A DNA stretch of 64,000 bases from Agrococcus sediminis. GTDB taxonomy: Bacteria > Actinomycetota > Actinomycetes > Actinomycetales > Microbacteriaceae. Every line of letters begins with the position of its first letter. Positions within the stretch are counted from its first letter, which is position 1. The DNA lies in contig NZ_VOIR01000011.1 in NCBI RefSeq assembly GCF_007923295.1, positions 62,001 through 126,000 on the forward strand, written 5' to 3'. The position numbers and the translations under genes were made by a program. Below the pieces are notes generated by a model. It had not been told where the DNA came from. It did no database searches and was given only the letters and a program-made list of their open reading frames with translations. Positions 1 to 64,000 of this stretch are shown here, piece by piece.

Positions 1-115
1 GCGTGACCGAGGCCTGCGTGAGGAACATCGAGGCGAACTTGCCGGCACCGATGACGCCGACCCGGATGGGCCCCGCGCTCTCGGCTCGGCGCTGCAGCAA
101 CGAGTACAGGTTCAT
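1..115 (-). CDS. NAD(P)-binding oxidoreductase, N-terminal fragment (homoserine dehydrogenase-like, COG4091 type)
   Basis: Only the first 38 codons are inside the window; the gene runs off the left edge. The fragment begins MNLYSLLQRRAESAG and continues into a Rossmann start, VGVIGAGKFASMF, with the GxGxxA dinucleotide-binding pattern near residues 23-28. The ATG at 115 is preceded by AAGGAG about 7 nt upstream, a strong ribosome site. A short leader before the glycine-rich loop, ending in QRR, is typical of predicted homoserine dehydrogenase-like proteins with a C-terminal SAF domain, often found in sugar or sugar-acid loci. The catalytic part is not visible, so the family assignment is an inference. 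Confidence 0.6.
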   Translation of the reverse strand, partial: MNLYSLLQRRAESAGPIRVGVIGAGKFASMFLTQASVT

Positions 116-160
116 GGACTGCTCCTTTGCAGTGGATCGCTCGGACGATGCGCGTGTCCG

Positions 161-172
161 ACTGTTGACAGT
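161..172. promoter_or_regulatory. Short inverted repeat upstream of the oxidoreductase (possible operator)
   Basis: ACTGT and ACAGT arms flank a TG centre, about 46 bases upstream of the oxidoreductase start on the minus strand, between that gene and the rightward lipoprotein gene. A regulator site here would fit the position, but the arms are only 5 bp and chance occurrence is likely. Confidence 0.2.
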
Positions 173-276
173 AGAACGTGAGGGGCGGATGCGTCAAGCA
201 CGGCTGGGTGGGTGCGGCGCGTCGTCGCTGTGGAGAGCGCGGGCCCTCGGTGCGGCCGTTCGCGTAACCTGCCCGC

Positions 277-813
277 ATGCTCGCCAGGCTCGGATCAGGT
301 CTCGCGCTCGCAGCGGTCGCAGCGCTCGCCCTCGTCGGCTGCTCGCCGCCGGAACCGGTCGCGACGACGCCGGCGGCCGAGAGCCAATCGCCAACGCCGA
401 CATCGACCGAAGAAGAGCTGCTTCAGGCGGCGGGCGAGGTCTACGTCGCCTACTCGAACGCCCATGTTCGAGCGGTGACCGAGAGAACCGTCTCTGCCTC
501 AGCGTTCGAAGGTCTCGCGACGAGCGCGCAAGCCGAGCAGGCCGCGCTCGAAGTCGACCTAGATATACAGGACGGCGTTAGTTACGACGGCCAGTACGCA
601 CTGGCGTCGATCGCACTTGAGTCACACGTGGCGACCACGCTAGAAGCGATTGTCTGTCTAAACATTGACGATCTCTCGGTCCGCAACGCGGCAGGTGAGC
701 AACTGGAACAGGGCGACCCGCGGCCGCTGCTAGTGACTTTCGATGTGCAGGAGACACCCCTCGTGGCTGCAGTCGGGCCGATACCCAACGGTTCGGAGCA
801 GTCGTGCCCTTGA
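277..813 (+). CDS. Putative lipoprotein of unknown function
   Basis: A 178-residue protein with a classic lipoprotein signal: a short basic start, a hydrophobic stretch and the lipobox LVGC with the lipid-accepting cysteine at residue 22. A Ser/Thr/Pro-rich linker (about residues 24-45) follows, as is usual between the lipid anchor and the folded domain. The rest (residues about 46-178) matches no family I can name. A TAACCT box ends only 6 nt before the ATG and there is no ribosome site, so the transcript may be leaderless. The next gene starts at an overlapping GTG, so the two exported proteins are probably co-expressed. Confidence 0.75.
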   Translation: MLARLGSGLALAAVAALALVGCSPPEPVATTPAAESQSPTPTSTEEELLQAAGEVYVAYSNAHVRAVTERTVSASAFEGLATSAQAEQAALEVDLDIQDGVSYDGQYALASIALESHVATTLEAIVCLNIDDLSVRNAAGEQLEQGDPRPLLVTFDVQETPLVAAVGPIPNGSEQSCP

Positions 814-1619
814 TCGCGCTACTGATGGTCGCGCTCGCGACCGCGAGTGCCGGCTCTGGCTCCGCGCAACTATGCACCGTCGCTCGCGCCAATGCAGGGT
901 TGTGCGACCCATCGGAGATCGGGCAGGCCGTTGTCGAGGGCAACCTGATCATTGGCCGTCCGGTGGAACCGGGTGCAGGCGGCGCACAGCCACCGGTGCC
1001 GAACCCTGAAGCCGAGCGCGCGTGGCGGGCCTACCTGCAGATGCTCCACGACCGCTGCATCGACATGGGTGAAGATCCGGCGGTGTGCCCGCCGCCTCCT
1101 CCGCCGCCTGGCGAGCCGCTGCCCGAAGCCGCGGCCGATCCGATCACCATGAGCGACCTCGCGGCGTTCCGGCCGCTGGTCGGCGAGCTCGTCGTCGAGC
1201 CCGACGGGTGGGGCGTCGTGGGCACGCCAACGAACTTCTACGCGACGGCCGAGGCGCACACGATGGACGGCGAGCTCTTCGACGTGCCCATCCGGGTGCG
1301 GTGGACGCCCTCGTCGTACGTCTTCGACTACGGCGACGGCACCGTCGAGGAGACCGAGGCGTCGGGCGCCGCCTGGCGCGGACCCGAGGAGTCGTGGACT
1401 GAGACGGCCACGAGCCATGCGTACGCGACGACGGACGACGTGCGCGCATCCGTCACCGTCGTCTTCACCGCCGAGGTCGACGCCGGCGGCGGCTGGTTCG
1501 CGGTGCCGGGCACGCTGCCGGTCGAGGCGCCGGCCGTCGACGTGAAGGTCTTCGAGGTCGACACCGTGCTGACGAACGGCGACTGCATGGCGAACCCGTC
1601 AGCGGCGGGGTGCGGCTGA
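804..1619 (+). CDS. Secreted protein with a PKD-like domain
   Basis: A 271-residue exported protein. The GTG at 804 overlaps the end of the lipoprotein gene by 10 nt and supplies a hydrophobic signal segment (PLIALLMVALATASAG); an in-frame ATG at 825 would truncate it. A proline run (PPPPPPPG, about residues 94-102) separates an N-terminal part from a C-terminal region containing YVFDYGDGTVEET and later SHAYATTDDVRASV, the spacing of a PKD/beta-sandwich domain (xDxGDG ... H.Y). Such domains mediate extracellular binding. Cysteines near the end (DCMANPSAAGC) may form a disulfide. The partner or ligand is unknown; co-expression with the lipoprotein suggests a cell-envelope function. Confidence 0.75.
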   Translation: MPLIALLMVALATASAGSGSAQLCTVARANAGLCDPSEIGQAVVEGNLIIGRPVEPGAGGAQPPVPNPEAERAWRAYLQMLHDRCIDMGEDPAVCPPPPPPPGEPLPEAAADPITMSDLAAFRPLVGELVVEPDGWGVVGTPTNFYATAEAHTMDGELFDVPIRVRWTPSSYVFDYGDGTVEETEASGAAWRGPEESWTETATSHAYATTDDVRASVTVVFTAEVDAGGGWFAVPGTLPVEAPAVDVKVFEVDTVLTNGDCMANPSAAGCG

Positions 1620-1645
1620 GCGCGGCGCGCCCGTAGAGTCGCGAC

Positions 1646-2629
<984 letters not shown>

Positions 2630-2630
2630 A

Positions 2631-2654
2631 GCGGAGGCCCTTTCGGGCCTCCGC
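2631..2654 (+). terminator. Intrinsic terminator after the Gfo/Idh/MocA gene
   Basis: Perfect 10-bp arms GCGGAGGCCC and GGGCCTCCGC flank a TTTC loop and start 1 nt after the stop codon. There is no U tract, as is common for actinobacterial terminators. Confidence 0.8.
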
Positions 2655-2717
2655 CGCGACGCCAGCGCCGACGCCCGTCCCGGGCGTCGGGAGCAGCCCC
2701 GACGTAGCGTGCGGGGT

Positions 2718-2793
2718 GGTCTCGAGACGCACTCGGCCTCCGGCCGAGCGCTCCTCGACCAGCGGGCGGACCGAAGGCTCCTCGACCAGCGGC
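2718..2793. repeat. Dispersed hairpin repeat, copy 1
   Basis: Begins GGTCTCGAGACGC, contains an inner hairpin (ACTCGGCC TCC GGCCGAG) and then GCTCCTCGACCAGCGG, followed by a second partial GCTCCTCGACCAGCGG. The same start and end motifs recur near 6828 and at 54218-54332 in this window. It looks like a REP/PU-type intergenic element; its function is unknown. Confidence 0.7.
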
Positions 2794-2799
2794 GGGCTG

Positions 2800-3084
2800 T
2801 CAGCGCGCCGCCGCCGCCTCCCGCTCGGCGATGCGCGCCCGCACCTCGGGCCGGCGCAGCGGCGGCACTGTCTTCGGCGGCTGACGCCGCTCGGGCAGGT
2901 CGTCGAGCAGGTGCCGCGTGATGTGGGCGACCTCGGCGACCGCCCGCTCGAACGCGTCGCGGGTGCGTTCGGTCGGATGCGTGATGCCCGACACCTTGCG
3001 CACGTACTGGCGCGCGGCGGCCTCGACCTCGTCGTCGTTCGCGGCCGGCTCGAGGCCGCGCAGCTCGGTGATGTTCCTGCACAT
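2800..3084 (-). CDS. DUF2277 family protein
   Basis: 94 residues starting MCRNITELRGLEPAA, the hallmark N-terminus of the DUF2277 family of small actinobacterial proteins. The ATG at 3084 is chosen because the family starts exactly there; an upstream in-frame ATG at 3153 would add 23 non-conserved residues. The middle (AARQYVRKVSGITHPTERTR) is also conserved in the family, and the C-terminus is charged and Ala/Arg-rich. Function unknown. The stop codon lies 6 nt from a dispersed repeat on the downstream side. Confidence 0.88.
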   Translation of the reverse strand: MCRNITELRGLEPAANDDEVEAAARQYVRKVSGITHPTERTRDAFERAVAEVAHITRHLLDDLPERRQPPKTVPPLRRPEVRARIAEREAAAAR

Positions 3085-3210
3085 GCGGCCAGGGTAGGCG
3101 TGCCGCGGAGGCACTCGCCAGGGCCGTCGACGCTCTCGAGGCGCCCCGTGCACAGGCCGCCTCCGATGTCAGTGGCCCCCTCTACCTTGGTGGCGACGAA
3201 GGGGTCGAGG

Positions 3211-4905
3211 GTGACGATGATCGAGCAGGCGGAGGCAGCGGTGCAGGCCGCGCGCGCCATGCTCACCGGCGCCCTCGACTTCGCGCGCGCCTCCGACGCC
3301 GAGGTCGTCGAGCTCCTCGCGCGCACGGCCGAGCTCTCACGCCTCGTCGACGCGCAGCGCGTGCACCTGGCCGGCGAGATCGCCGAGCGGTCCCGGGGCT
3401 CCGTCGACGAGTCGCTGTGCCGGCGGCTCGGCCAGCGCAGCGCCAAGGAGGCCGTCGCGTCGGCGTTCGGCATCCGGGCGGGCGACGCGCAGGCGATGCT
3501 CGCACTCGCCGCGGCCACGAGACCCGCAGTGGGGCTCTCGGGCGCCGACATCGCCGCGCGCTATCCCCGTGTGGCGCAGGCGCTCGACGCCGCCGCCATC
3601 TCGCTGCCGCAGGCGCGAGCCATCGTGCAGCAGCTCGAGCCTGCGGCGCCCCGTGCCGACCTCGACCAGCTCGCCTGGGCCGAGCAGCAGCTCGTGACGG
3701 CGGCGACCGACCCCGACTGGCCGCTCGGTCCCGAGCTGCTCGTCACGCAGGCACGCGCCTACGTCGCGGTGCTCGATCCCGACGGCGTGCTCCCGAGCGC
3801 CGAGCGGCAGCGGGCGCTGCGCAGCCTGCGCCTGCGGCAGCAGCCCGACGGCATGTGGCAGCTGCAGATGCTCTGCCCGCCCGAGGCGGGGTCCGCCCTC
3901 AAGGCGCTGCTGGATGCGTACACGTCGCCACGAGTGCGGGTCGCGTTCCGAGACAGCGGGGCGACCGCGGATGACACTGCCGATGACGGCGCCCTCAGCG
4001 CTCCCGTCGATCTCCCGCCCGACGAGCCGGTCGACGACCGCACACCCGAGCAGAAGCGCCACGACGTGCTCGTCGCGCTCGTGCAGGCGCACGCCGCCTC
4101 GGGCGGCGCCCCAGTCGCGGGCGGGGAGTCGCCGACCCTCGTGCTCACCGGCACGATCGACGCGTACGCGGCGTACCTGCACGGCGTCGAGCACGCCGAC
4201 CGCACTCTCACGATCGAGCACACCGGCGACCTCGTGCCGATCGAGACGGTCGACCGGCTGCTGTGCGATGCGCTCGTGCAGAAGGTGGTGCTCGACGAGC
4301 GAGGGCACCCGCTCGCGCTCGGCCGCGCCGACCGCCTGTTCAGCCGCGCGCAGAAGGCAGCGCTCGCCAAGCGCGACCAGGGCTGCATCACCCCGGGCTG
4401 CGGGATGCCCGTCGCCTGGACGGAGGCGCACCACGTCGTCTGGTGGGAGCAGGGCGGCGCGACCGACATCGACAACGGCGTGCTGCTGTGCAGCCACTGC
4501 CACCACGAGGTGCACGCCGGCCGTCTCGGAGTCATCGCCGCGAGCGACCGGCCGGGCGACTGGCGCGTCGTCGCCGAGCTGCGCGCCGCGAATCGCCACG
4601 CCCGGGCCCGGCGCACCACGACCGCTGCAGGATCCGCGCGAGTCGCGACGGCCGCTCACGCCGCGGCGAGCGCCGCGGCCGTCAGGATCGCGGCCGACGC
4701 GGCCATCAGCCCGAAGCTCGCCGCCGGATCGGAGCTCGCGCCCGCAGTGCCGCCGTCATCCCCGGTGCCGACGGTCCGCGCGCCACGGCGCTCCCGCGCA
4801 TCGGTCGAGGCGCGGCTGCGCGGCATGGCCCGAGCGCGACCGGACGGTCCGCGACCGCCGGCGTTCGACCTCCGCCCGCCGGCGCACATCGTGATGCGCA
4901 CCTGA
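3211..4905 (+). CDS. DUF222 / HNH endonuclease domain protein (13E12 repeat family)
   Basis: About 564 residues. The N-terminal two thirds match the DUF222 (REP13E12) fold typical of actinobacterial multicopy proteins; the C-terminal part carries an HNH nuclease motif (GCITPGCGMP ... EAHHV ... DNGVLLCSHCHHEVH, residues about 390-435) with paired zinc cysteines and catalytic histidines. Start choice: GTG 3211 has AAGGGG six bases upstream; ATG 3217 is the alternative and changes only two residues. The tail (about residues 470-564) is basic and Ala/Arg-rich. Members are thought to be homing-type or DNA-processing nucleases, usually present in several copies per genome. The biological role is not established. 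Confidence 0.88.
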   Translation: MTMIEQAEAAVQAARAMLTGALDFARASDAEVVELLARTAELSRLVDAQRVHLAGEIAERSRGSVDESLCRRLGQRSAKEAVASAFGIRAGDAQAMLALAAATRPAVGLSGADIAARYPRVAQALDAAAISLPQARAIVQQLEPAAPRADLDQLAWAEQQLVTAATDPDWPLGPELLVTQARAYVAVLDPDGVLPSAERQRALRSLRLRQQPDGMWQLQMLCPPEAGSALKALLDAYTSPRVRVAFRDSGATADDTADDGALSAPVDLPPDEPVDDRTPEQKRHDVLVALVQAHAASGGAPVAGGESPTLVLTGTIDAYAAYLHGVEHADRTLTIEHTGDLVPIETVDRLLCDALVQKVVLDERGHPLALGRADRLFSRAQKAALAKRDQGCITPGCGMPVAWTEAHHVVWWEQGGATDIDNGVLLCSHCHHEVHAGRLGVIAASDRPGDWRVVAELRAANRHARARRTTTAAGSARVATAAHAAASAAAVRIAADAAISPKLAAGSELAPAVPPSSPVPTVRAPRRSRASVEARLRGMARARPDGPRPPAFDLRPPAHIVMRT

Positions 4906-4922
4906 CGGGGAGTGCTCCCCCG
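4906..4922. terminator. Possible terminator between convergent genes
   Basis: GGGGAG and CTCCCC arms around a two-base centre follow the HNH gene stop at once. The box AGTGCTCCCCCGG occurs again near 4979. The 114-base gap separates two convergent genes, so a terminator is expected; the short loop makes this copy uncertain. Confidence 0.4.
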
Positions 4923-5019
4923 GGCAGTGCTCCGCAGCGCTCCCGATCGGCGACGCGCCGGCCGATGCTCCGGCGAGCAGTGCTCCCCCGGTCCGCGATG
5001 CCCTTAGGCGACCCGCCGG

Positions 5020-5865
5020 TCAGCTCTCCTTCGTGATCTCGACGCTGACGAAGAGCTGCGACTTGCCGGCTCCGGCGTAGACGCCGCGCAGCGGGGGCAC
5101 GTCGTTGTAATCGCGCCCGAGGCCGACCTTCACGTGCCGCTCGCCGATGTCGATGAGGTTCGTCGGGTCCCACGCGTTCCACTCGCCGGTGAACCACTCC
5201 ACCCATGCGTGCGACTCGCCGCGGATCGTCTCGCCGATCTGCGCGTTCGGCCGCGGGTGCAGGTAGCCCGACACGTAGCGCGCCGGGATGCCGACCGCCC
5301 GCAGCGCGCCGATCGTGATGTGCGCGATGTCCTGGCAGACGCCCTTGCGGTTCGTCCACGCCTCCGAGGCGAGCGTGTGCACGTGCGTCACGCCCGACAT
5401 GTACTCCATCTCCTCGCCGACCATGCGGGCGATGGCCGACGCGGCGGCGCCCGGCGACGGCGACGCATCCTTGATCTCCTGCGACGCCCGCACGAGGTCG
5501 TCGGTCGGGCGCGTGCGCACCGTCTGCCCGAGCTGCTCGACGTGCTGCGTGGCGCGCGAGGCGACCTTCTCGAGCTGCTCCCACGACAGGTCGTGCCCGC
5601 CGGTGAGGCGCGGGCGCACCTCGACGAGGCTCGTCGCCGTCAGCTGCAGCTCGGTGTGCGGCGCGAGCACGTCGAACGAGACGACCTTCGTGCCCCAGTA
5701 GTCCTCGTACGTGTTGATCGAGGTGTTGGGGCGGATGTCGAGGTTCGAGTAGATGACGAACTGGCCGTCGCTCGTCGACGGCAGCATGCGCGACTCGTTG
5801 TACGAGGCGACGGCCGGCTGCTCGTAGCGGTAGCCGGTGGTGTGGCGGATGCGGATGCGGCTCAC
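5020..5865 (-). CDS. Transglutaminase-like cysteine peptidase family protein
   Basis: 281 residues. The N-terminal beta domain (RIRIRHTTGYRYEQPA) is typical of bacterial transglutaminase-like proteins. The core has the Cys-His-Asp triad: NRKGVCQDIAHITI (Cys near residue 175), SHAWVEWFTGEWNAWDPTN (His near 219, Asp near 234). GTG 5865 is chosen because it overlaps the preceding gene stop as GTGA and begins exactly at the conserved domain. It is the last gene of a three-gene cassette with an alpha-E protein and a CP-ATP-grasp protein. In such cassettes the transglutaminase is presumed to hydrolyse or transfer amide bonds on a peptide made by the ATP-grasp protein; the substrate is unknown. Confidence 0.92.
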   Translation of the reverse strand: MSRIRIRHTTGYRYEQPAVASYNESRMLPSTSDGQFVIYSNLDIRPNTSINTYEDYWGTKVVSFDVLAPHTELQLTATSLVEVRPRLTGGHDLSWEQLEKVASRATQHVEQLGQTVRTRPTDDLVRASQEIKDASPSPGAAASAIARMVGEEMEYMSGVTHVHTLASEAWTNRKGVCQDIAHITIGALRAVGIPARYVSGYLHPRPNAQIGETIRGESHAWVEWFTGEWNAWDPTNLIDIGERHVKVGLGRDYNDVPPLRGVYAGAGKSQLFVSVEITKES

Positions 5866-6794
5866 GATGCCTCCCTCGTCCAGGCGGGCATGTTGTGGGT
5901 CGGGAAGTAGCGCTCCCGCACCGCGTGCGAAACGGCGGTCGTCGTGGTCTGCACCTTGTCCATCACGGTCGGCAGGTTCTCGATGATCTCCTGGATGGGC
6001 GTGAACTCGAGCTCCGCGCGGATCTGCCCGAGCATCCGCTGCGCCTGGTCGACGTAGCCGATGCGGTCCTGCCGCGGCTCGATGTCCTGCAGGCACTCCT
6101 CGGCGCCGCGCACCGAGAAGAGGATCGAGCGCGGGAAGAGCCGGTCGAGCAGCAGGAACTCGGCCGCGTTCGTGCTCGAGGGCACGCCGCGGTAGGTGCG
6201 CAGGTACGCCTCGTATGCGCCCACCGAGCGGAGGATCGTCGTCCACGAGGGGCCGGATGCCTCGGTCAGCGCCCGGGTCGCCAGCAGTCGGGCGACCATG
6301 TCGGCCCGCTCGATGAAGCGGCCGAGCGTGAAGAAGCTCCACGCGTCGTCGCGGCTCGCGGTCGAGTCGGCCATGCCGCCCGCGAGCGCCGCGCGCTCGC
6401 GCACCCAGCCGAACATGACGTGCACCTGCTCGGGGTTCACGCGGCGCGGCATGTTCGCGTAGGTGGCGTTCAGCACCTCCCACAGCTCGGTCGAGATGAT
6501 CTCGCGCGCACGGCGGGCGTTCTCTCGCGCCGCGTTCACCGAGTAGGCGATCGACGCGGGCTGCGTGCGGTCGGTCGCGAGCGTGTTGACGACGTCGACG
6601 CGGGTGAGCTTGCGGTCCGGCGGCGCGTCGTGGCCCATGACGCCGAGCAGCGCGCGGCAGGCGGTGTCCTCGTCGACCGCGACGTCCTCGAGGAGGAGCT
6701 GCAGGTAGACGTCGAGGATGCGCGCGGTGCCGTCGGCGCGCTCGATGTAGCGGCCGATCCAGAACAGGCTCTCGGCGATGCGGCTGAGCATCAT
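5862..6794 (-). CDS. Alpha-E domain-containing protein (DUF403)
   Basis: 310 residues beginning MMLSRIAESLFWIGRYIERADGTAR, the strongly conserved start of the alpha-E (DUF403) family, an all-helical domain. A second conserved segment, FFTLGRFIERADMVARLL (about residues 150-167), repeats the same motif, consistent with an internally duplicated helical fold. The gene overlaps its upstream and downstream neighbours by 4 bp each, so translation is coupled. The family nearly always accompanies CP-ATP-grasp and transglutaminase genes, sometimes fused. Its biochemical role is unknown. Confidence 0.92.
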   Translation of the reverse strand: MMLSRIAESLFWIGRYIERADGTARILDVYLQLLLEDVAVDEDTACRALLGVMGHDAPPDRKLTRVDVVNTLATDRTQPASIAYSVNAARENARRAREIISTELWEVLNATYANMPRRVNPEQVHVMFGWVRERAALAGGMADSTASRDDAWSFFTLGRFIERADMVARLLATRALTEASGPSWTTILRSVGAYEAYLRTYRGVPSSTNAAEFLLLDRLFPRSILFSVRGAEECLQDIEPRQDRIGYVDQAQRMLGQIRAELEFTPIQEIIENLPTVMDKVQTTTTAVSHAVRERYFPTHNMPAWTREAS

Positions 6795-8497
6795 GAGCGC
6801 TCACCTCCTGTCTGCTCGGTGCGGGATGGTCTCGAGACGCCGCCCGCGGCGGCTCCTCGACCGGCGGGGTCGAGCGCCTGCTGCTGCTGCTCCTCCTGGC
6901 CGGCGCGGCCGCGGGGGGCGTCCTGCGGGCTCTGGTCCTGCGGGTGCTCGTGGCCGCCGACGATGCTGATCGGGCGCGTGAGCGGCTCGCCGCTCGCGCC
7001 GAACTCGGCATCGTGGTCGATCTGCGGCAGCTGCTCGCGGGCGCCGGCGAGCACCCAGGTGTCCTTCGAGCCTCCGCCCTGGGAGGAGTTGACGACGAGC
7101 TGGCCCTCGGGGAGCGCGACGCGGGTGAGGCCTCCCGGCAGCACCCACACATCCTTCCCGTCGTTCACGGCGAAGGGGCGCAGGTCGACGTGGCGGGGGC
7201 GCATGCCGTCCTCGACGAGCGTCGGGATCGTCGACAGCTGCACGACCGGCTGCGCGATCCAGCCGCGCGGATCGTCGAGCAGCCGCTGCTTGAGCGCCTC
7301 GAGCTCGTCCTGCGTCGCATCGGGGCCGACGACGAGGCCCTTGCCGCCGGAGCCGTCGACGGGCTTCACGACCAGCTCGTGCAGGCGGTCGATGACCTCC
7401 TCGAGCGCGCCCGGATCCTCGAGCCGCCACGTGTCGACGTTCTTGAGGATGGGCTCCTCCGACAGGTAGTAGCGGATGAGCTCGGGCACGTACGTGTAGA
7501 CGAGCTTGTCGTCGGCGATGCCGTTGCCGACGGCGTTCGCGATCGTGACGTTGCCGAGGCGCGCGGCGAGCATGAGGCCGGGGCTCCCGAGCATCGAGTC
7601 GGCGCGGAACTGCAGCGGGTCGAGGTAGTCGTCGTCGACGCGGCGGTAGATCACGTCGACGCGCGCGGGGCCCTCGGTGGTGCGCATGTAGACGCGGCCG
7701 CCGCTCGTGAACAGGTCGCGGCCCTCGACGAGCTCGACGCCCATGAGGCGCGCGAGCAGCGTGTGCTCGAAGTAGGCGGAGTTGTAGACGCCGGGCGTGA
7801 GCACCACGACGCGCGGGTCGTCGACGCCCGCGGGGGCCGCGGCGCGCAGCGCGTGCAGCAGCTTGTCGCAGTAGTCGCCGACCGGGCGCACCCGCATCGA
7901 CGAGAACATCTCGGGCAGCGTCTGCGCGATGACGCGGCGGTTCGAGATGACATAGCTCACGCCCGAGGGCACTCGCACGTTGTCCTCGAGCACCCGCCAC
8001 TCGCCGTCCTGGTCGCGGATCAGGTCGATGCCCGACACGTGGATGCGCACGCCGTTGGCGCCCGTGATGCCGGCCGCCTGGCGGTGGAAGTGGGTGGAGG
8101 TGCTGATGAGCTTCGCGGGGATGATGCCGTCCTCGACGGCGCGCTGCGGGCCGTACATGTCGGCGAGGAACGCCTCGAGCGCGCGCACCCGCTGCTGCAC
8201 GCCCGACTCGACGTGGCGCCAGTCCTCGGCGGTGATGATGCGCGGGATGGCGTCGAGCGGGAACGGCCGCTCCTCGCCCGCGAAGTCGAAGGTCACGCCC
8301 TGCGCGAGGTAGGAGGTGGCGAGCGCGTCGGCGCGGGCCCGGAGGTCGTCCTTGGTGAGCTCGCTCAGCGCGTCGTACAGCGGCTTGTAGGGGCCGCGCG
8401 CCTCGCCCTTGCTCTCGAACATCTCATCCCACGCCGTGCCCTCGCGCTTCCGCGGATTCGCGAAGGGCTTGTCGTAGTCGTCGAAGAGGTCGCCCAT
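6791..8497 (-). CDS. Circularly permuted type 2 ATP-grasp protein (DUF404/DUF407)
   Basis: 568 residues. The core carries family signatures: YGPQRAVEDGIIPAKLI, the region around HVSGIDLIRDQDGEWRVLEDN with ATP/Mg-binding acidic residues, and LVVKPVDGSGGKGLVVGP, the glycine-rich ATP-grasp loop. ATP-grasp enzymes form amide bonds by acyl-phosphate activation, so a peptide-like product is inferred. First gene of the cassette, 4-bp overlap with the alpha-E gene. Oddity: the last 60 or so residues are low-complexity (Gln, Gly, Pro, Arg), and the segment near residues 543-556 is encoded by a copy of the dispersed repeat. The tail is therefore probably a late addition and not catalytic. Confidence 0.92.
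   Translation of the reverse strand: MGDLFDDYDKPFANPRKREGTAWDEMFESKGEARGPYKPLYDALSELTKDDLRARADALATSYLAQGVTFDFAGEERPFPLDAIPRIITAEDWRHVESGVQQRVRALEAFLADMYGPQRAVEDGIIPAKLISTSTHFHRQAAGITGANGVRIHVSGIDLIRDQDGEWRVLEDNVRVPSGVSYVISNRRVIAQTLPEMFSSMRVRPVGDYCDKLLHALRAAAPAGVDDPRVVVLTPGVYNSAYFEHTLLARLMGVELVEGRDLFTSGGRVYMRTTEGPARVDVIYRRVDDDYLDPLQFRADSMLGSPGLMLAARLGNVTIANAVGNGIADDKLVYTYVPELIRYYLSEEPILKNVDTWRLEDPGALEEVIDRLHELVVKPVDGSGGKGLVVGPDATQDELEALKQRLLDDPRGWIAQPVVQLSTIPTLVEDGMRPRHVDLRPFAVNDGKDVWVLPGGLTRVALPEGQLVVNSSQGGGSKDTWVLAGAREQLPQIDHDAEFGASGEPLTRPISIVGGHEHPQDQSPQDAPRGRAGQEEQQQQALDPAGRGAAAGGVSRPSRTEQTGGERS
6828..6868. repeat. Dispersed hairpin repeat, copy 2, inside the ATP-grasp coding sequence
   Basis: GGTCTCGAGACGC, then a GC-rich inner hairpin (CGCC CGC GGCG), then GCTCCTCGACCGGCGG. 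It matches the start and end of the element at 2718 but is shorter. It lies entirely within the 3' end of the ATP-grasp gene, about 37 bases before its stop codon. Confidence 0.7.
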
Positions 8498-8561
8498 GCC
8501 CGCGAGCCTACTGGCGCTGTGTTTCGGGCTCGCTCACCGCCGTCCCCCGGCCGGCGCGGGG

Positions 8562-9284
8562 TCAGCGGTCGCCGGCGACGCGCAGGATGCGCGCAGTCGC
8601 GGTGGCCATGTGCTCGGCCATCGCGGCCTGCGCGGCGGCGCTGTCGCCGGCGATGATCGCGTCGGCGATCGCCGCGTGCTCGCGGATCGCGGTCTCGACG
8701 TCGCGCGGATCCTCGACGGCGTGCTCGAACCAGACGCGCAGCAGCGAGCGCGCCGTCGAGAGCAGGTCGCTGAGGATGGCGTTGCCGGCCATCGCGGCGA
8801 GGTGGCGGTGGAACGCGATGTCCTGCTCGACGTAGCCCTCGAGGTCGGCATCGCGCTGCGCCTGCACGAGCGCGCGCAGCCGCTCGGCGTCCTTCGGCGT
8901 CACGACCTGCGCCGCCCGCTCGGCGGCGGCGCGCTCGAGCGCGGCGCGCACGAAGGCGACATCCTCCATCTGCTCCTGGTCGACGAGCATCGACCACGAG
9001 AGCGTCTGCGGCAGCAGCTCCGACGTCGCCGACCGCAGGTAGGTGCCCGAGCCCGCGCGGGTCTCGACGACGCCCAGCACCTCGAGCGCGGCGATCGCCT
9101 CGCGCACCGCCGAGCGGCCGACGCCGAGCGCCTCGGTGAGCTTGCGCTCCGAGGGCAGCCGGTCGCCGGCGCGCATGCTGTCGCCGAGCAGCAGCTTCAG
9201 CAGCTGCTGCGCGACCGAGCCGCTCACCGAGGTGGTGGCGGTCGTCGAGCGGCGCAGCGCGTCGAGGAGGGATGCGTCGGACAC
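8562..9284 (-). CDS. FadR/GntR family transcriptional regulator
   Basis: 240 residues. The N-terminal winged helix (SVAQQLLKLLLGDSMRAGD, LPSERKLTEALGVGRSAVREA, then VVETRAGSGTYL) is followed by an all-helical FCD effector domain with metal-binding histidines (AFHRHLAAMAGN). GTG 9284 is chosen because upstream in-frame codons run through the divergent promoter; no clear ribosome site is visible, so the message may be leaderless. Divergently transcribed from the isomerase/ApnO-like/GntP operon, with a palindrome in the shared promoter, so it is probably the local repressor responding to the sugar acid or an intermediate. Confidence 0.88.
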   Translation of the reverse strand: MSDASLLDALRRSTTATTSVSGSVAQQLLKLLLGDSMRAGDRLPSERKLTEALGVGRSAVREAIAALEVLGVVETRAGSGTYLRSATSELLPQTLSWSMLVDQEQMEDVAFVRAALERAAAERAAQVVTPKDAERLRALVQAQRDADLEGYVEQDIAFHRHLAAMAGNAILSDLLSTARSLLRVWFEHAVEDPRDVETAIREHAAIADAIIAGDSAAAQAAMAEHMATATARILRVAGDR

Positions 9285-9310
9285 GGGATGAGCGTACCCC
9301 GCGTCGTTCG

Positions 9311-9330
9311 CAAAATTGGTCAACCGGTTG
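9311..9330. promoter_or_regulatory. Candidate FadR-type operator in the divergent promoter
   Basis: TTGGTCAACCGGTTG contains the perfect 10-bp palindrome CAACCGGTTG at 9321-9330, 37 bases upstream of the regulator start and 90 bases upstream of the isomerase start. GGT/ACC-centred palindromes are typical of FadR-subfamily operators. Confidence 0.45.
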
Positions 9331-9419
9331 CGCGGTTGCGGCATCCGCGCTAGCGTGACGACGACCTCGCCGCAGCGGCTGCGCGGGGCGACGGCACAGC
9401 ACACGACGAGGTTTGCGAC

Positions 9420-10229
9420 ATGGACATCGGGATCGGCTCCTACGCCCTGTTCTGGGAGTGGCACGACCACCCGCATCCGCTCTCCATCGCCGACATGCTC
9501 GAGCGGGCGGCCGAGCTCGGCTGCGACGTCTTCGAGATCTGCGACGACCCGCGCATCGAGCAGTGCACCGCCGACGAGCTCGACGCGCTCTGCGCGAGCG
9601 CCGATCGCCTGGGCGTGCGCCTGCAGCTCGGCACGCGCGGCATCGACCCCGACCACCTCGGCCGCTACCTCGGCATCGCCGCCGCCCTCGACGCGCACGT
9701 GCTGCGCTCGATGGTGCAGCGGCCCGACGCCGAGCAGGGCGCCGAGCACGTCGCCGAGCTGCTGCGACGCTCGCTCCCCCGGCTCGAGGAGTCGGGCATC
9801 GCGCTCGCGCTCGAGACGTACGAGCAGATCCCGACGAGCGTGCTCGTCGCCGCCGTCGAGGCGGTCGGGTCGCCGCTCGTCGGCATCACCCTCGACCCGG
9901 CCAACTGCATCGCCGCGCTCGAGCGGCCCGCCGACGTCATCGACGCGGCCGCGCCGCATGCGCTCGACCTGCACGTGAAGGACTTCGCCTTCGCCCGCCA
10001 GGAGGGCTGGGTGGGCTTCACGCTCTCCGGCGCCCGCATGGGCGACGGCCAGCTCGACCTCGACCACGAGCTGCGCGCGCTCGCCGACGCCGGCCGCTCC
10101 CCCGCCGCCATCGTCGAGCACTGGCTGCCGTGGCAGGGCGACTCCGCCGCGACCGTCGCGCTCGAGCGCGAGTGGACCGCCGCGACCCTCGCCGCGCTGC
10201 GCGCGGCCGCCGCCGACCCGCTGCCGTGA
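9420..10229 (+). CDS. Sugar phosphate isomerase/epimerase family TIM barrel (OiaC-like candidate)
   Basis: 269 residues of the AP-endonuclease-2/xylose-isomerase-like TIM-barrel superfamily. Visible features are the metal-site acids LALETYEQIPT (Glu near residue 137), GITLDPANCI (Asp near 160) and LHVKDFAF (His near 184), and a C-terminal glutamate (AIVEHWLPW). It is the first gene of an operon with an ApnO-like dehydrogenase and a GntP permease. In the known D-apionate pathway the partner of ApnO is the TIM-barrel decarboxylase OiaC, which turns 3-oxo-isoapionate into L-erythrulose, so that role is inferred here. A hexulose or tetrulose epimerase is the alternative. Confidence 0.8.
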   Translation: MDIGIGSYALFWEWHDHPHPLSIADMLERAAELGCDVFEICDDPRIEQCTADELDALCASADRLGVRLQLGTRGIDPDHLGRYLGIAAALDAHVLRSMVQRPDAEQGAEHVAELLRRSLPRLEESGIALALETYEQIPTSVLVAAVEAVGSPLVGITLDPANCIAALERPADVIDAAAPHALDLHVKDFAFARQEGWVGFTLSGARMGDGQLDLDHELRALADAGRSPAAIVEHWLPWQGDSAATVALEREWTAATLAALRAAAADPLP

Positions 10230-10292
10230 CCCACGGCATCCGCCACCCCAGACCGATCACCGAACACCGAGAACCGAGATAGAAGGAGCATC

Positions 10293-11198
10293 GTGAGTCC
10301 CAGCGAGCTGAACCCACTCACCGGCAAGCAGGTCGACCTCGACCCGTCGCTGACCGTCGCCGTCATCGGCGCCGCAGGCAAGATGGGCATGCGCGTGTCG
10401 AACAACCTCGACCTGACCGGCGCGACCATCCACTACTGCGAGGCGTCCGACGCCGGCAAGGAGCGCATCGAGGCGCTCGGCCGCACGGTCTCGACCGTCG
10501 ACGAGGCCGTCCCCGGCGCCGACGTCGTGATCCTGGCTGTGCCGGACGTCGTGCTCGGCAAGGTCTCGGAGCAGGTCGTGCCGATGATGCAGGCGGGCGC
10601 CGTGCTGCTCACGCTCGACCCGGCCGCGGCCTATGCGGGCCTCCTCGCGCAGCGCGACGACGTGCACCAGGCGTGCGCGCACCCGTGCCACCCGTCGGTG
10701 TTCCTCGAGCGCACCACGGTCGAGCAGTACGCCGACACCTTCGGCGGCATCGCGGCCGACCAGGACGTCGTCGCCTCGTTCGAGGGCGACGACGAGGCCG
10801 CCAGGCAGCGCACCGAGCAGGTCGTGCGGGCCATCTACGCGCCCGTCATCGACGTGCACTGGGTGACCACGAAGCAGCTCGCGCAGCTCGAGCCGACCCT
10901 CGTCGAGACGACCGCGTGCATGATCGGGCAGTTCCTGAAGGACTCGATGGATCACGCCATCCACGAGGTCGGCATCCCCGAGGACGCCGTCAAGGCGATC
11001 TTCTTCGGCCACATCGGCATCGCGCTCACCAACGCGCTGCGCGGGTCGAACCCCTTCTCCGAGGCCTGCCACCTGGCCATGGACTACGGCCGCGAGGCCA
11101 TCATCAACGATGACTGGAAGCGCATCTGGGACGACGAGGACCTCGACCGGGTGCTCACCAAGATGCTGAAGATCGAGAAGATCGAGAGGACCCGATGA
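10293..11198 (+). CDS. ApnO-like NAD-dependent oxidoisomerase (phosphogluconate dehydrogenase C-terminal domain protein)
   Basis: 301 residues. A Rossmann motif, VIGAAGKMG (Gly26, Gly29, Gly32), is followed by DVVILAVPDVVLGKV and then a helical C-terminal domain (TKQLAQLEPTLVETTA onward) of the kind annotated as phosphogluconate dehydrogenase C-terminal. HPCHPSVFLERTT is a distinctive segment. This two-domain form is the one I associate with D-apionate oxidoisomerase. The GTG start has AGAAGGAG six bases upstream. Setting between a TIM-barrel protein and a gluconate-type permease (4-bp overlap with the permease) supports a sugar-acid substrate. Another branched or C4-C5 aldonate is possible; the exact substrate is not proven. 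Confidence 0.7.
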   Translation: MSPSELNPLTGKQVDLDPSLTVAVIGAAGKMGMRVSNNLDLTGATIHYCEASDAGKERIEALGRTVSTVDEAVPGADVVILAVPDVVLGKVSEQVVPMMQAGAVLLTLDPAAAYAGLLAQRDDVHQACAHPCHPSVFLERTTVEQYADTFGGIAADQDVVASFEGDDEAARQRTEQVVRAIYAPVIDVHWVTTKQLAQLEPTLVETTACMIGQFLKDSMDHAIHEVGIPEDAVKAIFFGHIGIALTNALRGSNPFSEACHLAMDYGREAIINDDWKRIWDDEDLDRVLTKMLKIEKIERTR

Positions 11199-12673
11199 GC
11201 CCCATCTACCTGATCGCGGTGGCCGTCATCGCCATCGCGCTGCTGCTGTTCCTGGTCATGAAGCTGAAGTGGCCGGCGTACCTGGCGCTGCTGGCCGTGT
11301 CGGTGCTCACGGCGCTCGCCGCGGGGATCGCCATCCAGGAGGTCATCCCGACCGTCATCGCCGGCATGGGCACGACGCTCGGCAATGTGGCGCTGCTCGT
11401 GGGCCTCGGCGCCATGCTCGGCGGCATCATCGAGAAGACCGGCGGCGCCGAGATCATCGCGCGCAAGGCCGCGAAGGTGCTCGGCAAGGACCGCCTGGGA
11501 CCTGCGCTCCTCATCGCCTCCGGCCTCGTCGCCATCCCGATCTTCTTCGACGTCGCCTTCATCATCCTGGTGCCGATCATCTTCAGCTTCGCCAAGGCAT
11601 CCGCCCACAAGAGCCCGATCGCGCTCGGCGCGCCCGTGGCCGTCTTCATGGTGTTCATCCACAACGCCGTGCCGCCGCACCCGGGCATCGTCGGCTCGAC
11701 GACCCTGCTGAACCCGGATGTCATGGGGCTCGTCACGATCCTCGGCATCCTGCTGGCGATCCCCATGGGCTTCGTCATCTGGTGGCTCTCCAAGCGCATC
11801 ATGGCGCGCGGCTCGTGGGAGATGTCGCCCGAGATCGCCGAGAAGTACGCCGACGCGGGCGCCGCGAACCTCGGCTCGGGCGACCGCGAGGTCGACGGCG
11901 GCGCCGGCTCCGGCAGGGCCGCGATCACGACGGCCGACCCCGTCACCGGCACCTCGACCACGACCGCCGTGCGCGAGCGCACCATCACCACGCCGAGCGC
12001 CGGCGCCGTCGTCGCGCTCATCCTGCTGCCGATCGTCATGATCGCCATCGGCACGGTCGGCAAGCTGATCGTCGAGCCCGAGACGCCCGTCGCCAACGTG
12101 CTCGCCTTCATCGGCGCGCCGGCGCTCGCGCTGCTCGTCGCGTGCGTGCTCGCGATGTACCTGCTGGGTGTGCGCCACGGCTGGGGCAAGCAGGACATGA
12201 GCGACATCATGGACTCGGCGCTCGCGCCCGCCGCGATCGTCGTCTTCGTCACCGGCGCGGGCGGCGTGTTCGCCCGCGTGCTCACCGAGTCGGGCATCGG
12301 CGACGCGGTCTCCGGCATGCTCGTCGACGCCGGCGTGCCGATCATCTTCCTCGCCTTCATCCTCGCGCTCATCTTCAAGGTGGCACAGGGCTCCGGCACG
12401 GTCGCGACGCTCACCGCCGCGGGCCTCGTGCAGTCGACGGTCGCGGCCGGCGGCTACAGCGAGCTCCAGGTCGCGCTCATCATCCTCGCGATCGCGATGG
12501 GCTCGGTCTCGCTGTCGCACATCAACGACTCCGGCTTCTGGATCGCCACGAAGTTCATCGGCCTCTCGGTCGCGGGCGGCCTGAAGACGTGGACGTTCAT
12601 GTGCACCGTGGTCGGTTTCCTCGGCATGGCGATCGTCTCGGTCGCCTGGCTGCTGGCGTCGGCGATCGCGTAA
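11195..12673 (+). CDS. GntP family permease (gluconate/sugar-acid:H+ symporter)
   Basis: 492 residues, about 12-14 hydrophobic segments and no signal peptide, matching the GntP family length (about 450). Conserved patches include GLGAMLGGIIEKTGGAE, PIFFDVAFIILVPI and VAQGSGTVATLTAAG, the latter two in the membrane-buried substrate path. A polar loop (residues about 225-265, rich in Gly, Thr, Arg) lies in the middle. Members carry gluconate and other aldonates with protons. It overlaps the ApnO-like gene by 4 bp and precedes a strong terminator, so it is probably the uptake step for the sugar acid degraded by the two upstream enzymes. Confidence 0.9.
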   Translation: MSPIYLIAVAVIAIALLLFLVMKLKWPAYLALLAVSVLTALAAGIAIQEVIPTVIAGMGTTLGNVALLVGLGAMLGGIIEKTGGAEIIARKAAKVLGKDRLGPALLIASGLVAIPIFFDVAFIILVPIIFSFAKASAHKSPIALGAPVAVFMVFIHNAVPPHPGIVGSTTLLNPDVMGLVTILGILLAIPMGFVIWWLSKRIMARGSWEMSPEIAEKYADAGAANLGSGDREVDGGAGSGRAAITTADPVTGTSTTTAVRERTITTPSAGAVVALILLPIVMIAIGTVGKLIVEPETPVANVLAFIGAPALALLVACVLAMYLLGVRHGWGKQDMSDIMDSALAPAAIVVFVTGAGGVFARVLTESGIGDAVSGMLVDAGVPIIFLAFILALIFKVAQGSGTVATLTAAGLVQSTVAAGGYSELQVALIILAIAMGSVSLSHINDSGFWIATKFIGLSVAGGLKTWTFMCTVVGFLGMAIVSVAWLLASAIA

Positions 12674-12692
12674 CGCCCACCGCCGCATCCCC

Positions 12693-12732
12693 GGGCCCCG
12701 GCTCGCGAGCATCCGCTCGCGGGTCGGGGCCC
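12693..12732 (+). terminator. Strong terminator of the apionate-like operon
   Basis: 17-bp arms (GGGCCCCGGCTCGCGAG and its near-complement, two wobble positions) around a 6-base loop, 20 nt after the permease stop. Confidence 0.8.
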
Positions 12733-12863
12733 TTCGGCGTGCGCGAGGCCGTTCGTCGACCGGCCAGATGCGTGGCCGACCGGATAGTCCGGTCGGGCGC
12801 GCGCAGAGCCGGTCGACCGACGGATGCACGGGGTTGGGAATTCCGAACCGGTAGCGTCGGGGC

Positions 12864-14873
12864 ATGGCTGACGAGCGATTCGACGACTTCACCGACATCG
12901 AGGGCCTGCTGCGGCTGCCCCGCCACGCGGGGCTCGCGGCCTCGCCGAGCGGACGGCTCGTGGCGGTCATCCACCAGGCCGACGAGCACGGCTCGCGCAT
13001 GGTGCCCTCGCTCTGGGAGCTCGACCCGGCCGGCGAGCGCGAGGCGCAGCGGCTCACGTGGTCGGCGAAGGGCGAGAGCGCCCCGCGCTTCGCGCCCGAC
13101 GGCTCGCTCCTCTTCTCCTCCGCCCGGCCCGACCCGACCGGCACCGCCGACGAGGACGTCGCCGCGATCTGGCGCCTGCCGGAGCACGGCGAGGCGCACG
13201 TCGTCGCATCCGCCCCCGGTGGCCTGAGCCTCGTCGCGGTCGCCGACGACGGCACGATGCTCGCCACCACCGAGGTGCTCGCGGGCGGCACGCTCGCCGA
13301 CGACGCCGAGCGGCGCAAGGCGCGCACGCAGGCGAAGCGCACCGCCATCTGGCACACGGGCATGCCCATCCGCTACTGGGACCACGAGGTCTCCGACGTG
13401 AGCCCGAGGCTCGTGCTCGTCTCCCCCGACGGCGACGTGCGCGAGCTCACGCCCGGCGCCGACACGCTCAACCTGCTCAACGCATCCGCCGACCTCTCGC
13501 CCGACGGCGAGCGCGTCGCCACCACCTGGACCACCCGCGTCGCCGGCGGCGAGACGCGCTCGGCGATCGCGGTCGTCGACGTGCGGGCGCGCCGCCGCCG
13601 CGTGCTGCTGCGCGCGACCGCGGCGCACCAGTGGGCGCGGCCGCGCTTCTCGCCGGACGGGGCGGCGCTCGCCGTCACCCGCCTCACGACCTCGAGCCCC
13701 ACCGACACGACCTACGACTTCCTCGAGATCCACCCGCTCGGCGGCGGCGACCCGGTGCTCGTCGACGTCGGCGACGTCTCGGTCACCGAGTACGCGTGGG
13801 CGGATGCGTCGACCCTGCTGGTCGCGGGCGACCTGCACTCGCGCGGCGCGGTGCTGGCGGTGGATGCGTCGACGGGCCGGGTGCGGACGCTCGTCGACGA
13901 CGCGCCGCACGCCTCGCTCGCGCCGGCCGCCGACGGCCGCTCCGTCTTCGCGCTGCGCACCGACATGGCGACCCCCGCGGCGCCCGTGCGGATCCCCGTG
14001 CGCGGGCGCGGCGAGACGACCGCGATCAAGGCGCCCAGCCGGATCGGCGCGCTGCCCGGCCGCCTCGAGTGGGTCGAGACCGACGTCGACGGGGTGACCG
14101 TCGGCGGCTGGCTCTGCACGCCCACGGCGGCGAGCACGAAGGCGCCGGCGCCGGTGATGCTGTGGATCCACGGCGGCCCGCACGGCTCCTACAACGCGTG
14201 GAGCTGGCGCTGGAACCCATGGCTCGCGGTCGCGCGCGGCTACGCCGTGCTGCTGCCCGACCCCGCGATGTCGACCGGGTACGGCCACGAGGGACTCAAC
14301 CGCGGCTGGCCGCGCCTCGCCGACGTCGTGTGGCGCGAGTGCGAGCAGCTGCTCGACCACGTGCTCGAGCGGCGCACGCTCGACGGCTCCCGCACGGCGC
14401 TGCTCGGCGCGTCGTTCGGCGGCTACATGACCAACTGGATCGCCGGGCACTCCGACCGCTTCGACGCGATCGTCACGCACGCGGGGCTCTGGGCGCTCGA
14501 CCAGCAGCACGCGACGACCGACGCGGCCGCGCAGAAGGTGCGCGTGCACGGCCACCCCGACCTGCTGCCCGAGTGGTACCGCGACTACTCCCCGCACCAC
14601 AGCGCATCCGCCATCACCACCCCGATGCTGCTCACGCACGGCAACCGCGACTACCGCGTGCCGGTGAGCGAGGCCATGCGCATGTGGTGGGACCTCGTCT
14701 CGGCGTGGCCGGGCAGTCCCGCGACGATGCCGCACCGCTTCCTGCAGCTGACCGACGAGAACCACTGGGTGCTGCGCCCGTCGAACGCGGTGACGTGGAA
14801 CCGTGCGGTGCTCGGCTTCTGCGACCAGCACGTGCTCGGCGGGGAGCCGCTGCCCGACGCGCTGCCCTGGTAG
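12864..14873 (+). CDS. S9 family (prolyl oligopeptidase-type) serine peptidase
   Basis: 669 residues: an N-terminal beta-propeller (to about residue 390) with repeats such as SPDGERVATTW and SPDGAALAVTR, then an alpha/beta-hydrolase domain. The catalytic serine is in GASFGGYM (about Ser517), the acid in HGNRDYRVP (about Asp596) and the histidine in DENHW (about His634); the oxyanion region is IHGGPHGSYN. No signal peptide, so cytoplasmic. It probably cleaves short peptides after proline or removes N-acyl amino acids (the acylaminoacyl-peptidase branch looks closest). Monocistronic, with a hairpin between it and the convergent next gene. Confidence 0.92.
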   Translation: MADERFDDFTDIEGLLRLPRHAGLAASPSGRLVAVIHQADEHGSRMVPSLWELDPAGEREAQRLTWSAKGESAPRFAPDGSLLFSSARPDPTGTADEDVAAIWRLPEHGEAHVVASAPGGLSLVAVADDGTMLATTEVLAGGTLADDAERRKARTQAKRTAIWHTGMPIRYWDHEVSDVSPRLVLVSPDGDVRELTPGADTLNLLNASADLSPDGERVATTWTTRVAGGETRSAIAVVDVRARRRRVLLRATAAHQWARPRFSPDGAALAVTRLTTSSPTDTTYDFLEIHPLGGGDPVLVDVGDVSVTEYAWADASTLLVAGDLHSRGAVLAVDASTGRVRTLVDDAPHASLAPAADGRSVFALRTDMATPAAPVRIPVRGRGETTAIKAPSRIGALPGRLEWVETDVDGVTVGGWLCTPTAASTKAPAPVMLWIHGGPHGSYNAWSWRWNPWLAVARGYAVLLPDPAMSTGYGHEGLNRGWPRLADVVWRECEQLLDHVLERRTLDGSRTALLGASFGGYMTNWIAGHSDRFDAIVTHAGLWALDQQHATTDAAAQKVRVHGHPDLLPEWYRDYSPHHSASAITTPMLLTHGNRDYRVPVSEAMRMWWDLVSAWPGSPATMPHRFLQLTDENHWVLRPSNAVTWNRAVLGFCDQHVLGGEPLPDALPW

Positions 14874-14879
14874 CGGCGT

Positions 14880-14900
14880 CGCCGGGCAGCGCGCCCGGCG
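14880..14900. terminator. Hairpin between convergent S9 peptidase and isomerase genes
   Basis: CGCCGGGC and GCCCGGCG arms with a 5-base loop fill the 27-base gap between the two convergent stop codons and could serve both directions. Confidence 0.55.
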
Positions 14901-15770
14901 TCAGTGCAGCGCGATCGTCTCCACCGCGCGCAGCTGGTCGCGGATGAAGCGGTTGGCGTGCGCTGCGAGGTCGGCGGAGTCGTCCCACAGGTTGCGCCAG
15001 ATGCCGAGCGTGTTCGACAGCGACTCGGAGACCACCGCGCTCGAGAACGACTCGAAGACGACCGGTCCGTCGTAGCCGACCCGCGCGAGGCCGCGGAAGA
15101 ACGAGCCGAAGTCGACCGAGCCGGTGCCGAGGTAGCCGCGGTGGCTCTCGCCGATGTGCACGTAGCGCAGCCGATCGCCGGCGTCGAGCACCGGCTCGAG
15201 CATCCCCGACTCCTCGATGTTCATGTGGTACGTGTCGAGGTGCAGGTGCACGTCGTCGTGGCCGACCTGCTCGAGGAACCGCAGCCCTCCGCGCGCGGTG
15301 TTCGCGATGTTCGTCTCGTAGCGGTTGACGATCTCGAGCGACAGCGTGACGCCCGCCGCCTGCGCCCGGTCGCCGAGCCGCGCGAGCGCGGCTGCCGACG
15401 CCGCTCGGCCCGCCTCGGTCGGCGGCACCATGTACTTCTGCATCGCCGAGTAGATGACGCCGCACAGGTGCTCGCCGCCGGCCTCGGCGACGACGTCGAT
15501 CGCGCGCTCGAGCAGGCTCTCGCCCTTGCGGCTCACCGCGGCGTCCTCGCTGGAGAGGTCGTGCGCCGCGTCGAGGCCCAGGCTCGCGGTCATCGCGATG
15601 CCGTGGTCGTCGACCATGCGGCCGACGAGCGCGCCGTCGAAGGCGTACGGATCCATGAGCGGCAGCTCGAGCAGGTCGAAGCCCGCCTGCTGGGTGCCGG
15701 TGATGGCGGCCCGGAGGCCCGCCTCGTCGAATTCGCCGGTGAAGACGAGGCCGTGGACGCCGATCTGCAT
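14901..15770 (-). CDS. Sugar phosphate isomerase/epimerase (D-tagatose/psicose 3-epimerase-like TIM barrel)
   Basis: 289 residues. Opening MQIGVHGLVFTGEFDEAG and the metal-binding acids in VTLSLEIVNRYETN (Glu near residue 152), VHLHLDTYHMN (Asp near 185, His near 188), VHIGESHRG (His near 211) and PVVFESFSS (Glu near 246) follow the DTE/PsE epimerase pattern. The ATG has GGAG 7 nt upstream. It is the last gene of the leftward rhamnose-transport operon, 37 bases after the class II aldolase. Such enzymes interconvert free ketoses at C3, so it may bring a second sugar into the aldolase route. The exact ketose is unknown. Confidence 0.85.
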   Translation of the reverse strand: MQIGVHGLVFTGEFDEAGLRAAITGTQQAGFDLLELPLMDPYAFDGALVGRMVDDHGIAMTASLGLDAAHDLSSEDAAVSRKGESLLERAIDVVAEAGGEHLCGVIYSAMQKYMVPPTEAGRAASAAALARLGDRAQAAGVTLSLEIVNRYETNIANTARGGLRFLEQVGHDDVHLHLDTYHMNIEESGMLEPVLDAGDRLRYVHIGESHRGYLGTGSVDFGSFFRGLARVGYDGPVVFESFSSAVVSESLSNTLGIWRNLWDDSADLAAHANRFIRDQLRAVETIALH

Positions 15771-15807
15771 GGGGTGCTCCTGCGGTTGGGTTGGGTGGAT
15801 GCGGTGG

Positions 15808-16569
15808 TCAGCTGTGCGGGGCGCCGTCCAGGATGGCGCGGCGGATGTGCTCATCATCGCGGCCGTCGATGCGCTGCACCTGGTCGTCGGGCAGGAAGAC
15901 CGGCTCGCCGACCGCGAGCGCGGCTGTGAGGATGCGCGCGAACTTGTCGGCCATCTCGGTGATGCGCAGGCACTCGGCAGGACTCGCGCCGATCGCGAAG
16001 ATCCCGTGGTTCCGCAGGTATGCGACCTTGGGCAGCGCGCCGCGGCGGTCCGAGAAGGCCCGCAGTTCGTCGCGCATCCTCCGTGCGAGGGCGAGACCCG
16101 GGTCGACGTACGGCACGAGCAGCGCTTCGGTGCCGAGCACGACCACCTGGTCGGGGAAGAGCGCGCCCGCGGCGAGGAGGCCCGCGCGGTCGGAGCACAG
16201 CAGCCCGTTCGCCGACACCGGATGGGTGTGGCATGCCGCGCCGGCGCCGGAGGTGAGCACGACGGCATGCAGCATCGCCTCGACGCTGGGCCGCTTCGCG
16301 GCCTGGTCGACGCGCGCGGCCAGCAGCGCCTCGCCGACGCGCGCGTCGGTGGCGTCCGCATCGTCGAGCAGGTCCAGGATCGGCCCGAAGCGGCACTCCA
16401 CCAGGTCGTCGACGGTGGCGGCGGCGAGCGACGAACCCGTCGCCTTCACCAGCATGCGCTCGTCGTCGAGGATCGCCGACACGTTGCCCTCGCCCAGGAT
16501 CGCGAGCTCGCGCGCCGGCGCGCCCACCGCGTGCGCGAGGTCGAGCAGCGCGTCGGCGATAGAGCTCAT
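15808..16569 (-). CDS. Class II aldolase/adducin family protein
   Basis: 253 residues. Features: GEGNVSA near residues 27-33 (the GNxS substrate loop), HTHPVS (zinc ligands, about residues 104-107) and RNHGIFAIG (about 184), giving the HxH ... H zinc site of L-fuculose- and L-rhamnulose-phosphate aldolases. The conserved N-terminus starts at this ATG, which overlaps the permease stop as ATGA. The divergent arm of the locus already has an aldolase fused to a dehydrogenase, so this enzyme probably cleaves a different ketose phosphate or sugar acid, together with the downstream epimerase. Exact substrate not determinable. Confidence 0.85.
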   Translation of the reverse strand: MSSIADALLDLAHAVGAPARELAILGEGNVSAILDDERMLVKATGSSLAAATVDDLVECRFGPILDLLDDADATDARVGEALLAARVDQAAKRPSVEAMLHAVVLTSGAGAACHTHPVSANGLLCSDRAGLLAAGALFPDQVVVLGTEALLVPYVDPGLALARRMRDELRAFSDRRGALPKVAYLRNHGIFAIGASPAECLRITEMADKFARILTAALAVGEPVFLPDDQVQRIDGRDDEHIRRAILDGAPHS

Positions 16570-17699
16570 CGGGTCGACCCCGCTGCTGTGCCTGGCACCG
16601 AGAGCGGCTTCGACAGTCCGCGCTGCCGTCGGCGGATGGTGGCGTTCGACAGCAGCGATGCTCCGAGGAGCACGAGACCGAGCGCGAGGAGCTGGGCCTG
16701 GGCGCCCTCGTTGCCGGGGACGACGAGCAGGATCGACGCGTTGAGCCACACGATCAGCAGGGCCGCGAGCAGGATGCCGCTGAGCCTGCCGATGCCACCG
16801 GTGATGGCCACGCCTCCGAGCACGGCGATCGTGATCGCCGGCAGCGCCATGCCACTGCCGCTCGTACCGGCGTCCGGCCGGGCCGACGCGAACTGGGCGA
16901 CCGTGTAGACGCCCACGAGACCCGCGATGGCGCCCGCTGTGACGTACGCCATCATGCGCGTGCGACGCGTGTCGATGCCCGCCCACTGCGCGGCGGTGTC
17001 GTTCGTGCCGATCGCGTAGAGCTTGCGCCCGTAGCTCGTCCGGTTGAGCACGAACCAGGCCACGATCGCGACGGGGAGCAGGAACGTGAAGACGCCGAGC
17101 GGCACGAGCGGCAGGGTGCCGCCGATCACTGGCAGCTCGACGGCCTTGGCTGCGTTGTAGAACTGCGAGATCTCCGGTCCCGAGATCGGCCGCTGCTCGC
17201 TGACCACGAGCGCGATGGAGCGATAGGCGTAGAAGGTGGCGAGCGTCGTGATGAGCGCCGGGTAGCCGAGGTACGCCGTGAGGAACCCGTTGATGGCTCC
17301 CAGGAGCGCACCGAAGAGCACCGCGAGGACCACTGCGATGGCGAGTGGCAGTCCGGCCTGCTGGTAGAGCATCGCGAAGACGATCCCCGTCAGCGAGACC
17401 ATCGAGCCCACGGAGAGATCGATGCCGCCGCGCCCCGAGGTGATGACGAACAGCTCGGCGAGTGCGAGCAGCGCGAGCGGCACGTACGCGATGAGCGTCG
17501 ACGCGAGGTAGTCGCTGTTGAACTGGCCGCTCGTGAGCCCGACGCCGTCGAGGATCCCCATGACGACGAGCAGGAGGACGATCAGGCCGAGCAGCAGCGT
17601 CGCGCGGTCCTTGAGGCCGCCGGAGGCGAACCAGTCGCGAGCGCGGGCCGCCTGGCCGCGGCGCTGCTCGGGCGGCGTGATGGTGGTGGTCGCGGTCAT
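16566..17699 (-). CDS. Sugar ABC transporter permease, second (RbsC/RhaQ-like)
   Basis: 377 residues, 8-10 hydrophobic segments, and the ribose-type permease motif GRGGIDLSVGSMVSLTG (about residues 105-121). A second signature, ITIAVLGGVAITGGIGRLSG, sits near residues 285-304. A soluble N-terminal extension of about 35 residues precedes the first helix. Overlaps the preceding permease gene by 4 bp and the aldolase gene by 4 bp. With the 337-residue partner it forms the heteromeric membrane channel of a CUT2-type importer, assigned to L-rhamnose from the divergent rhamnose catabolic genes. Confidence 0.88.
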   Translation of the reverse strand: MTATTTITPPEQRRGQAARARDWFASGGLKDRATLLLGLIVLLLVVMGILDGVGLTSGQFNSDYLASTLIAYVPLALLALAELFVITSGRGGIDLSVGSMVSLTGIVFAMLYQQAGLPLAIAVVLAVLFGALLGAINGFLTAYLGYPALITTLATFYAYRSIALVVSEQRPISGPEISQFYNAAKAVELPVIGGTLPLVPLGVFTFLLPVAIVAWFVLNRTSYGRKLYAIGTNDTAAQWAGIDTRRTRMMAYVTAGAIAGLVGVYTVAQFASARPDAGTSGSGMALPAITIAVLGGVAITGGIGRLSGILLAALLIVWLNASILLVVPGNEGAQAQLLALGLVLLGASLLSNATIRRRQRGLSKPLSVPGTAAGSTR

Positions 17700-18709
17700 G
17701 CGCGCCTCCTCGTTCGCTCGCGGATGAGGTCGGTGCCGACGGCGATCAGGATGAAGATGCCGACGAAGAGGAAGCCGAGCTGTGTCGGCCAGCCGAGCTG
17801 GGTGACCCCCGAGACGACCGTCTGCACGAGGATGGCGCCGAGCAGGGTGCCGACGACGCTGCCGCGACCGCCGAGGATCGACGTGCCGCCGATGACCACG
17901 GCCGCGATGACCTGCAGCTCCTTGCCGGAGCCGACGGACTGGTCGAGCGTCGCGGTGCCCGTGGCGATGACCATGCAGGCCGCGAGCCCGGCGAGCGCCC
18001 CGGTGATGACGTAGACCCACACCAGGCGCGGCTGCACCTTGATCCCGGCGAGCCTCGCGGCGTTCTGGTTGCCGCCGATCGCGTAGAGGTTGCGGCCGGC
18101 CTTCGCGTAGCGCAGGAACCACCACGCGGCGGCGACTGCGAGCACCGCGATCGCGAAGGAGTGCGGCACCCCGAAGGTCGATCCCGCCCCGCCGCGGCCG
18201 AAGAACTCGAGCGTCGACGGGATGCCGTTGACGGTCGAGGAGTCGAACACCCGCAGGCCCAGCCACTGGAAGAGGTTGGCAGTGCCGAACGTGATGATGA
18301 TGGGGTGCACGCGCCCGTAGGCGATGAGCAGCCCGTTGAGCGCTCCCAGCGCCGAGCCGATGACGACGGCGACCAGCACCGCCAGGATGGCCGGGATGTC
18401 GAAGGCGACGAGCATGCGCGCGGTCGTGACGGCCGAGACCATGATCATGGCCGCCACGGAGACGTCGATGCCGGCGGTGATGATGACGAAGGTCATGCCG
18501 ACGCCGATGAGCGCGATCGGAGCGACCTGCACGAGGAGCGGACCGATCGAGCCGGGGGTCAGGAAGGCAGGGGTGAAGATGCCGAGCACCACCCACAGCA
18601 CGACGAGCACGGCGAGCAGCACGATCTCCTGCCCCGTGACGATCGGCGGCAGGATGCGCCGGAGGCTCAGCTGCGCGGATCGCACAGGCGCGGCGGTGTC
18701 GGTGGTCAT
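17696..18709 (-). CDS. Sugar ABC transporter permease, first (RbsC/RhaP-like)
   Basis: 337 residues with about ten hydrophobic segments. The family motif appears as IITAGIDVSVAAMIMVSA (about residues 78-95), and VIGGTSILGGRGSVVGTLLG (about 271-290) is the conserved loop of ribose-type permeases. Flanked by 4-bp overlaps with the ATPase and the second permease, showing strict coupling. Two distinct permeases in one CUT2 operon are typical of rhamnose (RhaPQ) importers, in contrast to the single permease of ribose systems. Confidence 0.9.
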   Translation of the reverse strand: MTTDTAAPVRSAQLSLRRILPPIVTGQEIVLLAVLVVLWVVLGIFTPAFLTPGSIGPLLVQVAPIALIGVGMTFVIITAGIDVSVAAMIMVSAVTTARMLVAFDIPAILAVLVAVVIGSALGALNGLLIAYGRVHPIIITFGTANLFQWLGLRVFDSSTVNGIPSTLEFFGRGGAGSTFGVPHSFAIAVLAVAAAWWFLRYAKAGRNLYAIGGNQNAARLAGIKVQPRLVWVYVITGALAGLAACMVIATGTATLDQSVGSGKELQVIAAVVIGGTSILGGRGSVVGTLLGAILVQTVVSGVTQLGWPTQLGFLFVGIFILIAVGTDLIRERTRRRA

Positions 18710-20277
18710 CGGGACTCCTCCTCGGTGTCGAGTCGAGGTGCCTCGACGTGCTCCTCGGCGCCGGCGGCGGCGGCGAGCAGCGATGCCTGGCTCGCCGTCG
18801 GCGGGAACTCGTGGGCGATGCGCCCGGACCGGAAGACGAGGACGCGGTCGGCGATGCGCTGCACCTCGGCGAGGTCGGTGGTGATCACGAGCACCGCCGC
18901 GCCGCGCTCGGCCAGGTCGGCGATGATGCGGTGGATCTCCTCCTTGGCTCCGACGTCGACGCCTTGCGTCGGCTCGGCGAGCACGAGCAGCCGAGGCTGC
19001 TCGACGATCTGGCGGGCGAGCACGACCTTCTGGGCGTTGCCGCCCGACATGGCGCCGATCGGCTGCCGTCCGGACGGCGTCTTGACGGCGAGGCGGCGGA
19101 TGAGGTCGTCCGCGATGCGGCGCTCGGCCTTGGGCGAGACCCAGCCGAACCGGCCGAGCAGGCCGAGCGAGCCGATCGTGATGTTGAAGGCGATGGGCTG
19201 GAAGGAGAACGAGCCCTGCGAGGTCCGGTTGGCGGGGACCATGCGGATGCCGCGCCGCTTCGCCTCCGCCGGCGTCGCGGGATGCCGGTCGTCGCCGGCC
19301 GCGCGCATGCGGCCCGACGTCGCACGGCGCATCCCGTAGACGACCTCGCCCACCTCGGCGGCGCCCGAGCCGACCAGCCCGTACAGGCCGACGACCTCGC
19401 CCGCCCTGACGCTGAACGACACGTCGGAGAACGCGCCCTCGAGCGTGAGGTGCTCGAGCTCGAGCACCTGCTCGCCGTGCTCGCCCGCCTCGTGCACACC
19501 CTCCGCGATCGCGCCGCCCACCATGCGCTCCGCGATCTCGCGCACCGTGAGCTCGCCGATCGGCTGCGAGGAGACCGTCTCGCCGTCTCGCATGATGGTC
19601 ACCTCGTCGGCGATGCGGAACAGCTCGTCGAGCCGGTGGCTGATGTAGATGATCGAGACGCCGTCGGCGGCCAGCCTTCGGACCACGCCGAAGAGCACCT
19701 CGATCTCGGCGTCGGTCAGGATGGCGCTCGGCTCATCGAGGATGAGGACGCTCGCCTGCTCCAGCAGCGCCTTGGCGATGGACACCTGCTGCTGCTTGGC
19801 GATCGACAGCGCTCCGAGCGGCTGCGACGCGAGCGAGCGGTCGAGGCCGACCGTGTCCAGCAGCTCCAGCATGCGCGGCGCCTGCGCCCGCCAATCGATC
19901 GTCGGTCCGCGGGTGATCTCGCGGCCCACGAAGAAGTTCTCGGCGACCGTCAGCTCGGGGAAGAGCTGCGGCTCCTGGTACACGGTCTGCACGCCCAGCG
20001 CGATGGCGTCAGTGGTCGAGGCGATCGAGACGGGCGTGCCGTCGATCGAGATCGTGCCGGTGTCGGGGTGCTCGGCTCCCGAGAGGATCTTGATGAGCGT
20101 CGACTTGCCTGCGCCGTTCTCGCCGACCAGGGCGTGGACGGTGCCGGGCTGGACGGTGAGATCCGCGTGCCGGATGGCTCGGACGCCGCCGTAGCGCTTC
20201 GAGAGGTCGCGCATCTCGAGCCGGGGTGCCGGCCCGGGCGCGGGTGCGGGGTCGGTCCGCTGGGCGGTGTCGGTCAT
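18706..20277 (-). CDS. Sugar ABC transporter ATP-binding protein (tandem ATPase, RhaT-like)
   Basis: 523 residues with two ABC domains, as in RbsA/RhaT. Domain 1 has Walker A GENGAGKSTLIKIL (about residue 53), signature LSIAKQQQVSIAKAL and Walker B VLILDEPSAILTD. Domain 2 (from about residue 275) has a degenerate Walker A (GLVGSGAAEVGEV) but keeps the signature MSGGNAQKVVLARQI and LLVLAEPTQGVDVGA, the normal arrangement for this subfamily. Powers import of the sugar through the two downstream permeases. Separated from the binding-protein gene by two strong hairpins, which would lower its expression relative to the binding protein. Confidence 0.93.
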   Translation of the reverse strand: MTDTAQRTDPAPAPGPAPRLEMRDLSKRYGGVRAIRHADLTVQPGTVHALVGENGAGKSTLIKILSGAEHPDTGTISIDGTPVSIASTTDAIALGVQTVYQEPQLFPELTVAENFFVGREITRGPTIDWRAQAPRMLELLDTVGLDRSLASQPLGALSIAKQQQVSIAKALLEQASVLILDEPSAILTDAEIEVLFGVVRRLAADGVSIIYISHRLDELFRIADEVTIMRDGETVSSQPIGELTVREIAERMVGGAIAEGVHEAGEHGEQVLELEHLTLEGAFSDVSFSVRAGEVVGLYGLVGSGAAEVGEVVYGMRRATSGRMRAAGDDRHPATPAEAKRRGIRMVPANRTSQGSFSFQPIAFNITIGSLGLLGRFGWVSPKAERRIADDLIRRLAVKTPSGRQPIGAMSGGNAQKVVLARQIVEQPRLLVLAEPTQGVDVGAKEEIHRIIADLAERGAAVLVITTDLAEVQRIADRVLVFRSGRIAHEFPPTASQASLLAAAAGAEEHVEAPRLDTEEESR

Positions 20278-20331
20278 GGTGCTCCTCGTCGGCGCCGTCG
20301 CCGGTCGGTCGCAGGTGGATGCGGTGGAGGT

Positions 20332-20391
20332 GCCGGGGCGCGGCGCGAGCCGCGCCCCGGCGGTCGGGGACCACGATGGCCGTGGTCCCCG
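20332..20391 (-). terminator. Twin hairpins between the binding-protein and ATPase genes (attenuator/processing element)
   Basis: First stem GCCGGGGCGCGGC / GCCGCGCCCCGGC (13 bp perfect, GCGA loop, 20332-20361); second stem CGGGGACCACG / CGTGGTCCCCG (11 bp perfect, 20365-20391). They lie in the only sizeable gap of the leftward operon, just after the binding-protein stop. Such hairpins often cause partial termination or protect the upstream message, giving excess binding protein. Confidence 0.75.
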
Positions 20392-20410
20392 CGCTCATCC
20401 GAGCGCGTGA

Positions 20411-21457
20411 TCAGTAGTCGTAGTCGCCCGCGTTCTCGGCGGTGAACACGGTCGGCGGACCGAGCAGCAGGACGCCGGTGGACTCGTCGTACTCAGCCTC
20501 CGCCAGCGCCTCGTTGTCGACGCCGCTGAGGTCGCCCAGGTCGCCGTCGGTGGCGAGCTGCACCCCTGCCCAGCCGGTGAGGTAGCCGAGGGCCTCGACG
20601 TCCCACAGGATGGAGCCGCTCGACGAGCCCGACTCGAGATAGGGAAGCATCGACTGCGGCGTGCCGAGGCCGACGGTGAAGACCTCGCCAGTGCGTCCGG
20701 CGTCCTCGACGGCCTGCGCCACGCCCGGTGCGCTGGAGGTGCACTCGCCGACGAGTCCGGTGAGGTCCGGGTGGCTGTTCATGAGGTCGGTCGCCATCTG
20801 CGTGGCCGCGGCCTGGTCCTCGCCTGCGTAGACGATGTCGACGATCTCGGCGTCGGGGTACTCGGACGCGGTGTAGGCCTCCTGCACCTCGATCCAGGCG
20901 TTGAGGTTGGCCGCGGTCTCGCCGCACGACACGATCGCGTACTGGCCCGATCCGCCCATCGCCTCGAGCAGCGTGTCCGTCAGAGCCTCGCCGATGCCGT
21001 CGACCGAGGCCTGGTTGACGAAGACCTCGCGCACCGAGTCGGGCGCGTCGGTGTCGGTCGTGGCGACGTGGATGCCAGCGGCCTGCGCCTCCTCGAGCAG
21101 CGGCGCCATCGAGTTGGGGTCGTTCGGGGCGACGAACAGCACGTCGACGCCCTGCTGGATGAACGACCGCACGATGTCGGCCTGCGCCGCGGCGTCCGCG
21201 GTGGTGGGGCCCTGGTACAGCCACTCGAAGCCGAGCTCCTCCGCCGCCTGCTGGCCACCGGTGTTCATCGCCTCGAAGTAGGGGATGCCCTGCAGCTTGG
21301 GGACGAACGCGATGGTGAGGTCCTCGGTGCTGGCGCCGTCGGTGGCGCCCGGCTCCGCGGTCTGGCCGGGGTCGTTGCGCGACGTGCAACCGGCGAGGAC
21401 GACGGCAGCGGCCGCCGAGAGCGCCAGCGCACCCGCGATCTTGCGTGAGATCTTCAT
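20411..21457 (-). CDS. Sugar ABC transporter substrate-binding lipoprotein (RhaS-like)
   Basis: 348 residues. A lipoprotein signal (KISRKIAG, hydrophobic core, lipobox LAGC with Cys24) is followed by a periplasmic-binding-protein type I fold: TIAFVPKLQGIPYFEAMNTG at about residue 48, GVDVLFVAPNDPNSMAPLL near 110 and TGLVGECTSSAPGVAQAV near 230. The ATG overlaps the regulator stop as ATGA. The spacing and the PKLQGIPYF opening resemble rhamnose-binding proteins. Located outside the membrane, tethered by its lipid, it delivers sugar to the permease pair. Confidence 0.9.
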   Translation of the reverse strand: MKISRKIAGALALSAAAAVVLAGCTSRNDPGQTAEPGATDGASTEDLTIAFVPKLQGIPYFEAMNTGGQQAAEELGFEWLYQGPTTADAAAQADIVRSFIQQGVDVLFVAPNDPNSMAPLLEEAQAAGIHVATTDTDAPDSVREVFVNQASVDGIGEALTDTLLEAMGGSGQYAIVSCGETAANLNAWIEVQEAYTASEYPDAEIVDIVYAGEDQAAATQMATDLMNSHPDLTGLVGECTSSAPGVAQAVEDAGRTGEVFTVGLGTPQSMLPYLESGSSSGSILWDVEALGYLTGWAGVQLATDGDLGDLSGVDNEALAEAEYDESTGVLLLGPPTVFTAENAGDYDY

Positions 21458-22296
21458 CGATGCTCCTTCTGGGTGAGGCGACGGGAGGCGGTCCCCGCCC
21501 GTGCCGGGACCGACGCTGTGCCGGTCGTCTCTGGGCCGGGCAGGGGCACGCGCGTGACGGGCACGCCGACGGCCTTCCACTGCTCGACGAAGTCGTCGGA
21601 TGCATTGGCATCCGTGATGAGGCTCGTCACCTGGTCGGCCCGCGCGAACGAGTGGAGCGCGAAGCCGCGGGTCTTGGTGGAGTCGAAGAGACCGTGCACG
21701 GCGTCGCTCGCGGCCACCAGAGCCTGCTTGGAGACCGTCTCGTCCGTGGCGAGCTCGAGCAGCCCGCGCTCCGGCGAGAGGCCGACGACGCCGACGAAGG
21801 CCTTGTCGATGCGTCCTCGGCCGACGAGAGCGTCGGTGATGGGCCCGACAAGACCAGCGCTCTCCCGACGCAGGGTTCCGCCGGGCATGACGACGCGTGC
21901 GTCGGAGCGCTCGAGGAGCACCATCGCCGTCGGCAGCGACTGGGTGATGACCACCAGACCATGCCGGTGGAGCAGCTCGAGCGCGAGGTGGTGGGCCGTG
22001 CTCGAGGTGTCGAGCGCGATGACGTCGCCGTCGACCACGAGCCTGGCGGCCTCCGCAGCGATGGCGCGCTTGGCCGCGGACTCGCGCCGCATGCGGTCCT
22101 GGAACGCGCCTTCGTCTCCGCGCTCGGGGAGCACGGCTCCGCCGCGCGTTCGGCGCAGCAGCTGCCGGCGCTCGAGCGCGTCGAGGTCCTTGCGGATCGT
22201 CACCTCCGAGACACCGAGGTCGCGGGCGAGGTCGGCGACGAGCACGGATCCCTCGGCTCCGAGCGCATCGAGGATGCGCGCCTCACGACTGACCAC
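21454..22296 (-). CDS. DeoR/GlpR family transcriptional regulator of the rhamnose locus
   Basis: 280 residues. The N-terminal DeoR helix-turn-helix (VADLARDLGVSEVTIRKDLD, about residues 20-39, then LLRRTRGGAVL) is followed by a DeoRC sensor domain (GDVIALDTSSTAHHLA, LVVITQSLPTAMVL), which normally binds a phosphorylated sugar intermediate. GTG 22296 is chosen because AGGGAG lies five bases upstream. It is the first gene of the leftward transport operon and is divergent from the catabolic operon, so it can control both from one intergenic region. A likely effector is L-rhamnulose or its 1-phosphate (inference). Confidence 0.88.
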   Translation of the reverse strand: MVSREARILDALGAEGSVLVADLARDLGVSEVTIRKDLDALERRQLLRRTRGGAVLPERGDEGAFQDRMRRESAAKRAIAAEAARLVVDGDVIALDTSSTAHHLALELLHRHGLVVITQSLPTAMVLLERSDARVVMPGGTLRRESAGLVGPITDALVGRGRIDKAFVGVVGLSPERGLLELATDETVSKQALVAASDAVHGLFDSTKTRGFALHSFARADQVTSLITDANASDDFVEQWKAVGVPVTRVPLPGPETTGTASVPARAGTASRRLTQKEHR

Positions 22297-22360
22297 AGCG
22301 TCTCCCTTGTCGGTGATGGTGGTGACAGTACGCACGCGAAACCTGTTCCGCAAGTGAGCG

Positions 22361-22400
22361 ATACCAAATCGCAACATTTCTGCTTGCGTTCGAAAGCATG
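22361..22400. promoter_or_regulatory. Candidate DeoR operator between the divergent rhamnose operons
   Basis: Imperfect 18-bp palindrome TGCTTGCGTTCGAAAGCA at 22381-22398 (outer TGCTT/AAGCA arms exact) overlaps a second inverted repeat, CGCAA/TTGCG, at 22370-22388. The local AT content is higher than the surroundings. It lies between the regulator start (22296) and the mutarotase start (22472). Confidence 0.45.
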
Positions 22401-22471
22401 ACGCGGCATGCTGACTCGCACGAGCACCCATGCGGCGAACGCCGCGATGTCGACGAGGACAGGAGCGAGCG

Positions 22472-22846
22472 ATGACGACGACGCGCGAAGCGCTCCTCGC
22501 CCCCGTGTGCTTCCGGCTCCGGGTGCGGCCCGACCTGGTCCCCGCCTACCGCGAGCGCCACGCCTCCGTATGGCCGGAGATGCTGCGAGCACTCGCCGCC
22601 ACCGGCTGGCACGACTACCGGATCTTCGTCGCGGACGACGGCACGTGCATCGGCACCTTCCGCACCGCCGACCTCGACGCATCCCTCGCGGGCATGGGGG
22701 CGCTCGAGGTCAACGAACGATGGCAGTCGGAGATGCAGCCCTTCTTCGACGGGCTCGAGCAGCCGGCTGACCGATCCTTCGAGCTCATCCCGCTCGCCTT
22801 CGACCTCGACGCCCAGCTCGAGGCGCTCGACCAGCAGAGGAGCTGA
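22472..22846 (+). CDS. rhaM: L-rhamnose mutarotase
   Basis: 124 residues, close to the family length of about 105. Motifs typical of the RhaM/YiiL family are visible: FRLRVRPDLVPAYRERHASV with the conserved His near residue 32, WPEMLRAL, WHDYRIFV and TCIGTFRT. It speeds the alpha/beta conversion of L-rhamnopyranose so that the isomerase gets the right anomer. ATG 22472 is preceded by AGGAG (CAGGAGCGAGCG). First gene of the catabolic operon, one base before the isomerase. Confidence 0.92.
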   Translation: MTTTREALLAPVCFRLRVRPDLVPAYRERHASVWPEMLRALAATGWHDYRIFVADDGTCIGTFRTADLDASLAGMGALEVNERWQSEMQPFFDGLEQPADRSFELIPLAFDLDAQLEALDQQRS

Positions 22847-22847
22847 C

Positions 22848-24008
22848 ATGGCAGTGACCCCCACCCCCGAGGCGCTCGACAGGTTGCGCATCGAGGTGCC
22901 CAGCTGGGCCTTCGGCAACTCCGGGACGCGCTTCCGCGTGTTCGGGACCCCTGGCACTCCGCGGGACCCGTTCGAGAAGCTCGCCGACGCCGCCGAGGTG
23001 CACCGCCACACGGGCCTCGCTCCGACCGTGGCGCTGCACTACCCATGGGACCGGGTCGACGACTGGGGAGCACTGCGCCGCCACGCCGAGGATCTCGGCG
23101 TGCAGCTCGGGACGGTGAACTCCAACACGTTCCAGGACGACGACTTCAAGTTCGGCTCGCTCGCCCACCCCGACCCCCGCGTCCGCCGCAAGGCCGTCGA
23201 TCATCACCTCGAATGCATCGAGGTGATGCACGCGACCGGTTCCCGCGACCTCAAGGTGTGGCTCGCCGACGGAACCAACTACCCCGGTCAGGACTCGATC
23301 CGGGAGCGGCAGGACCGGCTCGCCGAGTCGCTGTCCGAGATCTACGCACACATCGACGCGGAGCACCGCATGGTGCTCGAGTACAAGTTCTTCGAGCCGG
23401 CGTTCTACCACACCGACATCCCCGACTGGGGCACGAGCTACGTGCACTGCGTCGCGCTCGGGGAGCGCGCGAAGGTGGTCCTCGACACAGGGCACCACGC
23501 GCCGGGGACGAACATCGAGTTCATCGTCGCGCAGCTGCTGCGCCTGGGGAAGCTCGGTGCCTTCGACTTCAACTCCCGCTTCTACGCCGACGACGATCTC
23601 ATCGTCGGCGCAGCCGACCCCTTCCAGCTGTTCAGGATCGTGGTCGAGCTGATCGCCGGCGGAGGCTACGGCGATCCCGATGTGCAGCTCGTGCTCGACC
23701 AGTGCCACAACATCGAGGCGAAGGTTCCCGGCCAGATCCGCAGCGTGCTCAACGTGCAGGAGGCCGTCGCGAAGGCGCTGTCGCTCGACGACGAGGCGCT
23801 CGCCGTCGCCCGGCGCGACTGCGACGTGCTGCTCGCCAACGAGATCATGATGGACGCGTTCGCGACCGATGTGCGGCCGCTGCTGGCCGAGCACCGCGCG
23901 GCCAAGGGGCTCCCCGAGGATCCGATGCGGGCCTTCCTGGCCTCGGGCTACCTCGAGCGCGTCGCGGACGAGCGGGTCGGCGGCACGCAGGCAGGCTGGG
24001 GCGCATGA
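22848..24008 (+). CDS. rhaI: L-rhamnose isomerase (RhaI type)
   Basis: 386 residues of the TIM-barrel RhaI family (Pseudomonas/actinobacterial type, distinct from E. coli RhaA). Metal and substrate residues are visible in VALHYPWD, MVLEYKFFEPAFYH (Glu near residue 178), VVLDTGHHAPGTN (Asp near 213, His near 216-217), AFDFNSRFYADDDLIVG and VQLVLDQCHN. It converts L-rhamnose to L-rhamnulose with a divalent metal. Starts two bases after the mutarotase stop and ends with an ATGA overlap onto the aldolase gene, so the steps are tightly co-expressed. Confidence 0.93.
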   Translation: MAVTPTPEALDRLRIEVPSWAFGNSGTRFRVFGTPGTPRDPFEKLADAAEVHRHTGLAPTVALHYPWDRVDDWGALRRHAEDLGVQLGTVNSNTFQDDDFKFGSLAHPDPRVRRKAVDHHLECIEVMHATGSRDLKVWLADGTNYPGQDSIRERQDRLAESLSEIYAHIDAEHRMVLEYKFFEPAFYHTDIPDWGTSYVHCVALGERAKVVLDTGHHAPGTNIEFIVAQLLRLGKLGAFDFNSRFYADDDLIVGAADPFQLFRIVVELIAGGGYGDPDVQLVLDQCHNIEAKVPGQIRSVLNVQEAVAKALSLDDEALAVARRDCDVLLANEIMMDAFATDVRPLLAEHRAAKGLPEDPMRAFLASGYLERVADERVGGTQAGWGA

Positions 24009-26068
24009 GCGCGACGACCGATCACGGAGCAAGCATGGACCAGGCAGTCAGCGATCTCATCTCGCGCAGCAACCGACTCGGGGCCGACCCCCGCAACACC
24101 AACTTCGCGGGCGGCAACACGTCCGCGAAGGGCAGCGACACCGACCCCGCCACTGGGCGCCCGGTCGAGCTGGTGTGGGTGAAGGGCTCGGGTGGCGACC
24201 TCGGAACGCTCACGCCCGCGGGTCTCGCGGCGCTGCGGCTCGACCGGGTGCGTGGCCTCGAGGCGGTCTATCCGGGGGTCGAGCGCGAGGATGAGATGGT
24301 CGCGGCCCTGGACTACTGCCTCCACGGCAAGGGCGGCGCGGCGCCGTCGATCGACACCGCGATGCATGCCCTGGTCGAGCTGCCCCATGTCGACCACCTG
24401 CACCCCGACGCCGGCATCGCGATCGCGACCGCCGCCGACGGCGAGGCGCTCACCCGACAGATCTTCGGCGATCGCGTCGTCTGGGTGCCGTGGCGGCGGC
24501 CCGGCTTCCAGCTCGGTCTCGACATCCGCGAGGTCCAGCGGGCCAACCCGCAGGCCGTCGGCTGCATCCTCGGAGGGCACGGCATCACGGCGTGGGGCGC
24601 GACGAGCGCGGAGTGCGAGGAGCGCTCGCTGTGGATCATCCGCACCGCCGAGGCGTACATCGCCGAGCACGCCAAGCCCGAGCCGCTGGGCGCGCCGCTG
24701 CCGGGCTTCGGCCCACTCGAGCCCGAGGCACGACGCGCTCGCGCCGCCGAGATCGCCGCGCAGCTCCGCGGGCTCGCCTCCACTGATCGCCCGATGGTCG
24801 GCCGCTTCAACGACGACGAGGTCGTCCTCGACTTCCTCTCCCGCAGCGAGCACGCTCGGCTGGCCGCGCTCGGCTCCTCGTGCCCCGACCACTTCCTGCG
24901 CACCAAGGTGAAGCCGATGGTGCTCGACCTCCCCGGTGACGCGCCGATCGACGAGGTGCGCGCGAGGCTGGCCGAGCTGCACGCCGAGTACCGGGCCGAC
25001 TACACCGCGTACTACGAGCGGCACGCGAGCGCCGACTCGCCCGCCATGCGCGGCGCCGATCCGGCGATCGTGCTCGTGCCGGGCGTCGGGATGTTCTCCT
25101 ACGGCAAGGACTCCCAGACCGCTCGCGTCGCCGGCGAGTTCGCGATCAACGCCATCAACGCGATGCGCGGCGCCGAGGCGCTCTCTGCGTACCAGCCAAT
25201 CTCCGACGCCGAGAAGTTCCGCATCGAGTACTGGGCGCTCGAGGAGGCCAAGCTGCAGCGGATGCCGAAGGCGCGCTCGCATGCCGGCCGCGTCGCACTC
25301 GTCACTGGTGCCGCATCCGGCATCGGCAAGGCGATCGCCACCCGGCTCGCGGCGGACGGCGCCTGCGTCGTGATCGCCGACCTCGACCTGGCAAAGGCCC
25401 AGGCCGCCGCCGCCGAGCTCGGCTCCAGCGACGTCGCCATCGGCGTGCAGTGCGATGTGACGAAGGCCGACGACGTGCAGGCGGCCGTCGACGCGACATT
25501 GCTGGCCTTCGGCGGTGTCGACCTGGTCGTCAACAACGCCGGGCTCTCGCTCTCGCGTTCGCTGCTGGAGACCACCGAGGCCGACTGGGACCTGCAGCAC
25601 GACGTCATGTCCAAGGGCTCGTTCCTCGTGGCCCGCGCCGCCGCCCGCGCGCTGATCGACCAGGGCATGGGCGGCGACATCGTCTACATCTCCTCCAAGA
25701 ACGCCGTCTTCGCAGGCCCGAACAACATCGCCTACTCGGCGACGAAGGCCGATCAGGCGCACCAGGTGCGGCTGCTCGCGGCCGAGCTCGGGCAGCACGG
25801 CGTGCGGGTCAACGGCATCAACCCGGACGGCGTGGTGCGCGGATCGGGCATCTTCGCCGGCGGTTGGGGCGCCTCCCGCGCTGAGGTCTACGGAGTCAAG
25901 GAGGAGGAGCTCGGGAAGTACTACGCGGGCCGGACCCTGCTGGGCCTCGAGGTGCTCCCCGAGCACGTGGCCAACGCCGTATCGGTGCTGACGGGTCCCG
26001 ACCTCAGCCACACCACCGGTCTGCACGTACCGGTCGACTCCGGCGTCGCGGCGGCGTTCCTGCGATGA
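24005..26068 (+). CDS. Bifunctional rhamnulose-1-phosphate aldolase / short-chain (lactaldehyde) dehydrogenase
   Basis: 687 residues. The N-terminal class II aldolase domain (residues 1 to about 410) has NFAGGNTSAKGS, the zinc site HVDHLHPDAG and GGHGITAWG. The C-terminal SDR domain (from about residue 425) has the cofactor motif VTGAASGIGKAIA, NNAGLSLS, and the catalytic ISSKNAVF ... YSATKADQ (Tyr and Lys near 576-580). It cleaves L-rhamnulose-1-phosphate to dihydroxyacetone phosphate and L-lactaldehyde and then oxidises the aldehyde, as in RhaEW-type fusions. Oddity: ISSK replaces the more usual ISS(T/S). ATGA overlaps on both sides place it between isomerase and kinase. Confidence 0.93.
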   Translation: MSATTDHGASMDQAVSDLISRSNRLGADPRNTNFAGGNTSAKGSDTDPATGRPVELVWVKGSGGDLGTLTPAGLAALRLDRVRGLEAVYPGVEREDEMVAALDYCLHGKGGAAPSIDTAMHALVELPHVDHLHPDAGIAIATAADGEALTRQIFGDRVVWVPWRRPGFQLGLDIREVQRANPQAVGCILGGHGITAWGATSAECEERSLWIIRTAEAYIAEHAKPEPLGAPLPGFGPLEPEARRARAAEIAAQLRGLASTDRPMVGRFNDDEVVLDFLSRSEHARLAALGSSCPDHFLRTKVKPMVLDLPGDAPIDEVRARLAELHAEYRADYTAYYERHASADSPAMRGADPAIVLVPGVGMFSYGKDSQTARVAGEFAINAINAMRGAEALSAYQPISDAEKFRIEYWALEEAKLQRMPKARSHAGRVALVTGAASGIGKAIATRLAADGACVVIADLDLAKAQAAAAELGSSDVAIGVQCDVTKADDVQAAVDATLLAFGGVDLVVNNAGLSLSRSLLETTEADWDLQHDVMSKGSFLVARAAARALIDQGMGGDIVYISSKNAVFAGPNNIAYSATKADQAHQVRLLAAELGQHGVRVNGINPDGVVRGSGIFAGGWGASRAEVYGVKEEELGKYYAGRTLLGLEVLPEHVANAVSVLTGPDLSHTTGLHVPVDSGVAAAFLR

Positions 26069-27501
26069 CGGCGACGGTCGCCGCGATCGACCTCGGTGCC
26101 ACGAGCGGTCGCGTGGTGCGCGCCGAGGTCGGCCCGGGCACGCTGCGACTCGACGAGGTCGCCCGCTTCGAGAACCGACCGGTGCGCATCGGGGACGGAC
26201 TCCACTGGAGCGTGCTCGCCCTGTACGACGAGGCGCTGCGCGGCGTGGCGACCGCCTCGCACGGTGCCCCGCTCGCCTCGGTGGCGGTCGACTCGTGGGC
26301 GGTCGACTACGGCCTCCTGCGACGCGGCAGCCTGCTGGGCATCCCGTACTCGTATCGCGACGATCGCACGGCCCGTGGCCTCGAGCTCGTCGACGCCGTC
26401 ATCGCGCAGCCGGAGCTCTACGCGCGCTGCGGGCTGCAGCGGATGCCGTTCACCACCATCAATCAGCTCATGGTCGACCGCGAGCGCGGGCTGCTGGAGG
26501 TCGCCGACCGGCTGCTGATGCTGCCGGACCTGTTCGGATACTGGATGACCGGTCGGATGGTCACGGAGCGCACGAACGCCTCCACCACCGGGCTGCTCCG
26601 GCTCGACGACACCTGGGACCTCGACCTCATGGCACGGCTGGGCATCCCCGCCTCCCTGCTGCCGGAGGTGGTCGACCCCGGCACGCGCATCGGCCCCATC
26701 GACGCCATCACCCGTGCACACTTCGGCATCGAGGGCGCGCCCGACGTGCTCGCCATCGGCTCCCACGACACCGCATCCGCTGTCGTGGCCGTGCCGATGG
26801 AGCCCGGCGGCGCGTACATCTCGAGCGGCACGTGGTCGCTGGTCGGCATCGAGACACCCGCGCCCATCGCGACCGCAGAGGCGCTCGATGCGTCGTTCAC
26901 CAACGAGGGCGGCGTGGACGGACGCACCCGGTTCCTCAAGAACGTCATGGGGCTGTGGATCCTCAGCGAGTCGGTGCGCACCTGGCAGGCAGCCGGCGAT
27001 CGGATGGGGCTGCCGGAGCTGCTCGATGCGGCCGCCTCCGTGGACTGGTCGGTGCCGGTGTTCGACCCGACCGACGCGGCGTTCTACCCCCCGGGTGACA
27101 TGCCCGAGCGCATCCGCACGTGGTTCGAGGAGCGCGGCCAGCGCCCGCCGCGCGGGCGGGCGGAGGTGGTGCGATCCATCCTGGAGTCGCTCGCCGAGGG
27201 CTACGCCGTGACGCTCCGCGACGCCGCCCGCATCAGCGGTCAGGGGATCGAGCGCGTGCACGTGGTCGGCGGCGGCTCCCGGAACACCCTGCTGTGCCAG
27301 CTGACCGCCGACCGCACCGGACTGCCGGTCGTCGCCGGACCCGCCGAGGCGACGGCGATCGGCAGTGTGCTCGTGCAGGCACGAGCCCTGGGCGCGGCGC
27401 CGGCGTCGCTCGAGGAGCTGCGAGCGCTCGTCAGGGCGACGCAGACGCTCACGACCTATCTCCCGCGCACCGGCGCCCCGCAGAGGTCGGATCTTTCGTA
27501 G
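26065..27501 (+). CDS. rhaB: Rhamnulokinase
   Basis: 478 residues of the FGGY kinase family. N-terminal phosphate loop VAAIDLGATSGRVVRAEV (residues 4-21), substrate region SVAVDSWAVDYGLLRRG (about 72-88), SYRDDRT (about 93-99), and the C-terminal ATP site HVVGGGSRNTLLCQLTADRTG (about 395-415). The DLGATSGR and VDSWGVD-like motifs separate rhamnulokinases from xylulokinases. Phosphorylates L-rhamnulose at C1. ATGA overlap with the aldolase gene. Confidence 0.93.
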   Translation: MTATVAAIDLGATSGRVVRAEVGPGTLRLDEVARFENRPVRIGDGLHWSVLALYDEALRGVATASHGAPLASVAVDSWAVDYGLLRRGSLLGIPYSYRDDRTARGLELVDAVIAQPELYARCGLQRMPFTTINQLMVDRERGLLEVADRLLMLPDLFGYWMTGRMVTERTNASTTGLLRLDDTWDLDLMARLGIPASLLPEVVDPGTRIGPIDAITRAHFGIEGAPDVLAIGSHDTASAVVAVPMEPGGAYISSGTWSLVGIETPAPIATAEALDASFTNEGGVDGRTRFLKNVMGLWILSESVRTWQAAGDRMGLPELLDAAASVDWSVPVFDPTDAAFYPPGDMPERIRTWFEERGQRPPRGRAEVVRSILESLAEGYAVTLRDAARISGQGIERVHVVGGGSRNTLLCQLTADRTGLPVVAGPAEATAIGSVLVQARALGAAPASLEELRALVRATQTLTTYLPRTGAPQRSDLS

Positions 27502-27510
27502 GGTGGGCTC

Positions 27511-28221
27511 ATGGCGGTGACGGACGACGCGATCAGCAAGATCAAGCAGATGATCCAGCAGGGCGAGCTGCGCCCCGGCGACCGGCTGCCCCCGGAGCAG
27601 GAGCTCGCCGAGCGGCTCGGCCTCTCGCGCTCGTCGATGCGCGAGGCGGTGAAGGCGCTCGAGGCGATGCGCATCCTCGACGTGCGGCGCGGCGACGGCA
27701 CCTACGTGACGAGCCTGCAGCCGAGCCTGCTGCTCGAGGCGATGTCGTTCGTGCTCGACTTCCACGAGTCGCACGCGGTGCTCGAGGTCTTCGAGGTGCG
27801 GCGGATCGTCGAGCCCGCCTCCGCCGCCCTCGCCGCACGCCGGGCGACGCCCGAGCAGGTCGCCGCGATGCGCGAGCACCTCACCGCCGTGCACGGCGAG
27901 ACCCCGAGCGACGAGCTCGTCGAGCACGACGTGGCCTTCCATCGGATGATCGCGGCCGCCACGGGCAACGACTACCTGGTCAGCCTGCTCGAGACGATCT
28001 CGAGCCAGACCGCCCGGGCGCGCGTGTGGCGCGCGCTCACGCAGGACAACGCGGTGCCGCGCACGCTGCAGGAGCACGAGCGCATCCTCGACGCGATCGC
28101 CGCCGGCGACGCCGACGTCGCCCGCGCGGCGATGATCGTGCACATCGCCGGCGTCGAGCACTGGCTGCACGACGCCGCCGAGCGCGAGAGCGAGGCGCTC
28201 GCGCAGGCCGACGAGGCGTAG
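27511..28221 (+). CDS. FadR/GntR family regulator (probably of the L-fucose genes)
   Basis: 236 residues: winged helix (ISKIKQMIQQGELRPGDRLP, LAERLGLSRSSMREAVKALE, VRRGDGTYVTSL) and an FCD domain with metal-site residues (DVAFHRMIAAATGN, then HERILDAI, MIVHI). Start ATG 27511 lies nine bases after the rhamnulokinase stop with GGTGGG upstream, so it can be read from the rhamnose promoter as well as its own. It faces the L-fucose operon tail to tail. The adjacent L-fucose promoter and the distant isomerase/kinase promoter share a 12-mer, and this protein is the best local candidate to bind it (inference). Confidence 0.88.
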   Translation: MAVTDDAISKIKQMIQQGELRPGDRLPPEQELAERLGLSRSSMREAVKALEAMRILDVRRGDGTYVTSLQPSLLLEAMSFVLDFHESHAVLEVFEVRRIVEPASAALAARRATPEQVAAMREHLTAVHGETPSDELVEHDVAFHRMIAAATGNDYLVSLLETISSQTARARVWRALTQDNAVPRTLQEHERILDAIAAGDADVARAAMIVHIAGVEHWLHDAAERESEALAQADEA

Positions 28222-28248
28222 CGGGCCGCGCCGTCGAGGCGCAGCCCG
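28222..28248. terminator. Hairpin between convergent FadR and fucU genes
   Basis: CGGGC-GCGCC pairs with GGCGC-GCCCG, with one bulged base per side and a GTCGA loop. It follows the regulator stop directly and precedes the fucU stop on the other strand. Confidence 0.5.
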
Positions 28249-28263
28249 CCGCGCCTTCGAGCG

Positions 28264-28686
28264 TCAGTCGCCGCCGAAGCCGACGACGCCCTTCCGCAGC
28301 AGCGCGTTGCCGTACTTGCGCGCCTCGGCCGTGCGCACGACGCAGAACGCGCTCCGCGCCAGGTCGTAGAACGCGAAGCGCTCGACCTGCGCGAGCCGCC
28401 CCTCCGGGCAACGGGCGGCCGCGCGCAGCTCCGCGCCCACCTCGACGCCCTCGCCCGGCTCCGCCTCCATGAGCAGCACCGACGGCCCCTCGTACTCGTC
28501 GTACGGCACGACCGAGCGGATGGCCTCGAGCACCCGCGGGGCCGATGCCTGCACCGTCACGACCGGCTGGCCGGCGGCGTACGAGGGGTAGTGGGCGTCG
28601 GCGACGAGCACGCGGTCGCCGTGCCCCATGTGGTCGAGCAGGCGCAGCAGCTCGCCGTCGAGCAGCGGATCGATCCCGTTCAGCAT
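28264..28686 (-). CDS. fucU: L-fucose mutarotase (RbsD/FucU family)
   Basis: 140 residues beginning MLNGIDPLLDGELLRLLDHMGHGD, the FucU opening (Leu-x-x-Ile-Pro/Asp-Pro-Leu ... His). DAHYPSYAAG carries the second conserved site, and ERFAFYDLARSAFCVVRTAE ends the active-site wall. It interconverts L-fucose anomers and supplies the form used by the dehydrogenase. Start overlaps the lactonase stop by 7 bp. Last gene of the leftward L-fucose operon. Confidence 0.9.
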   Translation of the reverse strand: MLNGIDPLLDGELLRLLDHMGHGDRVLVADAHYPSYAAGQPVVTVQASAPRVLEAIRSVVPYDEYEGPSVLLMEAEPGEGVEVGAELRAAARCPEGRLAQVERFAFYDLARSAFCVVRTAEARKYGNALLRKGVVGFGGD

Positions 28687-29513
28687 GGTTCCTCCAGTCG
28701 GTACACGCGGCGGGCCGTCCCCGCCTCGATCGCGCGGCGCTCGTCCTCCGACAGCGCCGAGAGCACCCCGTCGATGGGCGCCATGAGCGGGCCGAGCCCG
28801 TCGGCGAGCAGCGGCATCGGCCAGTCGGAGCCCAGCAGCATCCGCCCCGGCCCGAACGCGTCGAGCGCCGTGCGCCAGGCGTCGGCGAACGCATCCGCCG
28901 GCAGGCCGCGGCCCGCGTGGTGCAGGCCCGAGACCTTCGCGACGGTCGTCGGCACGGCCGCGAACGCGCGCACCCCGGCTCGCCACGCGTCGCGCGCGCC
29001 GGCATCGACCGGCGGCTTGCCGAGGTGGTCGAGCACGACGACGAGCCCGTCGACCTCGGCGGCGGCGCGGGTCGCGGCGGCGAGCTGGTGCGGCCAAGCG
29101 TCGGGCACGTCGAGCGGCAGCTCGCGCTCGGCGAGCAGCGCGAGCGTGCGCCGCACCTCGGGCCGGTCGAGCAGGTGCGGGTCGGGCTGGTCGTGGATGA
29201 GCGCGCGCACGCCGACGAGCGGGCGGCCGCGCAGCTGGTCGAGCCGCTCCTGCGCGCGCTCAGGGTCCTCGAGCGGCACCCAGCCGACGGCGCCCGCGAT
29301 CCAGTCGTGCGCCTCCGCGAGCGCGAGGAGGTGCTCGGTGTCGGCGTCGGTGTCGGCCGCCTGCACGAGCATCGCGGCGTCGAAGCCCGCGGCGCCGATC
29401 GCCGACCGACCCTCCGCGGCGTCGAAGCCGCGGTCGATGGGCGCGAGCGACGCGTCGAGCCACCCGTAGCCCTCGACCGACGGCCAGAGGTGCAGGTGAG
29501 CGTCGATCCTCAC
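28680..29513 (-). CDS. Amidohydrolase-family lactonase (L-fuconolactonase candidate)
   Basis: 277 residues, a TIM-barrel amidohydrolase of the L-fucono-1,5-lactonase/4-sulfomuconolactonase group. Metal-site residues are DAHLHLWPS (HxH at residues 6-8), VVLDHLGKPP (His near 160) and LLGSDWPM (Asp near 226). GTG 29513 is chosen because it overlaps the preceding stop as GTGA; a GTG two codons upstream is possible. Context gives the reaction: hydrolysis of L-fuconolactone from the aldo/keto reductase step to L-fuconate for the dehydratase encoded two genes upstream. Confidence 0.88.
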   Translation of the reverse strand: MRIDAHLHLWPSVEGYGWLDASLAPIDRGFDAAEGRSAIGAAGFDAAMLVQAADTDADTEHLLALAEAHDWIAGAVGWVPLEDPERAQERLDQLRGRPLVGVRALIHDQPDPHLLDRPEVRRTLALLAERELPLDVPDAWPHQLAAATRAAAEVDGLVVVLDHLGKPPVDAGARDAWRAGVRAFAAVPTTVAKVSGLHHAGRGLPADAFADAWRTALDAFGPGRMLLGSDWPMPLLADGLGPLMAPIDGVLSALSEDERRAIEAGTARRVYRLEEPC

Positions 29514-30481
29514 GCGCACTCCGCGGGGATGAGGCCCGCGTCGGTGAGCTCGGCCCACACCGCATCGGGAACGGGGGCCGCGGCGCGCGCGCCGGTCTCG
29601 GCCATCTGGGCGGGGCGGCTCGCGCTCACGGCGCGCGCGACCACCGTCGGCATGCGCAGCGGGAAGGCGATCGCCGCCGTCGGCAGGTCGACGCCGTGCG
29701 CCTCGCACACGTCGGCGATCGCGTGCGCGCGTGCGAGCAGCTCGCGGTCGGCGGCGCCGTAGTCGTAGCGGGCGTCGGATGCGGGCCGCGGCTTCGCGAG
29801 CAGGCCGGAGTTGAAGATCGACACGGCGATGGCCTCCACGCCGTGCGCCGCGCAGGCGGGCACGACCCGCTCGATCGCGGAGTGGTCGAGCAGCGTGATG
29901 CGGCTCGAGACCATCAGCACGTCGGCGAGCCCGCTCGTGGCGGCCGCCTCGAGCGCCGTGAGCGACTTCGAGCCGATGCCCACCGCATCCGCCATGCCCT
30001 CGCGCCGCAGCGCCGCGAGCGCGGCCAGCCCGGCGTCGAGCGCCACCCGCTCGCCCTCGGGCGCCACGTCGGGGTCGTGGAGGTAGAGCACGTCGACGCG
30101 GTCGAGGCCGAGCCGCTCGAGCGACTCGTCGAGGCTGCGGCGCACCCCCGCCTCGGAGGCGTCGTAGCGGCGCTCGTGCGTGCGCGGCACCGCGAAGTCG
30201 TGCGCCATGTCGTCGCCGTCGGCGCCGCCCGGCACGGGCTCGAGCAGCCGGCCGACCTTCGTCGAGACGATGAACTCGTCGCGCGGCTTCGAGCGCAGGA
30301 AGGCGCCGAGGCGCCGCTCCGACAGGCCGAGCCCGTAGTGCGGCGCCGTGTCGAAGTGGCGGATGCCCGCGTCCCACGCCGCCTGGAGGGTCGCCTCCGC
30401 GTCGGCGTCGCTGAGCGCGCGGTAGAGGTTGCCGACCGTGGCGGCGCCGAAGGCGAGCGGGTGGTCGGCCAGGATCGACAT
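29510..30481 (-). CDS. Aldo/keto reductase (L-fucose dehydrogenase type)
   Basis: 323 residues of the aldo/keto reductase barrel. The tetrad is visible: Asp in HFDTAPHYGLGLSERR with Tyr (about residues 40-45), Lys in FIVSTKVGRLL (about 71) and His in VLYLHDPDVA (about 133). DTAPHYGxGLSE is typical of L-fucose/D-threo-aldose dehydrogenases. It oxidises L-fucose with NAD(P) to the lactone. ATG 30481 starts right at the family N-terminus (MSILADHPLAFGAATVGNLY); a longer start would add 12 non-conserved residues. Four bases after the dehydratase stop. Confidence 0.9.
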   Translation of the reverse strand: MSILADHPLAFGAATVGNLYRALSDADAEATLQAAWDAGIRHFDTAPHYGLGLSERRLGAFLRSKPRDEFIVSTKVGRLLEPVPGGADGDDMAHDFAVPRTHERRYDASEAGVRRSLDESLERLGLDRVDVLYLHDPDVAPEGERVALDAGLAALAALRREGMADAVGIGSKSLTALEAAATSGLADVLMVSSRITLLDHSAIERVVPACAAHGVEAIAVSIFNSGLLAKPRPASDARYDYGAADRELLARAHAIADVCEAHGVDLPTAAIAFPLRMPTVVARAVSASRPAQMAETGARAAAPVPDAVWAELTDAGLIPAECA

Positions 30482-30485
30482 GCCC

Positions 30486-31793
30486 CTACCCTGCCGCAGT
30501 CGCGACTCGGTGCGCACCCGTCCACGTGTAGTCGCGCACCGACTCGGCGAGCATCTCGGTGCCGGCGCCCGGCGTGAGCGGCGCGCGGTAGGCGCCGCCC
30601 TCGATGACGGTGGGCGTCACGAAGTGCTCGTGCAGGTGGTCGACGAACTCGATCACCCGGCCCTCGCGCGTGCCGGCGACGGCGACGAAGTCGAGCATCG
30701 ACAGGTGCTGCACGGCCTCGCACAGGCCCACGCCGCCCGCGTGCGGGCACACGGGCAACCCGAACTTGGCCGCGAGCAGCAGGATCGCGACGTTCTCGTT
30801 CACGCCGCCGACGCGCGTCGCGTCGATCTGCACGAAGCTGATGGCGTCGGCCTGCATGAGCTGCTTGAAGACGACGCGGTTCTGCACGTGCTCGCCGGTC
30901 GCGACCGGGATGGGCGCGATGCCGCGGGCGATGGCCGCGTGGCCGAGCACGTCGTCGGGGCTCGTCGGCTCCTCGACCCAGTGCGGCCGGAACTCGGCGA
31001 GCGCCTGCACCCAGTCGATCGCCGCCTGCACGTCCCAGCGCTGGTTCGCGTCGATCGCGATCGGGAAGTCGGGCCCGCACACCTCGCGCGCGATGCGGAA
31101 GCGGCGGATGTCGTCGTCGAGGTCGGCGCCGACCTTGAGCTTGATCTGGGTGAAGCCGTCGGCCATCGCCTCGCGGCACAGCCGCGCGAGCTTCTCGTCG
31201 GAGTAGCCGAGCCACCCGGGCGTGGTCGTGTACGCCGGGAAGCCGCTCTCGAGCAGCTGCGCCTCGCGCTCGGCCTTCCCGGGCTCGGCGGCGCGCAGGA
31301 TCGCGAGCGCCTCGTCGCGCGTGAGCGCGTCGCTCAGGTAGCGGAAGTCGACGAGCGAGACGAGCTCCTCGGGGCTCATGCGGGCGAGCAGCTGCCACAG
31401 CGGCATGCCGGCGCGCTTGGCCTTGAGATCCCACAGCGCGTTGACGACGGCGCCGATCGCCATGTGCATGACGCCCTTCTCGGGCCCGAGCCAGCGCAGC
31501 TGCGAGTCGCCGATCAGCTCGGCCGAGGCGGCGCCCATGTCGTCGAGCAGCGGCTCGACCTCGCGGCCCACGATGTGCTCGGCGACGGCGCCGATCGCGG
31601 CGAGCTGCACGTCGTTGCCGCGGCCGATGGTGAAGACGAAGCCGTGCCCCTCGTGGCCGTCGCCGGCGTCGGTGCGCACGACGAGGTAGGCGGCCGAGTA
31701 GTCGGGATCGGGGTTCATCGCGTCGGAGCCGTCGAGGCTCTGCGAGGTGGGGAAACGGACGTCCGAGACGTCGACGCTGACGATGGTGCTCAT
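30486..31793 (-). CDS. L-fuconate dehydratase (enolase superfamily)
   Basis: 435 residues, the length of L-fuconate dehydratases. The barrel shows the catalytic KxK motif (FTQIKLKVG), metal ligands in [20 protein letters not shown] and [12 protein letters not shown], and the general base His region [15 protein letters not shown]. The N-terminus ([20 protein letters not shown]) is characteristic of fuconate dehydratase over other mandelate-racemase-type sugar-acid dehydratases. It makes 2-keto-3-deoxy-L-fuconate. First gene of the leftward operon, with a clear promoter and operator upstream. Confidence 0.94.
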
Positions 31794-31822
31794 GGCGGGG
31801 CTCCTCTGACTGGCCATTGCAG

Positions 31823-31851
31823 ACTATAGATCGGATGTTTGGACGGCAAGT
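31823..31851 (-). promoter_or_regulatory. Promoter and operator of the leftward L-fucose operon
   Basis: On the minus strand, CTTGCC (31850-31845) and TATAGT (31828-31823) are spaced by 16 bases. The spacer is filled by the 12-mer AGATCGGATGTT (plus-strand 31828-31839), repeated exactly upstream of the FGGY kinase at 49363. A repressor bound there would block RNA polymerase. Confidence 0.6.
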
Positions 31852-31894
31852 GCTGTCGCCGAGCGGCTCGATCGCCTAGGATCGCTCCGAGACT

Positions 31895-31913
31895 TCGGAT
31901 GTTCGGCATCCGA
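31895..31913 (+). promoter_or_regulatory. Palindromic operator upstream of the rightward L-fucose genes
   Basis: Perfect TCGGATG / CATCCGA arms around TTCGG. It lies 28 bases before the hydrolase ATG and just downstream of a possible TAGGAT box at 31877-31882. The first half matches the TCGGATGTT core of the leftward operator. Confidence 0.6.
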
Positions 31914-31941
31914 CCGCGCGATGACGACGGAAGGAGCGCAC

Positions 31942-32793
31942 ATGCGTCTGGCACGACTGGGAGCAGCCGGCGAGGAGGTGCCCGTCGCCCTCGTCGACGA
32001 GCGGGCCTACGACCTGCGGTCGATCGCCGCCGACATCGACGGCACCTTCCTCGAGCACGGCCTCGATCGCGCCCGCGCCGCGCTCGAGGCCGGCGAGCTG
32101 CCGGAGCTGCCCCGCGACGGCCTGCGCGTCGGCGCCCCGGTCGCGCGCCCCGGTGCCGTCGTGTGCGTCGGCATGAACTACGCGGCCCACGCCGCCGAGT
32201 CGGGCAGCGAGCCGCCGACGCAGCCCGTCATCTTCCTGAAGCACCCCAACACCGTCGGCGGCCCCGACGACGATGTGCCCCTCGCCGCGCACGCGCAGAA
32301 GATGGACTGGGAGGTCGAGCTCGCGCTCGTCATCGGCCGCCCCGCGTGGAACCTCGGCTCGCGGGAGGAGGCGGCCGCGTGCATCGCCGGCGCCACCGTC
32401 GCCGACGACCTCTCCGAGCGCACGTGGCAGCTCGAGGTCTCGGGCGGCCAGTGGTCGAAGGGCAAGTGCGCGCCCGGCTCGACGCCGCTCGGTCCCGAGC
32501 TCGTCACCGCCGACGAGCTCGACCTGGGCGACCTGCGCCTCACGAGCCGCGTCAACGGCGAGCCGCGCCAGGACTCCTCGACCGCCGACCTCATCTTCGA
32601 CGCCGCGACCGTCGTGCAGGACCTCAGCCGCTACATGCGCCTCGACCCGGGCGACGTCGTGCTCACCGGCACACCCGAGGGCGTGGCGCTCTCGGGCCGC
32701 TTCCCCTACCTCGTCGACGGCGACGTCGTCGAGGTGGCGATCGAGGGCATCGGCACGCAGCGCCACCGCATGGTCGCCGAGGCCTCGGCATGA
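31942..32793 (+). CDS. Fumarylacetoacetate hydrolase family protein (2,4-diketo-3-deoxy-L-fuconate hydrolase candidate)
   Basis: 283 residues. The FAH fold is marked by CVGMNYAAHAAESG (about residues 74-87), the metal ligands KMDWEVELALVIG (Glu near 117-119), VADDLSERTWQ (Asp near 150) and the product loop LTGTPEGVALSG (about 243-254). ATG 31942 has GGAAGGAG seven bases upstream; an ATG at 31921 lacks one. In the non-phosphorylative L-fucose pathway this family cleaves 2,4-diketo-3-deoxy-L-fuconate to pyruvate and L-lactate. ATGA overlap with the dehydrogenase gene that makes its substrate supports this role. Confidence 0.9.
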   Translation: MRLARLGAAGEEVPVALVDERAYDLRSIAADIDGTFLEHGLDRARAALEAGELPELPRDGLRVGAPVARPGAVVCVGMNYAAHAAESGSEPPTQPVIFLKHPNTVGGPDDDVPLAAHAQKMDWEVELALVIGRPAWNLGSREEAAACIAGATVADDLSERTWQLEVSGGQWSKGKCAPGSTPLGPELVTADELDLGDLRLTSRVNGEPRQDSSTADLIFDAATVVQDLSRYMRLDPGDVVLTGTPEGVALSGRFPYLVDGDVVEVAIEGIGTQRHRMVAEASA

Positions 32794-33530
32794 GCGAGTT
32801 CGAGGGCCTCGTCGCGATCGTGACCGGCGGCGGCAGCGGCATCGGCGCCGCGATCGCCGACGAGCTCGCCGATCGTGGCGCGCGCGTCGCCGTGCTCGAC
32901 CTGCGCCCCGGCGACGCGCACCTCGGCGTCGAGTGCGACATCGCCGACGACGCCTCCGTGCGCGCGGCGGTCGCGCGGGTCGCCGACGAGCTCGGCGGCA
33001 TCGACGTGCTGATCAACAACGCCGGCATCGGCGCGACCGGCGCGATCGACGACAACGACGAGGCCGAGTGGCACCGCGTGTGGGATGTCAACGTCGTCGG
33101 CATCATGCGCGTCACCCGTGCGGCGCTGCCGCACCTGCGTGCCTCGACGGCGGCGGCGATCGTCAACACCTCGTCGATCGGCGCCACCGCGGGGCTCCCG
33201 CAGCGCGCCCTCTACTCCGCGTCGAAGGGCGCCGTGCTCTCGCTCACCCGCGCGATGGCCGCCGACCACCTGCGCGAGGGCATCCGCGTCAACGCGGTCA
33301 GCCCCGGCACCGCCGACACGCCCTGGGTGGGACGTCTGCTCGCCGCGGCGCCCGACCCGGCGCACGAGCGCGCCCAGCTCGAGGCGCGCCAGCCGCACGG
33401 CCGGCTCGTCGCCCCCGCCGAGATCGCGCACGCCGTCGCGTACCTCGCGAGCCCCCGGGCCGGCTCGACGACCGGCGTCAGCCTCGCCGTCGACGGCGGC
33501 ATGCAGGAGCTGCGCCTGCGCAAGGACTGA
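32790..33530 (+). CDS. Short-chain dehydrogenase (2-keto-3-deoxy-L-fuconate dehydrogenase candidate)
   Basis: 246 residues, classical SDR: cofactor motif VTGGGSGIGAAIA (about residues 11-23), NNAGIGATG (about 74), catalytic Ser in NTSSIGATAG (about 128) and YSASKGAVLS with Tyr/Lys (about 144-148). The acidic VLDLRPGD after strand 2 suggests NAD rather than NADP. It completes the set that turns 2-keto-3-deoxy-L-fuconate into the diketo acid. Only six bases separate its stop from the convergent transaldolase-like gene. Confidence 0.9.
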   Translation: MSEFEGLVAIVTGGGSGIGAAIADELADRGARVAVLDLRPGDAHLGVECDIADDASVRAAVARVADELGGIDVLINNAGIGATGAIDDNDEAEWHRVWDVNVVGIMRVTRAALPHLRASTAAAIVNTSSIGATAGLPQRALYSASKGAVLSLTRAMAADHLREGIRVNAVSPGTADTPWVGRLLAAAPDPAHERAQLEARQPHGRLVAPAEIAHAVAYLASPRAGSTTGVSLAVDGGMQELRLRKD

Positions 33531-33536
33531 GCGGCG

Positions 33537-34190
33537 TCAGGACGCGAGCGACGGCGACGCCTCGAAGACCGCGGCCGCGTCGTCGGTCGCCGGATGCGCG
33601 AGGGCGGCCCAGAGCACGTCGGGGGCGGCCGTGAAGGTGGGCACGCCCGCCTCCGCGAGCGCCACGATGTCGTCGGGGGTGCGCAGGCTCGCCGCGAGCA
33701 CCTCGGTTGCCGAGTCGCCGCACGCGGCCTGCATGCGCGCGATGTCGCCGACCGCGTCGAAGCCGGCATCGCGCATCCGCCCCAGGTACGCCGCGATGTA
33801 GCGGATGCCGCACGAGGCGGCGGCGAGCGCCTGCGCGGGCGTGAAGACGGCCGTCAGCAGCACGGGCGCGCCCTCGCGCGCGAGGCGAGCGGCGACGCCG
33901 AAGCCGACGCGCGTCGCCGGCACCTTCACCACCGCGAGCTCTCCGAGCGCGAGGATCTCGCGGGCGCGCCGCTCGAGGGCCGCCTCGTCGTCGCCCCAGG
34001 CCTGGAAGAAGATCTCGCGCGCGCCCTCGCCGGCCCACCGGGCGTAGAGCTCGGGGATGTCGGCGACGGTGCGGCCGGCGCGCTCGAGGATCGTCGGGTT
34101 GGTCGTCACGCCGTGCACGAGCGAGCCGGAGAGCAGGGGCGACACGGCGTCGACGTCGGCCGAGTCGACGTACAGGCGGGGCGCGGGCAT
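33537..34190 (-). CDS. Transaldolase / fructose-6-phosphate aldolase family protein (TalC-like)
   Basis: 217 residues, the size of the short FSA/TalC class. Features: LYVDSADVDAVSPLL at the start, HGVTTNPTILERAG, the Schiff-base lysine in LAVVKVPAT (about Lys89), TAVFTPAQALAAASCGIRYIAAYLGR and the terminal phosphate region. These enzymes make or break ketose phosphates with dihydroxyacetone or its phosphate. It is divergent from the ribokinase operon, and the 103-base gap holds a copy of that operon's operator core, so it probably belongs to the same pathway. Substrate unknown. Confidence 0.85.
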   Translation of the reverse strand: MPAPRLYVDSADVDAVSPLLSGSLVHGVTTNPTILERAGRTVADIPELYARWAGEGAREIFFQAWGDDEAALERRAREILALGELAVVKVPATRVGFGVAARLAREGAPVLLTAVFTPAQALAAASCGIRYIAAYLGRMRDAGFDAVGDIARMQAACGDSATEVLAASLRTPDDIVALAEAGVPTFTAAPDVLWAALAHPATDDAAAVFEASPSLAS

Positions 34191-34245
34191 GGGTGCTCCT
34201 CACGAGCGCTGGGGATGGTGCCCGGCAGGACGTCACGGGTCGCCG

Positions 34246-34262
34246 CTAATGTAATGACAGGC
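34246..34262. promoter_or_regulatory. Operator half-site of the GntR-controlled regulon, site 1
   Basis: CTAATGTAATGACAGGC contains the 11-mer GTAATGACAGG (34251-34261) that also forms the centre and right arm of the palindrome at 36553. It lies between the divergent talC-like and ribokinase genes, 56 bases from the first start and 32 from the second. Confidence 0.6.
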
Positions 34263-34293
34263 GCGCGCGGACGTCAATGAGGATCGCGCGAGG

Positions 34294-35289
34294 ATGCGAG
34301 GAGCAGTGACCGACGTGCAGGATCTCGACGCAGAGCGGGCAGGCGTGCTGGTGGTCGGCTCGATCACCGCCGATGTGACGACCTTCTCGAGCCGGCTGCC
34401 GCGGCCGGGCGAGACGTTCCTCGGGGACGCGTTCACGCTCGTGCTCGGCGGCAAGGGCGCCAACCAGGCGGTCGCCGCAGGGCGCGCGGGCGCCGACGCG
34501 CAGATGGTCGGATGCGTCGGGGACGACCTGTTCCGCGACCTCGTGCGCGAGGGGCTGCGCGACGCGGGCGTCGACATCCGCCACGTGCGCGTCGTGCCCG
34601 ACCAGACCGGCATCGCGCACATCCGCGTCGACGCGAGCGGCGAGAACGACATCGTCATGGTGCCGCTCGCGAACGCGCACCTCGATGAGGCGCAGATCGA
34701 CCGCGCCTTCGCCGAGCTCGGCCCGAGCACCCGCGTGATGCTCACGCAGCTCGAGATCCCCTTCCAGCTCACGATGCACGCGATCCGCCGCGCGCACGAG
34801 GCCGGCCTCACCGTCGTGCTCGACCCCGCCCCCGCGCACGAGCTGCCCGACGAGATCTGGCCGCTCGTCGACCTCGTCACGCCCAACGAGACCGAGGCGA
34901 CGCTGCTCACCGGCACCGACGTCGACTCCCGCGAGTCCGCCGTCGCCGCCGGGCGCTGGTTCGTCGACCGCGGGGTGGGCGCGGCCCTCATCACGATGGC
35001 GGGCGCCGGCAGCGTGCTCGTCGACGCCGACGGCGTCAGCGACCACGCGCCCATCCGCGTCGAGGTCGTCGACACGACCGCCGCGGGCGACGCCTTCGCG
35101 GGCTTCCTGGCGGCCGCGCTCGCCGCCGGGCTCTCGCGCGACGAGGCCATCCGCCGCGCCGGGGCCGCCGGCGCGCTCGCCGTCACCAAGCGCGGCGCCT
35201 CCCCCAGCCTGCCCACCGCCGCCGAGGTCGACGCGCTGCTCGCGTCGCAGCTCGAGCCGGCGACCGAGTCCGCGAGAGAGGACGCCTGA
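34294..35289 (+). CDS. rbsK: Ribokinase (PfkB family)
   Basis: 331 residues. The ribokinase pattern is complete: N-terminal VVGSITADVTTFSSRLPRPG, GGKGANQAVAAGRAGA (about residues 50-65), LTQLEIPFQLT, VTPNETEATLLTG, and the catalytic/anion-hole motif DTTAAGDAFAG (about 259-269, catalytic Asp265). It phosphorylates the terminal hydroxyl of ribose or a related pentose/hexose. ATG 34294 is used; GTG 34306 is a possible alternative. First gene of a nine-gene operon; the next gene, rbsD, overlaps by one base. Confidence 0.9.
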   Translation: MRGAVTDVQDLDAERAGVLVVGSITADVTTFSSRLPRPGETFLGDAFTLVLGGKGANQAVAAGRAGADAQMVGCVGDDLFRDLVREGLRDAGVDIRHVRVVPDQTGIAHIRVDASGENDIVMVPLANAHLDEAQIDRAFAELGPSTRVMLTQLEIPFQLTMHAIRRAHEAGLTVVLDPAPAHELPDEIWPLVDLVTPNETEATLLTGTDVDSRESAVAAGRWFVDRGVGAALITMAGAGSVLVDADGVSDHAPIRVEVVDTTAAGDAFAGFLAAALAAGLSRDEAIRRAGAAGALAVTKRGASPSLPTAAEVDALLASQLEPATESAREDA

Positions 35290-35693
35290 TGCGCAAGAGC
35301 GCCACGACCATCCACCCCCAGCTGAGCCGCATCATCTCGGAGCTCGGCCACTACGACGAGCTCTTCGTCACCGACGCGGGCCTGCCCATCCCGCAGGACG
35401 CCGAGCGCGTCGACCTCGCCTACCGCAAGGGCGAGCCGCCGTTCCTCGACGTGCTCGACACGATCCTCGCCGAGATCGTCGTCGAGGGCGCCGTGATGCC
35501 CGCCGAGGTCGCCGAGGCGAGCCCGCACGTGCTCGCGGCGGTGCGCGAGCGGCTCGAGCCGTTCGGCATCGACGTGCAGCTCATCCCCCACGTCGACTAC
35601 AAGCGCCGCTCGCACGGCGCGCGCGCCTTCGTGCGCTCGGGCGAGTACACGCCCTACGCCAACGTCGCGCTCATCGCGGGCGTCGACTACTGA
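35289..35693 (+). CDS. rbsD: D-ribose pyranase
   Basis: 134 residues closely following E. coli RbsD: HPQLSRIISELGHYDELFVTD with the catalytic His near residue 20, AGLPIPQDAERVDLAY, and the C-terminal RSGEYTPYANVALIAGVDY, whose Tyr and Asn line the active site. It interconverts pyranose and furanose forms so the kinase gets its substrate. TGATG overlap with the kinase and two bases before the regulator gene. True RbsD features suggest ribose or a close analogue as one input of this operon. Confidence 0.92.
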   Translation: MRKSATTIHPQLSRIISELGHYDELFVTDAGLPIPQDAERVDLAYRKGEPPFLDVLDTILAEIVVEGAVMPAEVAEASPHVLAAVRERLEPFGIDVQLIPHVDYKRRSHGARAFVRSGEYTPYANVALIAGVDY

Positions 35694-35695
35694 CG

Positions 35696-36511
35696 ATGGC
35701 CGTCGACGCCGCCCCGAGACGTCGCCGCAGCACCGCCTCGCTGCCGTCGATCTCGATCGACCGCCGCTCGGCGCTGCCGATGTACGACCAGCTGCGCCGG
35801 CAGATCCTCGAGACGATCTCCGACGAGGGGCTCGAGCCCGGCGACCTGCTGCCGGGCGAGCTGCGCATGTGCGAGCTCTACGGCGTCTCGCGCACGGTCG
35901 TGCGCCAGGCGCTCGGCCAGCTCGAGCACGACGGCATCATCACGCGCGTGAAGGGCAAGGGCACCTTCGTCGCGCCGCAGAAGACCACCGAGACGCTCGC
36001 GAGCGGCCTCGCGGGCCTGTTCGAGGAGGTCGCCGCGCGCGGCGGCCACGTGCACAGCGAGGTGCTGCGGCTCGAGCGCGAGCCCGCCGACGAACGCGTC
36101 GCCGAGCAGCTGCGCTGCGCCCCCGGCACCGTCGTGGTCGCGCTCGAGCGGCTGCGCTTCGTCGACGGCGAGCCCTGGTCGCTCTCGACCACCTGGATGC
36201 CCGAGCACATCGGCGCGCACGTCTTCGGCGCCGAGCTCGCCGAGGGCTCCCTCTACGCGCTGCTCGCCGACCGCGGCATCCGCGCCGCGAGCGGCGTGCG
36301 CTCGGTCGAGGCGTCGGTGACGGATGCGCGCGAGGGCCAGCTGCTCGGCATCGGCCCCGGCAAGCCCGTGCTGCTGCTGCGCAGCGCCATGGTCGACGCG
36401 GCGGATCGGCCGATCGAGTACTTCCAGGCGCTGCACCGCGGCGACCGCACGCGCTTCGAGTTCCACCTCACGGCCGACGACGCGCGCGGACCGGTGTTCC
36501 TGACGCGCTGA
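35696..36511 (+). CDS. GntR family regulator, HutC/UTRA subfamily
   Basis: 271 residues. N-terminal winged helix LPMYDQLRRQILETI, MCELYGVSRTVVRQALGQLE and ITRVKGKGTFVAPQ (about residues 25-100); the remainder is a UTRA ligand-binding domain (EPADERVAEQLRC, FVDGEPWSLSTTWMP, ending FEFHLTADDARGPVF). UTRA regulators sense small sugars or sugar phosphates. It lies inside the operon with rbsK and rbsD upstream and a new promoter downstream. GTAATGACAGG occurs at both promoters of the region, so autoregulation of the whole regulon is likely. Confidence 0.9.
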   Translation: MAVDAAPRRRRSTASLPSISIDRRSALPMYDQLRRQILETISDEGLEPGDLLPGELRMCELYGVSRTVVRQALGQLEHDGIITRVKGKGTFVAPQKTTETLASGLAGLFEEVAARGGHVHSEVLRLEREPADERVAEQLRCAPGTVVVALERLRFVDGEPWSLSTTWMPEHIGAHVFGAELAEGSLYALLADRGIRAASGVRSVEASVTDAREGQLLGIGPGKPVLLLRSAMVDAADRPIEYFQALHRGDRTRFEFHLTADDARGPVFLTR

Positions 36512-36552
36512 GGAACGGCGACGCCGGGCCGACCCGGGGACGCCTGGCGCAA

Positions 36553-36568
36553 ACCTGTAATGACAGGT
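36553..36568 (+). promoter_or_regulatory. Palindromic GntR operator, site 2
   Basis: ACCTGTAATGACAGGT: perfect 6-bp arms around AATG, 41 bases after the regulator stop and 49 bases before the cupin isomerase GTG. Shares GTAATGACAGG with the site at 34246. Confidence 0.7.
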
Positions 36569-36616
36569 AGAGTCGTGGCGCGCCCGACGGAGCGCGCCAT
36601 CGACCGAGGAGACGCC

Positions 36617-37192
36617 GTGCCCGACTTCGCCACGCCCCCCATCAGCCCCTTCGCCATCCGCTTCGACGCCGAGGCGGCGACCCTCTCGCCCGAGGGCCCC
36701 ACGCTCGAGCGGCGCATGAGCGACCTCGAGGGCCTCTTCGCCGACCACGACGCGTGGCAGGCTGCCGTCGCCGACGGCGACCCGGTCGTCTACCGCGTGC
36801 AGTCGTCGCCCGTGCCGGAGGCCGACCGCGAGCTGCCGCAGTCGATCACGACCATCGAGCGCGGCACGACCGCGGGCGAGTGCTGGATGACGAAGGGCCA
36901 CCAGCACCCGAACCACCAGGGCGAGATCTACCTCGCCCTGCACGGCACGGGGGGCCTGCTCATGTTCGACGGCGACCGCGTCGAGTGGCTCGACATGACG
37001 CCCGGCACCATCGGCTACATCCCGCCGGGCTGGGCCCACCGCTCGGTCAACGTCGGCGACGAGCCCTACTCGTTCCTCGCCGTCTACCCGGGCGGCGCCG
37101 GCCACGACTACGGCTGGGTGCTCGAGCACGGCATGGGCAACCGCATCCACCGCACCGGCGACGGCTTCGCGCTGCGCCCCTACAGCGCCTGA
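36617..37192 (+). CDS. Cupin-type glucose-6-phosphate isomerase family protein
   Basis: 191 residues of the archaeal-type phosphoglucose isomerase cupin family. The metal site is in TKGHQHPNHQGEIYLALHGTGG (His, His, Glu; about residues 93-114) and the second cupin motif is PPGWAHRSVNVG (His near 145). GTG 36617 has GGAG seven bases upstream; an ATG at 36560 lies inside the operator and is rejected. The family interconverts aldose- and ketose-6-phosphates. In this operon it probably handles a hexose or pentose phosphate, not central glycolysis. Four bases before the FGGY kinase. Confidence 0.8.
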   Translation: MPDFATPPISPFAIRFDAEAATLSPEGPTLERRMSDLEGLFADHDAWQAAVADGDPVVYRVQSSPVPEADRELPQSITTIERGTTAGECWMTKGHQHPNHQGEIYLALHGTGGLLMFDGDRVEWLDMTPGTIGYIPPGWAHRSVNVGDEPYSFLAVYPGGAGHDYGWVLEHGMGNRIHRTGDGFALRPYSA

Positions 37193-37195
37193 CCC

Positions 37196-38686
37196 ATGCT
37201 GATCGCGCACGACCTCGGCACGACCGGCGACAAGGCCTCCCTGCACGACGACGACGGCCGGCTGCGCGCATCCGTCACGGTCGCCTACCCGGTGCGCTTC
37301 GCGGACGGCGGCATCGCCGAGCAGGACCCGCGCGACTGGGAGCGGGCGGTCGTCGAGGCGACCCGCTCGCTGCTCGAACGCACGGGCACCGACCCCGCGA
37401 CCGTCACCGGCCTCGTCGTCAGCGGCCAGATGATGGGCGCGGTGCTGCTCGACGAGCACTACGAGCCCGTGCGCCCGGCGATCATCTGGGCCGACACGCG
37501 CGCGCAGCCGCAGACCGAGCAGCTCGTCGACCGGCTCGGCGAGCGCGAGGCGTACGCGCTGCTCGGCCACCGGCTGAACCCGACGTACTCGATCGCCAAG
37601 GTCATGTGGGTGCGCGACCACGAGCCCGACGTGTACGACCGCGTGCGGTGGTTCTGCGTCGCGAAGGACTTCGTCGTGCACCGCCTCACCGGGCGCCTCG
37701 CGACCGAGCCGAGCGACGCATCCGCCACCAACGCCTTCGACCAAAAGGCGGGCACCTGGTCGCGCGCCGTCATCGACGCGGCCGGGCTCGACATCTCGAT
37801 CTTCCCCGACATCGTCGCCTCGACCGAGGTCGTCGGCACGCTCACCGACGACGCCGCTGCCGCGACGGGGCTCCCGAAGGGCACCCGCGTCGTGATGGGC
37901 GGCGGCGACGGCCCGATCGCCGCCGTCGGCGCCGGCGTCGTCGCGCCCGAGGACGGCGCGTACGTGTGCCTCGGCACCTCGTCGTGGATCTCGTTCTCGG
38001 CCGAGCAGCCGGTGCTCGACCCGAGCATGCGCACCTTCACCTTCGACCACGTCGTGCCCGGCCAGTACGTGCCGACCGCCACCATGCAGGCGGCGGGCGC
38101 GTCGGTGACCTGGATCAACGAGGTGCTCTCGCCCGAGCCCGACGGGCGCACGCTCTCGGAGCTCGTCGCGCAGGCCGACACCGACGACGCGGCCACCGGC
38201 GGCCTCTACTTCCTCCCCTACCTCCTCGGCGAGCGCGCCCCGCGCTGGAACCCCGACGCGCGCGGCGCCTTCGTCGGCATCGGCAGGCACCACGGCAGGG
38301 CGCACCTCGCGCGCGCCGTCCTCGAGGGCGTCGCCTTCAACCTCGCCGTCTGCATCGACGCGTTCCGCGAGTCGGGCTCGACGATCGACCGCATCGACGC
38401 GGTCGGCGGCGGCGCCGCGAGCGACGCCTGGCTGCAGATCATGGCGGATGTGTGGGGCGTGCCCGTGCGCCGCCGCTCGGTGGTCGAGGAGGCCAACAGC
38501 CTCGGCGCAGCGGTGGTCGGTGCGGTGGGCCTGGGGCTCGTCGACTCCTTCGCGGCGGCCCGCGACCTGTCGGAGGTCACCGCCGAGTTCGTGCCCGACG
38601 CCGGGCGCCACGACCAGTACCGACAGCGGCTCGGGCGCTTCGACGAGGCCTACGCCGCGCTCGAGCCGTGGTTCGGCGCGCACTGA
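37196..38686 (+). CDS. FGGY family carbohydrate kinase (xylulokinase-like)
   Basis: 496 residues. MLIAHDLGTTGDKASLHDD is the phosphate loop, with GDK where most family members have SxK/R; VSGQMMGAVLLDE, WADTRAQPQTEQLVDRLG, VMGGGDGPIAAVGAGVV and VGGGAASDAWLQIMADVWG complete the two FGGY domains. The sugar class is uncertain: the DLGTTGDKA branch lies near xylulokinase and autoinducer-2 kinase relatives. One-base overlap with the following dehydrogenase gene. It phosphorylates a ketose, polyol or sugar acid of the orphan pathway. Confidence 0.85.
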   Translation: MLIAHDLGTTGDKASLHDDDGRLRASVTVAYPVRFADGGIAEQDPRDWERAVVEATRSLLERTGTDPATVTGLVVSGQMMGAVLLDEHYEPVRPAIIWADTRAQPQTEQLVDRLGEREAYALLGHRLNPTYSIAKVMWVRDHEPDVYDRVRWFCVAKDFVVHRLTGRLATEPSDASATNAFDQKAGTWSRAVIDAAGLDISIFPDIVASTEVVGTLTDDAAAATGLPKGTRVVMGGGDGPIAAVGAGVVAPEDGAYVCLGTSSWISFSAEQPVLDPSMRTFTFDHVVPGQYVPTATMQAAGASVTWINEVLSPEPDGRTLSELVAQADTDDAATGGLYFLPYLLGERAPRWNPDARGAFVGIGRHHGRAHLARAVLEGVAFNLAVCIDAFRESGSTIDRIDAVGGGAASDAWLQIMADVWGVPVRRRSVVEEANSLGAAVVGAVGLGLVDSFAAARDLSEVTAEFVPDAGRHDQYRQRLGRFDEAYAALEPWFGAH

Positions 38687-39681
38687 TGGCGACGATCCTC
38701 GCGACGAGCCGCTCCTTCGGCGACGGCAGCCGCGACCTCGTCGGCGAGCTCGAGCGCGCCGGCCACACCGTGCTGCGCGGGCCGAGCGACCACGGGCTCG
38801 ACGCGCTGCGCGAGGCGCTCGCGGTCGCCGACGCCTGGATCGCCGGCACAGGCCCCGTGACGGCCGAGCACCTCGACGCCGCGCCGCGGCTGCGAGTCGT
38901 CGCCCGCTACGGCGTCGGCACGGAGGCGGTCGATGTCGCCGCGGCCACCGCGCGCGGCATCCTCGTCACGAACACCCCGGGCGCGAACTCCGACGCGGTC
39001 GCCGACCACGCGGTCGCCCTCATGCTCGCCGCGCTGCGCTCGATCGCGCACGGCGACCGGCAGGTGCGGCGCGGCGACTGGCGGGCGGTGCGCGGGCGCG
39101 AGCTCGGCGCCCTCACCGTCGGCATCGTCGGGTTCGGCCGCATCGGCCGGGGCGTCGCGCGCCGGCTCGGCGGCTTCGGCTCGCGCATCGTCGCGACCGA
39201 TCCCATGCTCACCGACGAGCAGGTGCGGGACGGCGGCGCCGAGCCGCTCGACCTCGCGGCCATGGCCCGGGAGTGCGGCCTCATCACCCTGCACGCGCCC
39301 GGCGGCCAGACGCTCGTCGACGCCGGCTGGCTCGCCGGGGTCGCGCGGCCGCTCGTGCTCGTGAACACCGCCCGCGCCGACCTCGTCGACGAGGCCGCGC
39401 TCGCCGAGGCGCTCCGCGACGGGCGCGTCGCCGCCTTCGCGGCCGACACGCTCGCCGGCGACACGGCGGGCACCGCCTCCCCGCTGCTCGCCGACGACCT
39501 CGCCGACCGCGTCACCCTCACGCCGCACCTCGGGGCGCAGACCGTCGAGGCGGTCGACGGCATGGGCTCCATCGCCGTCGCCAACGCGCTCGCCGCGCTC
39601 GAGGGCATCGCCCCGCCGAACCCCGTGAACGACCCCGACCCCGCCGCGCTCGCCGCGCGGCGCCGAGAGGAGCAGGCATGA
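38686..39681 (+). CDS. D-isomer-specific 2-hydroxyacid dehydrogenase (phosphoglycerate dehydrogenase-like)
   Basis: 331 residues. NAD-binding GIVGFGRIGRGVARRLG (about residues 142-158), the catalytic arginine region VLVNTARADLVDEAAL (about 222-237), an acidic residue further on (AADTL) and the catalytic His in LTPHLGAQTVEAVDGM (about 281). N-terminal lid: VVARYGVGTEAVDVAAA. It oxidises a 2-hydroxyacid or reduces a 2-keto acid. The substrate is probably a sugar acid or phospho-sugar acid of this operon. Note NTARAD in place of the usual NTARG. ATGA overlap with the aldolase gene. Confidence 0.88.
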   Translation: MATILATSRSFGDGSRDLVGELERAGHTVLRGPSDHGLDALREALAVADAWIAGTGPVTAEHLDAAPRLRVVARYGVGTEAVDVAAATARGILVTNTPGANSDAVADHAVALMLAALRSIAHGDRQVRRGDWRAVRGRELGALTVGIVGFGRIGRGVARRLGGFGSRIVATDPMLTDEQVRDGGAEPLDLAAMARECGLITLHAPGGQTLVDAGWLAGVARPLVLVNTARADLVDEAALAEALRDGRVAAFAADTLAGDTAGTASPLLADDLADRVTLTPHLGAQTVEAVDGMGSIAVANALAALEGIAPPNPVNDPDPAALAARRREEQA

Positions 39682-40334
39682 GCGTCCATGCCCCCACCGA
39701 CCGCCTCGATGCCGTGCGCAGCGCCGGCGTGCTCGCCGTGCTGCGCGCGCCCGACGCCGAGCGCGCGGTGCAGGCCGCCGCCGCCCTCGTCCGCGGCGGC
39801 GTCACCGGCATCGAGGTCACGTACTCGACGCCCGACGCCGCGGCCGTGATCGCCGAGCTGCGGCGCCGCCACGGCGACGCGGCGCTCGTCGGCGCCGGCA
39901 CCGTCACGACCCCGGCGCAGGCCGAGGAGTCGGCCGCTGCCGGGGCGCAGTTCCTCGTCGCCCCCGGCACGCTGCCCGACCTCGCGCGGGCGATGCTCGG
40001 CACGGGGCTGACGACCATGACGGGCGCCATGACGCCCACCGAGGTCATGGGCGCGATGGCGCTCGGCGTCGACGTCGTGAAGGTCTTCCCCGCCTCGCTC
40101 GGCGGCCCAGGGTTCCTCAAGGCGCTCCGCGAGCCGTTCGCCGACGCGGTGCTCATGCCCACGGGCGGCGTCACCGCCGAGAACCTCGCCGAGTTCCTCG
40201 CCGCCGGCGCGATCGCGGTGGGGGCGGGCGGCGACCTCCTGGTCCGCGACGCCCTCGCGGCGCAGAACTGGGACGCGATCGAGGCGCGCGCCCGCGACTA
40301 CGCGTCGGCGCTCGAGGCGGCGAGGCGCGCATGA
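39678..40334 (+). CDS. KDPG/KHG-type aldolase (2-keto-3-deoxy-6-phosphogluconate aldolase family)
   Basis: 218 residues of the class I Eda family. Visible are AVLRAPDAERAVQAA with the substrate Arg, GIEVTYSTPDAA with the catalytic Glu (about residue 43), GAGTVTTPAQA, and the Schiff-base lysine in VDVVKVFPASLGGPGF (about Lys135). Cleaves 2-keto-3-deoxy sugar acids (phosphorylated or not) to pyruvate and an aldehyde. In the operon, the preceding dehydrogenase and kinase could provide such an acid. ATGA overlaps on both sides. Confidence 0.92.
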   Translation: MSVHAPTDRLDAVRSAGVLAVLRAPDAERAVQAAAALVRGGVTGIEVTYSTPDAAAVIAELRRRHGDAALVGAGTVTTPAQAEESAAAGAQFLVAPGTLPDLARAMLGTGLTTMTGAMTPTEVMGAMALGVDVVKVFPASLGGPGFLKALREPFADAVLMPTGGVTAENLAEFLAAGAIAVGAGGDLLVRDALAAQNWDAIEARARDYASALEAARRA

Positions 40335-41242
40335 GCGGCCGCATGGGCTTCGTCGGCGTCTCGACCCGGTCGTCGTCGATCATGGCGATCTTCCCCGTCT
40401 GGGCCGACATCCTCGGGCTCCCCACGCGCGAGCTCGAGGGGCACGACCTGCCGCTCGACGCGACCCGCGAGCAGTACCGCGCGCTCGTCGAGGCCATCCG
40501 CGACGACCCCGCGCACCGGGGGGCGCTCGTGACGACGCACAAGATGGCGCTCTACGCGGCTGCCCACGACCTCTTCGACGAGCTCGACGACTTCGCGCGC
40601 GCGTGCGGCGAGGTCTCGAGCATCGCCAAGCGCGACGGGCGACTGCTCGGGCACGCGAAGGATCCGATCACCGCCGGCCTCGCGCTCGACGAGTTCCTGG
40701 CCCCGGATGCGTTCGGCGGCGTCCGCGACGCCGTCGTGCTCGGGGCGGGCGGTGCGGGCCTGGCCCTCACCTGGCGCCTCGCCGAGCGCGACGACCGGCC
40801 GCGGCGCATCCTCGTCACCGACACGAGCCGCGAGCGGCTCGACCACCTGGCCGCCGTGCACGCCTCGCGCGGCACCGATCCGGCGCTCCTGACCCTGCTC
40901 GAGGCGACGCCCGACGCGACCCGCGCGGCGCTCGCCGAGGCGCCGGAGGGCAGCCTCGTCGTGAACGCCTCCGGGCTCGGGAAGGACCGGCCGGGCTCGC
41001 CCGTGCCCGACGGGGCGGTCTTCCCTCGGCGGGCGGTCGTCTGGGAGTTCAACTACCGCGGCAGCCTCGAGTTCCTGCACCAGGCGCGCGCGCAGCAGGC
41101 CGAGCGCGAGCTGACGGTCGTCGACGGCTGGCGCTACTTCATCCACGGCTGGACCCAGGTGATCGGCGAGGTCTTCGCGATCGAGATGACGCCGGCGCTC
41201 GTCGAGCGCCTCGCGGTCGCCGCCGAGCCGTTCCGCGCATGA
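40331..41242 (+). CDS. Shikimate dehydrogenase-like protein (AroE fold) in a sugar operon
   Basis: 303 residues, close to AroE/YdiB length. The substrate-binding N-terminal domain has the catalytic lysine in GALVTTHKMALY (about Lys77) and the aspartate in GHAKDPITAG (about Asp113); the Rossmann half begins VVLGAGGAGLALTWRL (about 135-150). Both catalytic residues of shikimate dehydrogenase are kept, but the N-terminal sugar/ring-recognition segment differs (VSTRSSSIMAIFPVWAD). No other shikimate-pathway gene is near. It probably oxidises a cyclic or open-chain polyol acid of this pathway; true shikimate or quinate use is not excluded. Confidence 0.8.
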   Translation: MSGRMGFVGVSTRSSSIMAIFPVWADILGLPTRELEGHDLPLDATREQYRALVEAIRDDPAHRGALVTTHKMALYAAAHDLFDELDDFARACGEVSSIAKRDGRLLGHAKDPITAGLALDEFLAPDAFGGVRDAVVLGAGGAGLALTWRLAERDDRPRRILVTDTSRERLDHLAAVHASRGTDPALLTLLEATPDATRAALAEAPEGSLVVNASGLGKDRPGSPVPDGAVFPRRAVVWEFNYRGSLEFLHQARAQQAERELTVVDGWRYFIHGWTQVIGEVFAIEMTPALVERLAVAAEPFRA

Positions 41243-42186
41243 CCGTCGTCCGCACCGTGCTCGGCGACGTCGAGCCGGCGGCCCTCGGCGCGGTCGACGC
41301 GCACGAGCACCTCTTCCAGGTCTCGCCGCTCCTGCCGGGCGACGAGCTCGACGACCCGGAGCGCTCCCGCCAGGAGGCGGCGAGCCTGCGCGGCAGCGGC
41401 GTCGCGGCGATGATCGACGCGACGCCCATCGGGCTCGGGCGCCGGCCGGCCGAGGTCGCGGCCATCAGCGCGGCGACCGGCCTCGGCGTCGTCGCGAGCA
41501 CCGGCATCCACCGCGAGGCCCACTACGGCGCCGAGCACCCGCTGCGCGGCTGGGACGCCGAGCGCCGTGCCGCGGCGTTCGTGCGCGATCTCGTGGAGGG
41601 GATGCCGGAGCACGACGGGCCGGACGCGGGCCCCGCGCTCCACGAGGGCGAGCCCGTGCGCGCCGGCCTCATCAAGACCGGCATCGGCTACTGGTCGATC
41701 GTGCCCTTCGAGCGCGCCACCCTCGTGGCGGCCGCGATCGCGCACGCCGAGACGGGCGCGGCGATCATGGTGCACCTCGAGCACGGCAGCGCGGGCCACG
41801 AGGTGCTCGACCTGCTCGAGCGCCTCGGCGTCGCACCGGCGCGCGTCATGCTCGCGCACGCCGACCGGCTCATCGACCCCGGCCACCACGCCGAGCTGCT
41901 CGCGCGCGGCTGCGCGCTCGGCTACGACGGCATGGCGCGGTGGCGCGACCGCAGCGACCACGAGCTGCTCGAGCTCACCGCCGCGGTCGTCGAGCGCGGC
42001 TTCGACCGCATCCTGCTCGGCGGCGACGTCGCCCGCGCGTCGCGCTACGTCGCCTACGGCGGCATGCCCGGCCTCGCCTACCTCGGCGCGCGCTACCTGC
42101 CGAGGCTGCGCGAGCGCATCGGCGACGAGGTCGTCGAGCGGATGCTCGTGGCCCACCCGCGCGCGCTGCTCGCGATCCGCGGCTGA
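41239..42186 (+). CDS. Phosphotriesterase-family (COG1735) lactonase candidate
   Basis: 315 residues, TIM barrel with a binuclear metal site: DAHEHLFQ (HxH, about residues 16-18), the bridging lysine in AGLIKTGIGYW (about Lys139), MVHLEHGSAGHEV (His near 172), MLAHADRLIDPGHH (His near 200) and LLGGDVARASRY (Asp near 258). COG1735 members include lactonases for phosphorylated aldonolactones as well as promiscuous phosphotriesterases. Last gene of the operon (ATGA overlap), before a strong terminator. A lactone-opening step beside dehydrogenases and a keto-deoxy acid aldolase makes chemical sense. Substrate unknown. Confidence 0.83.
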   Translation: MTVVRTVLGDVEPAALGAVDAHEHLFQVSPLLPGDELDDPERSRQEAASLRGSGVAAMIDATPIGLGRRPAEVAAISAATGLGVVASTGIHREAHYGAEHPLRGWDAERRAAAFVRDLVEGMPEHDGPDAGPALHEGEPVRAGLIKTGIGYWSIVPFERATLVAAAIAHAETGAAIMVHLEHGSAGHEVLDLLERLGVAPARVMLAHADRLIDPGHHAELLARGCALGYDGMARWRDRSDHELLELTAAVVERGFDRILLGGDVARASRYVAYGGMPGLAYLGARYLPRLRERIGDEVVERMLVAHPRALLAIRG

Positions 42187-42216
42187 GCCGCTGCCCGTGC
42201 GGTCCGCGCACGCGGA

Positions 42217-42242
42217 AGCCCCCGGCCTGGCGGCCGGGGGCT
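42217..42242. terminator. Bidirectional terminator between the orphan operon and the ABC importer
   Basis: AGCCCCCGGCC and GGCCGGGGGCT (11-bp perfect arms) around TGGC, between convergent stops at 42186 and 42278. Strong in both directions. Confidence 0.88.
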
Positions 42243-42277
42243 CCTGCGTCTGCCGGTCGTGGACGACCGTCAGTCGA

Positions 42278-43276
42278 TCACTCGTAGAGGACCGCTGCGA
42301 TCTCCGGGTCCTCGAGGTTCTCGGCGTCGTACCAGTACGAGCCGGTGTCGGTGAAGTCGTCGAGCTCCTCGCCGTTGATGGCGGCGACGGCGTTCTCGAC
42401 CACCGTGCGGCCGATGCCGATCGGGTCCTGCGTGATCGCGCCGGCCATGACGCCGTTGCGGATCGCGTCGACCTGGGCGGCGCCCGAGTCGAAGCCGACG
42501 ATGGTGAGCTCGCCGGCCGGCAGGCCCAGCTCGGTCACGGCGTTCACGATGCCGATCGCCGAGCCCTCGTTCGTGCCGTAGAGGCCGACGAGGTCGGGGT
42601 GCGCGGCGATCATCGCCTTCGCGATGTCGGCCGAGCGGAGGTGGTCGCCATCGCCGTACTGGATGTCGACGATCTCGATGTCGGGGTAGTTCGCCTCGAT
42701 CTCCTCGACGAAGCCGTCGCGGCGCTCGACACCGGTCGAGTTGATCTGGCTGTGGCCGACGATGCCGACCTGGCCCTCGCCGCCGATCAGCTCGGCCATG
42801 TTCTGCGCCGCGAGCGCGCCCGCGGCCATCGAGTCGGTCGCGGCCAGGTTCTGGCCGTACTCGCTCTCGCAGCCGGCGTCGAACTCCACGATGGGGATGC
42901 CGGCGCTCTCGGCCGCCTCGTAGAGCGGGATGCACGCCTGCGGGTCGAGCGCGGCGTAGCCGATCGCGTCGGGGCCGCGGTCGATCGCCGCCTGCAGCAT
43001 CTGCAGCTGCGCGTCGATCTCGGTCTCGGCGGCGGGGCCCTCGAAGGTGACCTCGACGCCGAGCTCCTCGGCGGCCTCCTCGGCGCCGGTGCGCACGGCC
43101 TGCCAGAACTGGTGCTGGAAGCCCTTCGACACCAGTGCGATCTGCAGCGTCTCGCCGTCGCCGCCCGCCTCGGGCTCGCCCGACGTCGCCGGGGCGCCTC
43201 CGCCCGAGCAGCCGGCGAGCGCGAGCGCGAACGTGGCCGCGCCGGCGACGAGCGCCGTCCTCTTGCTGAACCTCAT
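42278..43276 (-). CDS. Sugar ABC transporter substrate-binding lipoprotein
   Basis: 332 residues. Lipobox ALAGC with Cys23 after a hydrophobic signal, then a Gly/Glu-rich linker and a type I periplasmic-binding-protein domain: LQIALVSKGFQHQFWQAVRTG (about residues 44-64), AIDRGPDAIGYAALDPQACI, GHSQINSTGVERRDGF and GTNEGSAIGIVNAV. HQFWQAVRTGAEEAAEE is typical of ribose/allose-type binding proteins. Last gene of the leftward importer operon, 123 bases after the permease. Ligand not determinable; the nearby isomerase/kinase pair or the orphan operon are the likely users. Confidence 0.9.
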   Translation of the reverse strand: MRFSKRTALVAGAATFALALAGCSGGGAPATSGEPEAGGDGETLQIALVSKGFQHQFWQAVRTGAEEAAEELGVEVTFEGPAAETEIDAQLQMLQAAIDRGPDAIGYAALDPQACIPLYEAAESAGIPIVEFDAGCESEYGQNLAATDSMAAGALAAQNMAELIGGEGQVGIVGHSQINSTGVERRDGFVEEIEANYPDIEIVDIQYGDGDHLRSADIAKAMIAAHPDLVGLYGTNEGSAIGIVNAVTELGLPAGELTIVGFDSGAAQVDAIRNGVMAGAITQDPIGIGRTVVENAVAAINGEELDDFTDTGSYWYDAENLEDPEIAAVLYE

Positions 43277-43341
43277 GGAAACTCCGTTGTCTCTGCGCCG
43301 ATCGCTCGGCGTCCTGTCACTGCTGGCTGTGCCTGGGTGGT

Positions 43342-43357
43342 GCCGGAGTGCTCCGGC
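43342..43357 (-). repeat. Short hairpin between permease and binding-protein genes
   Basis: GCCGGAG and CTCCGGC arms with a two-base centre, in a 123-base gap that also holds a looser GGCGGC/GCCGCC pair near 43370. Possibly a processing or partial-termination signal before the binding-protein gene. Confidence 0.35.
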
Positions 43358-43399
43358 GACGCGAGGCGGCTGGCACGGCCGCCGCGCGGGGCTTTGGGG

Positions 43400-44419
43400 T
43401 CAGAGCCCTCTGCGGTTGCGGAGGGAGTCGGCGAAGACGGCGATCGCGATGACCACGCCGACGACGACGTTCTGCCATTCGGTCTGGATGGACATGATGC
43501 GCAGGCCGTTGATCAGCACGCTCATGATGAGCGCGCCGATGAGCGTGCCGACGATCGAGCCGCGGCCGCCGAGCAGCGACGTGCCGCCGATGATCACGGC
43601 CGCGATGGCCTGCAGCTCGTAGCCGACGCCGAGCTGCGGCTGGGCCGAGTCGAGGCGGGCGGCGAGCACGACGCCGGCGATGCCGGTGAACACGCCCGCG
43701 ACGGTGTAGATCGTGACGAGCCAGCGGTTCGTGTTGACGCCCGAGAGCCGCGTCGCCTCCTCGTTCGAGCCGATCGCCACGGTGTAGCGGCCGAAGACGG
43801 TCTTGCTGAGCAGGAAGTAGGCGACCGCCGCGAGGATGAACATGATGAGCACCGCGTTCGGCAGGCTCGGGATGAGCGTGCCGAGGGCGATGTCCTTGAA
43901 GCCGGGCACGCCCGAGAAGTAGATCGGGCGCACGCCCGAGATCACGAGCGCGAGGCCCTGCGCGACCATCATCATCGCGAGGGTCGCGATGAAGGGCGGC
44001 AGCTTCAGGTAGGCGACGTTGATGCCGTTGATGAGGCCCATGAGCGCACCGGTCGCGATGCCGGCGAGCACGCCGAAGATGAGCGGCAGGCCGAGGTTCA
44101 CGGCCACGATGCCGGTCATCACCGCCGCGAGGGTCATGCCCGTGCCGATCGAGAGGTCGATGCCGCCGGTCGTGATGACGAACGTCGTGCCGAGCGCGAG
44201 GATGCCGATCACCGCGGTCGCGAGCAGGATGCCCGAGATGTTCGACCAGGTGAAGAAGTTGTTGCTCGCGATCGAGAAGAACAGCAGCAGCACGACGAGC
44301 GTGCCGAAGGCCAGGCCCTGCTGGAGGCCCTTGCGCCACAGCGCGGCCCGGGCGCCGCGCTCCTTGGCGACGGCCTCGTCGGAGGGCGCGTCGGCGGGGC
44401 TCTGGGTCGTCTGGCTCAT
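43400..44419 (-). CDS. Sugar ABC transporter permease (RbsC-like)
   Basis: 339 residues with about ten hydrophobic segments. The ribose-family motif FVITTGGIDLSIGTGMTLAA lies near residues 85-104 and AAVIIGGTSLLGGRGSIVGT near 278-297. Forms the channel as a homodimer, as only one permease gene is present, unlike the rhamnose importer. 4-bp overlap with the ATPase gene. Confidence 0.92.
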   Translation of the reverse strand: MSQTTQSPADAPSDEAVAKERGARAALWRKGLQQGLAFGTLVVLLLFFSIASNNFFTWSNISGILLATAVIGILALGTTFVITTGGIDLSIGTGMTLAAVMTGIVAVNLGLPLIFGVLAGIATGALMGLINGINVAYLKLPPFIATLAMMMVAQGLALVISGVRPIYFSGVPGFKDIALGTLIPSLPNAVLIMFILAAVAYFLLSKTVFGRYTVAIGSNEEATRLSGVNTNRWLVTIYTVAGVFTGIAGVVLAARLDSAQPQLGVGYELQAIAAVIIGGTSLLGGRGSIVGTLIGALIMSVLINGLRIMSIQTEWQNVVVGVVIAIAVFADSLRNRRGL

Positions 44420-45933
44420 GCTGCTCCCTGCTCATCGGCGACCAGGTGGGTCGCGAACTCCATGATCTTGGCCTGGCTGGCGTCCTCGTTGGCCAGGGTG
44501 CCGGTGACCCGGCCGTTCGCCATCACGACGATGCGGTGCGCGAGGCGCAGCACCTCCGGCAGCTCGCTCGAGATGACGATGATCGACTTGCCCTCCGCGG
44601 CGAGCTTCTGGAGGAGGCGGTAGATCTCCTCCTTCGCGCCGACGTCGATGCCGCGGGTCGGCTCGTCGAAGATGAGGATGTCGCAGTCGCGCGCCAGCCA
44701 CTTGGCGATGACGACCTTCTGCTGGTTGCCGCCCGAGAGCAGCTTCACGACCTGCTCGGTGGAGGGCGTCCTCGTGCGGAGGTCCTTCACGTAGCGCTCG
44801 GCGGTCGTACGCGCCTTGCCCTGCTGCACGACGCCGAGCGGGCCCGTGAACGTGCCCATCGACGCGAGCGCGGTGTTGAAGGTCACGCTCTGCTCGAGCA
44901 TGAGGCCGAGCCGCTTGCGGTCCTCCGAGAGGTACCCGATGCCGTGCCGCACCGCATCCGCGGGCTGCTTGATCGACACCTGCTTGCCGTTGACCTCGAT
45001 CGTGCCGGCGCTGCGCGGGTCGGCGCCGATGATGGCACGGGCGGTCTCGGTGCGGCCGGCGCCCATGAGCCCGGCGAAGCCGAGGATCTCGCCGCGGTGC
45101 AGCTCGAAGCTCACGTCGCGCAGCAGCTGCCGCGTCGACAGGCCCGTCACGCGCAGCACGACCTCGTCGCGCAGGTGCTCGCTCGCCTTCGGCCGCGCCC
45201 CCTCGTCGAGGTGGCGGCCGACCATCATCTCGATGATCGTCGGGACGTCGATCTCGTCGCGCTCGAGCGTGCCGATGTACTCGCCGTCGCGCAGCACGGT
45301 GACGCGGTCGGCGAGGCGCTTCAGCTCCTCCATGCGGTGGGAGATGTAGACGATGCCCGTGCCCTTGGCCTTCAGGCTCTCGATGAGGCCGATGAGCGTC
45401 TCGACCTCGGTGTCGGTCAGCGCGCTCGTCGGCTCGTCCATGATCAGCACCCGGGCGTCGAACGAGAGCGCCTTGGCGATCTCGACCATCTGCTGCTTCG
45501 CGACCGTCAGGTCGCCGACGCGCTGCTTGGCGTCGAGCTTGATGCCGAGGTCGTCGAGCAGCTGCTGGGCCTTCCGGTTGAGGCCGCGCTCGTCGAGGAA
45601 CGGCCCCTTGCGCGGCTCGCGGCCGATGTAGATGTTCTGCGCGACCGAGAGGTCGGGCATCAGGTTCATCTCCTGGTGGATGATGCTGATGCCGAGCGCC
45701 TGCGCGGCCGCGGGGCCGGGGATCTCGACCTCCTGGCCGTCGACGCGGATCGAGCCCGTGTCGCGCTGGTAGATGCCCGAGAGGATCTTCATGAGCGTCG
45801 ACTTGCCGGCGCCGTTCTCGCCGACCAGCACGAGCACCTCGCCGGAGTGCAGGCTGAACTGCACCTCGTGGAGCGCCCGGACGCCCGGGAAGCTCTTGCT
45901 GATGCCCTCGACCTCGAGGAGCGCTGCTGTCAC
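44416..45933 (-). CDS. Sugar ABC transporter ATP-binding protein (tandem ATPase, RbsA-like)
   Basis: 505 residues, two ABC domains. Domain 1: GENGAGKSTLMKILSG (Walker A, about residue 37), VAKQQMVEIAKALS (signature region), VLIMDEPTSALTDTEV (Walker B). Domain 2 from about residue 260: degenerate GLMGAGRTETARAI, then LLSGGNQQKVVIAKWLARD and ILIFDEPTRGIDVGAKEE. First gene of the importer operon. It drives uptake of an unidentified sugar through the downstream RbsC-like permease. Confidence 0.94.
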   Translation of the reverse strand: MTAALLEVEGISKSFPGVRALHEVQFSLHSGEVLVLVGENGAGKSTLMKILSGIYQRDTGSIRVDGQEVEIPGPAAAQALGISIIHQEMNLMPDLSVAQNIYIGREPRKGPFLDERGLNRKAQQLLDDLGIKLDAKQRVGDLTVAKQQMVEIAKALSFDARVLIMDEPTSALTDTEVETLIGLIESLKAKGTGIVYISHRMEELKRLADRVTVLRDGEYIGTLERDEIDVPTIIEMMVGRHLDEGARPKASEHLRDEVVLRVTGLSTRQLLRDVSFELHRGEILGFAGLMGAGRTETARAIIGADPRSAGTIEVNGKQVSIKQPADAVRHGIGYLSEDRKRLGLMLEQSVTFNTALASMGTFTGPLGVVQQGKARTTAERYVKDLRTRTPSTEQVVKLLSGGNQQKVVIAKWLARDCDILIFDEPTRGIDVGAKEEIYRLLQKLAAEGKSIIVISSELPEVLRLAHRIVVMANGRVTGTLANEDASQAKIMEFATHLVADEQGAA

Positions 45934-46024
45934 GTCGTACCTGCTTCGTTGGAGGACTCTGCTGACTTCCGACTGCCGGAAAGATCCGACCTATGATGCC
46001 CACACTGGCGCATCCACCGCAAGT

Positions 46025-46041
46025 TGTATCTGAATGTATCT
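46025..46041. promoter_or_regulatory. Direct repeat upstream of the ABC importer operon (possible operator)
   Basis: TGTATCT occurs twice, 10 bases apart start to start, about one helical turn, in the AT-richest part of the 257-base gap before the ATPase gene. This differs from the GTAATGACAGG and AGATCGGATGTT motifs, so the importer may have its own regulator. The rest of the gap holds no gene that I can see. Confidence 0.4.
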
Positions 46042-46134
46042 AACGCTGCGCCGTCGCGCTACTTCCGCTCCATCACGAGCGGATAACGGTTCGATCACGG
46101 CGTCCCGCCGCGCGGCATCGCCGTCGGCGCGGAA

Positions 46135-46163
46135 CGGCCGGTCGGAAGACATCCGACCGGCCG
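46135..46163 (-). terminator. Terminator after the isomerase gene
   Basis: CGGCCGGTCGGA and TCCGACCGGCCG, a perfect 12-bp stem with an AGACA loop, 27 bases beyond the isomerase stop in its direction of reading. Confidence 0.85.
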
Positions 46164-46190
46164 CCTCCGGCGACGTGGCGCTGTGCCGGC

Positions 46191-47828
46191 TCAGAGCGCG
46201 ACGTCGCCGCAGAGGTGCACCTCGAGCCCCATGCCCGCGAACATGGCGGCCTTCGCCGCGAGGGCGCGGTCGGCCGCCTCGGCGTCGGGCGCGTACGCCA
46301 CCTGGATGTGGTTCGACTTGTGCCGGGCCATCAGCTGGTCGCGGCTCACGCCGTGCAGCACGGCGTGCATGATCGGCCACTGGTGGTCGGTCGAGTCGAG
46401 CCGGCGCTGGGTCTCCTCCTCGGGGAGCTCGACCACGTGCGCGCGGCCGATGTCGGCGTGCAGCGCGCCGTCCATGACGAACACCCGCGACCAGACGATC
46501 TCGCCCGGCTTCGAGACGCCCGAGAGCGTGCCTCCGCCCTTCGGGAAGAACATCGGCACCTGGCGCATCGAGTACGAGCGGTCGTAGCCGCCGTTGTGGC
46601 TCGCGGGCACCGACCCCGAGATCTCGAAGACCCAGACGAACTCGCCGTCGTACTCCTCGCCCCAGCGGATGTCGTGCAGCGTCGTGGCCGGGTCGAAGCC
46701 CATCGCGGTCCAGACCCGGTTGGTGACGAGCGCATCCACCGCCACGCCCTCGTCGACCTCGTTGAAGTGCGGCAGCGGCGCCCCGGCCCAGAGCTCGCGC
46801 TCGCCGTCGCGCGAGCGCACCGGCGGGCGCTCGACGTTGTTGAGGAGGCCCTCCGCGAGGTCGGAGGCGGCGCACTGGTCCTTGAGGCCCTGCTGGTACT
46901 GGATGCCGATCGCGTCGACGCCGTAGTCGTCGCCGATGCGGAGCGCCGCGATGTACATGCGCATCTGGCTGAGCACCTGCTCGCGCGTGAGCTCGGTCGC
47001 GTCGTCCTGGCCCCAGTGGAAGGTCAGCCCAGCCTGCTCGAGCCAGGTCAGCGCGGCCTCGGCCTCGGCGTCGGGCACGAGCGCCATCTCGGCGAGCAGC
47101 GCGCTCTGCGAGAGGCGCTCCTTGTAGATGCCGGTGGGGTTCAGCATCTCGTCGTCGATGATGGCGTTGTACATGCCCATGCAGCCCTCGTCGAAGATGC
47201 CGATGACCGCGTGGTCGTCGCGCAGCTGCTCGGCCAGCGCGGTGCCGAGGCGCGCCTCGTCGCTGTCGGGGACGGCGCCGAGGTCGCGCACGTGCGACGT
47301 GTCGTGCTCGATGCTGCCGGTCTCGAGCCACTCGCCGAGCTTCGTGCGCGCCCACTCATCGGTGAAGTCGCGGCTCCACAGGATCGAGTGCTCGATCTCG
47401 GCCTTCGTGAGGCTCGCCGTCAGGTTGAGCAGGCCCACGAGCCCGGGGTACTGACCCTCCCAGTTGGCGACGATGAGGATGGGCCCGCGGTGGGCGCGGA
47501 GCCCTGCGAGCACGTGGTGGCTGTACTGCCAGACGGCGTCGACGACCACGACCGGCGCGTCCTTCGGCACCGACCGGAAGACCTCGATGCCCCGCGCCTG
47601 CGAGTCGATGAAGCCGTGCCCCGTCTCGGGGTCGACGCCGTGGGCGCGCTCGGTCTCCCAGCCGTGCGCGGCGAACGCCTCCCGCACCTGCTCCTCGAAC
47701 GCCTGCTGCGCGGGCCAGCACGTGGTGTTGGCGGCGAGCCGCAGGTCGCCGGAGGCGACGGTGTAGACGGTGGTGGGCGCGGCCTCCGGCCAGGTGCGGC
47801 GCTCGGGGATGGCGTAGGCGGTGGTCAT
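46191..47828 (-). CDS. L-fucose/L-arabinose isomerase family protein
   Basis: 545 residues of the FucI/AraA-type ketol isomerase superfamily. Recognisable segments are GPILIVANWEGQYPGLVGLLN, AVIGIFDEGCMGMYNAII with metal-site acids, VDAIGIQYQQGLKDQCAASDLAEG and the C-terminal GEIVWSRVFV. It interconverts an aldose (L-fucose, D-arabinose or a relative) and its ketose. Downstream of, and 10 bases from, an FGGY kinase gene, so the pair forms an isomerase-kinase route. The promoter of this pair shares a 12-mer with the L-fucose oxidation operon, which favours L-fucose or a sterically similar sugar such as D-arabinose or L-galactose. Confidence 0.85.
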   Translation of the reverse strand: MTTAYAIPERRTWPEAAPTTVYTVASGDLRLAANTTCWPAQQAFEEQVREAFAAHGWETERAHGVDPETGHGFIDSQARGIEVFRSVPKDAPVVVVDAVWQYSHHVLAGLRAHRGPILIVANWEGQYPGLVGLLNLTASLTKAEIEHSILWSRDFTDEWARTKLGEWLETGSIEHDTSHVRDLGAVPDSDEARLGTALAEQLRDDHAVIGIFDEGCMGMYNAIIDDEMLNPTGIYKERLSQSALLAEMALVPDAEAEAALTWLEQAGLTFHWGQDDATELTREQVLSQMRMYIAALRIGDDYGVDAIGIQYQQGLKDQCAASDLAEGLLNNVERPPVRSRDGERELWAGAPLPHFNEVDEGVAVDALVTNRVWTAMGFDPATTLHDIRWGEEYDGEFVWVFEISGSVPASHNGGYDRSYSMRQVPMFFPKGGGTLSGVSKPGEIVWSRVFVMDGALHADIGRAHVVELPEEETQRRLDSTDHQWPIMHAVLHGVSRDQLMARHKSNHIQVAYAPDAEAADRALAAKAAMFAGMGLEVHLCGDVAL

Positions 47829-47838
47829 GTCGGTCCTC

Positions 47839-49326
47839 TCAGTGGGCGTCGGTGCGACGCGAGTCGATGAGTGCGTGGGCGATGTCGCGGGTGGCGGGGT
47901 AGAGGTCGCGGTACAGGCCGTACAGGCGGCCGTATGCCGCGTGCCGGCCCGGGTCGGGCTCGACGATGTGCGACGGCGGGTTCCATTCGTCGATCTCGGG
48001 CGTACCGACGAGGCCTGCGGCGAGGAACGCGGCACCGAAGCTGGCCCCCACGGTCACGCTCGGCAGCACCTGGGGCAGGCCCGTGACGTCCGAGACGATC
48101 TGGGTCCAGAGGCCGCCGGTCGTGCCGCCGCCGATCGCGACGACCCGCTCGATGCGCGTGCCGGCCTCGCGCATGACCTCGATGTTGTGGCGCACGCCGA
48201 AGGCGGTGGCCTCGAGCGCGGCGCGGTACAGGTCGCCGGCGATCGTCTCGAGGCTGAGGCCGACGACGACGCCCCGGGCGTCCGGATCCTGCACGGGCGT
48301 GCGCTCGCCGGCGAAGTACGGCAGCATCAGCAGGCCGCGCGCACCGAGCCCGCTCTCGGCCGCCTCGCGCGTGAGCGTCGCGTAGTCGCTCCCGGCGACG
48401 AGGTCGCGGATCCAGGTCGTGATCGCGCCGGAGGTGGCCATGCCGCCGGCGAGCGAGTAGGAGCCGGCGCCGACGCCCCGCGTCGTCCACATGCCCGGGG
48501 CGCTCGGCCGCGCATCCGTCGTCGCGATGAGGAACATCGTCGTCCCGTACATGAGCATGAGGTCGCCGCTGCGGGTGGCGCCCGCGCTGACCGCCTCGGT
48601 CCAGGCGTCGATCGTGCCGAGCGCGACGGGGATGCCCTCGGGGAGGCCCGTCTCGCACGCCGCCTCGGCCGTGACGACCCCGGCGGCCTCGGCCGGCAGC
48701 GCGAGCCGCGGCTGGGCGATGCCGGGGGCGACGGCCTCCCACGCGCGGTCGTCCCAGGTCGCGGCGTCGAGGTCGTAGAGCGGCCAGCACTGGCTCGCCG
48801 AGTGGTGGTCGAGCAGCAGCTCGCCCGTGAGGCGGAGCGCGAGGAACGACGCGGGCATGGCGAGCGACTCGGCCCGCGCGTAGGCCTCGGGCTCGTGCTC
48901 GCGGATCCAGGCGATCTTCGGCCCCGCGGCCTGCGAGGTCAGGGCGCTGCCGCCGAGGGCGATGATCGCCTCGGCGCCGAGCTCGGCGGTGATGCGCTCG
49001 ATCTGCTCGCCGGCCCGCGAGTCGACGCCGTAGAGGATGGCCGGGCGCACGGGCGCGCCGGCGCCGTCGAGCAGCGCGACGCACGGGCCCATGCCGCTCA
49101 CGCCCACCGCGACCGGCTCGGCGTCGGGCACCGCGGCGAGCAGCTCGCGCACGATCGAGACGAGCTCGCTCCACCACCGCTCGGCATCCATCTCGACGTG
49201 GCCGGGTGCAGGCCGGTCGACGGTGTGCTCGCGGACGGCGGTCGCGAGCACGGCGCCCGATCCGTCGACGAGCACGCCCTTCGTGCTGGACGTGCCGACG
49301 TCGACCCCGAGGGTGGCGCTGATCAT
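47839..49326 (-). CDS. FGGY family carbohydrate kinase (xylulokinase/ribulokinase-like)
   Basis: 495 residues. [19 protein letters not shown] (phosphate loop, residues 4-22), [55 protein letters not shown] and [21 protein letters not shown] give both FGGY domains. ATG has GGAG eight bases upstream. First gene of the isomerase/kinase operon; the upstream region holds the AGATCGGATGTT element. It phosphorylates the ketose made by the isomerase, probably at C5 or C1. No dedicated ketose-phosphate aldolase is in this operon; the class II aldolase at 15.8-16.6 kb is the nearest candidate. Confidence 0.88.
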
Positions 49327-49362
49327 GTGCGAGCTCCTTCGATCCGCGCTCTAGCGTGCCAG

Positions 49363-49383
49363 AGATCGGATGTTCGCGCATCC
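49363..49383 (-). promoter_or_regulatory. Operator of the isomerase/kinase operon
   Basis: AGATCGGATGTT (49363-49374) is identical to the 12-mer in the L-fucose promoter at 31828; GCATCC follows 4 bases later, giving a GGATG/CATCC inverted repeat. Another TCGGATG lies at 49452. The 185-base gap otherwise shows no gene. Confidence 0.6.
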
Positions 49384-49511
49384 ATGCCGCCGGCGCGCGC
49401 GGCTCTCGCCCGTCGAGTCGGAGGGCGGCGCTCCATGTAGACGAGCGAAGGTCGGATGGTTCGCCGTCGCGTGGCGACTCGTCTTGTCGCGGCGCCGATC
49501 GCGCCGCTCGG

Positions 49512-51188
49512 CTAGAGCGAGAGGGTGCGGGGCTCCGCGGCCTCGACGGGACGATCGCGCTCCCACGGCGCCGGGATCGGGAAGTAGTGCTCGAGGAACT
49601 CGCGCACCGCGCGGGTGCGCTCCTCCACCGAGATCTCGGGGAACGAGCCGTCGTTGAGGCAGAACATGTCCTGGTCGCGCTTGCGCAGCAGCCGCTCCAT
49701 GGCCGGCAGCGCCTTCCGCAGCGTCGTCTCGATGTACTGCACCTTCGCGGCGGTCTGCTGCACCGCCCGGCCCGTCACGAGCGCGTAGTAGTGGTACAGC
49801 GAGTTCGTCACCGAGATGTCGGTCGCCGAGCGGAAGCGCGCGGCCGTCGTGCGCCGGAAGTCCTCGGGGAACTCCGCCTCGAGCTCGGCCATGACGCTGC
49901 GGCGCAGCGGCGCCGCGCAGTGCTCGAGATGCCGCGTCGTCACCGCGCCGAAGCGCTCCCGCAGGAGCCGGCGGTTCGAGCGCGCCGCGTTGTCGTGGCC
50001 CGAGCGCTCCGGGTGGGTCTCCCCCAGCCCGATGCGGGTGGTCGCCTCGACGAACTTCGTGATGCCGCCGGGCGAGAAGAACAGGTCGGGCTTGAGCGCG
50101 CGCCCGAAGAACATGTCGTCGTTGGAGTACAGGAAGTGCTCGCTCAGGCCCTCGATGCGGTGCAGCTGCGCCTCGACCGCGTGCGAGTTGTGGGTCGGCA
50201 GCACCGACGGGTCGGCGAACATCGCCTCGGCCGGCACGAGCGTCACCCGCGGGTGCTCGGCGAGCCACGCCGGCGCCGGCGAGTCGGTGGCGATGAAGAT
50301 GCGGCGGATCCACGGCGCGTACATGTGCACCGAGCGCAGCGCGTACTTCAGCTCGTCGATCTGCCGGAAGCGCGCCTCGGAGTCGTCGCCCTCCCCCACG
50401 ACGTACGCCTGCATCCGCTTCGCCCGCTCGCGCTGGAAGTCGTCGCTCGATCCGTCGACCCAGGAGAAGACGATGTCGATGTCGAAGGTGACGTCGCTCG
50501 CGAGCGGCTCCCACATGTCCTGGATCGTCTGCCACTCGCGGCCGTAGCGCACCACGGTGGCGTCGATCGCCTCGTGGCGCGGCATCGTCGCGCGCATGAC
50601 GGCGTTGGGCAGCGGCGCCACGATCGTGTCGTCGCCGAAGCGCCACAGCTCGAGCTGCACGGCGGTCTCGCGCCCGTACCGCAGGCGCCCGGCGGGCTCG
50701 ACGCGCGGCCGGTACACGCGCATCGCGGATGCCTTGCGGTGCCCGGCGAGGCGGCCGTCGGCGAGCAGCACGGGACCGTGGTGCGCAGCCTTCGCTGGCG
50801 CGATCGCCTCGGCGTAGAAGGGCTCGTCGGCGAAGGCGCCCGCGAGCACCGCCGCGAGCTGCTTGCGTCGCGCGCGGTCGACGGCGACGATCGGCCGGCC
50901 GTCGTCGTCGCGCACGAGCAGGAACGGGATGTCGGCCGCGTCGAGCGCCGCGCCGAGCGCGAGGAGGTCCTCGACCATCGACTCGTGCGGCGTGCTGTGG
51001 CCGTTCGCGAGCGCGTACCGGCCCTTGCGCACCACCACGTCGTCGCGGTCGAACCGGCCGAAGCGCCCGCCCGAGGGCACGAGCACGAGCTCGGGCGCGT
51101 CGGAGACGCGGATGCCGGGCTCTGCGTGGGGGTCGGAGCGCGAGAACGCGCTCGCGGCACCGGGGCCGTGCTCTCGCTCGCTGCTCAC
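49512..51188 (-). CDS. Stealth family protein (capsular polysaccharide phosphotransferase type)
   Basis: 558 residues. The four Stealth regions appear in order: [20 protein letters not shown] (CR1, about residues 240-259), [19 protein letters not shown] (CR2, about 272-290), [18 protein letters not shown] (CR3, about 345-362) and the C-terminal DMFCLND-like CR4 segment near 520. Stealth enzymes transfer sugar-1-phosphate units to build phosphoglycan surface polymers. The N-terminal 230 residues form a less conserved domain. GTG 51188 is chosen as the first start beyond the conserved region; the ribosome site is weak. No other capsule or glycan gene is adjacent. Confidence 0.88.
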
Positions 51189-51359
51189 GTCTGGAAGGGC
51201 TCCTGCCTCTGGGGGACGCCTCCATGGTACTGCCGGGGCCCCTGGCCCCATCGGGCGCCGTTCGACCTGCATACACGCCGCGTTCACGCCACGTTCTCGG
51301 GCACGTGCTGGGCTAGCGTTCCAGCAGTGCCCGACGCTGCGCACGAACCGAGAGATCGG

Positions 51360-52283
51360 ATGGGACGACCCGTGACACACCGCACGGCCGAGCACCCCCG
51401 GCCGGACCACTTCCTCCTCCACATCTCCGACACGCACCTGCTCGCCGGCGGCGGCAGCCTCTACGGCCGGGTGCCGAGCGAGCAGCACCTGCGGCGGCTC
51501 TTCGCCGAGTTCGAGGCATCCGGCGCCCGTCCCGACGCGATCGTCTTCACCGGCGACCTCGCCGATCACGGCGAGCCGGACGCCTACCGGCGGCTCCGCG
51601 CGATCGTCGACCCCGTCGCGGCCGACCTCGGCGCGCGCGTCGTGTGGGTGATGGGCAACCACGACGACCGGCGCGCGTTCCGCGCCGAGCTGCTCGACGA
51701 GCCCGCCTCCGACGCGCCCGTCGACTCGGTCGTCGAGCTCGACGGCCTCCGCATCATCACCCTCGACTCCACCGTGCCGGGCTTCCACCACGGCGCCGTC
51801 TCCCCCGCGCAGCGCGCGTGGCTCGCCGAGGTGCTCGCGACGCGCGCGCCGCACGGCACGATCCTCGCGATGCACCACCCGCCGGTGCCGAGCGTGCTCG
51901 ACCTCGCCGTGTCGGTCGAGCTGCGCGATCAGGCCAACCTCGCCGAGGTGCTCGCCGGCTCCGATGTGCGCGCGATCCTCGCGGGGCACCTGCACTACTC
52001 CTCGACGGCGACCTTCGCCGGCATCCCCGTCTCGGTCGCATCCGCCACCTGCTACACGCAGGACCTCAACGTGCCGGTCGGCGGCACCCGCGGCCGCGAC
52101 GGGGCGCGCGCCTTCAACCTCGTGCACGTCTACCCGACGACGGTGCTGCACTCGGTCGTGCCGCTCGGCGAGTTCCCCGCGCTCGACTGGATCGACTCCG
52201 TCGAGACCGAGCGGCGGCTCGCCGATGCGGGGTTCCGCATCGCGCCCGCGACGCGATCGGCCGGCCAGCTCGTCGACGCCTGA
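51360..52283 (+). CDS. Metallophosphoesterase (CpdA/GpdQ-like phosphodiesterase)
   Basis: 307 residues. All five metallophosphoesterase motifs are visible: [38 protein letters not shown] and AGHLHYSST, the binuclear metal ligands of class III cyclic-nucleotide/glycerophosphodiester phosphodiesterases. ATG 51360 has GAGAG about five bases upstream; GTG 51372 is the alternative. No signal peptide, so cytoplasmic. It may hydrolyse cAMP or glycerophosphodiesters. Single gene, divergent from the Stealth gene across a 171-base gap that includes a small GGGGCC/GGCCCC hairpin at 51235-51249. Confidence 0.9.
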
Positions 52284-52311
52284 GGCGGCGACCGCCGGCC
52301 GGGCGCCGTGC

Positions 52312-53151
52312 TCAGGCCAGCCGCGCCTCGATCGTCACCGCGTCGGTGACGGTCACCTGCACGTCGTCGACGCGGATGCCCTCCGGCAGCTCCGAGGCGA
52401 GGTCGATGCGCCGCCCCTCGAACCGCTCGATGCGGCCGCGGGCGGCGCTCAGCATCGCCGCGACGAGCGGGTTGCCGCTGTCGACGTGGATGTCGGTCAG
52501 CGTCACGCCCATGCGGTCGTCGATCGAGGCGCTCGCCGAGCCGCGCACCGAGGCGCCGAGCAGCCCCTTCCGCACCTTGCCGTCGAGCGTCAGCCGCAGG
52601 TCGCGCGGCCCCGTCGCCTCGACGTCGATGTCGAGCCGCGACACCGAGATGCCCCGCTCGGCGAGCGCCGACTCGGCGAGCCCCAGCACGGCGCGGCCCA
52701 GCTGCTCCTTCGGCACCGAGACGCGCGCGTGCCCGTGCAGCGGCCGGGCGGCGCTCGGCCGCCCGAGCTCGACCGCGAGCTCGCGGTTGTCGGTCTCGAT
52801 CCAGGCGAAGGGCACGTCGGCGAGGCTCGCCTCGAGCGTCACCTCGGCGCCCGAGACGCGCATCGGGTCGGCGTGCACGCGCAGGTCGCGCAGCACGGCC
52901 GGCTCGCGCGCGACGGTCGCCCCCTGCGGCTCGAGCCGCACGCGGTCGCGGTCGTGCTCGCCCGCGAGCACGAAGCCCGTGAGGTCGAGGTGCAGCCGCA
53001 CGACGTCGGCGCCGTCGAGCTCGGCCTCGATGCCGGAGGTGCACGCGATGCCCGCCGGCTCCGCCGCGATCACGAGGGTGCGGATGCGCTTGGCGAGCTG
53101 GGCGCCGTCGGTCGGTCGGGGCGCGCGCCCGAGGAGGATGCTGTCAGCCAC
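52312..53151 (-). CDS. DUF2993 / LmeA-like lipid-binding protein
   Basis: 279 residues of mostly beta structure. Repeating patterns such as GISVSRLDIDVEATGPRDLR and GVTLTDIHVDSGNPLVAAML fit the DUF2993 (LmeA, phospholipid-binding) superfamily of actinobacteria. GTG 53151 is the start. Oddity: there is no signal peptide or membrane anchor, while most relatives are secreted or anchored. Convergent with the phosphoesterase (28-base gap) and 26 bases downstream of the SRPBCC gene, so the two may be co-transcribed. Function uncertain. Confidence 0.65.
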   Translation of the reverse strand: MADSILLGRAPRPTDGAQLAKRIRTLVIAAEPAGIACTSGIEAELDGADVVRLHLDLTGFVLAGEHDRDRVRLEPQGATVAREPAVLRDLRVHADPMRVSGAEVTLEASLADVPFAWIETDNRELAVELGRPSAARPLHGHARVSVPKEQLGRAVLGLAESALAERGISVSRLDIDVEATGPRDLRLTLDGKVRKGLLGASVRGSASASIDDRMGVTLTDIHVDSGNPLVAAMLSAARGRIERFEGRRIDLASELPEGIRVDDVQVTVTDAVTIEARLA

Positions 53152-53177
53152 CCCGCGAGCCTACGCCGGATCGCCCG

Positions 53178-53624
53178 TCAGTCCAGTTCGAGCGCGGCGC
53201 GCATGCCCTGCTCGGCGCGCCGCATGACGGTCGCGTGCTGCGCGGCGAGCACCCGGTGCAGCACCGGGCTCGCGAGGCGCAGCAGGGGCTTCCGCGCATC
53301 GACCTCCTGGGCGAAGGCCACCCTGGTGCCCACACCCTCGGGGCGCACGCGCCAGGCGCTCCAGCCGTCGAGGTCGCCGCGGATGCTCGCCCGCAGCTCG
53401 TCGTCGGCGCGCGCCTCCTCGGCGATGGAGATGCGGATGCGGTACCCGGCCGGCGCGCGCACCTCGAGGTCGGCGGCGCGGGCCCGGGCCGCCGGCGCGG
53501 CGTCGAGCACGCGCACCCCGGGCCACCAGCGCCCGTAGCCCGGGACGTCCTCGAGCAGCGCGAGCACCGCATCCGCCCCCGTGTCGAGGTGCCAGGCGTG
53601 GTCGAAGCGGTAGCGGGTGCGCAT
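53178..53624 (-). CDS. SRPBCC (polyketide cyclase/START-like) family protein
   Basis: 148 residues. The N-terminus MRTRYRFDHAWHLDTGADAV followed by VPGYGRWWPGVRVLDAAPA is the classic opening of SRPBCC proteins, in which W-x-x-W-W-P-G marks the ligand cavity edge. The C-terminal helix is long (HRVLAAQHATVMRRAEQGMR). Such proteins bind hydrophobic ligands; the enzymatic role, if any, is unknown. ATG 53624, divergent from a VOC gene. Confidence 0.82.
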   Translation of the reverse strand: MRTRYRFDHAWHLDTGADAVLALLEDVPGYGRWWPGVRVLDAAPAARARAADLEVRAPAGYRIRISIAEEARADDELRASIRGDLDGWSAWRVRPEGVGTRVAFAQEVDARKPLLRLASPVLHRVLAAQHATVMRRAEQGMRAALELD

Positions 53625-53676
53625 CGGCCCATCCTGCCCCTGGCGCCTGTGCGCGGCCCGGCGTACCGTCGCGGCC

Positions 53677-54180
53677 ATGAGCAGCCTCGTCGTGCACTTC
53701 GAGATCCACGCCAGCGAGCCGCAGCGGCTCATCGACTTCTACTCGCAGCTGCTCGACTGGCGCTTCGAGCGGTTCGGCGAGGTGCCGTACTGGACGATCG
53801 CGACCGGCGAGGGCTCGCGCTCGCTCACGGAGCCCGGCAGCGGCATCAACGGCGGGCTCACGCAGCGGGAGGGGCCGGCGCCCGCGCCCGGGTCGCCGGT
53901 CAACGGCGCCAACCTCGTCGTCGCCGTCGACGACGCCGACACGACCTACGCGCGGGGCCTCGAGCTCGGCGGCACCGGCGCGCTGCCGCCGACCGACATG
54001 CCGCAGGTCGGGAGGCTCGCGTACCTCGCAGACCCCGACGGCAACGTCTTCGGCCTCATCTCGACGACGCTCTCCGACGGCACCTCGGTGATGGGCGACG
54101 AGGCGCAGCCCGACCTCGAGCGGCCGGTGCACGGCGAGAGCGTGGCGCTCGACCCGATGCAGTCGACGCCGGAGCCGTAG
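53677..54180 (+). CDS. VOC family protein (glyoxalase/bleomycin-resistance fold)
   Basis: 167 residues with one VOC domain: VVHFEIHASEPQRLIDFYSQLLDW (metal-site His near residue 7), then GGTGALPPTDMP and LAYLADPDGNVFGLIS with the end-of-domain acidic/His region. DPDGNxFGL is the classic VOC terminal motif. The last 25 or so residues (PDLERPVHGESVALD) extend beyond the fold. Substrate unknown. The stop codon is 2 bases from a 75-bp tandem repeat. Confidence 0.85.
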   Translation: MSSLVVHFEIHASEPQRLIDFYSQLLDWRFERFGEVPYWTIATGEGSRSLTEPGSGINGGLTQREGPAPAPGSPVNGANLVVAVDDADTTYARGLELGGTGALPPTDMPQVGRLAYLADPDGNVFGLISTTLSDGTSVMGDEAQPDLERPVHGESVALDPMQSTPEP

Positions 54181-54182
54181 CG

Positions 54183-54365
54183 CGCTCGGTCGCCGGGGCT
54201 ACGCCCCGACGGCCTCTTGGTCTCGCGACGCCGGCCGGGAGGGCCGGCTCCTCGACCCGCTCGGTCGTCGGCGCTACGCCCCGACGGCCTCTTGGTCTCG
54301 CGACGCCGGCCGGGAGGGCCGGCTCCTCGACCCGCTCGGTCGTCGGCGCTACGCCCCGACGGCCT
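54183..54365. repeat. 75-bp tandem repeat (about 2.4 units) including the rocD 3' end and a dispersed hairpin element
   Basis: Units start at 54183, 54258 and 54333 (CGCTCGGTCG...). Units 1 and 2 differ at only a few bases near the start; the third is partial. Each full unit holds a copy of the last codons and stop of rocD (CTACGCCCCGACGGCCTC on the plus strand) and the element GGTCTCGCGACGC ... GGCTCCTCGACC with an inner CCGGCC/GGCCGG hairpin. The true rocD stop lies in the third unit. Confidence 0.9.
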
Positions 54366-55611
54366 CGCGAAACGCGTCGACGAGCATGTCGAGGTCGCGC
54401 TCCTCGATGACGATCGGCGGCGCGAGGCGCACCGTCTGGCCGTGGGTGTCCTTCGCGAGGATGCCGCGCTCGAGCAGCCGCAGGCACACCTGGCGGGCGG
54501 TGCCGACGGCCGGATCGATGTCGATCCCGGCCCAGAGCCCCACGCCGCGCACCGCGGTGACCCCGTGGCCGACGAGCTCGCCGAGGCCCGCGTGCAGGCG
54601 GGCGCCGAGCTCGCGGGCCCGCGCCTGCATCTCGCCCTCGCCGAGCATCCGCACGACCTCGAGGCCGACGGCCGCCGCGAGCGGGTTGCCGCCGAAGGTC
54701 GAGCCGTGCGAGCCCGGGGTGAGGACGCCCAGCACGTCCTCGTCGGCGACCACGGCCGACACCGGCACCACGCCGCCGCCGAGCGCCTTGCCGAGCAGGT
54801 AGACGTCCGGCACGACGCCCTCGTTGTCGCACTGGAACGTCGCGCCCGTGCGGCCGAGCCCCGACTGGATCTCGTCGGCGATCATGAGCACGCGCTCGCG
54901 CGCGGTGATCTCGCGCACGCGCTGCAGGTAGCCGGCCGGCGGCACGTTGATGCCCGCCTCGCCCTGGATGGGCTCGAGCAGCACCGCGGCCGTGTTCGGC
55001 GTGATCGCGGCCTCGAGCGCCTCCGCGTCGCCGAACGGCACCCGCACGAAGCCGGGCGTGAACGGCGCGTAGCCGGTCGTCGCCTCCGGGTCGTCGGAGA
55101 ACGACACGATCGTCGTGGTGCGGCCGTGGAAGTTGCCCTCCATCACGATGATCTCGGCCTGACCCGCGGGCACGCCCTTCACCTGGTACGCCCAGCGGCG
55201 GGCCACCTTGATGCCCGACTCGACCGCCTCGGCGCCCGTGTTCATCGGCAGCACCATGTCCTTGCCGGCGAGCGCGGCGAGCGCCTCGACGAACGGCCCG
55301 AGCGCCGCGGAGTGGAACGCGCGGCTCGTGAGCGTGACGCGGTCGAGCTGCGCGTGCGCGGCGTCGAGCAGGCGGCGGTTGCCGTGGCCGAAGTTCACCG
55401 CCGAGTAGGCGGCGAGGCAGTCGAGGTAGCGGCGGCCGTCGACGTCGGTCACCCACGCGCCCTCCGCCGTCTCCACGACGACCGGGAGCGGGTGGTAGTT
55501 GTGCGCGGCGTGCGCCTCGACCTGCTCGATCGCCCGCTCGGTCGCGGCCGACAGGGCCGTGCCCGTCGCCGCATCCGTCGTCGTCTCCGTCGTCATCGTC
55601 GCCTCCGTCAT
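54349..55611 (-). CDS. rocD: Ornithine--oxo-acid aminotransferase
   Basis: 420 residues, class III aminotransferase. AHNYHPLPVVVETAEGAWV (start of the fold), LPMNTGAEAVESGIKVARRW, MEGNFHGRTTTIVSFSDD, VLLEPIQGEAGI, MIADEIQSGLGRTG (PLP Asp), VYLLGKALGGGVVPVSAVV (PLP lysine in LGKAL) and HGSTFGGNPLAAAVG match ornithine aminotransferases. Gives glutamate semialdehyde. ATG 55611 overlaps the DDAH-like stop as ATGA with GGAG eight bases upstream; ATG 55596 with GGAGG five bases upstream is equally possible. Its 3' end has been duplicated in the repeat just downstream. Confidence 0.93.
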   Translation of the reverse strand: MTEATMTTETTTDAATGTALSAATERAIEQVEAHAAHNYHPLPVVVETAEGAWVTDVDGRRYLDCLAAYSAVNFGHGNRRLLDAAHAQLDRVTLTSRAFHSAALGPFVEALAALAGKDMVLPMNTGAEAVESGIKVARRWAYQVKGVPAGQAEIIVMEGNFHGRTTTIVSFSDDPEATTGYAPFTPGFVRVPFGDAEALEAAITPNTAAVLLEPIQGEAGINVPPAGYLQRVREITARERVLMIADEIQSGLGRTGATFQCDNEGVVPDVYLLGKALGGGVVPVSAVVADEDVLGVLTPGSHGSTFGGNPLAAAVGLEVVRMLGEGEMQARARELGARLHAGLGELVGHGVTAVRGVGLWAGIDIDPAVGTARQVCLRLLERGILAKDTHGQTVRLAPPIVIEERDLDMLVDAFREAVGA

Positions 55612-56465
55612 CGTCGCAGCTCCAGGGTGCAGCACTTGATCCCGCCGCCGCCGCGCAGCAGCTCGCTCAGGTCGAGGCCGATCGTCTCGTAGCCGCGCTC
55701 GGCGAGCTGGCGCGCGAAGCCCTCGGCGCGCTCGGCGATCACCATGGTGCGGCCGTCGCCGAACGAGTTGAGGCCCAGCACGGATGCGTCGGCCTCGTCG
55801 ACGAGGATGGCGTCGGGGTAGCGGCGCTCGAGCTCGGCCCTGCTGGCGTCGTCGAAGGCGCTCGGCAGGTAGGCGATGCTCGTCTCGTCGAGGATGGCCA
55901 TCGCCGTGTCGAGGTGGTAGAACGCCGGGTCGACGAGGCGCAGGCTCACGACCTCGCGGTCGAAGATGCCGCGCACCTCGTCGTGCGACTCGAGGCTCGT
56001 GCGGAAGCCGTGGCCGGCGAGGATCGTGCCGTTGGAGAGCAGGAAGTCGCCCTCGCCCTCGTTGATGTGCTTCGGCTCGTGCACCTCGAAGCCCTGCTCG
56101 GCGAACCAGCGCATGTAGGCGGGGCCCTCGGGCACCCGCTGCTCGTAGGTGAACAGCGCGCCGTAGGCCTTCCCGTCGAGCGTGAGCCCGCCGTTGGCCG
56201 CGTAGACCATGTCGTTGAGGCCCTCGACGGGCTCGATCTGGTGCACCTCGAAGCCGAGGCGGTCGTAGGCGTCGACGAGCGTCTGCCACTGCGCGACGGC
56301 GAGGTCGGTGCTCGTGGGCTGGTCGGGATCCATCCAGGGGTTGATGCGGTAGGTGACGTCGAAGTGCGCCGGACGGCACATCAGCACGGTCTTCTGGACG
56401 GCCGTGCGGGACGCGTCGGAGGGGGTCGCGGTCTCGGGGCGCGCGTGGGTCATCTCATGCTGCAT
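55608..56465 (-). CDS. Dimethylarginine dimethylaminohydrolase / amidinotransferase family protein
   Basis: 285 residues of the guanidino-modifying superfamily. LMCRPAHFDVTYRINPWMDP at the start, LNDMVYAANGGLTLDGKAY, NEGEGDFLLSNGTILAG, catalytic His in PAFYHLDTAMAIL and the catalytic Cys in GGGIKCCTLELR near the end. Enzymes of this fold hydrolyse methylarginines, arginine or citrulline. It is translationally coupled to ornithine aminotransferase, so an arginine-to-ornithine type conversion is an attractive alternative to DDAH. ATG 56465 is used; later ATG 56453 is possible. Divergent from an Lrp regulator. Confidence 0.85.
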   Translation of the reverse strand: MQHEMTHARPETATPSDASRTAVQKTVLMCRPAHFDVTYRINPWMDPDQPTSTDLAVAQWQTLVDAYDRLGFEVHQIEPVEGLNDMVYAANGGLTLDGKAYGALFTYEQRVPEGPAYMRWFAEQGFEVHEPKHINEGEGDFLLSNGTILAGHGFRTSLESHDEVRGIFDREVVSLRLVDPAFYHLDTAMAILDETSIAYLPSAFDDASRAELERRYPDAILVDEADASVLGLNSFGDGRTMVIAERAEGFARQLAERGYETIGLDLSELLRGGGGIKCCTLELRR

Positions 56466-56557
56466 GTCATCCAGGGTCGCAAACAATCGACGCATCAGTG
56501 GGGGTCAGCACGCATGTTTCTTGCGATCTGGCCGATCGTGACCGTAGAATCCTGCAT
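56466..56557. promoter_or_regulatory. Divergent promoter region, DDAH-like/rocD operon and Lrp gene
   Basis: TAGAAT at 56545-56550 lies 7 bases before the Lrp ATG, pointing to a leaderless transcript. GCAAACA near 56479 and TGTTTCTTGC near 56515 form a loose inverted repeat, which could be the Lrp-type binding site for both directions. Confidence 0.45.
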
Positions 56558-56995
56558 ATGGATCGGATCGACCACGGCATCATCGATCAGCTGCGCCTCA
56601 ACGCCCGGGCCGGCTACGCCGACATCGGCGCCGAGGTCGGCCTCTCCGCCTCCGCCGTCAAGCGCCGCATCGACAAGCTCGTCGCCGACGGCGTGATCCG
56701 CGGCTTCACCGTGCAGGTCGACCCGGCCGTCGAGGGCCTCGCCACCGAAGCCTACGTGGAGCTCTTCTGCCGCGGCACCGTCTCGCCCAGCGACCTCAAG
56801 CGCATCCTCTCGGGCGTGCCCGAGATCGTCGAGGCCGGCACCGTCACGGGCGAGGCCGACGCGATCGTGATCATGCGCGCGCGCGACGTCATCGCCCTCG
56901 AGGAGGCGCTCGAGAAGGTGCGCGCCGCCGCGACCGTCGACCACACCCGCTCGGCGATCGTGCTCTCGAAGCTCATCACCCGCAACGCGGGCTGA
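56558..56995 (+). CDS. Lrp/AsnC family transcriptional regulator
   Basis: 145 residues: N-terminal HTH (YADIGAEVGLSASAVKRRIDKLVADGVIRGF, positions about 20-50 in outline) and a C-terminal RAM/AsnC effector domain (VEAGTVTGEADAIVIMRARD). ATG 56558 sits just behind TAGAAT. In actinobacteria, Lrp-type regulators next to rocD usually control arginine/ornithine catabolism, so it is probably the switch for the divergent operon; the amino-acid effector is inferred to be arginine or ornithine. Confidence 0.9.
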   Translation: MDRIDHGIIDQLRLNARAGYADIGAEVGLSASAVKRRIDKLVADGVIRGFTVQVDPAVEGLATEAYVELFCRGTVSPSDLKRILSGVPEIVEAGTVTGEADAIVIMRARDVIALEEALEKVRAAATVDHTRSAIVLSKLITRNAG

Positions 56996-57037
56996 GGGCT
57001 CCGCCCGGCCGGGCTCGGCGCGGCCTAGCCTGGTCGC

Positions 57038-57454
57038 ATGCGCGTCATCACCGTCTCGGCGATCTGCTTCGAGCGCGCCGACGGCGCCGTGCTCACGGTG
57101 CGGAAGCGCGGCACCAGCGCCTGGATGCTGCCCGGCGGCAAGCCCGAGCCCGGCGAGACCGCGGCCGAGTGCGCCGTGCGCGAGGTGCGGGAGGAGCTGG
57201 GCGTCGAGATCGCGCTCGAGCGCATCGAGCCGATGGGCGACTTCGAGACGCGCGCCGCCAATGAGGCCGGCTTCGCCCTGCGCGCGAGCGTCTTCCGCAC
57301 GCGCGATGCGATCGAGCCGAGGGCGCAGGCCGAGATCGAGGCGGTGCGGTGGATCGTGCCCGCGATCGGCGTCGAGGACGAGGCGGAGGCGCCGCTCAAC
57401 CGCGAGCACGTCTTCCCGCTGCTGCTCGCCGAGCTCGCCGCGGCCGAGCGCTAG
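57038..57454 (+). CDS. NUDIX hydrolase
   Basis: 138 residues. The NUDIX box is complete, from Gly34 through Glu40 to the REVREELG segment (residues 48-55), in the pattern Gx5Ex7REUxEExGU. The N-terminal strand ITVSAICFERADGAVLTVRKRG and WMLPGGKPEPGE are typical of the MutT/ADP-ribose-pyrophosphatase-like group. It hydrolyses a nucleoside diphosphate derivative; the exact substrate is unclear. Single gene followed by a terminator hairpin. Confidence 0.93.
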   Translation: MRVITVSAICFERADGAVLTVRKRGTSAWMLPGGKPEPGETAAECAVREVREELGVEIALERIEPMGDFETRAANEAGFALRASVFRTRDAIEPRAQAEIEAVRWIVPAIGVEDEAEAPLNREHVFPLLLAELAAAER

Positions 57455-57482
57455 GAGCGCGATCGGCGCCGGGGACGGAGAA

Positions 57483-57509
57483 CGGGGCCCGACCGATGGT
57501 CGAGCCCCG
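57483..57509 (+). terminator. Terminator after the NUDIX gene
   Basis: CGGGGCCCGACC pairs with GGTCGAGCCCCG (one wobble) around GAT, 29 bases after the stop codon. Confidence 0.75.
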
Positions 57510-57604
57510 TATCGGACGGCCGCCTCACAGCGCGCCGCGCATCTGCCCCTCCAGAAAAGACTGGGCTCCCTCTGCATCCCGTCGCCGCAGCGCCGAGACC
57601 CTGT

Positions 57605-57646
57605 CATGGCCCGAATTTCCCCTCGCGGGGCCCCAGCCGGGCCGTG
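57605..57646. other. Structured intergenic element of unknown role
   Basis: Outer stem CATGGCCCG/CGGGCCGTG (one wobble) encloses an inner CCCC-TCGC-GGGG hairpin. It lies in the 236-base gap between the convergent NUDIX and membrane-protein genes, past the NUDIX terminator. It could be a terminator for the leftward gene or part of a small RNA. No known RNA family is recognised. The rest of the gap shows no gene. Confidence 0.4.
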
Positions 57647-57690
57647 CGTTCACCGTACGCGCGCTCCCTAGGAGCCGTCGATGGGGAGAA

Positions 57691-58383
57691 CTACCCATCC
57701 CTGTATGCGACCGCGCCGCTCGAGCGCCGAGGCGTGTAGTCGCGCCAGGTGTCCCGGTAGTGCGCGTAGCCCGAGCGCATCGAGACGAGGGCCCACACGA
57801 GCCCGACGACGACGCCGGCCGCCACGGCCCATCCGACCTCCGCAACGACGTCGACGAGCGCGCCGGCCAGCAGCCCGTAGACGCACGCGTTCACCACCAT
57901 GATGAGCACGGGCGAGCTGCCGAACAGGTGGCTGAAGACGCTGCGGCGCCGCAGGAACGAGTAGGTGCGCTCCATGCCGGCCTCGTCGTCGGTGACCGCC
58001 GCGAGGAAGACCTCGCGCACGTGCGGGTCGAGGTCGACGTAGGCGCCGCGCAGCCGGTTCATCGCGACGACGTACATCATCTCCTCCTCGGCGACGTTGA
58101 CGACCCGCAGCTGCGTCATGAGCCCGATGACGCAGAGGAACGCCAGGATCGCGAGCATCGCGGGCGAGAACCAGCCCGAGAAGCGCGACACCTGGCCGAG
58201 CAGGCCCATCGTCACGAGCCCCGCCGAGACGAGCGTCAGGAAGATCGTGATGCGGGTGAGCACCTCGCTCTGCGCCGTGCCGCGCGCGGCGAGCAGACCC
58301 CAGTGCTCGGTGGCGAGGATCTGCGCGCGGCGCCCGAGGGCCGCGTCGGACTCCGGCGCTGCTGCAGTGCCTCCGTCGGCCAT
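57691..58383 (-). CDS. Uncharacterised integral membrane protein
   Basis: 230 residues with a soluble N-terminal 40, a predicted pair of helices (about residues 44-66 and 73-92), a central charged region (about 95-145, NRLRGAYVDLDPHVREVFLAAVTDDEAG) and a second pair (about 153-172 and 178-200). The four-helix arrangement with a long polar loop between pairs fits a small membrane scaffold or sensor protein. No family motif recognised. Convergent with the NUDIX gene. The ATG lies at the start of a Gly/Ala-rich leader. Confidence 0.8.
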   Translation of the reverse strand: MADGGTAAAPESDAALGRRAQILATEHWGLLAARGTAQSEVLTRITIFLTLVSAGLVTMGLLGQVSRFSGWFSPAMLAILAFLCVIGLMTQLRVVNVAEEEMMYVVAMNRLRGAYVDLDPHVREVFLAAVTDDEAGMERTYSFLRRRSVFSHLFGSSPVLIMVVNACVYGLLAGALVDVVAEVGWAVAAGVVVGLVWALVSMRSGYAHYRDTWRDYTPRRSSGAVAYRDG

Positions 58384-58416
58384 GGCTCATTGTCCAGCCG
58401 CGCGCCCGGCGGCACC

Positions 58417-58440
58417 AGGGGTCGCGTCAGGGGTCGCGTC
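58417..58440. repeat. Two tandem 12-bp repeats at the end of the FAD monooxygenase gene
   Basis: AGGGGTCGCGTC occurs twice back to back; the second copy overlaps the stop codon of the FAD monooxygenase (58439-58441). Probably a slippage product. Confidence 0.8.
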
Positions 58441-59758
58441 AGCGCTTGGCGCGCGGGCTGCGCCAGTGCAGCATCCAGTCGCCGGCGATCTCGGCGAGCG
58501 TGGTCGGCAGCAGGTTGTAGGCGCCGTTGCGCGCGGCGACGAGCACCGAGCTGCGCGTCTCGGTCGTGACGCGCGCGAGGCGGTGCGAGAGCTGCTTGAA
58601 GCGGTCGGTGCGGCGGATGCGCTCGCTGTCGTAGGCGCGCAGGGCCTGCTCGAGCGGGTGGTCCTGCAGCAGGATGCCGAGCGTCGCGGCGTCCTCGAGG
58701 GTGAGGCTGCCGCCCTGGCCGAACGTCGGCAGCATCGCGTGCGCGGCGTCGCCGAGCAGCACCACGCCGGGCCGGTGGAACGACTTCAGGGGCGTGGGGA
58801 GCCAGTGCAGGTCGCGTCGCATCACCGAGGCCTGCGGCGTGGCGGCGATGTGGTCGCGCACCTCGGGCGCCCACGTGTCGAACCGCTCGCGCGCCGCCTC
58901 GAGCTCGTCGCGCGACGTGCGTCCCATCCGGGCGTGCGCCATGCCCCACCAGTAGACGCGGCCGCCGTCGATCGGCACCATGCCGAACTCGGCGCCGCTG
59001 CCGACGTACTGCCGCATCCCGCTCGGCGAGTCGGCCTCCGCCTGCACGACGCCGTACCAGCAGGTGGCGCCCGAGTAGTCGGTCGCCGCCTTCGGCCAGA
59101 GCGCCTTCCGCACGGCGGAGTCGATGCCGTCGGCGCCGATCACGAGGTCGGCCTCGATCGTCTCGAAGCGCGACTCGCGCGACTCGCGCACCTGCTGCTT
59201 GGTGGCGCGGCGCTCGGCGCGCCGGTCGATGGGGTCGTCGCCGGGCTCGAGGGCCCGCTGGAGCCGGCGGCCGAGGCGGATGCCGCGCGCGCGGTCCTGC
59301 CGCTGCTGCCGCTCGAGCCTCGCGTCGGTGGCATCGGGGTCGGCCGCGCCGTGCTCGATCGTGACCGACGGGCGGGCGCCGGACGACGCATCCGTCACCC
59401 CCACGACGCGCATGCCGGTCTCGACCTCGCGGCCACCGCCGACGATGTCGAGCAGGGTCGAGCGGTGCAGCGCGTGCAGCGCGCTCGAGTCGAAGGTCGA
59501 GCCCTGCTGCAGCGGCGAGCCCTGATCGGTGAAGACGCCCTCGGGCATCGAGCGCACGGCGCGGTCGCGCACCTCGTCGCCGACGCCGAGCTCGTCGAGC
59601 GCCTCGAGGCCGTTGCTCGCGATGGCGATGCCCGCACCTGTCGTGCGTGGCCGCTCGGCCGCCTCGAGCACCCGCACCTGCCAGCCGGCGGCCTCGAGGC
59701 CGCGGGCGGCGGCGAGCCCGCCGAGTCCTGCACCGACGATGATGGCGGTCTGCGTCAT
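58439..59758 (-). CDS. FAD-dependent monooxygenase (PHBH/salicylate-hydroxylase type) with an Arg-rich insertion
   Basis: 439 residues. The FAD-binding Rossmann motif is VGAGLGGLAAARGLEAAG (residues 8-25), the second motif is DLVIGADGIDSAVRKAL (about 204-220), and the third is LLGDAAHAMLPTFGQGG (about 343). These are the three signatures of group A flavin monooxygenases. Between motif 1 and motif 2, residues about 138-200 are a charged insertion holding 16 Arg in 60 residues, not part of the usual fold. Acts on an aromatic or small hydrophobic substrate with NAD(P)H; unknown. Confidence 0.88.
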   Translation of the reverse strand: MTQTAIIVGAGLGGLAAARGLEAAGWQVRVLEAAERPRTTGAGIAIASNGLEALDELGVGDEVRDRAVRSMPEGVFTDQGSPLQQGSTFDSSALHALHRSTLLDIVGGGREVETGMRVVGVTDASSGARPSVTIEHGAADPDATDARLERQQRQDRARGIRLGRRLQRALEPGDDPIDRRAERRATKQQVRESRESRFETIEADLVIGADGIDSAVRKALWPKAATDYSGATCWYGVVQAEADSPSGMRQYVGSGAEFGMVPIDGGRVYWWGMAHARMGRTSRDELEAARERFDTWAPEVRDHIAATPQASVMRRDLHWLPTPLKSFHRPGVVLLGDAAHAMLPTFGQGGSLTLEDAATLGILLQDHPLEQALRAYDSERIRRTDRFKQLSHRLARVTTETRSSVLVAARNGAYNLLPTTLAEIAGDWMLHWRSPRAKR

Positions 59759-59783
59759 GCCCCCGAGGCTAACCCGTGCCGCC

Positions 59784-60143
59784 TCAGTCCTGCTGGGGCG
59801 CGTCGTGCTCGCCGGCCCGCTGCGACACGCGGCGGTCCCAGACGAGCCACTTCTCGTCGATCGCCTGCTCGATGTCGACGCCCGTGGCCTCCGCGAGCGC
59901 GAGCAGCATGCCCACCGCATCCGCGAGCTCGAGCGCGAAGCGGCGATCGATCTCCTCGGGGCTGTGGCCCTTGTCGCGCTGCCGCCCGGTCTTCGCGAGC
60001 CATGCCTGCACGACCTCGCCGACCTCCTCCTGCAGCTTGAGCACGAGCCAGTCCGCGTCGCGCTCGAAGCCGTAGACCTCGGCGTAGCGGAGCGAGATCG
60101 CATCGATCTGCTGGGCGAGGGCGCGCATCTCCATGCGGGCCAT
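59784..60143 (-). CDS. MazG-like nucleotide pyrophosphohydrolase
   Basis: 119 residues. LVLKLQEEVGEVVQAWLAKTG carries the EExxE metal motif and FALELADAVGMLLALAEATG the ExxD partner, the arrangement of all-alpha NTP pyrophosphatases. Start ATG 60143 is tentative; ATG 60134 or 60128 would also retain the domain. It probably removes non-canonical NTPs. Divergent from the carbonic anhydrase with a 27-base gap. Confidence 0.85.
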   Translation of the reverse strand: MARMEMRALAQQIDAISLRYAEVYGFERDADWLVLKLQEEVGEVVQAWLAKTGRQRDKGHSPEEIDRRFALELADAVGMLLALAEATGVDIEQAIDEKWLVWDRRVSQRAGEHDAPQQD

Positions 60144-60158
60144 GCTCGCACGCGGCCC

Positions 60159-60164
60159 TAGATT
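60159..60164 (+). promoter_or_regulatory. Minus-10 box of the carbonic anhydrase gene
   Basis: TAGATT six bases before the ATG at 60171 with no ribosome site between suggests a leaderless message. Confidence 0.45.
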
Positions 60165-60170
60165 GTGAGC

Positions 60171-60668
60171 ATGGACTCCGCTTTCGACGACCTCCTCCAG
60201 CACAACCGGGACTTCGCCGCCACCTTCGCCCTGCAGGGCTTCGACGGCGTCGCGAAGTCGGGCGTCGCGATGGTCACCTGCATGGACTCGCGGATCGACC
60301 CGCTCGGCATGATCGGGCTCGAGCCCGGCGACGCGAAGATCCTGCGCAACCCTGGCGGGCGCGCCACCGAGCGCACGCTCGTCGCGCTCGTGCTGGGCGT
60401 CAACCTGCTGAACGTCGACCGCATCCTGCTCGTGCAGCACACGCGCTGCGCGATGGCCTCGAAGTCGGAGCGCGAGCTGCTCGTCGACATCTCGCAGGCC
60501 GCGGGCGTCGACGCCTCGTGGCTCGACCTCGGCGCGATCGAGCACCAGCGCCTGTCGATCATCCAGGACGTGCACCGCGTGCGGTCGCACCCGCTCATCG
60601 GCGAGCGCGCCCAGATCGGCGGCTTCCTCTACGACGTCGACACGGGGCTGCTCGAGCAGGTCGCCTGA
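60171..60668 (+). CDS. Beta-class carbonic anhydrase
   Basis: 165 residues, shorter than plant-type beta enzymes but normal for small actinobacterial ones. Zinc ligands and catalytic dyad: Cys37 and Asp39-Arg41 in VTCMDSRIDP, then His90 and Cys93 in VQHTRCAM. NPGGRATERTLVALVLG is the conserved helix. ATG 60171 is preferred to GTG 60165 because of the TAGATT box. Interconverts CO2 and bicarbonate in the cytoplasm. It may act in pH and bicarbonate supply; no neighbouring partner. Confidence 0.93.
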   Translation: MDSAFDDLLQHNRDFAATFALQGFDGVAKSGVAMVTCMDSRIDPLGMIGLEPGDAKILRNPGGRATERTLVALVLGVNLLNVDRILLVQHTRCAMASKSERELLVDISQAAGVDASWLDLGAIEHQRLSIIQDVHRVRSHPLIGERAQIGGFLYDVDTGLLEQVA

Positions 60669-60739
60669 CGCGGCCCGCCCCTGGCCTGATCGCTCCGCCG
60701 GGCCTGGCACCGGACCGGCCGAGCGTTCAGGATGGGGTC

Positions 60740-61909
60740 ATGGTGAACCCCTTCGAGCAGGTGCCCCTCGAGCGGCTGCGCGAGCGCACGAGCATCAAGT
60801 GGCGCTTCTTCGATCCCGACGTGCTGCCGCTGTGGGTGGCCGAGATGGATGTGCTGCCGGCTGAGCCCATCACTCGCGCCGTGCACGACGCGATGCTGCG
60901 CGGCGACACCGGCTACCCGTGGGGCACGGGCTACGCGGAGGCGTTCGGCCGCTTCGCCGCCGACCGCTGGGGCGCCTCGGTCGAGGTCTCGCGCACCGCG
61001 CTCGTGAGCGACGTCATGATGGGCGCGTTCGAGCTCATCCGCCTCCTGACGCCGCCCGGCGGCGCGGTGATCGTGACGAGCCCGGTGTACCCGCCGTTCC
61101 ACGCCTACTCGGCGCACGCCGAGCGGCGGGTGGTCGAGGCGCCGCTCGGCGACGACCTGCGGCTCGACCTGAGCGGGATCGAGGATGCGTGCGCCCGGGT
61201 CGGCGACGCGGGCGCGGTGCTGCTGCTGTGCAACCCGCACAACCCGACCGGCACCGTGCACACCCGGGCAGAGCTCGAGGCGCTCGCGCAGGTCGCCGCG
61301 CGCTACGGGGTGCGCGTCATCTCCGACGAGGTGCACGCGCCGCTGCTGTTCGACGCGACGTTCACGCCCTACTGGGAGGTCGACCCGCACGGCTTCTCGC
61401 TCACGAGCGCGTCGAAGGCCTGGAACCTCGCCGGGCTGCGCACCGCCCTCATCGTCGGCGGCGCCGAGACCGGCGCGGACCTCGGCGAGATCGCGGAGGT
61501 CGTGAGCCACGGGCCGTCGCACCTCGCGTCCATCGCGCACGTCGCCGCGTTCGACGAGGGCCGCGGCTGGCTCGACGAGGTGCTCGCGGGGCTGCGCGGC
61601 AACCGGGCGCTGCTCGCGCGCCTGCTGGCCGAGCACGCGCCGTCGATCCGCTGGCAGCCGGGCGAGGCGACGTTCCTCGCGTGGCTCGACTGCCGGGGCA
61701 CGCGCGTCGCCGAGCCGGGATCGGTCGCCGACCCGGGCTACGTGGGGCTCTCGACCGGGCCGGCCAAGGCGTTCCTGGAGCAGGCGCGCGTCGGGCTGAA
61801 CGCCGGCGAGGCCTTCGGCGCCGGCGGCGAGAACCACGTGCGCCTCAACCTCGGCACCCGCCCGGACGTGCTCGAGGAGGCGGTGCGGCGGATGGGCCGG
61901 GTCGCGTAG
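60740..61909 (+). CDS. MalY/PatB-type PLP-dependent C-S lyase/aminotransferase
   Basis: 389 residues of the class I/II aminotransferase fold. PLPLWVAEMDV-like start (DVLPLWVAEMDVLPAEPI), LLCNPHNPTGTVH, VISDEVHAPLLF and the PLP lysine in SLTSASKAWNLAGLRTALI (about Lys224) match cystathionine beta-lyases of the MalY/PatB group. Probably splits cystathionine or cysteine conjugates to thiol, pyruvate and ammonia. ATG 60740; a GTG immediately follows. Ends before a long perfect palindrome. Confidence 0.9.
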   Translation: MVNPFEQVPLERLRERTSIKWRFFDPDVLPLWVAEMDVLPAEPITRAVHDAMLRGDTGYPWGTGYAEAFGRFAADRWGASVEVSRTALVSDVMMGAFELIRLLTPPGGAVIVTSPVYPPFHAYSAHAERRVVEAPLGDDLRLDLSGIEDACARVGDAGAVLLLCNPHNPTGTVHTRAELEALAQVAARYGVRVISDEVHAPLLFDATFTPYWEVDPHGFSLTSASKAWNLAGLRTALIVGGAETGADLGEIAEVVSHGPSHLASIAHVAAFDEGRGWLDEVLAGLRGNRALLARLLAEHAPSIRWQPGEATFLAWLDCRGTRVAEPGSVADPGYVGLSTGPAKAFLEQARVGLNAGEAFGAGGENHVRLNLGTRPDVLEEAVRRMGRVA

Positions 61910-61926
61910 CGCTCCCGGGACCCCTT

Positions 61927-61966
61927 CGACCCGACGGGACCCGGTGCACCGGGTCCCGTCGGGTCG
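61927..61966. terminator. 40-bp perfect palindrome, bidirectional terminator
   Basis: 18-bp arms CGACCCGACGGGACCCGG / CCGGGTCCCGTCGGGTCG around TGCA, itself palindromic. Located between convergent MalY-type and nucleoside hydrolase genes, 18 bases after the first stop. Confidence 0.9.
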
Positions 61967-61991
61967 ATCGGGTCCCGCTGGCGAGCGGGCG

Positions 61992-62939
61992 CTACGGCGC
62001 CGCCGCGATCAGGTCGACCATGCGCTCCTCGAAGCCCGGCTCGACCTCCATCACGACGCGGTGGCGGGCGCCCTCGCGCTCGGGCCACTCGCCCCACGCG
62101 CCCTCGAGCGTCGTGGCGGTGCGGCCGCGCGAGGGCCCGTCGCCGCAGTCGACCGTCACGTCGACGATCGGCGAGAGCGTCGTGCGCACGAGCCCCGTCG
62201 CGACCGCGAGCGCGAGCGCGTCGTGGTTGCCCGACGCGCGCTGCCCCGTGTAGCCCTCGTAGTAGCGCAGGTAGAAGTCGAGGATCCGGTCGCAGAACTG
62301 CCCCGCCGCTCCCCCGGCGGCGAGCCGCTCGCGGTGCGCGTCGGTGATGAGCGACGTCATGGTCACGTCGAGCCCGACCATCGTGAGCTCCCACGGCGCG
62401 TCGAAGACCACCTGCGCCGCCTCCGGGTCGTGCCAGATGTTGGCCTCTGCCGTCTCCGACACGTTGCCGGGCGCGAGGGCGGCGCCGCCCATCACGGTCA
62501 CCTGGCGGATGCGCTCCGGCAGCGTCGGGTCGGCGTCGAGCGCCGCCGCGAGGTTGGTGAGCGGCCCGACGGCGACGATCTCGAGGGCGCCGGCGTGCTC
62601 GTGGCTGAGCCGCAGCAGCAGCTCGACCGCGCTCTCGGCCGCGAGCTCCGGCACGTGCGCCGTGTCGGCGCATCCGCCCAGCCCGTCGGCGCCGTGCACC
62701 TCAGGGGAGAAGACGGCTCGCGCGCCGCTCCGCGGGCCGGCGGCGCCGACCGCGATCGGCACGTCGCCGTGCCCGACGAGCCGCAGCACCTCGGAGGTGT
62801 TGCGGGCGCCCTGCGCCACGTCGACGTTGCCCCACACGACCGTGCACCCGACGAGGTCGATCTCGTTCGAGAGCGCGGCCGTGAGCAGGGCGAGGGCGTC
62901 GTCGATGCCCGTATCGACGTCGAGGAGCACGCGGGTCAC
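61992..62939 (-). CDS. Inosine-uridine preferring nucleoside hydrolase family protein
   Basis: 315 residues. The calcium-binding N-terminal motif is LLDVDTGIDDALALLTAA (Asp8 ... Asp12/13), and the distal part holds TVMGGAALAPGNVSETAEAN and ASGNHDALALAVAT, supplying the other metal and ribose contacts. GTG 62939 starts exactly two residues before the motif, as in the family. It cleaves ribonucleosides to base and ribose, giving a link to the ribose-type genes at 34-36 kb. No signal peptide. Confidence 0.9.
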   Translation of the reverse strand: MTRVLLDVDTGIDDALALLTAALSNEIDLVGCTVVWGNVDVAQGARNTSEVLRLVGHGDVPIAVGAAGPRSGARAVFSPEVHGADGLGGCADTAHVPELAAESAVELLLRLSHEHAGALEIVAVGPLTNLAAALDADPTLPERIRQVTVMGGAALAPGNVSETAEANIWHDPEAAQVVFDAPWELTMVGLDVTMTSLITDAHRERLAAGGAAGQFCDRILDFYLRYYEGYTGQRASGNHDALALAVATGLVRTTLSPIVDVTVDCGDGPSRGRTATTLEGAWGEWPEREGARHRVVMEVEPGFEERMVDLIAAAP

Positions 62940-63003
62940 GGCTTCGAGCCTAGGCCTGGCGAGCCTCCCGTGCCCCGCGCACGCGAGGACGACACTGGTC
63001 GCC

Positions 63004-63708
63004 ATGATGGGCATGCCGGATGTGCCGCAGCGCGACCGCGCACGGCTCCGGGCGGCGTGGGCCGAGGCGCTGGGCACCGCGCCGCGCGCCTTCGACGGCG
63101 ACGGCGTCACGCCCATCGCGCGCGACGACCTCGACTCGGTGGTGGTCGTCGAGCTCGGCACCGCGATGGTCGTCGCCGGGCCGGCCGCGGCGCTCGCCGC
63201 CACGCGGACGCTCGGCCGCGCGGCGCTGCGCGACGCGGCCGCGATCGCCGAGGCGCTGCCCGGCTCGCGCGCGATCGGCTCGGCGCACCTGCTCTTCACG
63301 GGCACGCGCCCCGCGCATCCGCCCCACGAGGTCGTGCCGGCGACCGACCGCGACCTCGTGCTCGTGCGGGAGGCGGTCGCGCTCGAGGAGTGGGAGGAGG
63401 CGGGCGTGGAGCCGATGGAGCGGCACTGGGCCGTGCGCGACGGCGCGCAGCCGCTCGCGGTCGCCGGCTACCAGCGGTGGCGCTCGACGATCGCGCACAT
63501 CGGCGTCGTGGCCGCCGCCTCGCATCGCGGGCGAGGCCTCGGCGGCTCGGTGGCGGCCGCAGCGGTGGCCGCAGCGATCGACGCGGGGCTCGTCGCGCAG
63601 TGGCGCTGCCGGGTCGGCAACCCCGCGTCGCTGCGGATCGCCGACGCGCTGGGCTTCACGCGCGTCGGGGTGCAGGCGGCGGTGGCGCTGCCGACCGGCG
63701 TCAGCTGA
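63004..63708 (+). CDS. GNAT family N-acetyltransferase
   Basis: 234 residues. The acetyl-CoA pyrophosphate loop is SHRGRGLGGSVAAAAVAAA (about residues 175-193), with strand-forming HIGVVAAASH before it and NPASLRIADALGFTRVG after it, the normal end of a GNAT domain. The N-terminal 110 residues are a less conserved, Ala/Arg-rich region. Substrate unknown. It runs into the convergent VOC gene with an 8-base overlap. Confidence 0.85.
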   Translation: MMGMPDVPQRDRARLRAAWAEALGTAPRAFDGDGVTPIARDDLDSVVVVELGTAMVVAGPAAALAATRTLGRAALRDAAAIAEALPGSRAIGSAHLLFTGTRPAHPPHEVVPATDRDLVLVREAVALEEWEEAGVEPMERHWAVRDGAQPLAVAGYQRWRSTIAHIGVVAAASHRGRGLGGSVAAAAVAAAIDAGLVAQWRCRVGNPASLRIADALGFTRVGVQAAVALPTGVS

Positions 63709-64000
63709 GGCAGAGGCAGAACGGATGCCCGGCGGGGTCGAGGAAGACGCGGAAGGTCTCGCCCGGCTGGTGCTCGTGCTTCGTCGCGCCGAGCGCGAGC
63801 GTCGCCGCCTCGGCCTCGTCGAGGTCGTCGACGACCACGTCGAGGTGCATCTGCTGCGGGTGCTCCTGCCCCGGCCAGTCGGGCGCCGCGTAGCCCTCGA
63901 CCTGCTGGAAGCAGATGCACTGGCCCTCGGGCCCGCGGATCTCGACCCAGTCGTCGGCCTCCGAGACGGTGTAGTCGAGCAGGGCGCCGTAGAAGCGCCC
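63701..64000 (-). CDS. VOC family protein, C-terminal part (truncated by window edge)
   Basis: The last 99 residues are inside the window; the start lies beyond 64000. The sequence has EIRGPEGQCICFQQVEGY, PQQMHLDVVVDDLDEAEAA with a metal-site His, and the ending LDPAGHPFCLCLS, the terminal strand of the glyoxalase-like VOC fold. DPAGHPFCL is characteristic of the small VOC proteins common in actinobacteria. Stop codon at 63701 overlaps the GNAT gene end by 8 bases on the opposite strand. Function unknown. Confidence 0.85.
   Translation of the reverse strand, partial: GRFYGALLDYTVSEADDWVEIRGPEGQCICFQQVEGYAAPDWPGQEHPQQMHLDVVVDDLDEAEAATLALGATKHEHQPGETFRVFLDPAGHPFCLCLS

Follow-up and report, generated by a model that had tools for sequence, protein, structure and literature searches.

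Genes and transcription units

The window, the 64,000-nucleotide stretch of Agrococcus sediminis DNA analysed here, carries at positions 33537–42186 ten genes that are all open, in the order and orientation first described. An earlier note had read them as a nine-gene operon with a divergent talC, and the gene set, order, and orientation of this description stand, but not the single operon: because operator copies lie at 34248–34261 and directly before the cupin gene at 36554–36567, two adjacent units are likelier, rbsK-rbsD-gntR and cupin-FGGY-HADH-eda-aroE-like-PTE, each behind one copy of a palindrome. The first copy (AATGTAATGACAGG) is in the talC/rbsK intergenic region, and similar sites lie between TAL and RBK in relatives; the second (CCTGTAATGACAGG) is a perfect palindrome. 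The divergent gene (33537–34190, minus strand) encodes an FSA/TalC-like class I aldolase (PF00923, 110 bits) that stays under the fructose-6-phosphate aldolase cut-off (TIGR00875, 106 vs 246 bits) and keeps K89, Q63, and Y135, presumably the FSA-type residue pattern, in 11 aligned rows. On the plus strand, the first unit encodes a ribokinase-like PfkB kinase (34294–35289, start possibly GTG 34306) that narrowly misses the ribokinase equivalog (TIGR02152, 292.9 bits vs a cut-off of 299.65), an RbsD-type pyranase above cut-off (35289–35693; NF008761, 132 vs 93 bits), and a GntR/UTRA regulator (35696–36511; PF00392 and PF07702), the proposed repressor.

The second unit, also on the plus strand, begins with a cupin sugar-phosphate isomerase of the archaeal-GPI type (36617–37192; PF06560). 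Its frame is open from 36560, and the start is probably GTG 36617, which is preceded by GAGGAG; the alternatives are ATG 36560, inside the operator, and GTG 36575, the gene caller's choice. By phmmer it matches structures of cupin-type glucose-6-phosphate isomerases (best E 5.6e-42), and at least 97% of 78 rows retain H114, H116, E122, and H160, which we take to be metal ligands. There follow an XylB-like FGGY ketose kinase (37196–38686; PF00370/PF02782), which is above the xylulokinase cut-off (TIGR01312, 405 vs 380 bits) while its Pararhizobium counterpart misses it (336 bits), and a PGDH-like D-2-hydroxyacid dehydrogenase (HADH, 38686–39681; PF02826) with R230 and H281 in 85/85 rows and D (45), E (39), or Q (1) at position 259. 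The last three genes encode a KDPG/KHG-type aldolase (Eda, 39678–40334; PF01081; TIGR01182, 194 bits, cut-off 156), the sole PF01081 gene found in the genome, an AroE-like dehydrogenase of the shikimate-dehydrogenase fold (40331–41242), which is the hallmark of the module, and a PTE-family hydrolase (41239–42186; PF02126, 113 bits, cut-off 22), a proposed phospho-lactonase. From FGGY to PTE, neighbouring genes overlap by 1–4 bases.

The AroE-like protein is under all NCBIfam AroE cut-offs (best 45.8/252 bits) and has no Pfam family above cut-off. Its AlphaFold2 model (pLDDT 95.6) was matched by Foldseek, at about 20% identity, to quinate/shikimate dehydrogenase (2.8e-16, TM 0.73) and 5-ketofructose reductase (2.9e-15), the latter a sugar-active enzyme of the AroE family. 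K71 and D111, presumably the Lys/Asp pair of the family, are found in 40/40 rows, the NYRG motif is invariant, and GLGKD is nearly so. The invariant R243, K218, and H70 would suit a phosphorylated substrate.

Conservation of the module and its operator

For comparison, 77 well-flanked relatives were used. Cupin, FGGY, HADH, and lactonase genes lie together beside the AroE-like gene in 67/77 loci (36/46 without Microbacterium), and individually in 74, 74, 72, and 70, respectively. The full core occurs in Actinomycetota, in Proteobacteria, and in one unassigned MAG; the four Deinococcota/Chloroflexota loci have a partial core only. Seven loci contain no recognised lactonase (L034, L074, L092, L096, L104, L111, and L112), and three of these (L092, L096, and L104) also have no recognised HADH. 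The core is within 8 kb of rbsK in 12/77 loci and of rbsD in 7/77. An FSA-like gene is that close in 8/77, only in actinobacterial loci; in three Microbacterium genomes examined, it is farther off, behind the same kind of operator. The proposed block from FGGY to PTE has held up as a conserved unit, with Eda tied to it by the operator, and the last six genes form a conserved, apparently co-regulated catabolic module. The isomerase and the FSA/transaldolase, which had been assigned to a second branch, have to be placed anew: the cupin belongs to the core, and the FSA-like aldolase is accessory.

The hydrolase is of the PTE type in 63 loci and of the MBL type in 8, with one locus having both; PTE prevails in most loci and MBL in proteobacteria, and the MBL rows sit in an AroE clade that also contains PTE rows. 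Among the PTE-family proteins, no fewer than 97% of 78 rows have H22, H24, K146, H179, H207, and D263, which we assume to be equivalents of the binuclear PTE metal ligands. The nearest curated model is the pentono-lactone-phosphate hydrolase NF045706, and the window protein is far under its phospho-furanose lactonase cut-off (101.6 vs 630 bits). For the MBL protein, the first NCBIfam match is an unspecific metal-dependent hydrolase (69/144 bits) and the second is UlaG (42/306 bits). The suggestion that a phosphorylated sugar is oxidised through a lactone to an acid gains from this picture, in which either of two non-homologous hydrolase families stands beside the same enzymes; the lactone route is favoured because both families have phospho-lactonase relatives.

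The palindrome common to both units is TGTNATNACA. The 2.74 Mb genome contains a single exact copy of CYTGTNATNACARG, at 36554; at up to three mismatches, matches in the window are at chance level (8 found vs 8.6 expected). In relatives, TGTNATNACA lies upstream of six module gene types, chosen after an earlier motif survey, in 113/299 regions vs 11/1291 other regions, and seven control palindromes are found in 0–2 of the same 299. The eda gene of Microbacterium is no longer beside the module, and 17/20 such displaced eda genes have the exact motif 50–94 bp upstream. This result was predicted beforehand and comes from one genus, so that these are not independent events. This operator makes Eda a member of the pathway. 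The shared GntR-type operator of the earlier note is supported at the level of motif conservation, as the same motif precedes both units and displaced eda genes and is enriched at the module genes of relatives; the GntR protein would bind the palindrome and act as a repressor. Two exact sites in the Chloroflexi genome G301, the second of which precedes an ADH-like gene adjoining an FGGY/ABC cluster (L143), were left out of the tally since control matches outnumber motif matches there (20 vs 14 at up to one mismatch). The last genome-wide scan used an asymmetric pattern that misses CCTGT...ACAGG sites; two of its extra sites, in L166 and L167, and one site in L170 precede genes without a clear link.

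Downstream, on the minus strand, are an ABC sugar-binding protein (42278–43276), a permease (43400–44419), and an ATPase (44416–45933); genes of the binding-protein type are near in 52/77 loci and permeases in 58/77. No operator was found at up to two mismatches before these ABC genes of the window, and 28/66 related ABC ATPase genes have one. Beyond them lie a distant FucI-like protein (46191–47828), a possible feeder isomerase, and a second FGGY kinase (47839–49326), a possible feeder kinase, both on the minus strand. Nine loci, including two of a single genome, contain a member of the FucI-like family. The window protein shares 61% identity with one from the Anaerolineae locus L092, whose gene is 3 kb away from that of the AroE-like protein. 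At roughly 30% identity, the model of the window binding protein best matches 5dkv, 4rxt, and 4wut, and the best match of a Pararhizobium binding protein is 4ry9 (E 1.1e-116); the ligands are presumably tagatose, D-arabinose, D-fucose, and D-talitol. Naming the window substrate from these matches was given up, as they are too distant.

Proposed pathway and alternatives

We propose, at a probability of about 0.4, an Entner–Doudoroff-like route under GntR control in which a ketose is imported, phosphorylated, oxidised to a lactone, and cleaved by an aldolase; substrate, step order, and products are our inference. The GntR repressor would govern how a rare hexulose, or a sugar derived from a hexitol, is imported by the ribose-type ABC transporter and degraded. 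The FGGY kinase would phosphorylate the ketose at its last carbon to a ketose-6-phosphate, and the cupin isomerase would convert this to an aldose-6-phosphate. Oxidation of its ring form by the AroE-like enzyme would give an aldono-lactone-6-phosphate, which the PTE-family enzyme (MBL-fold in proteobacteria) would open to the aldonate-6-phosphate. HADH would then oxidise C2, and Eda would split the resulting 2-keto-aldonate-6-phosphate into glyceraldehyde-3-phosphate (G3P) and a C3 2-oxo acid. RbsK, RbsD, and the FSA-like aldolase may form a co-regulated accessory branch.

KDPG aldolases usually release pyruvate. The pyruvate formation suggested in the earlier note would need a dehydratase, and our search for the IlvD/Edd and enolase families does not bear it out: an EDD-like gene is near the module in 1/77 loci and an enolase-family dehydratase gene in 13/77, and none of either kind lies inside the core operons of the 77 loci. 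Of 23 module genomes, 14, our own included, have one PF00920 gene, in our genome presumably ilvD, and the other nine have 2–5. Hydroxypyruvate or a 3-deoxy substrate must therefore be weighed: an ordinary ketohexose would yield hydroxypyruvate as the C3 product, and a 3-deoxy sugar would yield pyruvate. Hydroxypyruvate is the simplest choice given that the module has no recognised dehydratase, and its release by Eda is our conjecture. No hydroxypyruvate-using gene was seen linked to the module. Glycerate kinase was discarded as an indicator of hydroxypyruvate because it does not discriminate: PF02595 is present in 22/23 module genomes and PF13660 in the last one, against an order-wide base rate of 273/297; the AroE-positive genome G032, outside the 23, is without PF02595, and no operator was seen at the glycerate-kinase region of our own genome (L136).

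The same lack of a dehydratase would be accounted for by a 3-deoxy substrate, for example 3-deoxyfructose, the reduced form of 3-deoxyglucosone, with HADH converting 3-deoxygluconate-6-phosphate directly to KDPG and Eda yielding pyruvate and G3P. We consider such a salvage of glycation products improbable, although every core enzyme would catalyse a normal reaction. Genes for DkgA-like aldo-keto reductases, a type that reduces dicarbonyl sugars, have the exact operator about 15 bp upstream of the ATG in three Microbacterium genomes, and a related enzyme (50% identity) is in the Marinovum cluster; these three operator sites came from scanning, however, not from prediction. The DeoC family, which acts on deoxy-sugar phosphates, adjoins the AroE-like gene in seven loci (the one member tested is above cut-off). 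On the other hand, the operator is found at D-psicose 3-epimerase-like genes in 7/37 cases, at sites common to divergent ABC genes, which indicates a ketose with a 3-hydroxyl group (two such proteins reached 154 and 167 of 300 bits), and we know of no 3-deoxy sugar for these transporters. That a widespread bacterial salvage route of kinase, isomerase, two dehydrogenases, and lactonase takes glycation-derived 3-deoxyglucosone/3-deoxyfructose to KDPG is slightly more improbable still; if true, it would join the Entner–Doudoroff pathway at KDPG with no dehydratase step. Pyruvate, the usual Eda product, would also result from an ordinary phosphorylative Entner–Doudoroff-type route with an unlinked or unrecognised dehydratase for the aldonate phosphate, in which HADH might, for example, reduce an aldehyde or keto acid product. 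The multiple PF00920 genes in 9/23 genomes and an enolase-family dehydratase gene in the window (30486–31793) fit this route, but the latter belongs with a fucose-type set, no operator precedes it or any of 18 enolase-family genes (0/18), our genome has a single PF00920 gene, and HADH equals the kinase in conservation, so that we judge this route rather unlikely.

Unlikely too, but the most credible of the alternatives, is that the hydroxyl group attacked by the AroE-like enzyme is an internal one (C3 or C5), with the lactone arising otherwise and the steps following another order, or that a pentulose is handled as its 5-phosphate. The closest sugar-active fold relative, 5-ketofructose reductase, acts at C5, and the Lys/Asp pair K71 and D111 is conserved; no other core enzyme, however, was seen that could form a lactone from an aldose phosphate, and the phosphate-compatible invariant residues would speak for a phosphorylated substrate. 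A pentulose would fit the FGGY kinase, which exceeds the xylulokinase cut-off, and the nearest model of the PTE protein, a pentono-lactone-phosphate hydrolase (phospho-furanose lactonase), whereas the GPI-like cupin favours a hexose phosphate. Very improbable, finally, is a D-ribose operon that lies by chance beside unrelated genes: RbsD is above and RbsK just under cut-off, and the transporter is of the ribose type, but one motif precedes both units and the displaced eda, and few cores are near rbsK or rbsD.

Relation to known systems

The proposed hexose-6-phosphate route resembles the Entner–Doudoroff pathway (Zwf, Pgl, Edd, Eda) in its lactone, its acid, and its Eda cleavage to G3P, but an AroE-like enzyme would replace Zwf, a PTE or MBL hydrolase Pgl, and a 2-hydroxyacid dehydrogenase Edd, with entry through an FGGY kinase and a cupin isomerase. 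The AroE-like enzyme shares the fold and the Lys/Asp pair with 5-ketofructose reductase and shikimate and quinate dehydrogenases, and differs from them in its low identity and its own motifs. Its PTE partner has the fold of the Mycoplasma phospho-furanose lactonase, reportedly the enzyme underlying NF045706 and said to be from the work of Korczynska et al. in Biochemistry in 2014, and likewise a proposed phosphorylated sugar lactone as substrate, but scores far below that model. In proteobacterial clusters, a distant MBL-fold relative of UlaG (L-ascorbate-6-phosphate lactonase) takes the lactonase place, with a higher score for the metal-dependent hydrolase model and with other neighbour genes. 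D-ribose utilisation (rbsDACBK) has in common the RbsK-like kinase, RbsD, and the ribose-type ABC transporter, but not the six further conserved enzymes or the GntR-type operator common to them. No matching described pathway was found in the open-access literature that was searched, and in this range the initial claim that no such pathway has been described holds.

The names under which the pathway enzymes appear (shikimate dehydrogenase, glucose-6-phosphate isomerase, phosphoglycerate dehydrogenase, and phosphotriesterase) are misleading, and the operator offers a handle for finding further members in actinobacterial genomes. The module would represent a conserved carbohydrate pathway, for which the absent dehydratase makes a clear chemical prediction.

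Organization of the gene block and its conservation

The positions of the ten genes described in the earlier note were borne out in the window. By family search, their products are an FSA/TalC-like aldolase (TAL), a ribokinase-like kinase, an RbsD pyranase and a GntR/UTRA regulator, and, as the core, a cupin GPI-type isomerase, an FGGY kinase, a PGDH-like 2-hydroxyacid dehydrogenase (HADH), a KDPG-type aldolase (Eda), a distant AroE-like protein and a PTE-family hydrolase. Neighboring genes from FGGY through HADH, eda and aroE-like to PTE overlap by 1–4 bases. A palindrome, the putative GntR operator, is present as a perfect copy before the cupin gene (CCTGTAATGACAGG, 36554-36567) and as a near copy between talC and rbsK (34248-34261), and the sole exact occurrence of CYTGTNATNACARG in the 2.74 Mb genome is the copy at 36554-36567. 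From these two palindromes, we read the block as two transcription units, rbsK-rbsD-gntR and cupin to PTE, plus the divergent talC, with one putative regulator over all. Of the previously proposed nine-gene operon with a divergent transaldolase under a shared operator, the shared control is retained as a proposal, and a single unit is less likely than two in view of the palindrome before the cupin gene. An open frame for the cupin extends back to 36560, within the operator, and GTG at 36617, with GAGGAG ahead of it, is the likelier start. ARAGORN called a tRNA-Ser(CGA) at 38625-38715, overlapping the FGGY end and the HADH start; lying within coding sequence, this tRNA is probably spurious.

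Of the whole set, the AroE-like protein stands out most. Among 297 genomes from the order, 14 have its gene (own genome counted), as do 15 plasmid records, seven of which were taken for analysis. Across 84,980 species genomes, a scan yielded at least 590 candidate stretches, at least 579 of them confirmed, of which the best 80 were used for neighbor analysis. Among the matches listed, the closest named genus by this protein was Agrococcus (83% identity). Neighbors were mapped by tblastn and a codon-based gene caller. After two recognized duplicates and one short contig had been dropped, 97 loci remained, and the 77 with at least 6 kb on either side served for neighbor counts, a sample drawn from the top scorers of the family, with many loci from Microbacterium. 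Within 8 kb of the AroE-like gene, these loci contained cupin (74/77), FGGY (74/77), HADH (72/77), PTE (63/77), an ABC ATPase (61/77), Eda (39/77), a psicose-epimerase-like gene (33/77), an enolase-family dehydratase (13/77), RbsK (12/77), an MBL-fold protein (8/77), TAL (8/77), RbsD (7/77) and an EDD-type dehydratase (1/77), the low TAL and RbsK counts being partly due to the 8 kb limit. Three Microbacterium genomes have a group of TAL, RbsK, RbsD and GntR away from the core, and the operator, with one mismatch, lies between TAL and RbsK.

When the conservation of the block, as suggested in the earlier note, was checked across genomes, it held: cupin, FGGY, HADH and a lactonase occurred together in 67 of the 77 loci. 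Of the 46 loci not assigned to Microbacterium, 36 had all four partners, and 29 Eda as well. The ten incomplete loci (L022, L034, L074, L079, L082, L092, L096, L104, L111 and L112) include all four from Deinococcota and Chloroflexota, each with just two or three partners, and the full core was therefore seen in Actinomycetota, six of seven proteobacterial loci and one unassigned MAG (L106). Two further proteins were seen near the AroE-like gene. One, of ~97 aa and ABM-domain-like by eye, is encoded ~1 kb away in 17 loci (for example, L028:11361-11654), of which two belong to a single genome. The other, of 442-451 aa and isomerase-like by eye, lies inside the core operons of L101, L030, L032 and L034 and is also present in L031, whose member, the one tested, had no Pfam or NCBIfam match.

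A candidate route through phosphorylated sugars

By sequence, the cupin resembles cupin-type glucose-6-phosphate isomerases (E 5.6e-42), and at what we take to be the metal-ligand positions of cupin and PTE, the predicted ligands are conserved in the alignment. In HADH, the residues that presumably form the D-2-hydroxyacid dehydrogenase triad comprise Arg and His in 85/85 rows and an acid position with Asp (45), Glu (39) or Gln (1). The model of the AroE-like protein (pLDDT 95.6) structurally matched quinate/shikimate dehydrogenases and 5-ketofructose reductase. According to one paper, one 5-ketofructose reductase is related to shikimate dehydrogenases, and a putative shikimate dehydrogenase of Clostridium pasteurianum was inactive on 5-ketofructose (PMC7954740). 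By analogy with that reductase, proteins of this fold may have sugars as substrates.

We tentatively propose, with a probability of roughly 0.4, an Entner-Doudoroff-like phospho-sugar oxidation, for which we infer the following order of steps. FGGY would convert a ketose to its 6-phosphate, the cupin would isomerize this to the aldose-6-phosphate, the AroE-like enzyme would form the lactone-6-phosphate, PTE or the MBL-fold protein would open it to the aldonate-6-phosphate, HADH would yield the 2-keto-aldonate-6-phosphate, and Eda would carry out the aldol cleavage. Opening of a phosphorylated lactone is best argued from the finding that two unrelated folds, both distantly related to phospho-lactonases, occupy the same place. 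In the seven proteobacterial loci, the dehydrogenases have an MBL-fold protein as their neighbor, and PTE is missing there. The best NCBIfam match of the MBL-fold protein was a generic metal-dependent hydrolase (69 of 144 bits), followed by UlaG, the L-ascorbate-6-phosphate lactonase (42 of 306 bits). The window PTE reached 102 of 630 bits with the phospho-furanose lactonase family, a weak relationship. In the AroE tree, in which the placement of two long-branch rows (L020 and L021) is unsure, the MBL loci fall within a clade that also contains PTE loci, and the MBL group represents one change (support 61/98). Both lactonase types are found within one locus of Microbacterium sp. Bi121 (L050), where one of two AroE-like genes adjoins PTE and the other the MBL-fold gene.

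It is less likely that the AroE-like enzyme acts instead at an internal hydroxyl, with another order of steps, or that the substrate is a pentulose processed as the 5-phosphate. The pentulose version draws on the window FGGY, which scored above the xylulokinase cut-off, and on a characterized phospho-furanose lactonase that, by the title of its study, reportedly acts on pentono-lactone 5-phosphates.

Pyruvate formation requires removal of water, and no IlvD/Edd or enolase-family gene was recognized inside the core operons. The own genome has a single PF00920 gene, which we take to be IlvD; one such gene is present in 14 of 23 module genomes (own counted), and two to five in the other nine. No PF01081 gene other than the window eda was found in the own genome. 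Therefore, either Eda releases hydroxypyruvate, or the sugar lacks a 3-hydroxyl, or an unrecognized dehydratase acts in the pathway. We consider hydroxypyruvate release the most likely of the three, consistent with a psicose-3-epimerase-like gene that shares the operator with ABC genes in several loci; glycerate kinase, considered as a sign of hydroxypyruvate, gave no help. The alternative of a sugar without a 3-hydroxyl would offer textbook reactions for all core enzymes, and points for it are the operator copies before DkgA-like aldo-keto reductase (AKR) genes, as a lead, and the DeoC-family gene that directly adjoins the AroE-like one in seven loci (L083, L094, L098, L099, L103, L104 and L107). 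The L104 member, the one tested, matched TIGR00126 with 142 bits (cut-off 117). DeoC is unexplained where the pathway already includes Eda.

The earlier remark that no described pathway has this gene set agrees with our searches of the open-access literature, in which we found no matching pathway. A word search of the FGGY family paper (PMC3245297) gave no match for 'shikimate' or 'Actinobacteria'.

Neighboring sugar genes in the window

Two possible feeder enzymes of the pathway, a distantly FucI-like protein (46191-47828) and another FGGY kinase (47839-49326), are encoded directly upstream of the window ABC genes. The FucI-like protein has only weak Pfam Fucose_iso matches and is 61% identical to a protein of an Anaerolineae MAG (L092:13843-15495), whose gene lies ~3 kb from the AroE-like gene. 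This identity between an actinobacterium and an Anaerolineae member, both with the gene near the module, suggests that the FucI-like protein travels with it. A set at 28264-33530 resembles an oxidative L-fucose/L-rhamnose-type pathway and comprises a FucU-like mutarotase, an amidohydrolase, an AKR, an enolase-family dehydratase, an FAH-family hydrolase and an SDR. The curated models named for this set scored below cut-off, with the amidohydrolase reaching 167 bits against the L-fuconolactonase cut-off of 400, and the operator studied here was not found upstream of its enolase-family gene. L-rhamnose genes at 22848-26068 encode a RhaI-type isomerase and a RhaD-ADH fusion, both above NCBIfam cut-offs, and by inspection of the gene list, transporter genes nearby (~16566-21457) make up a further ABC system.

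The putative operator and its regulon

All loci were scanned for TGTNATNACA close to gene starts, and it was found before cupin (48/77), the ABC ATPase (28/66), FGGY (18/90), TAL (6/13), RbsK (6/16), including the talC/rbsK interval, and the psicose-epimerase-like gene (7/37), and before 5/620 unlabeled genes. Pooled, the six gene types had it in 113/299 upstream regions versus 11/1291 of others, a descriptive count, as the types were picked after an initial motif scan; seven control palindromes occurred in 0-2 of the same 299 regions.

An exact site also precedes DkgA-like AKR genes of three Microbacterium genomes (L171:2724-3560, L168:3367-4203 and L169:2273-3121), ~15 bp ahead of the ATG and with a -10-like box between. 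Two of them were tested and scored 355 of 425 bits; the AKR as a regulon member is a lead only.

The eda gene is missing from the cluster in 25/31 Microbacterium loci. The relocated eda of one genome (G097) has the exact motif 45 bp upstream, and other displaced eda genes were therefore tested for it, covering the genomes of 21 out of 22 further Microbacterium loci, 20 of which had an eda orthologue. Among the 20, the exact motif stands 50-94 bp ahead of the eda start in 17 and a one-mismatch form 56-57 bp ahead in two more, and no convincing motif is present upstream in L160, the 20 genomes being of one genus and their sites partly inherited. The eda gene of G260 has a degenerate copy, CTTGTAGCTACAGG. 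Judged from these upstream sites, Eda is part of the regulon even when its gene is displaced from the cluster.
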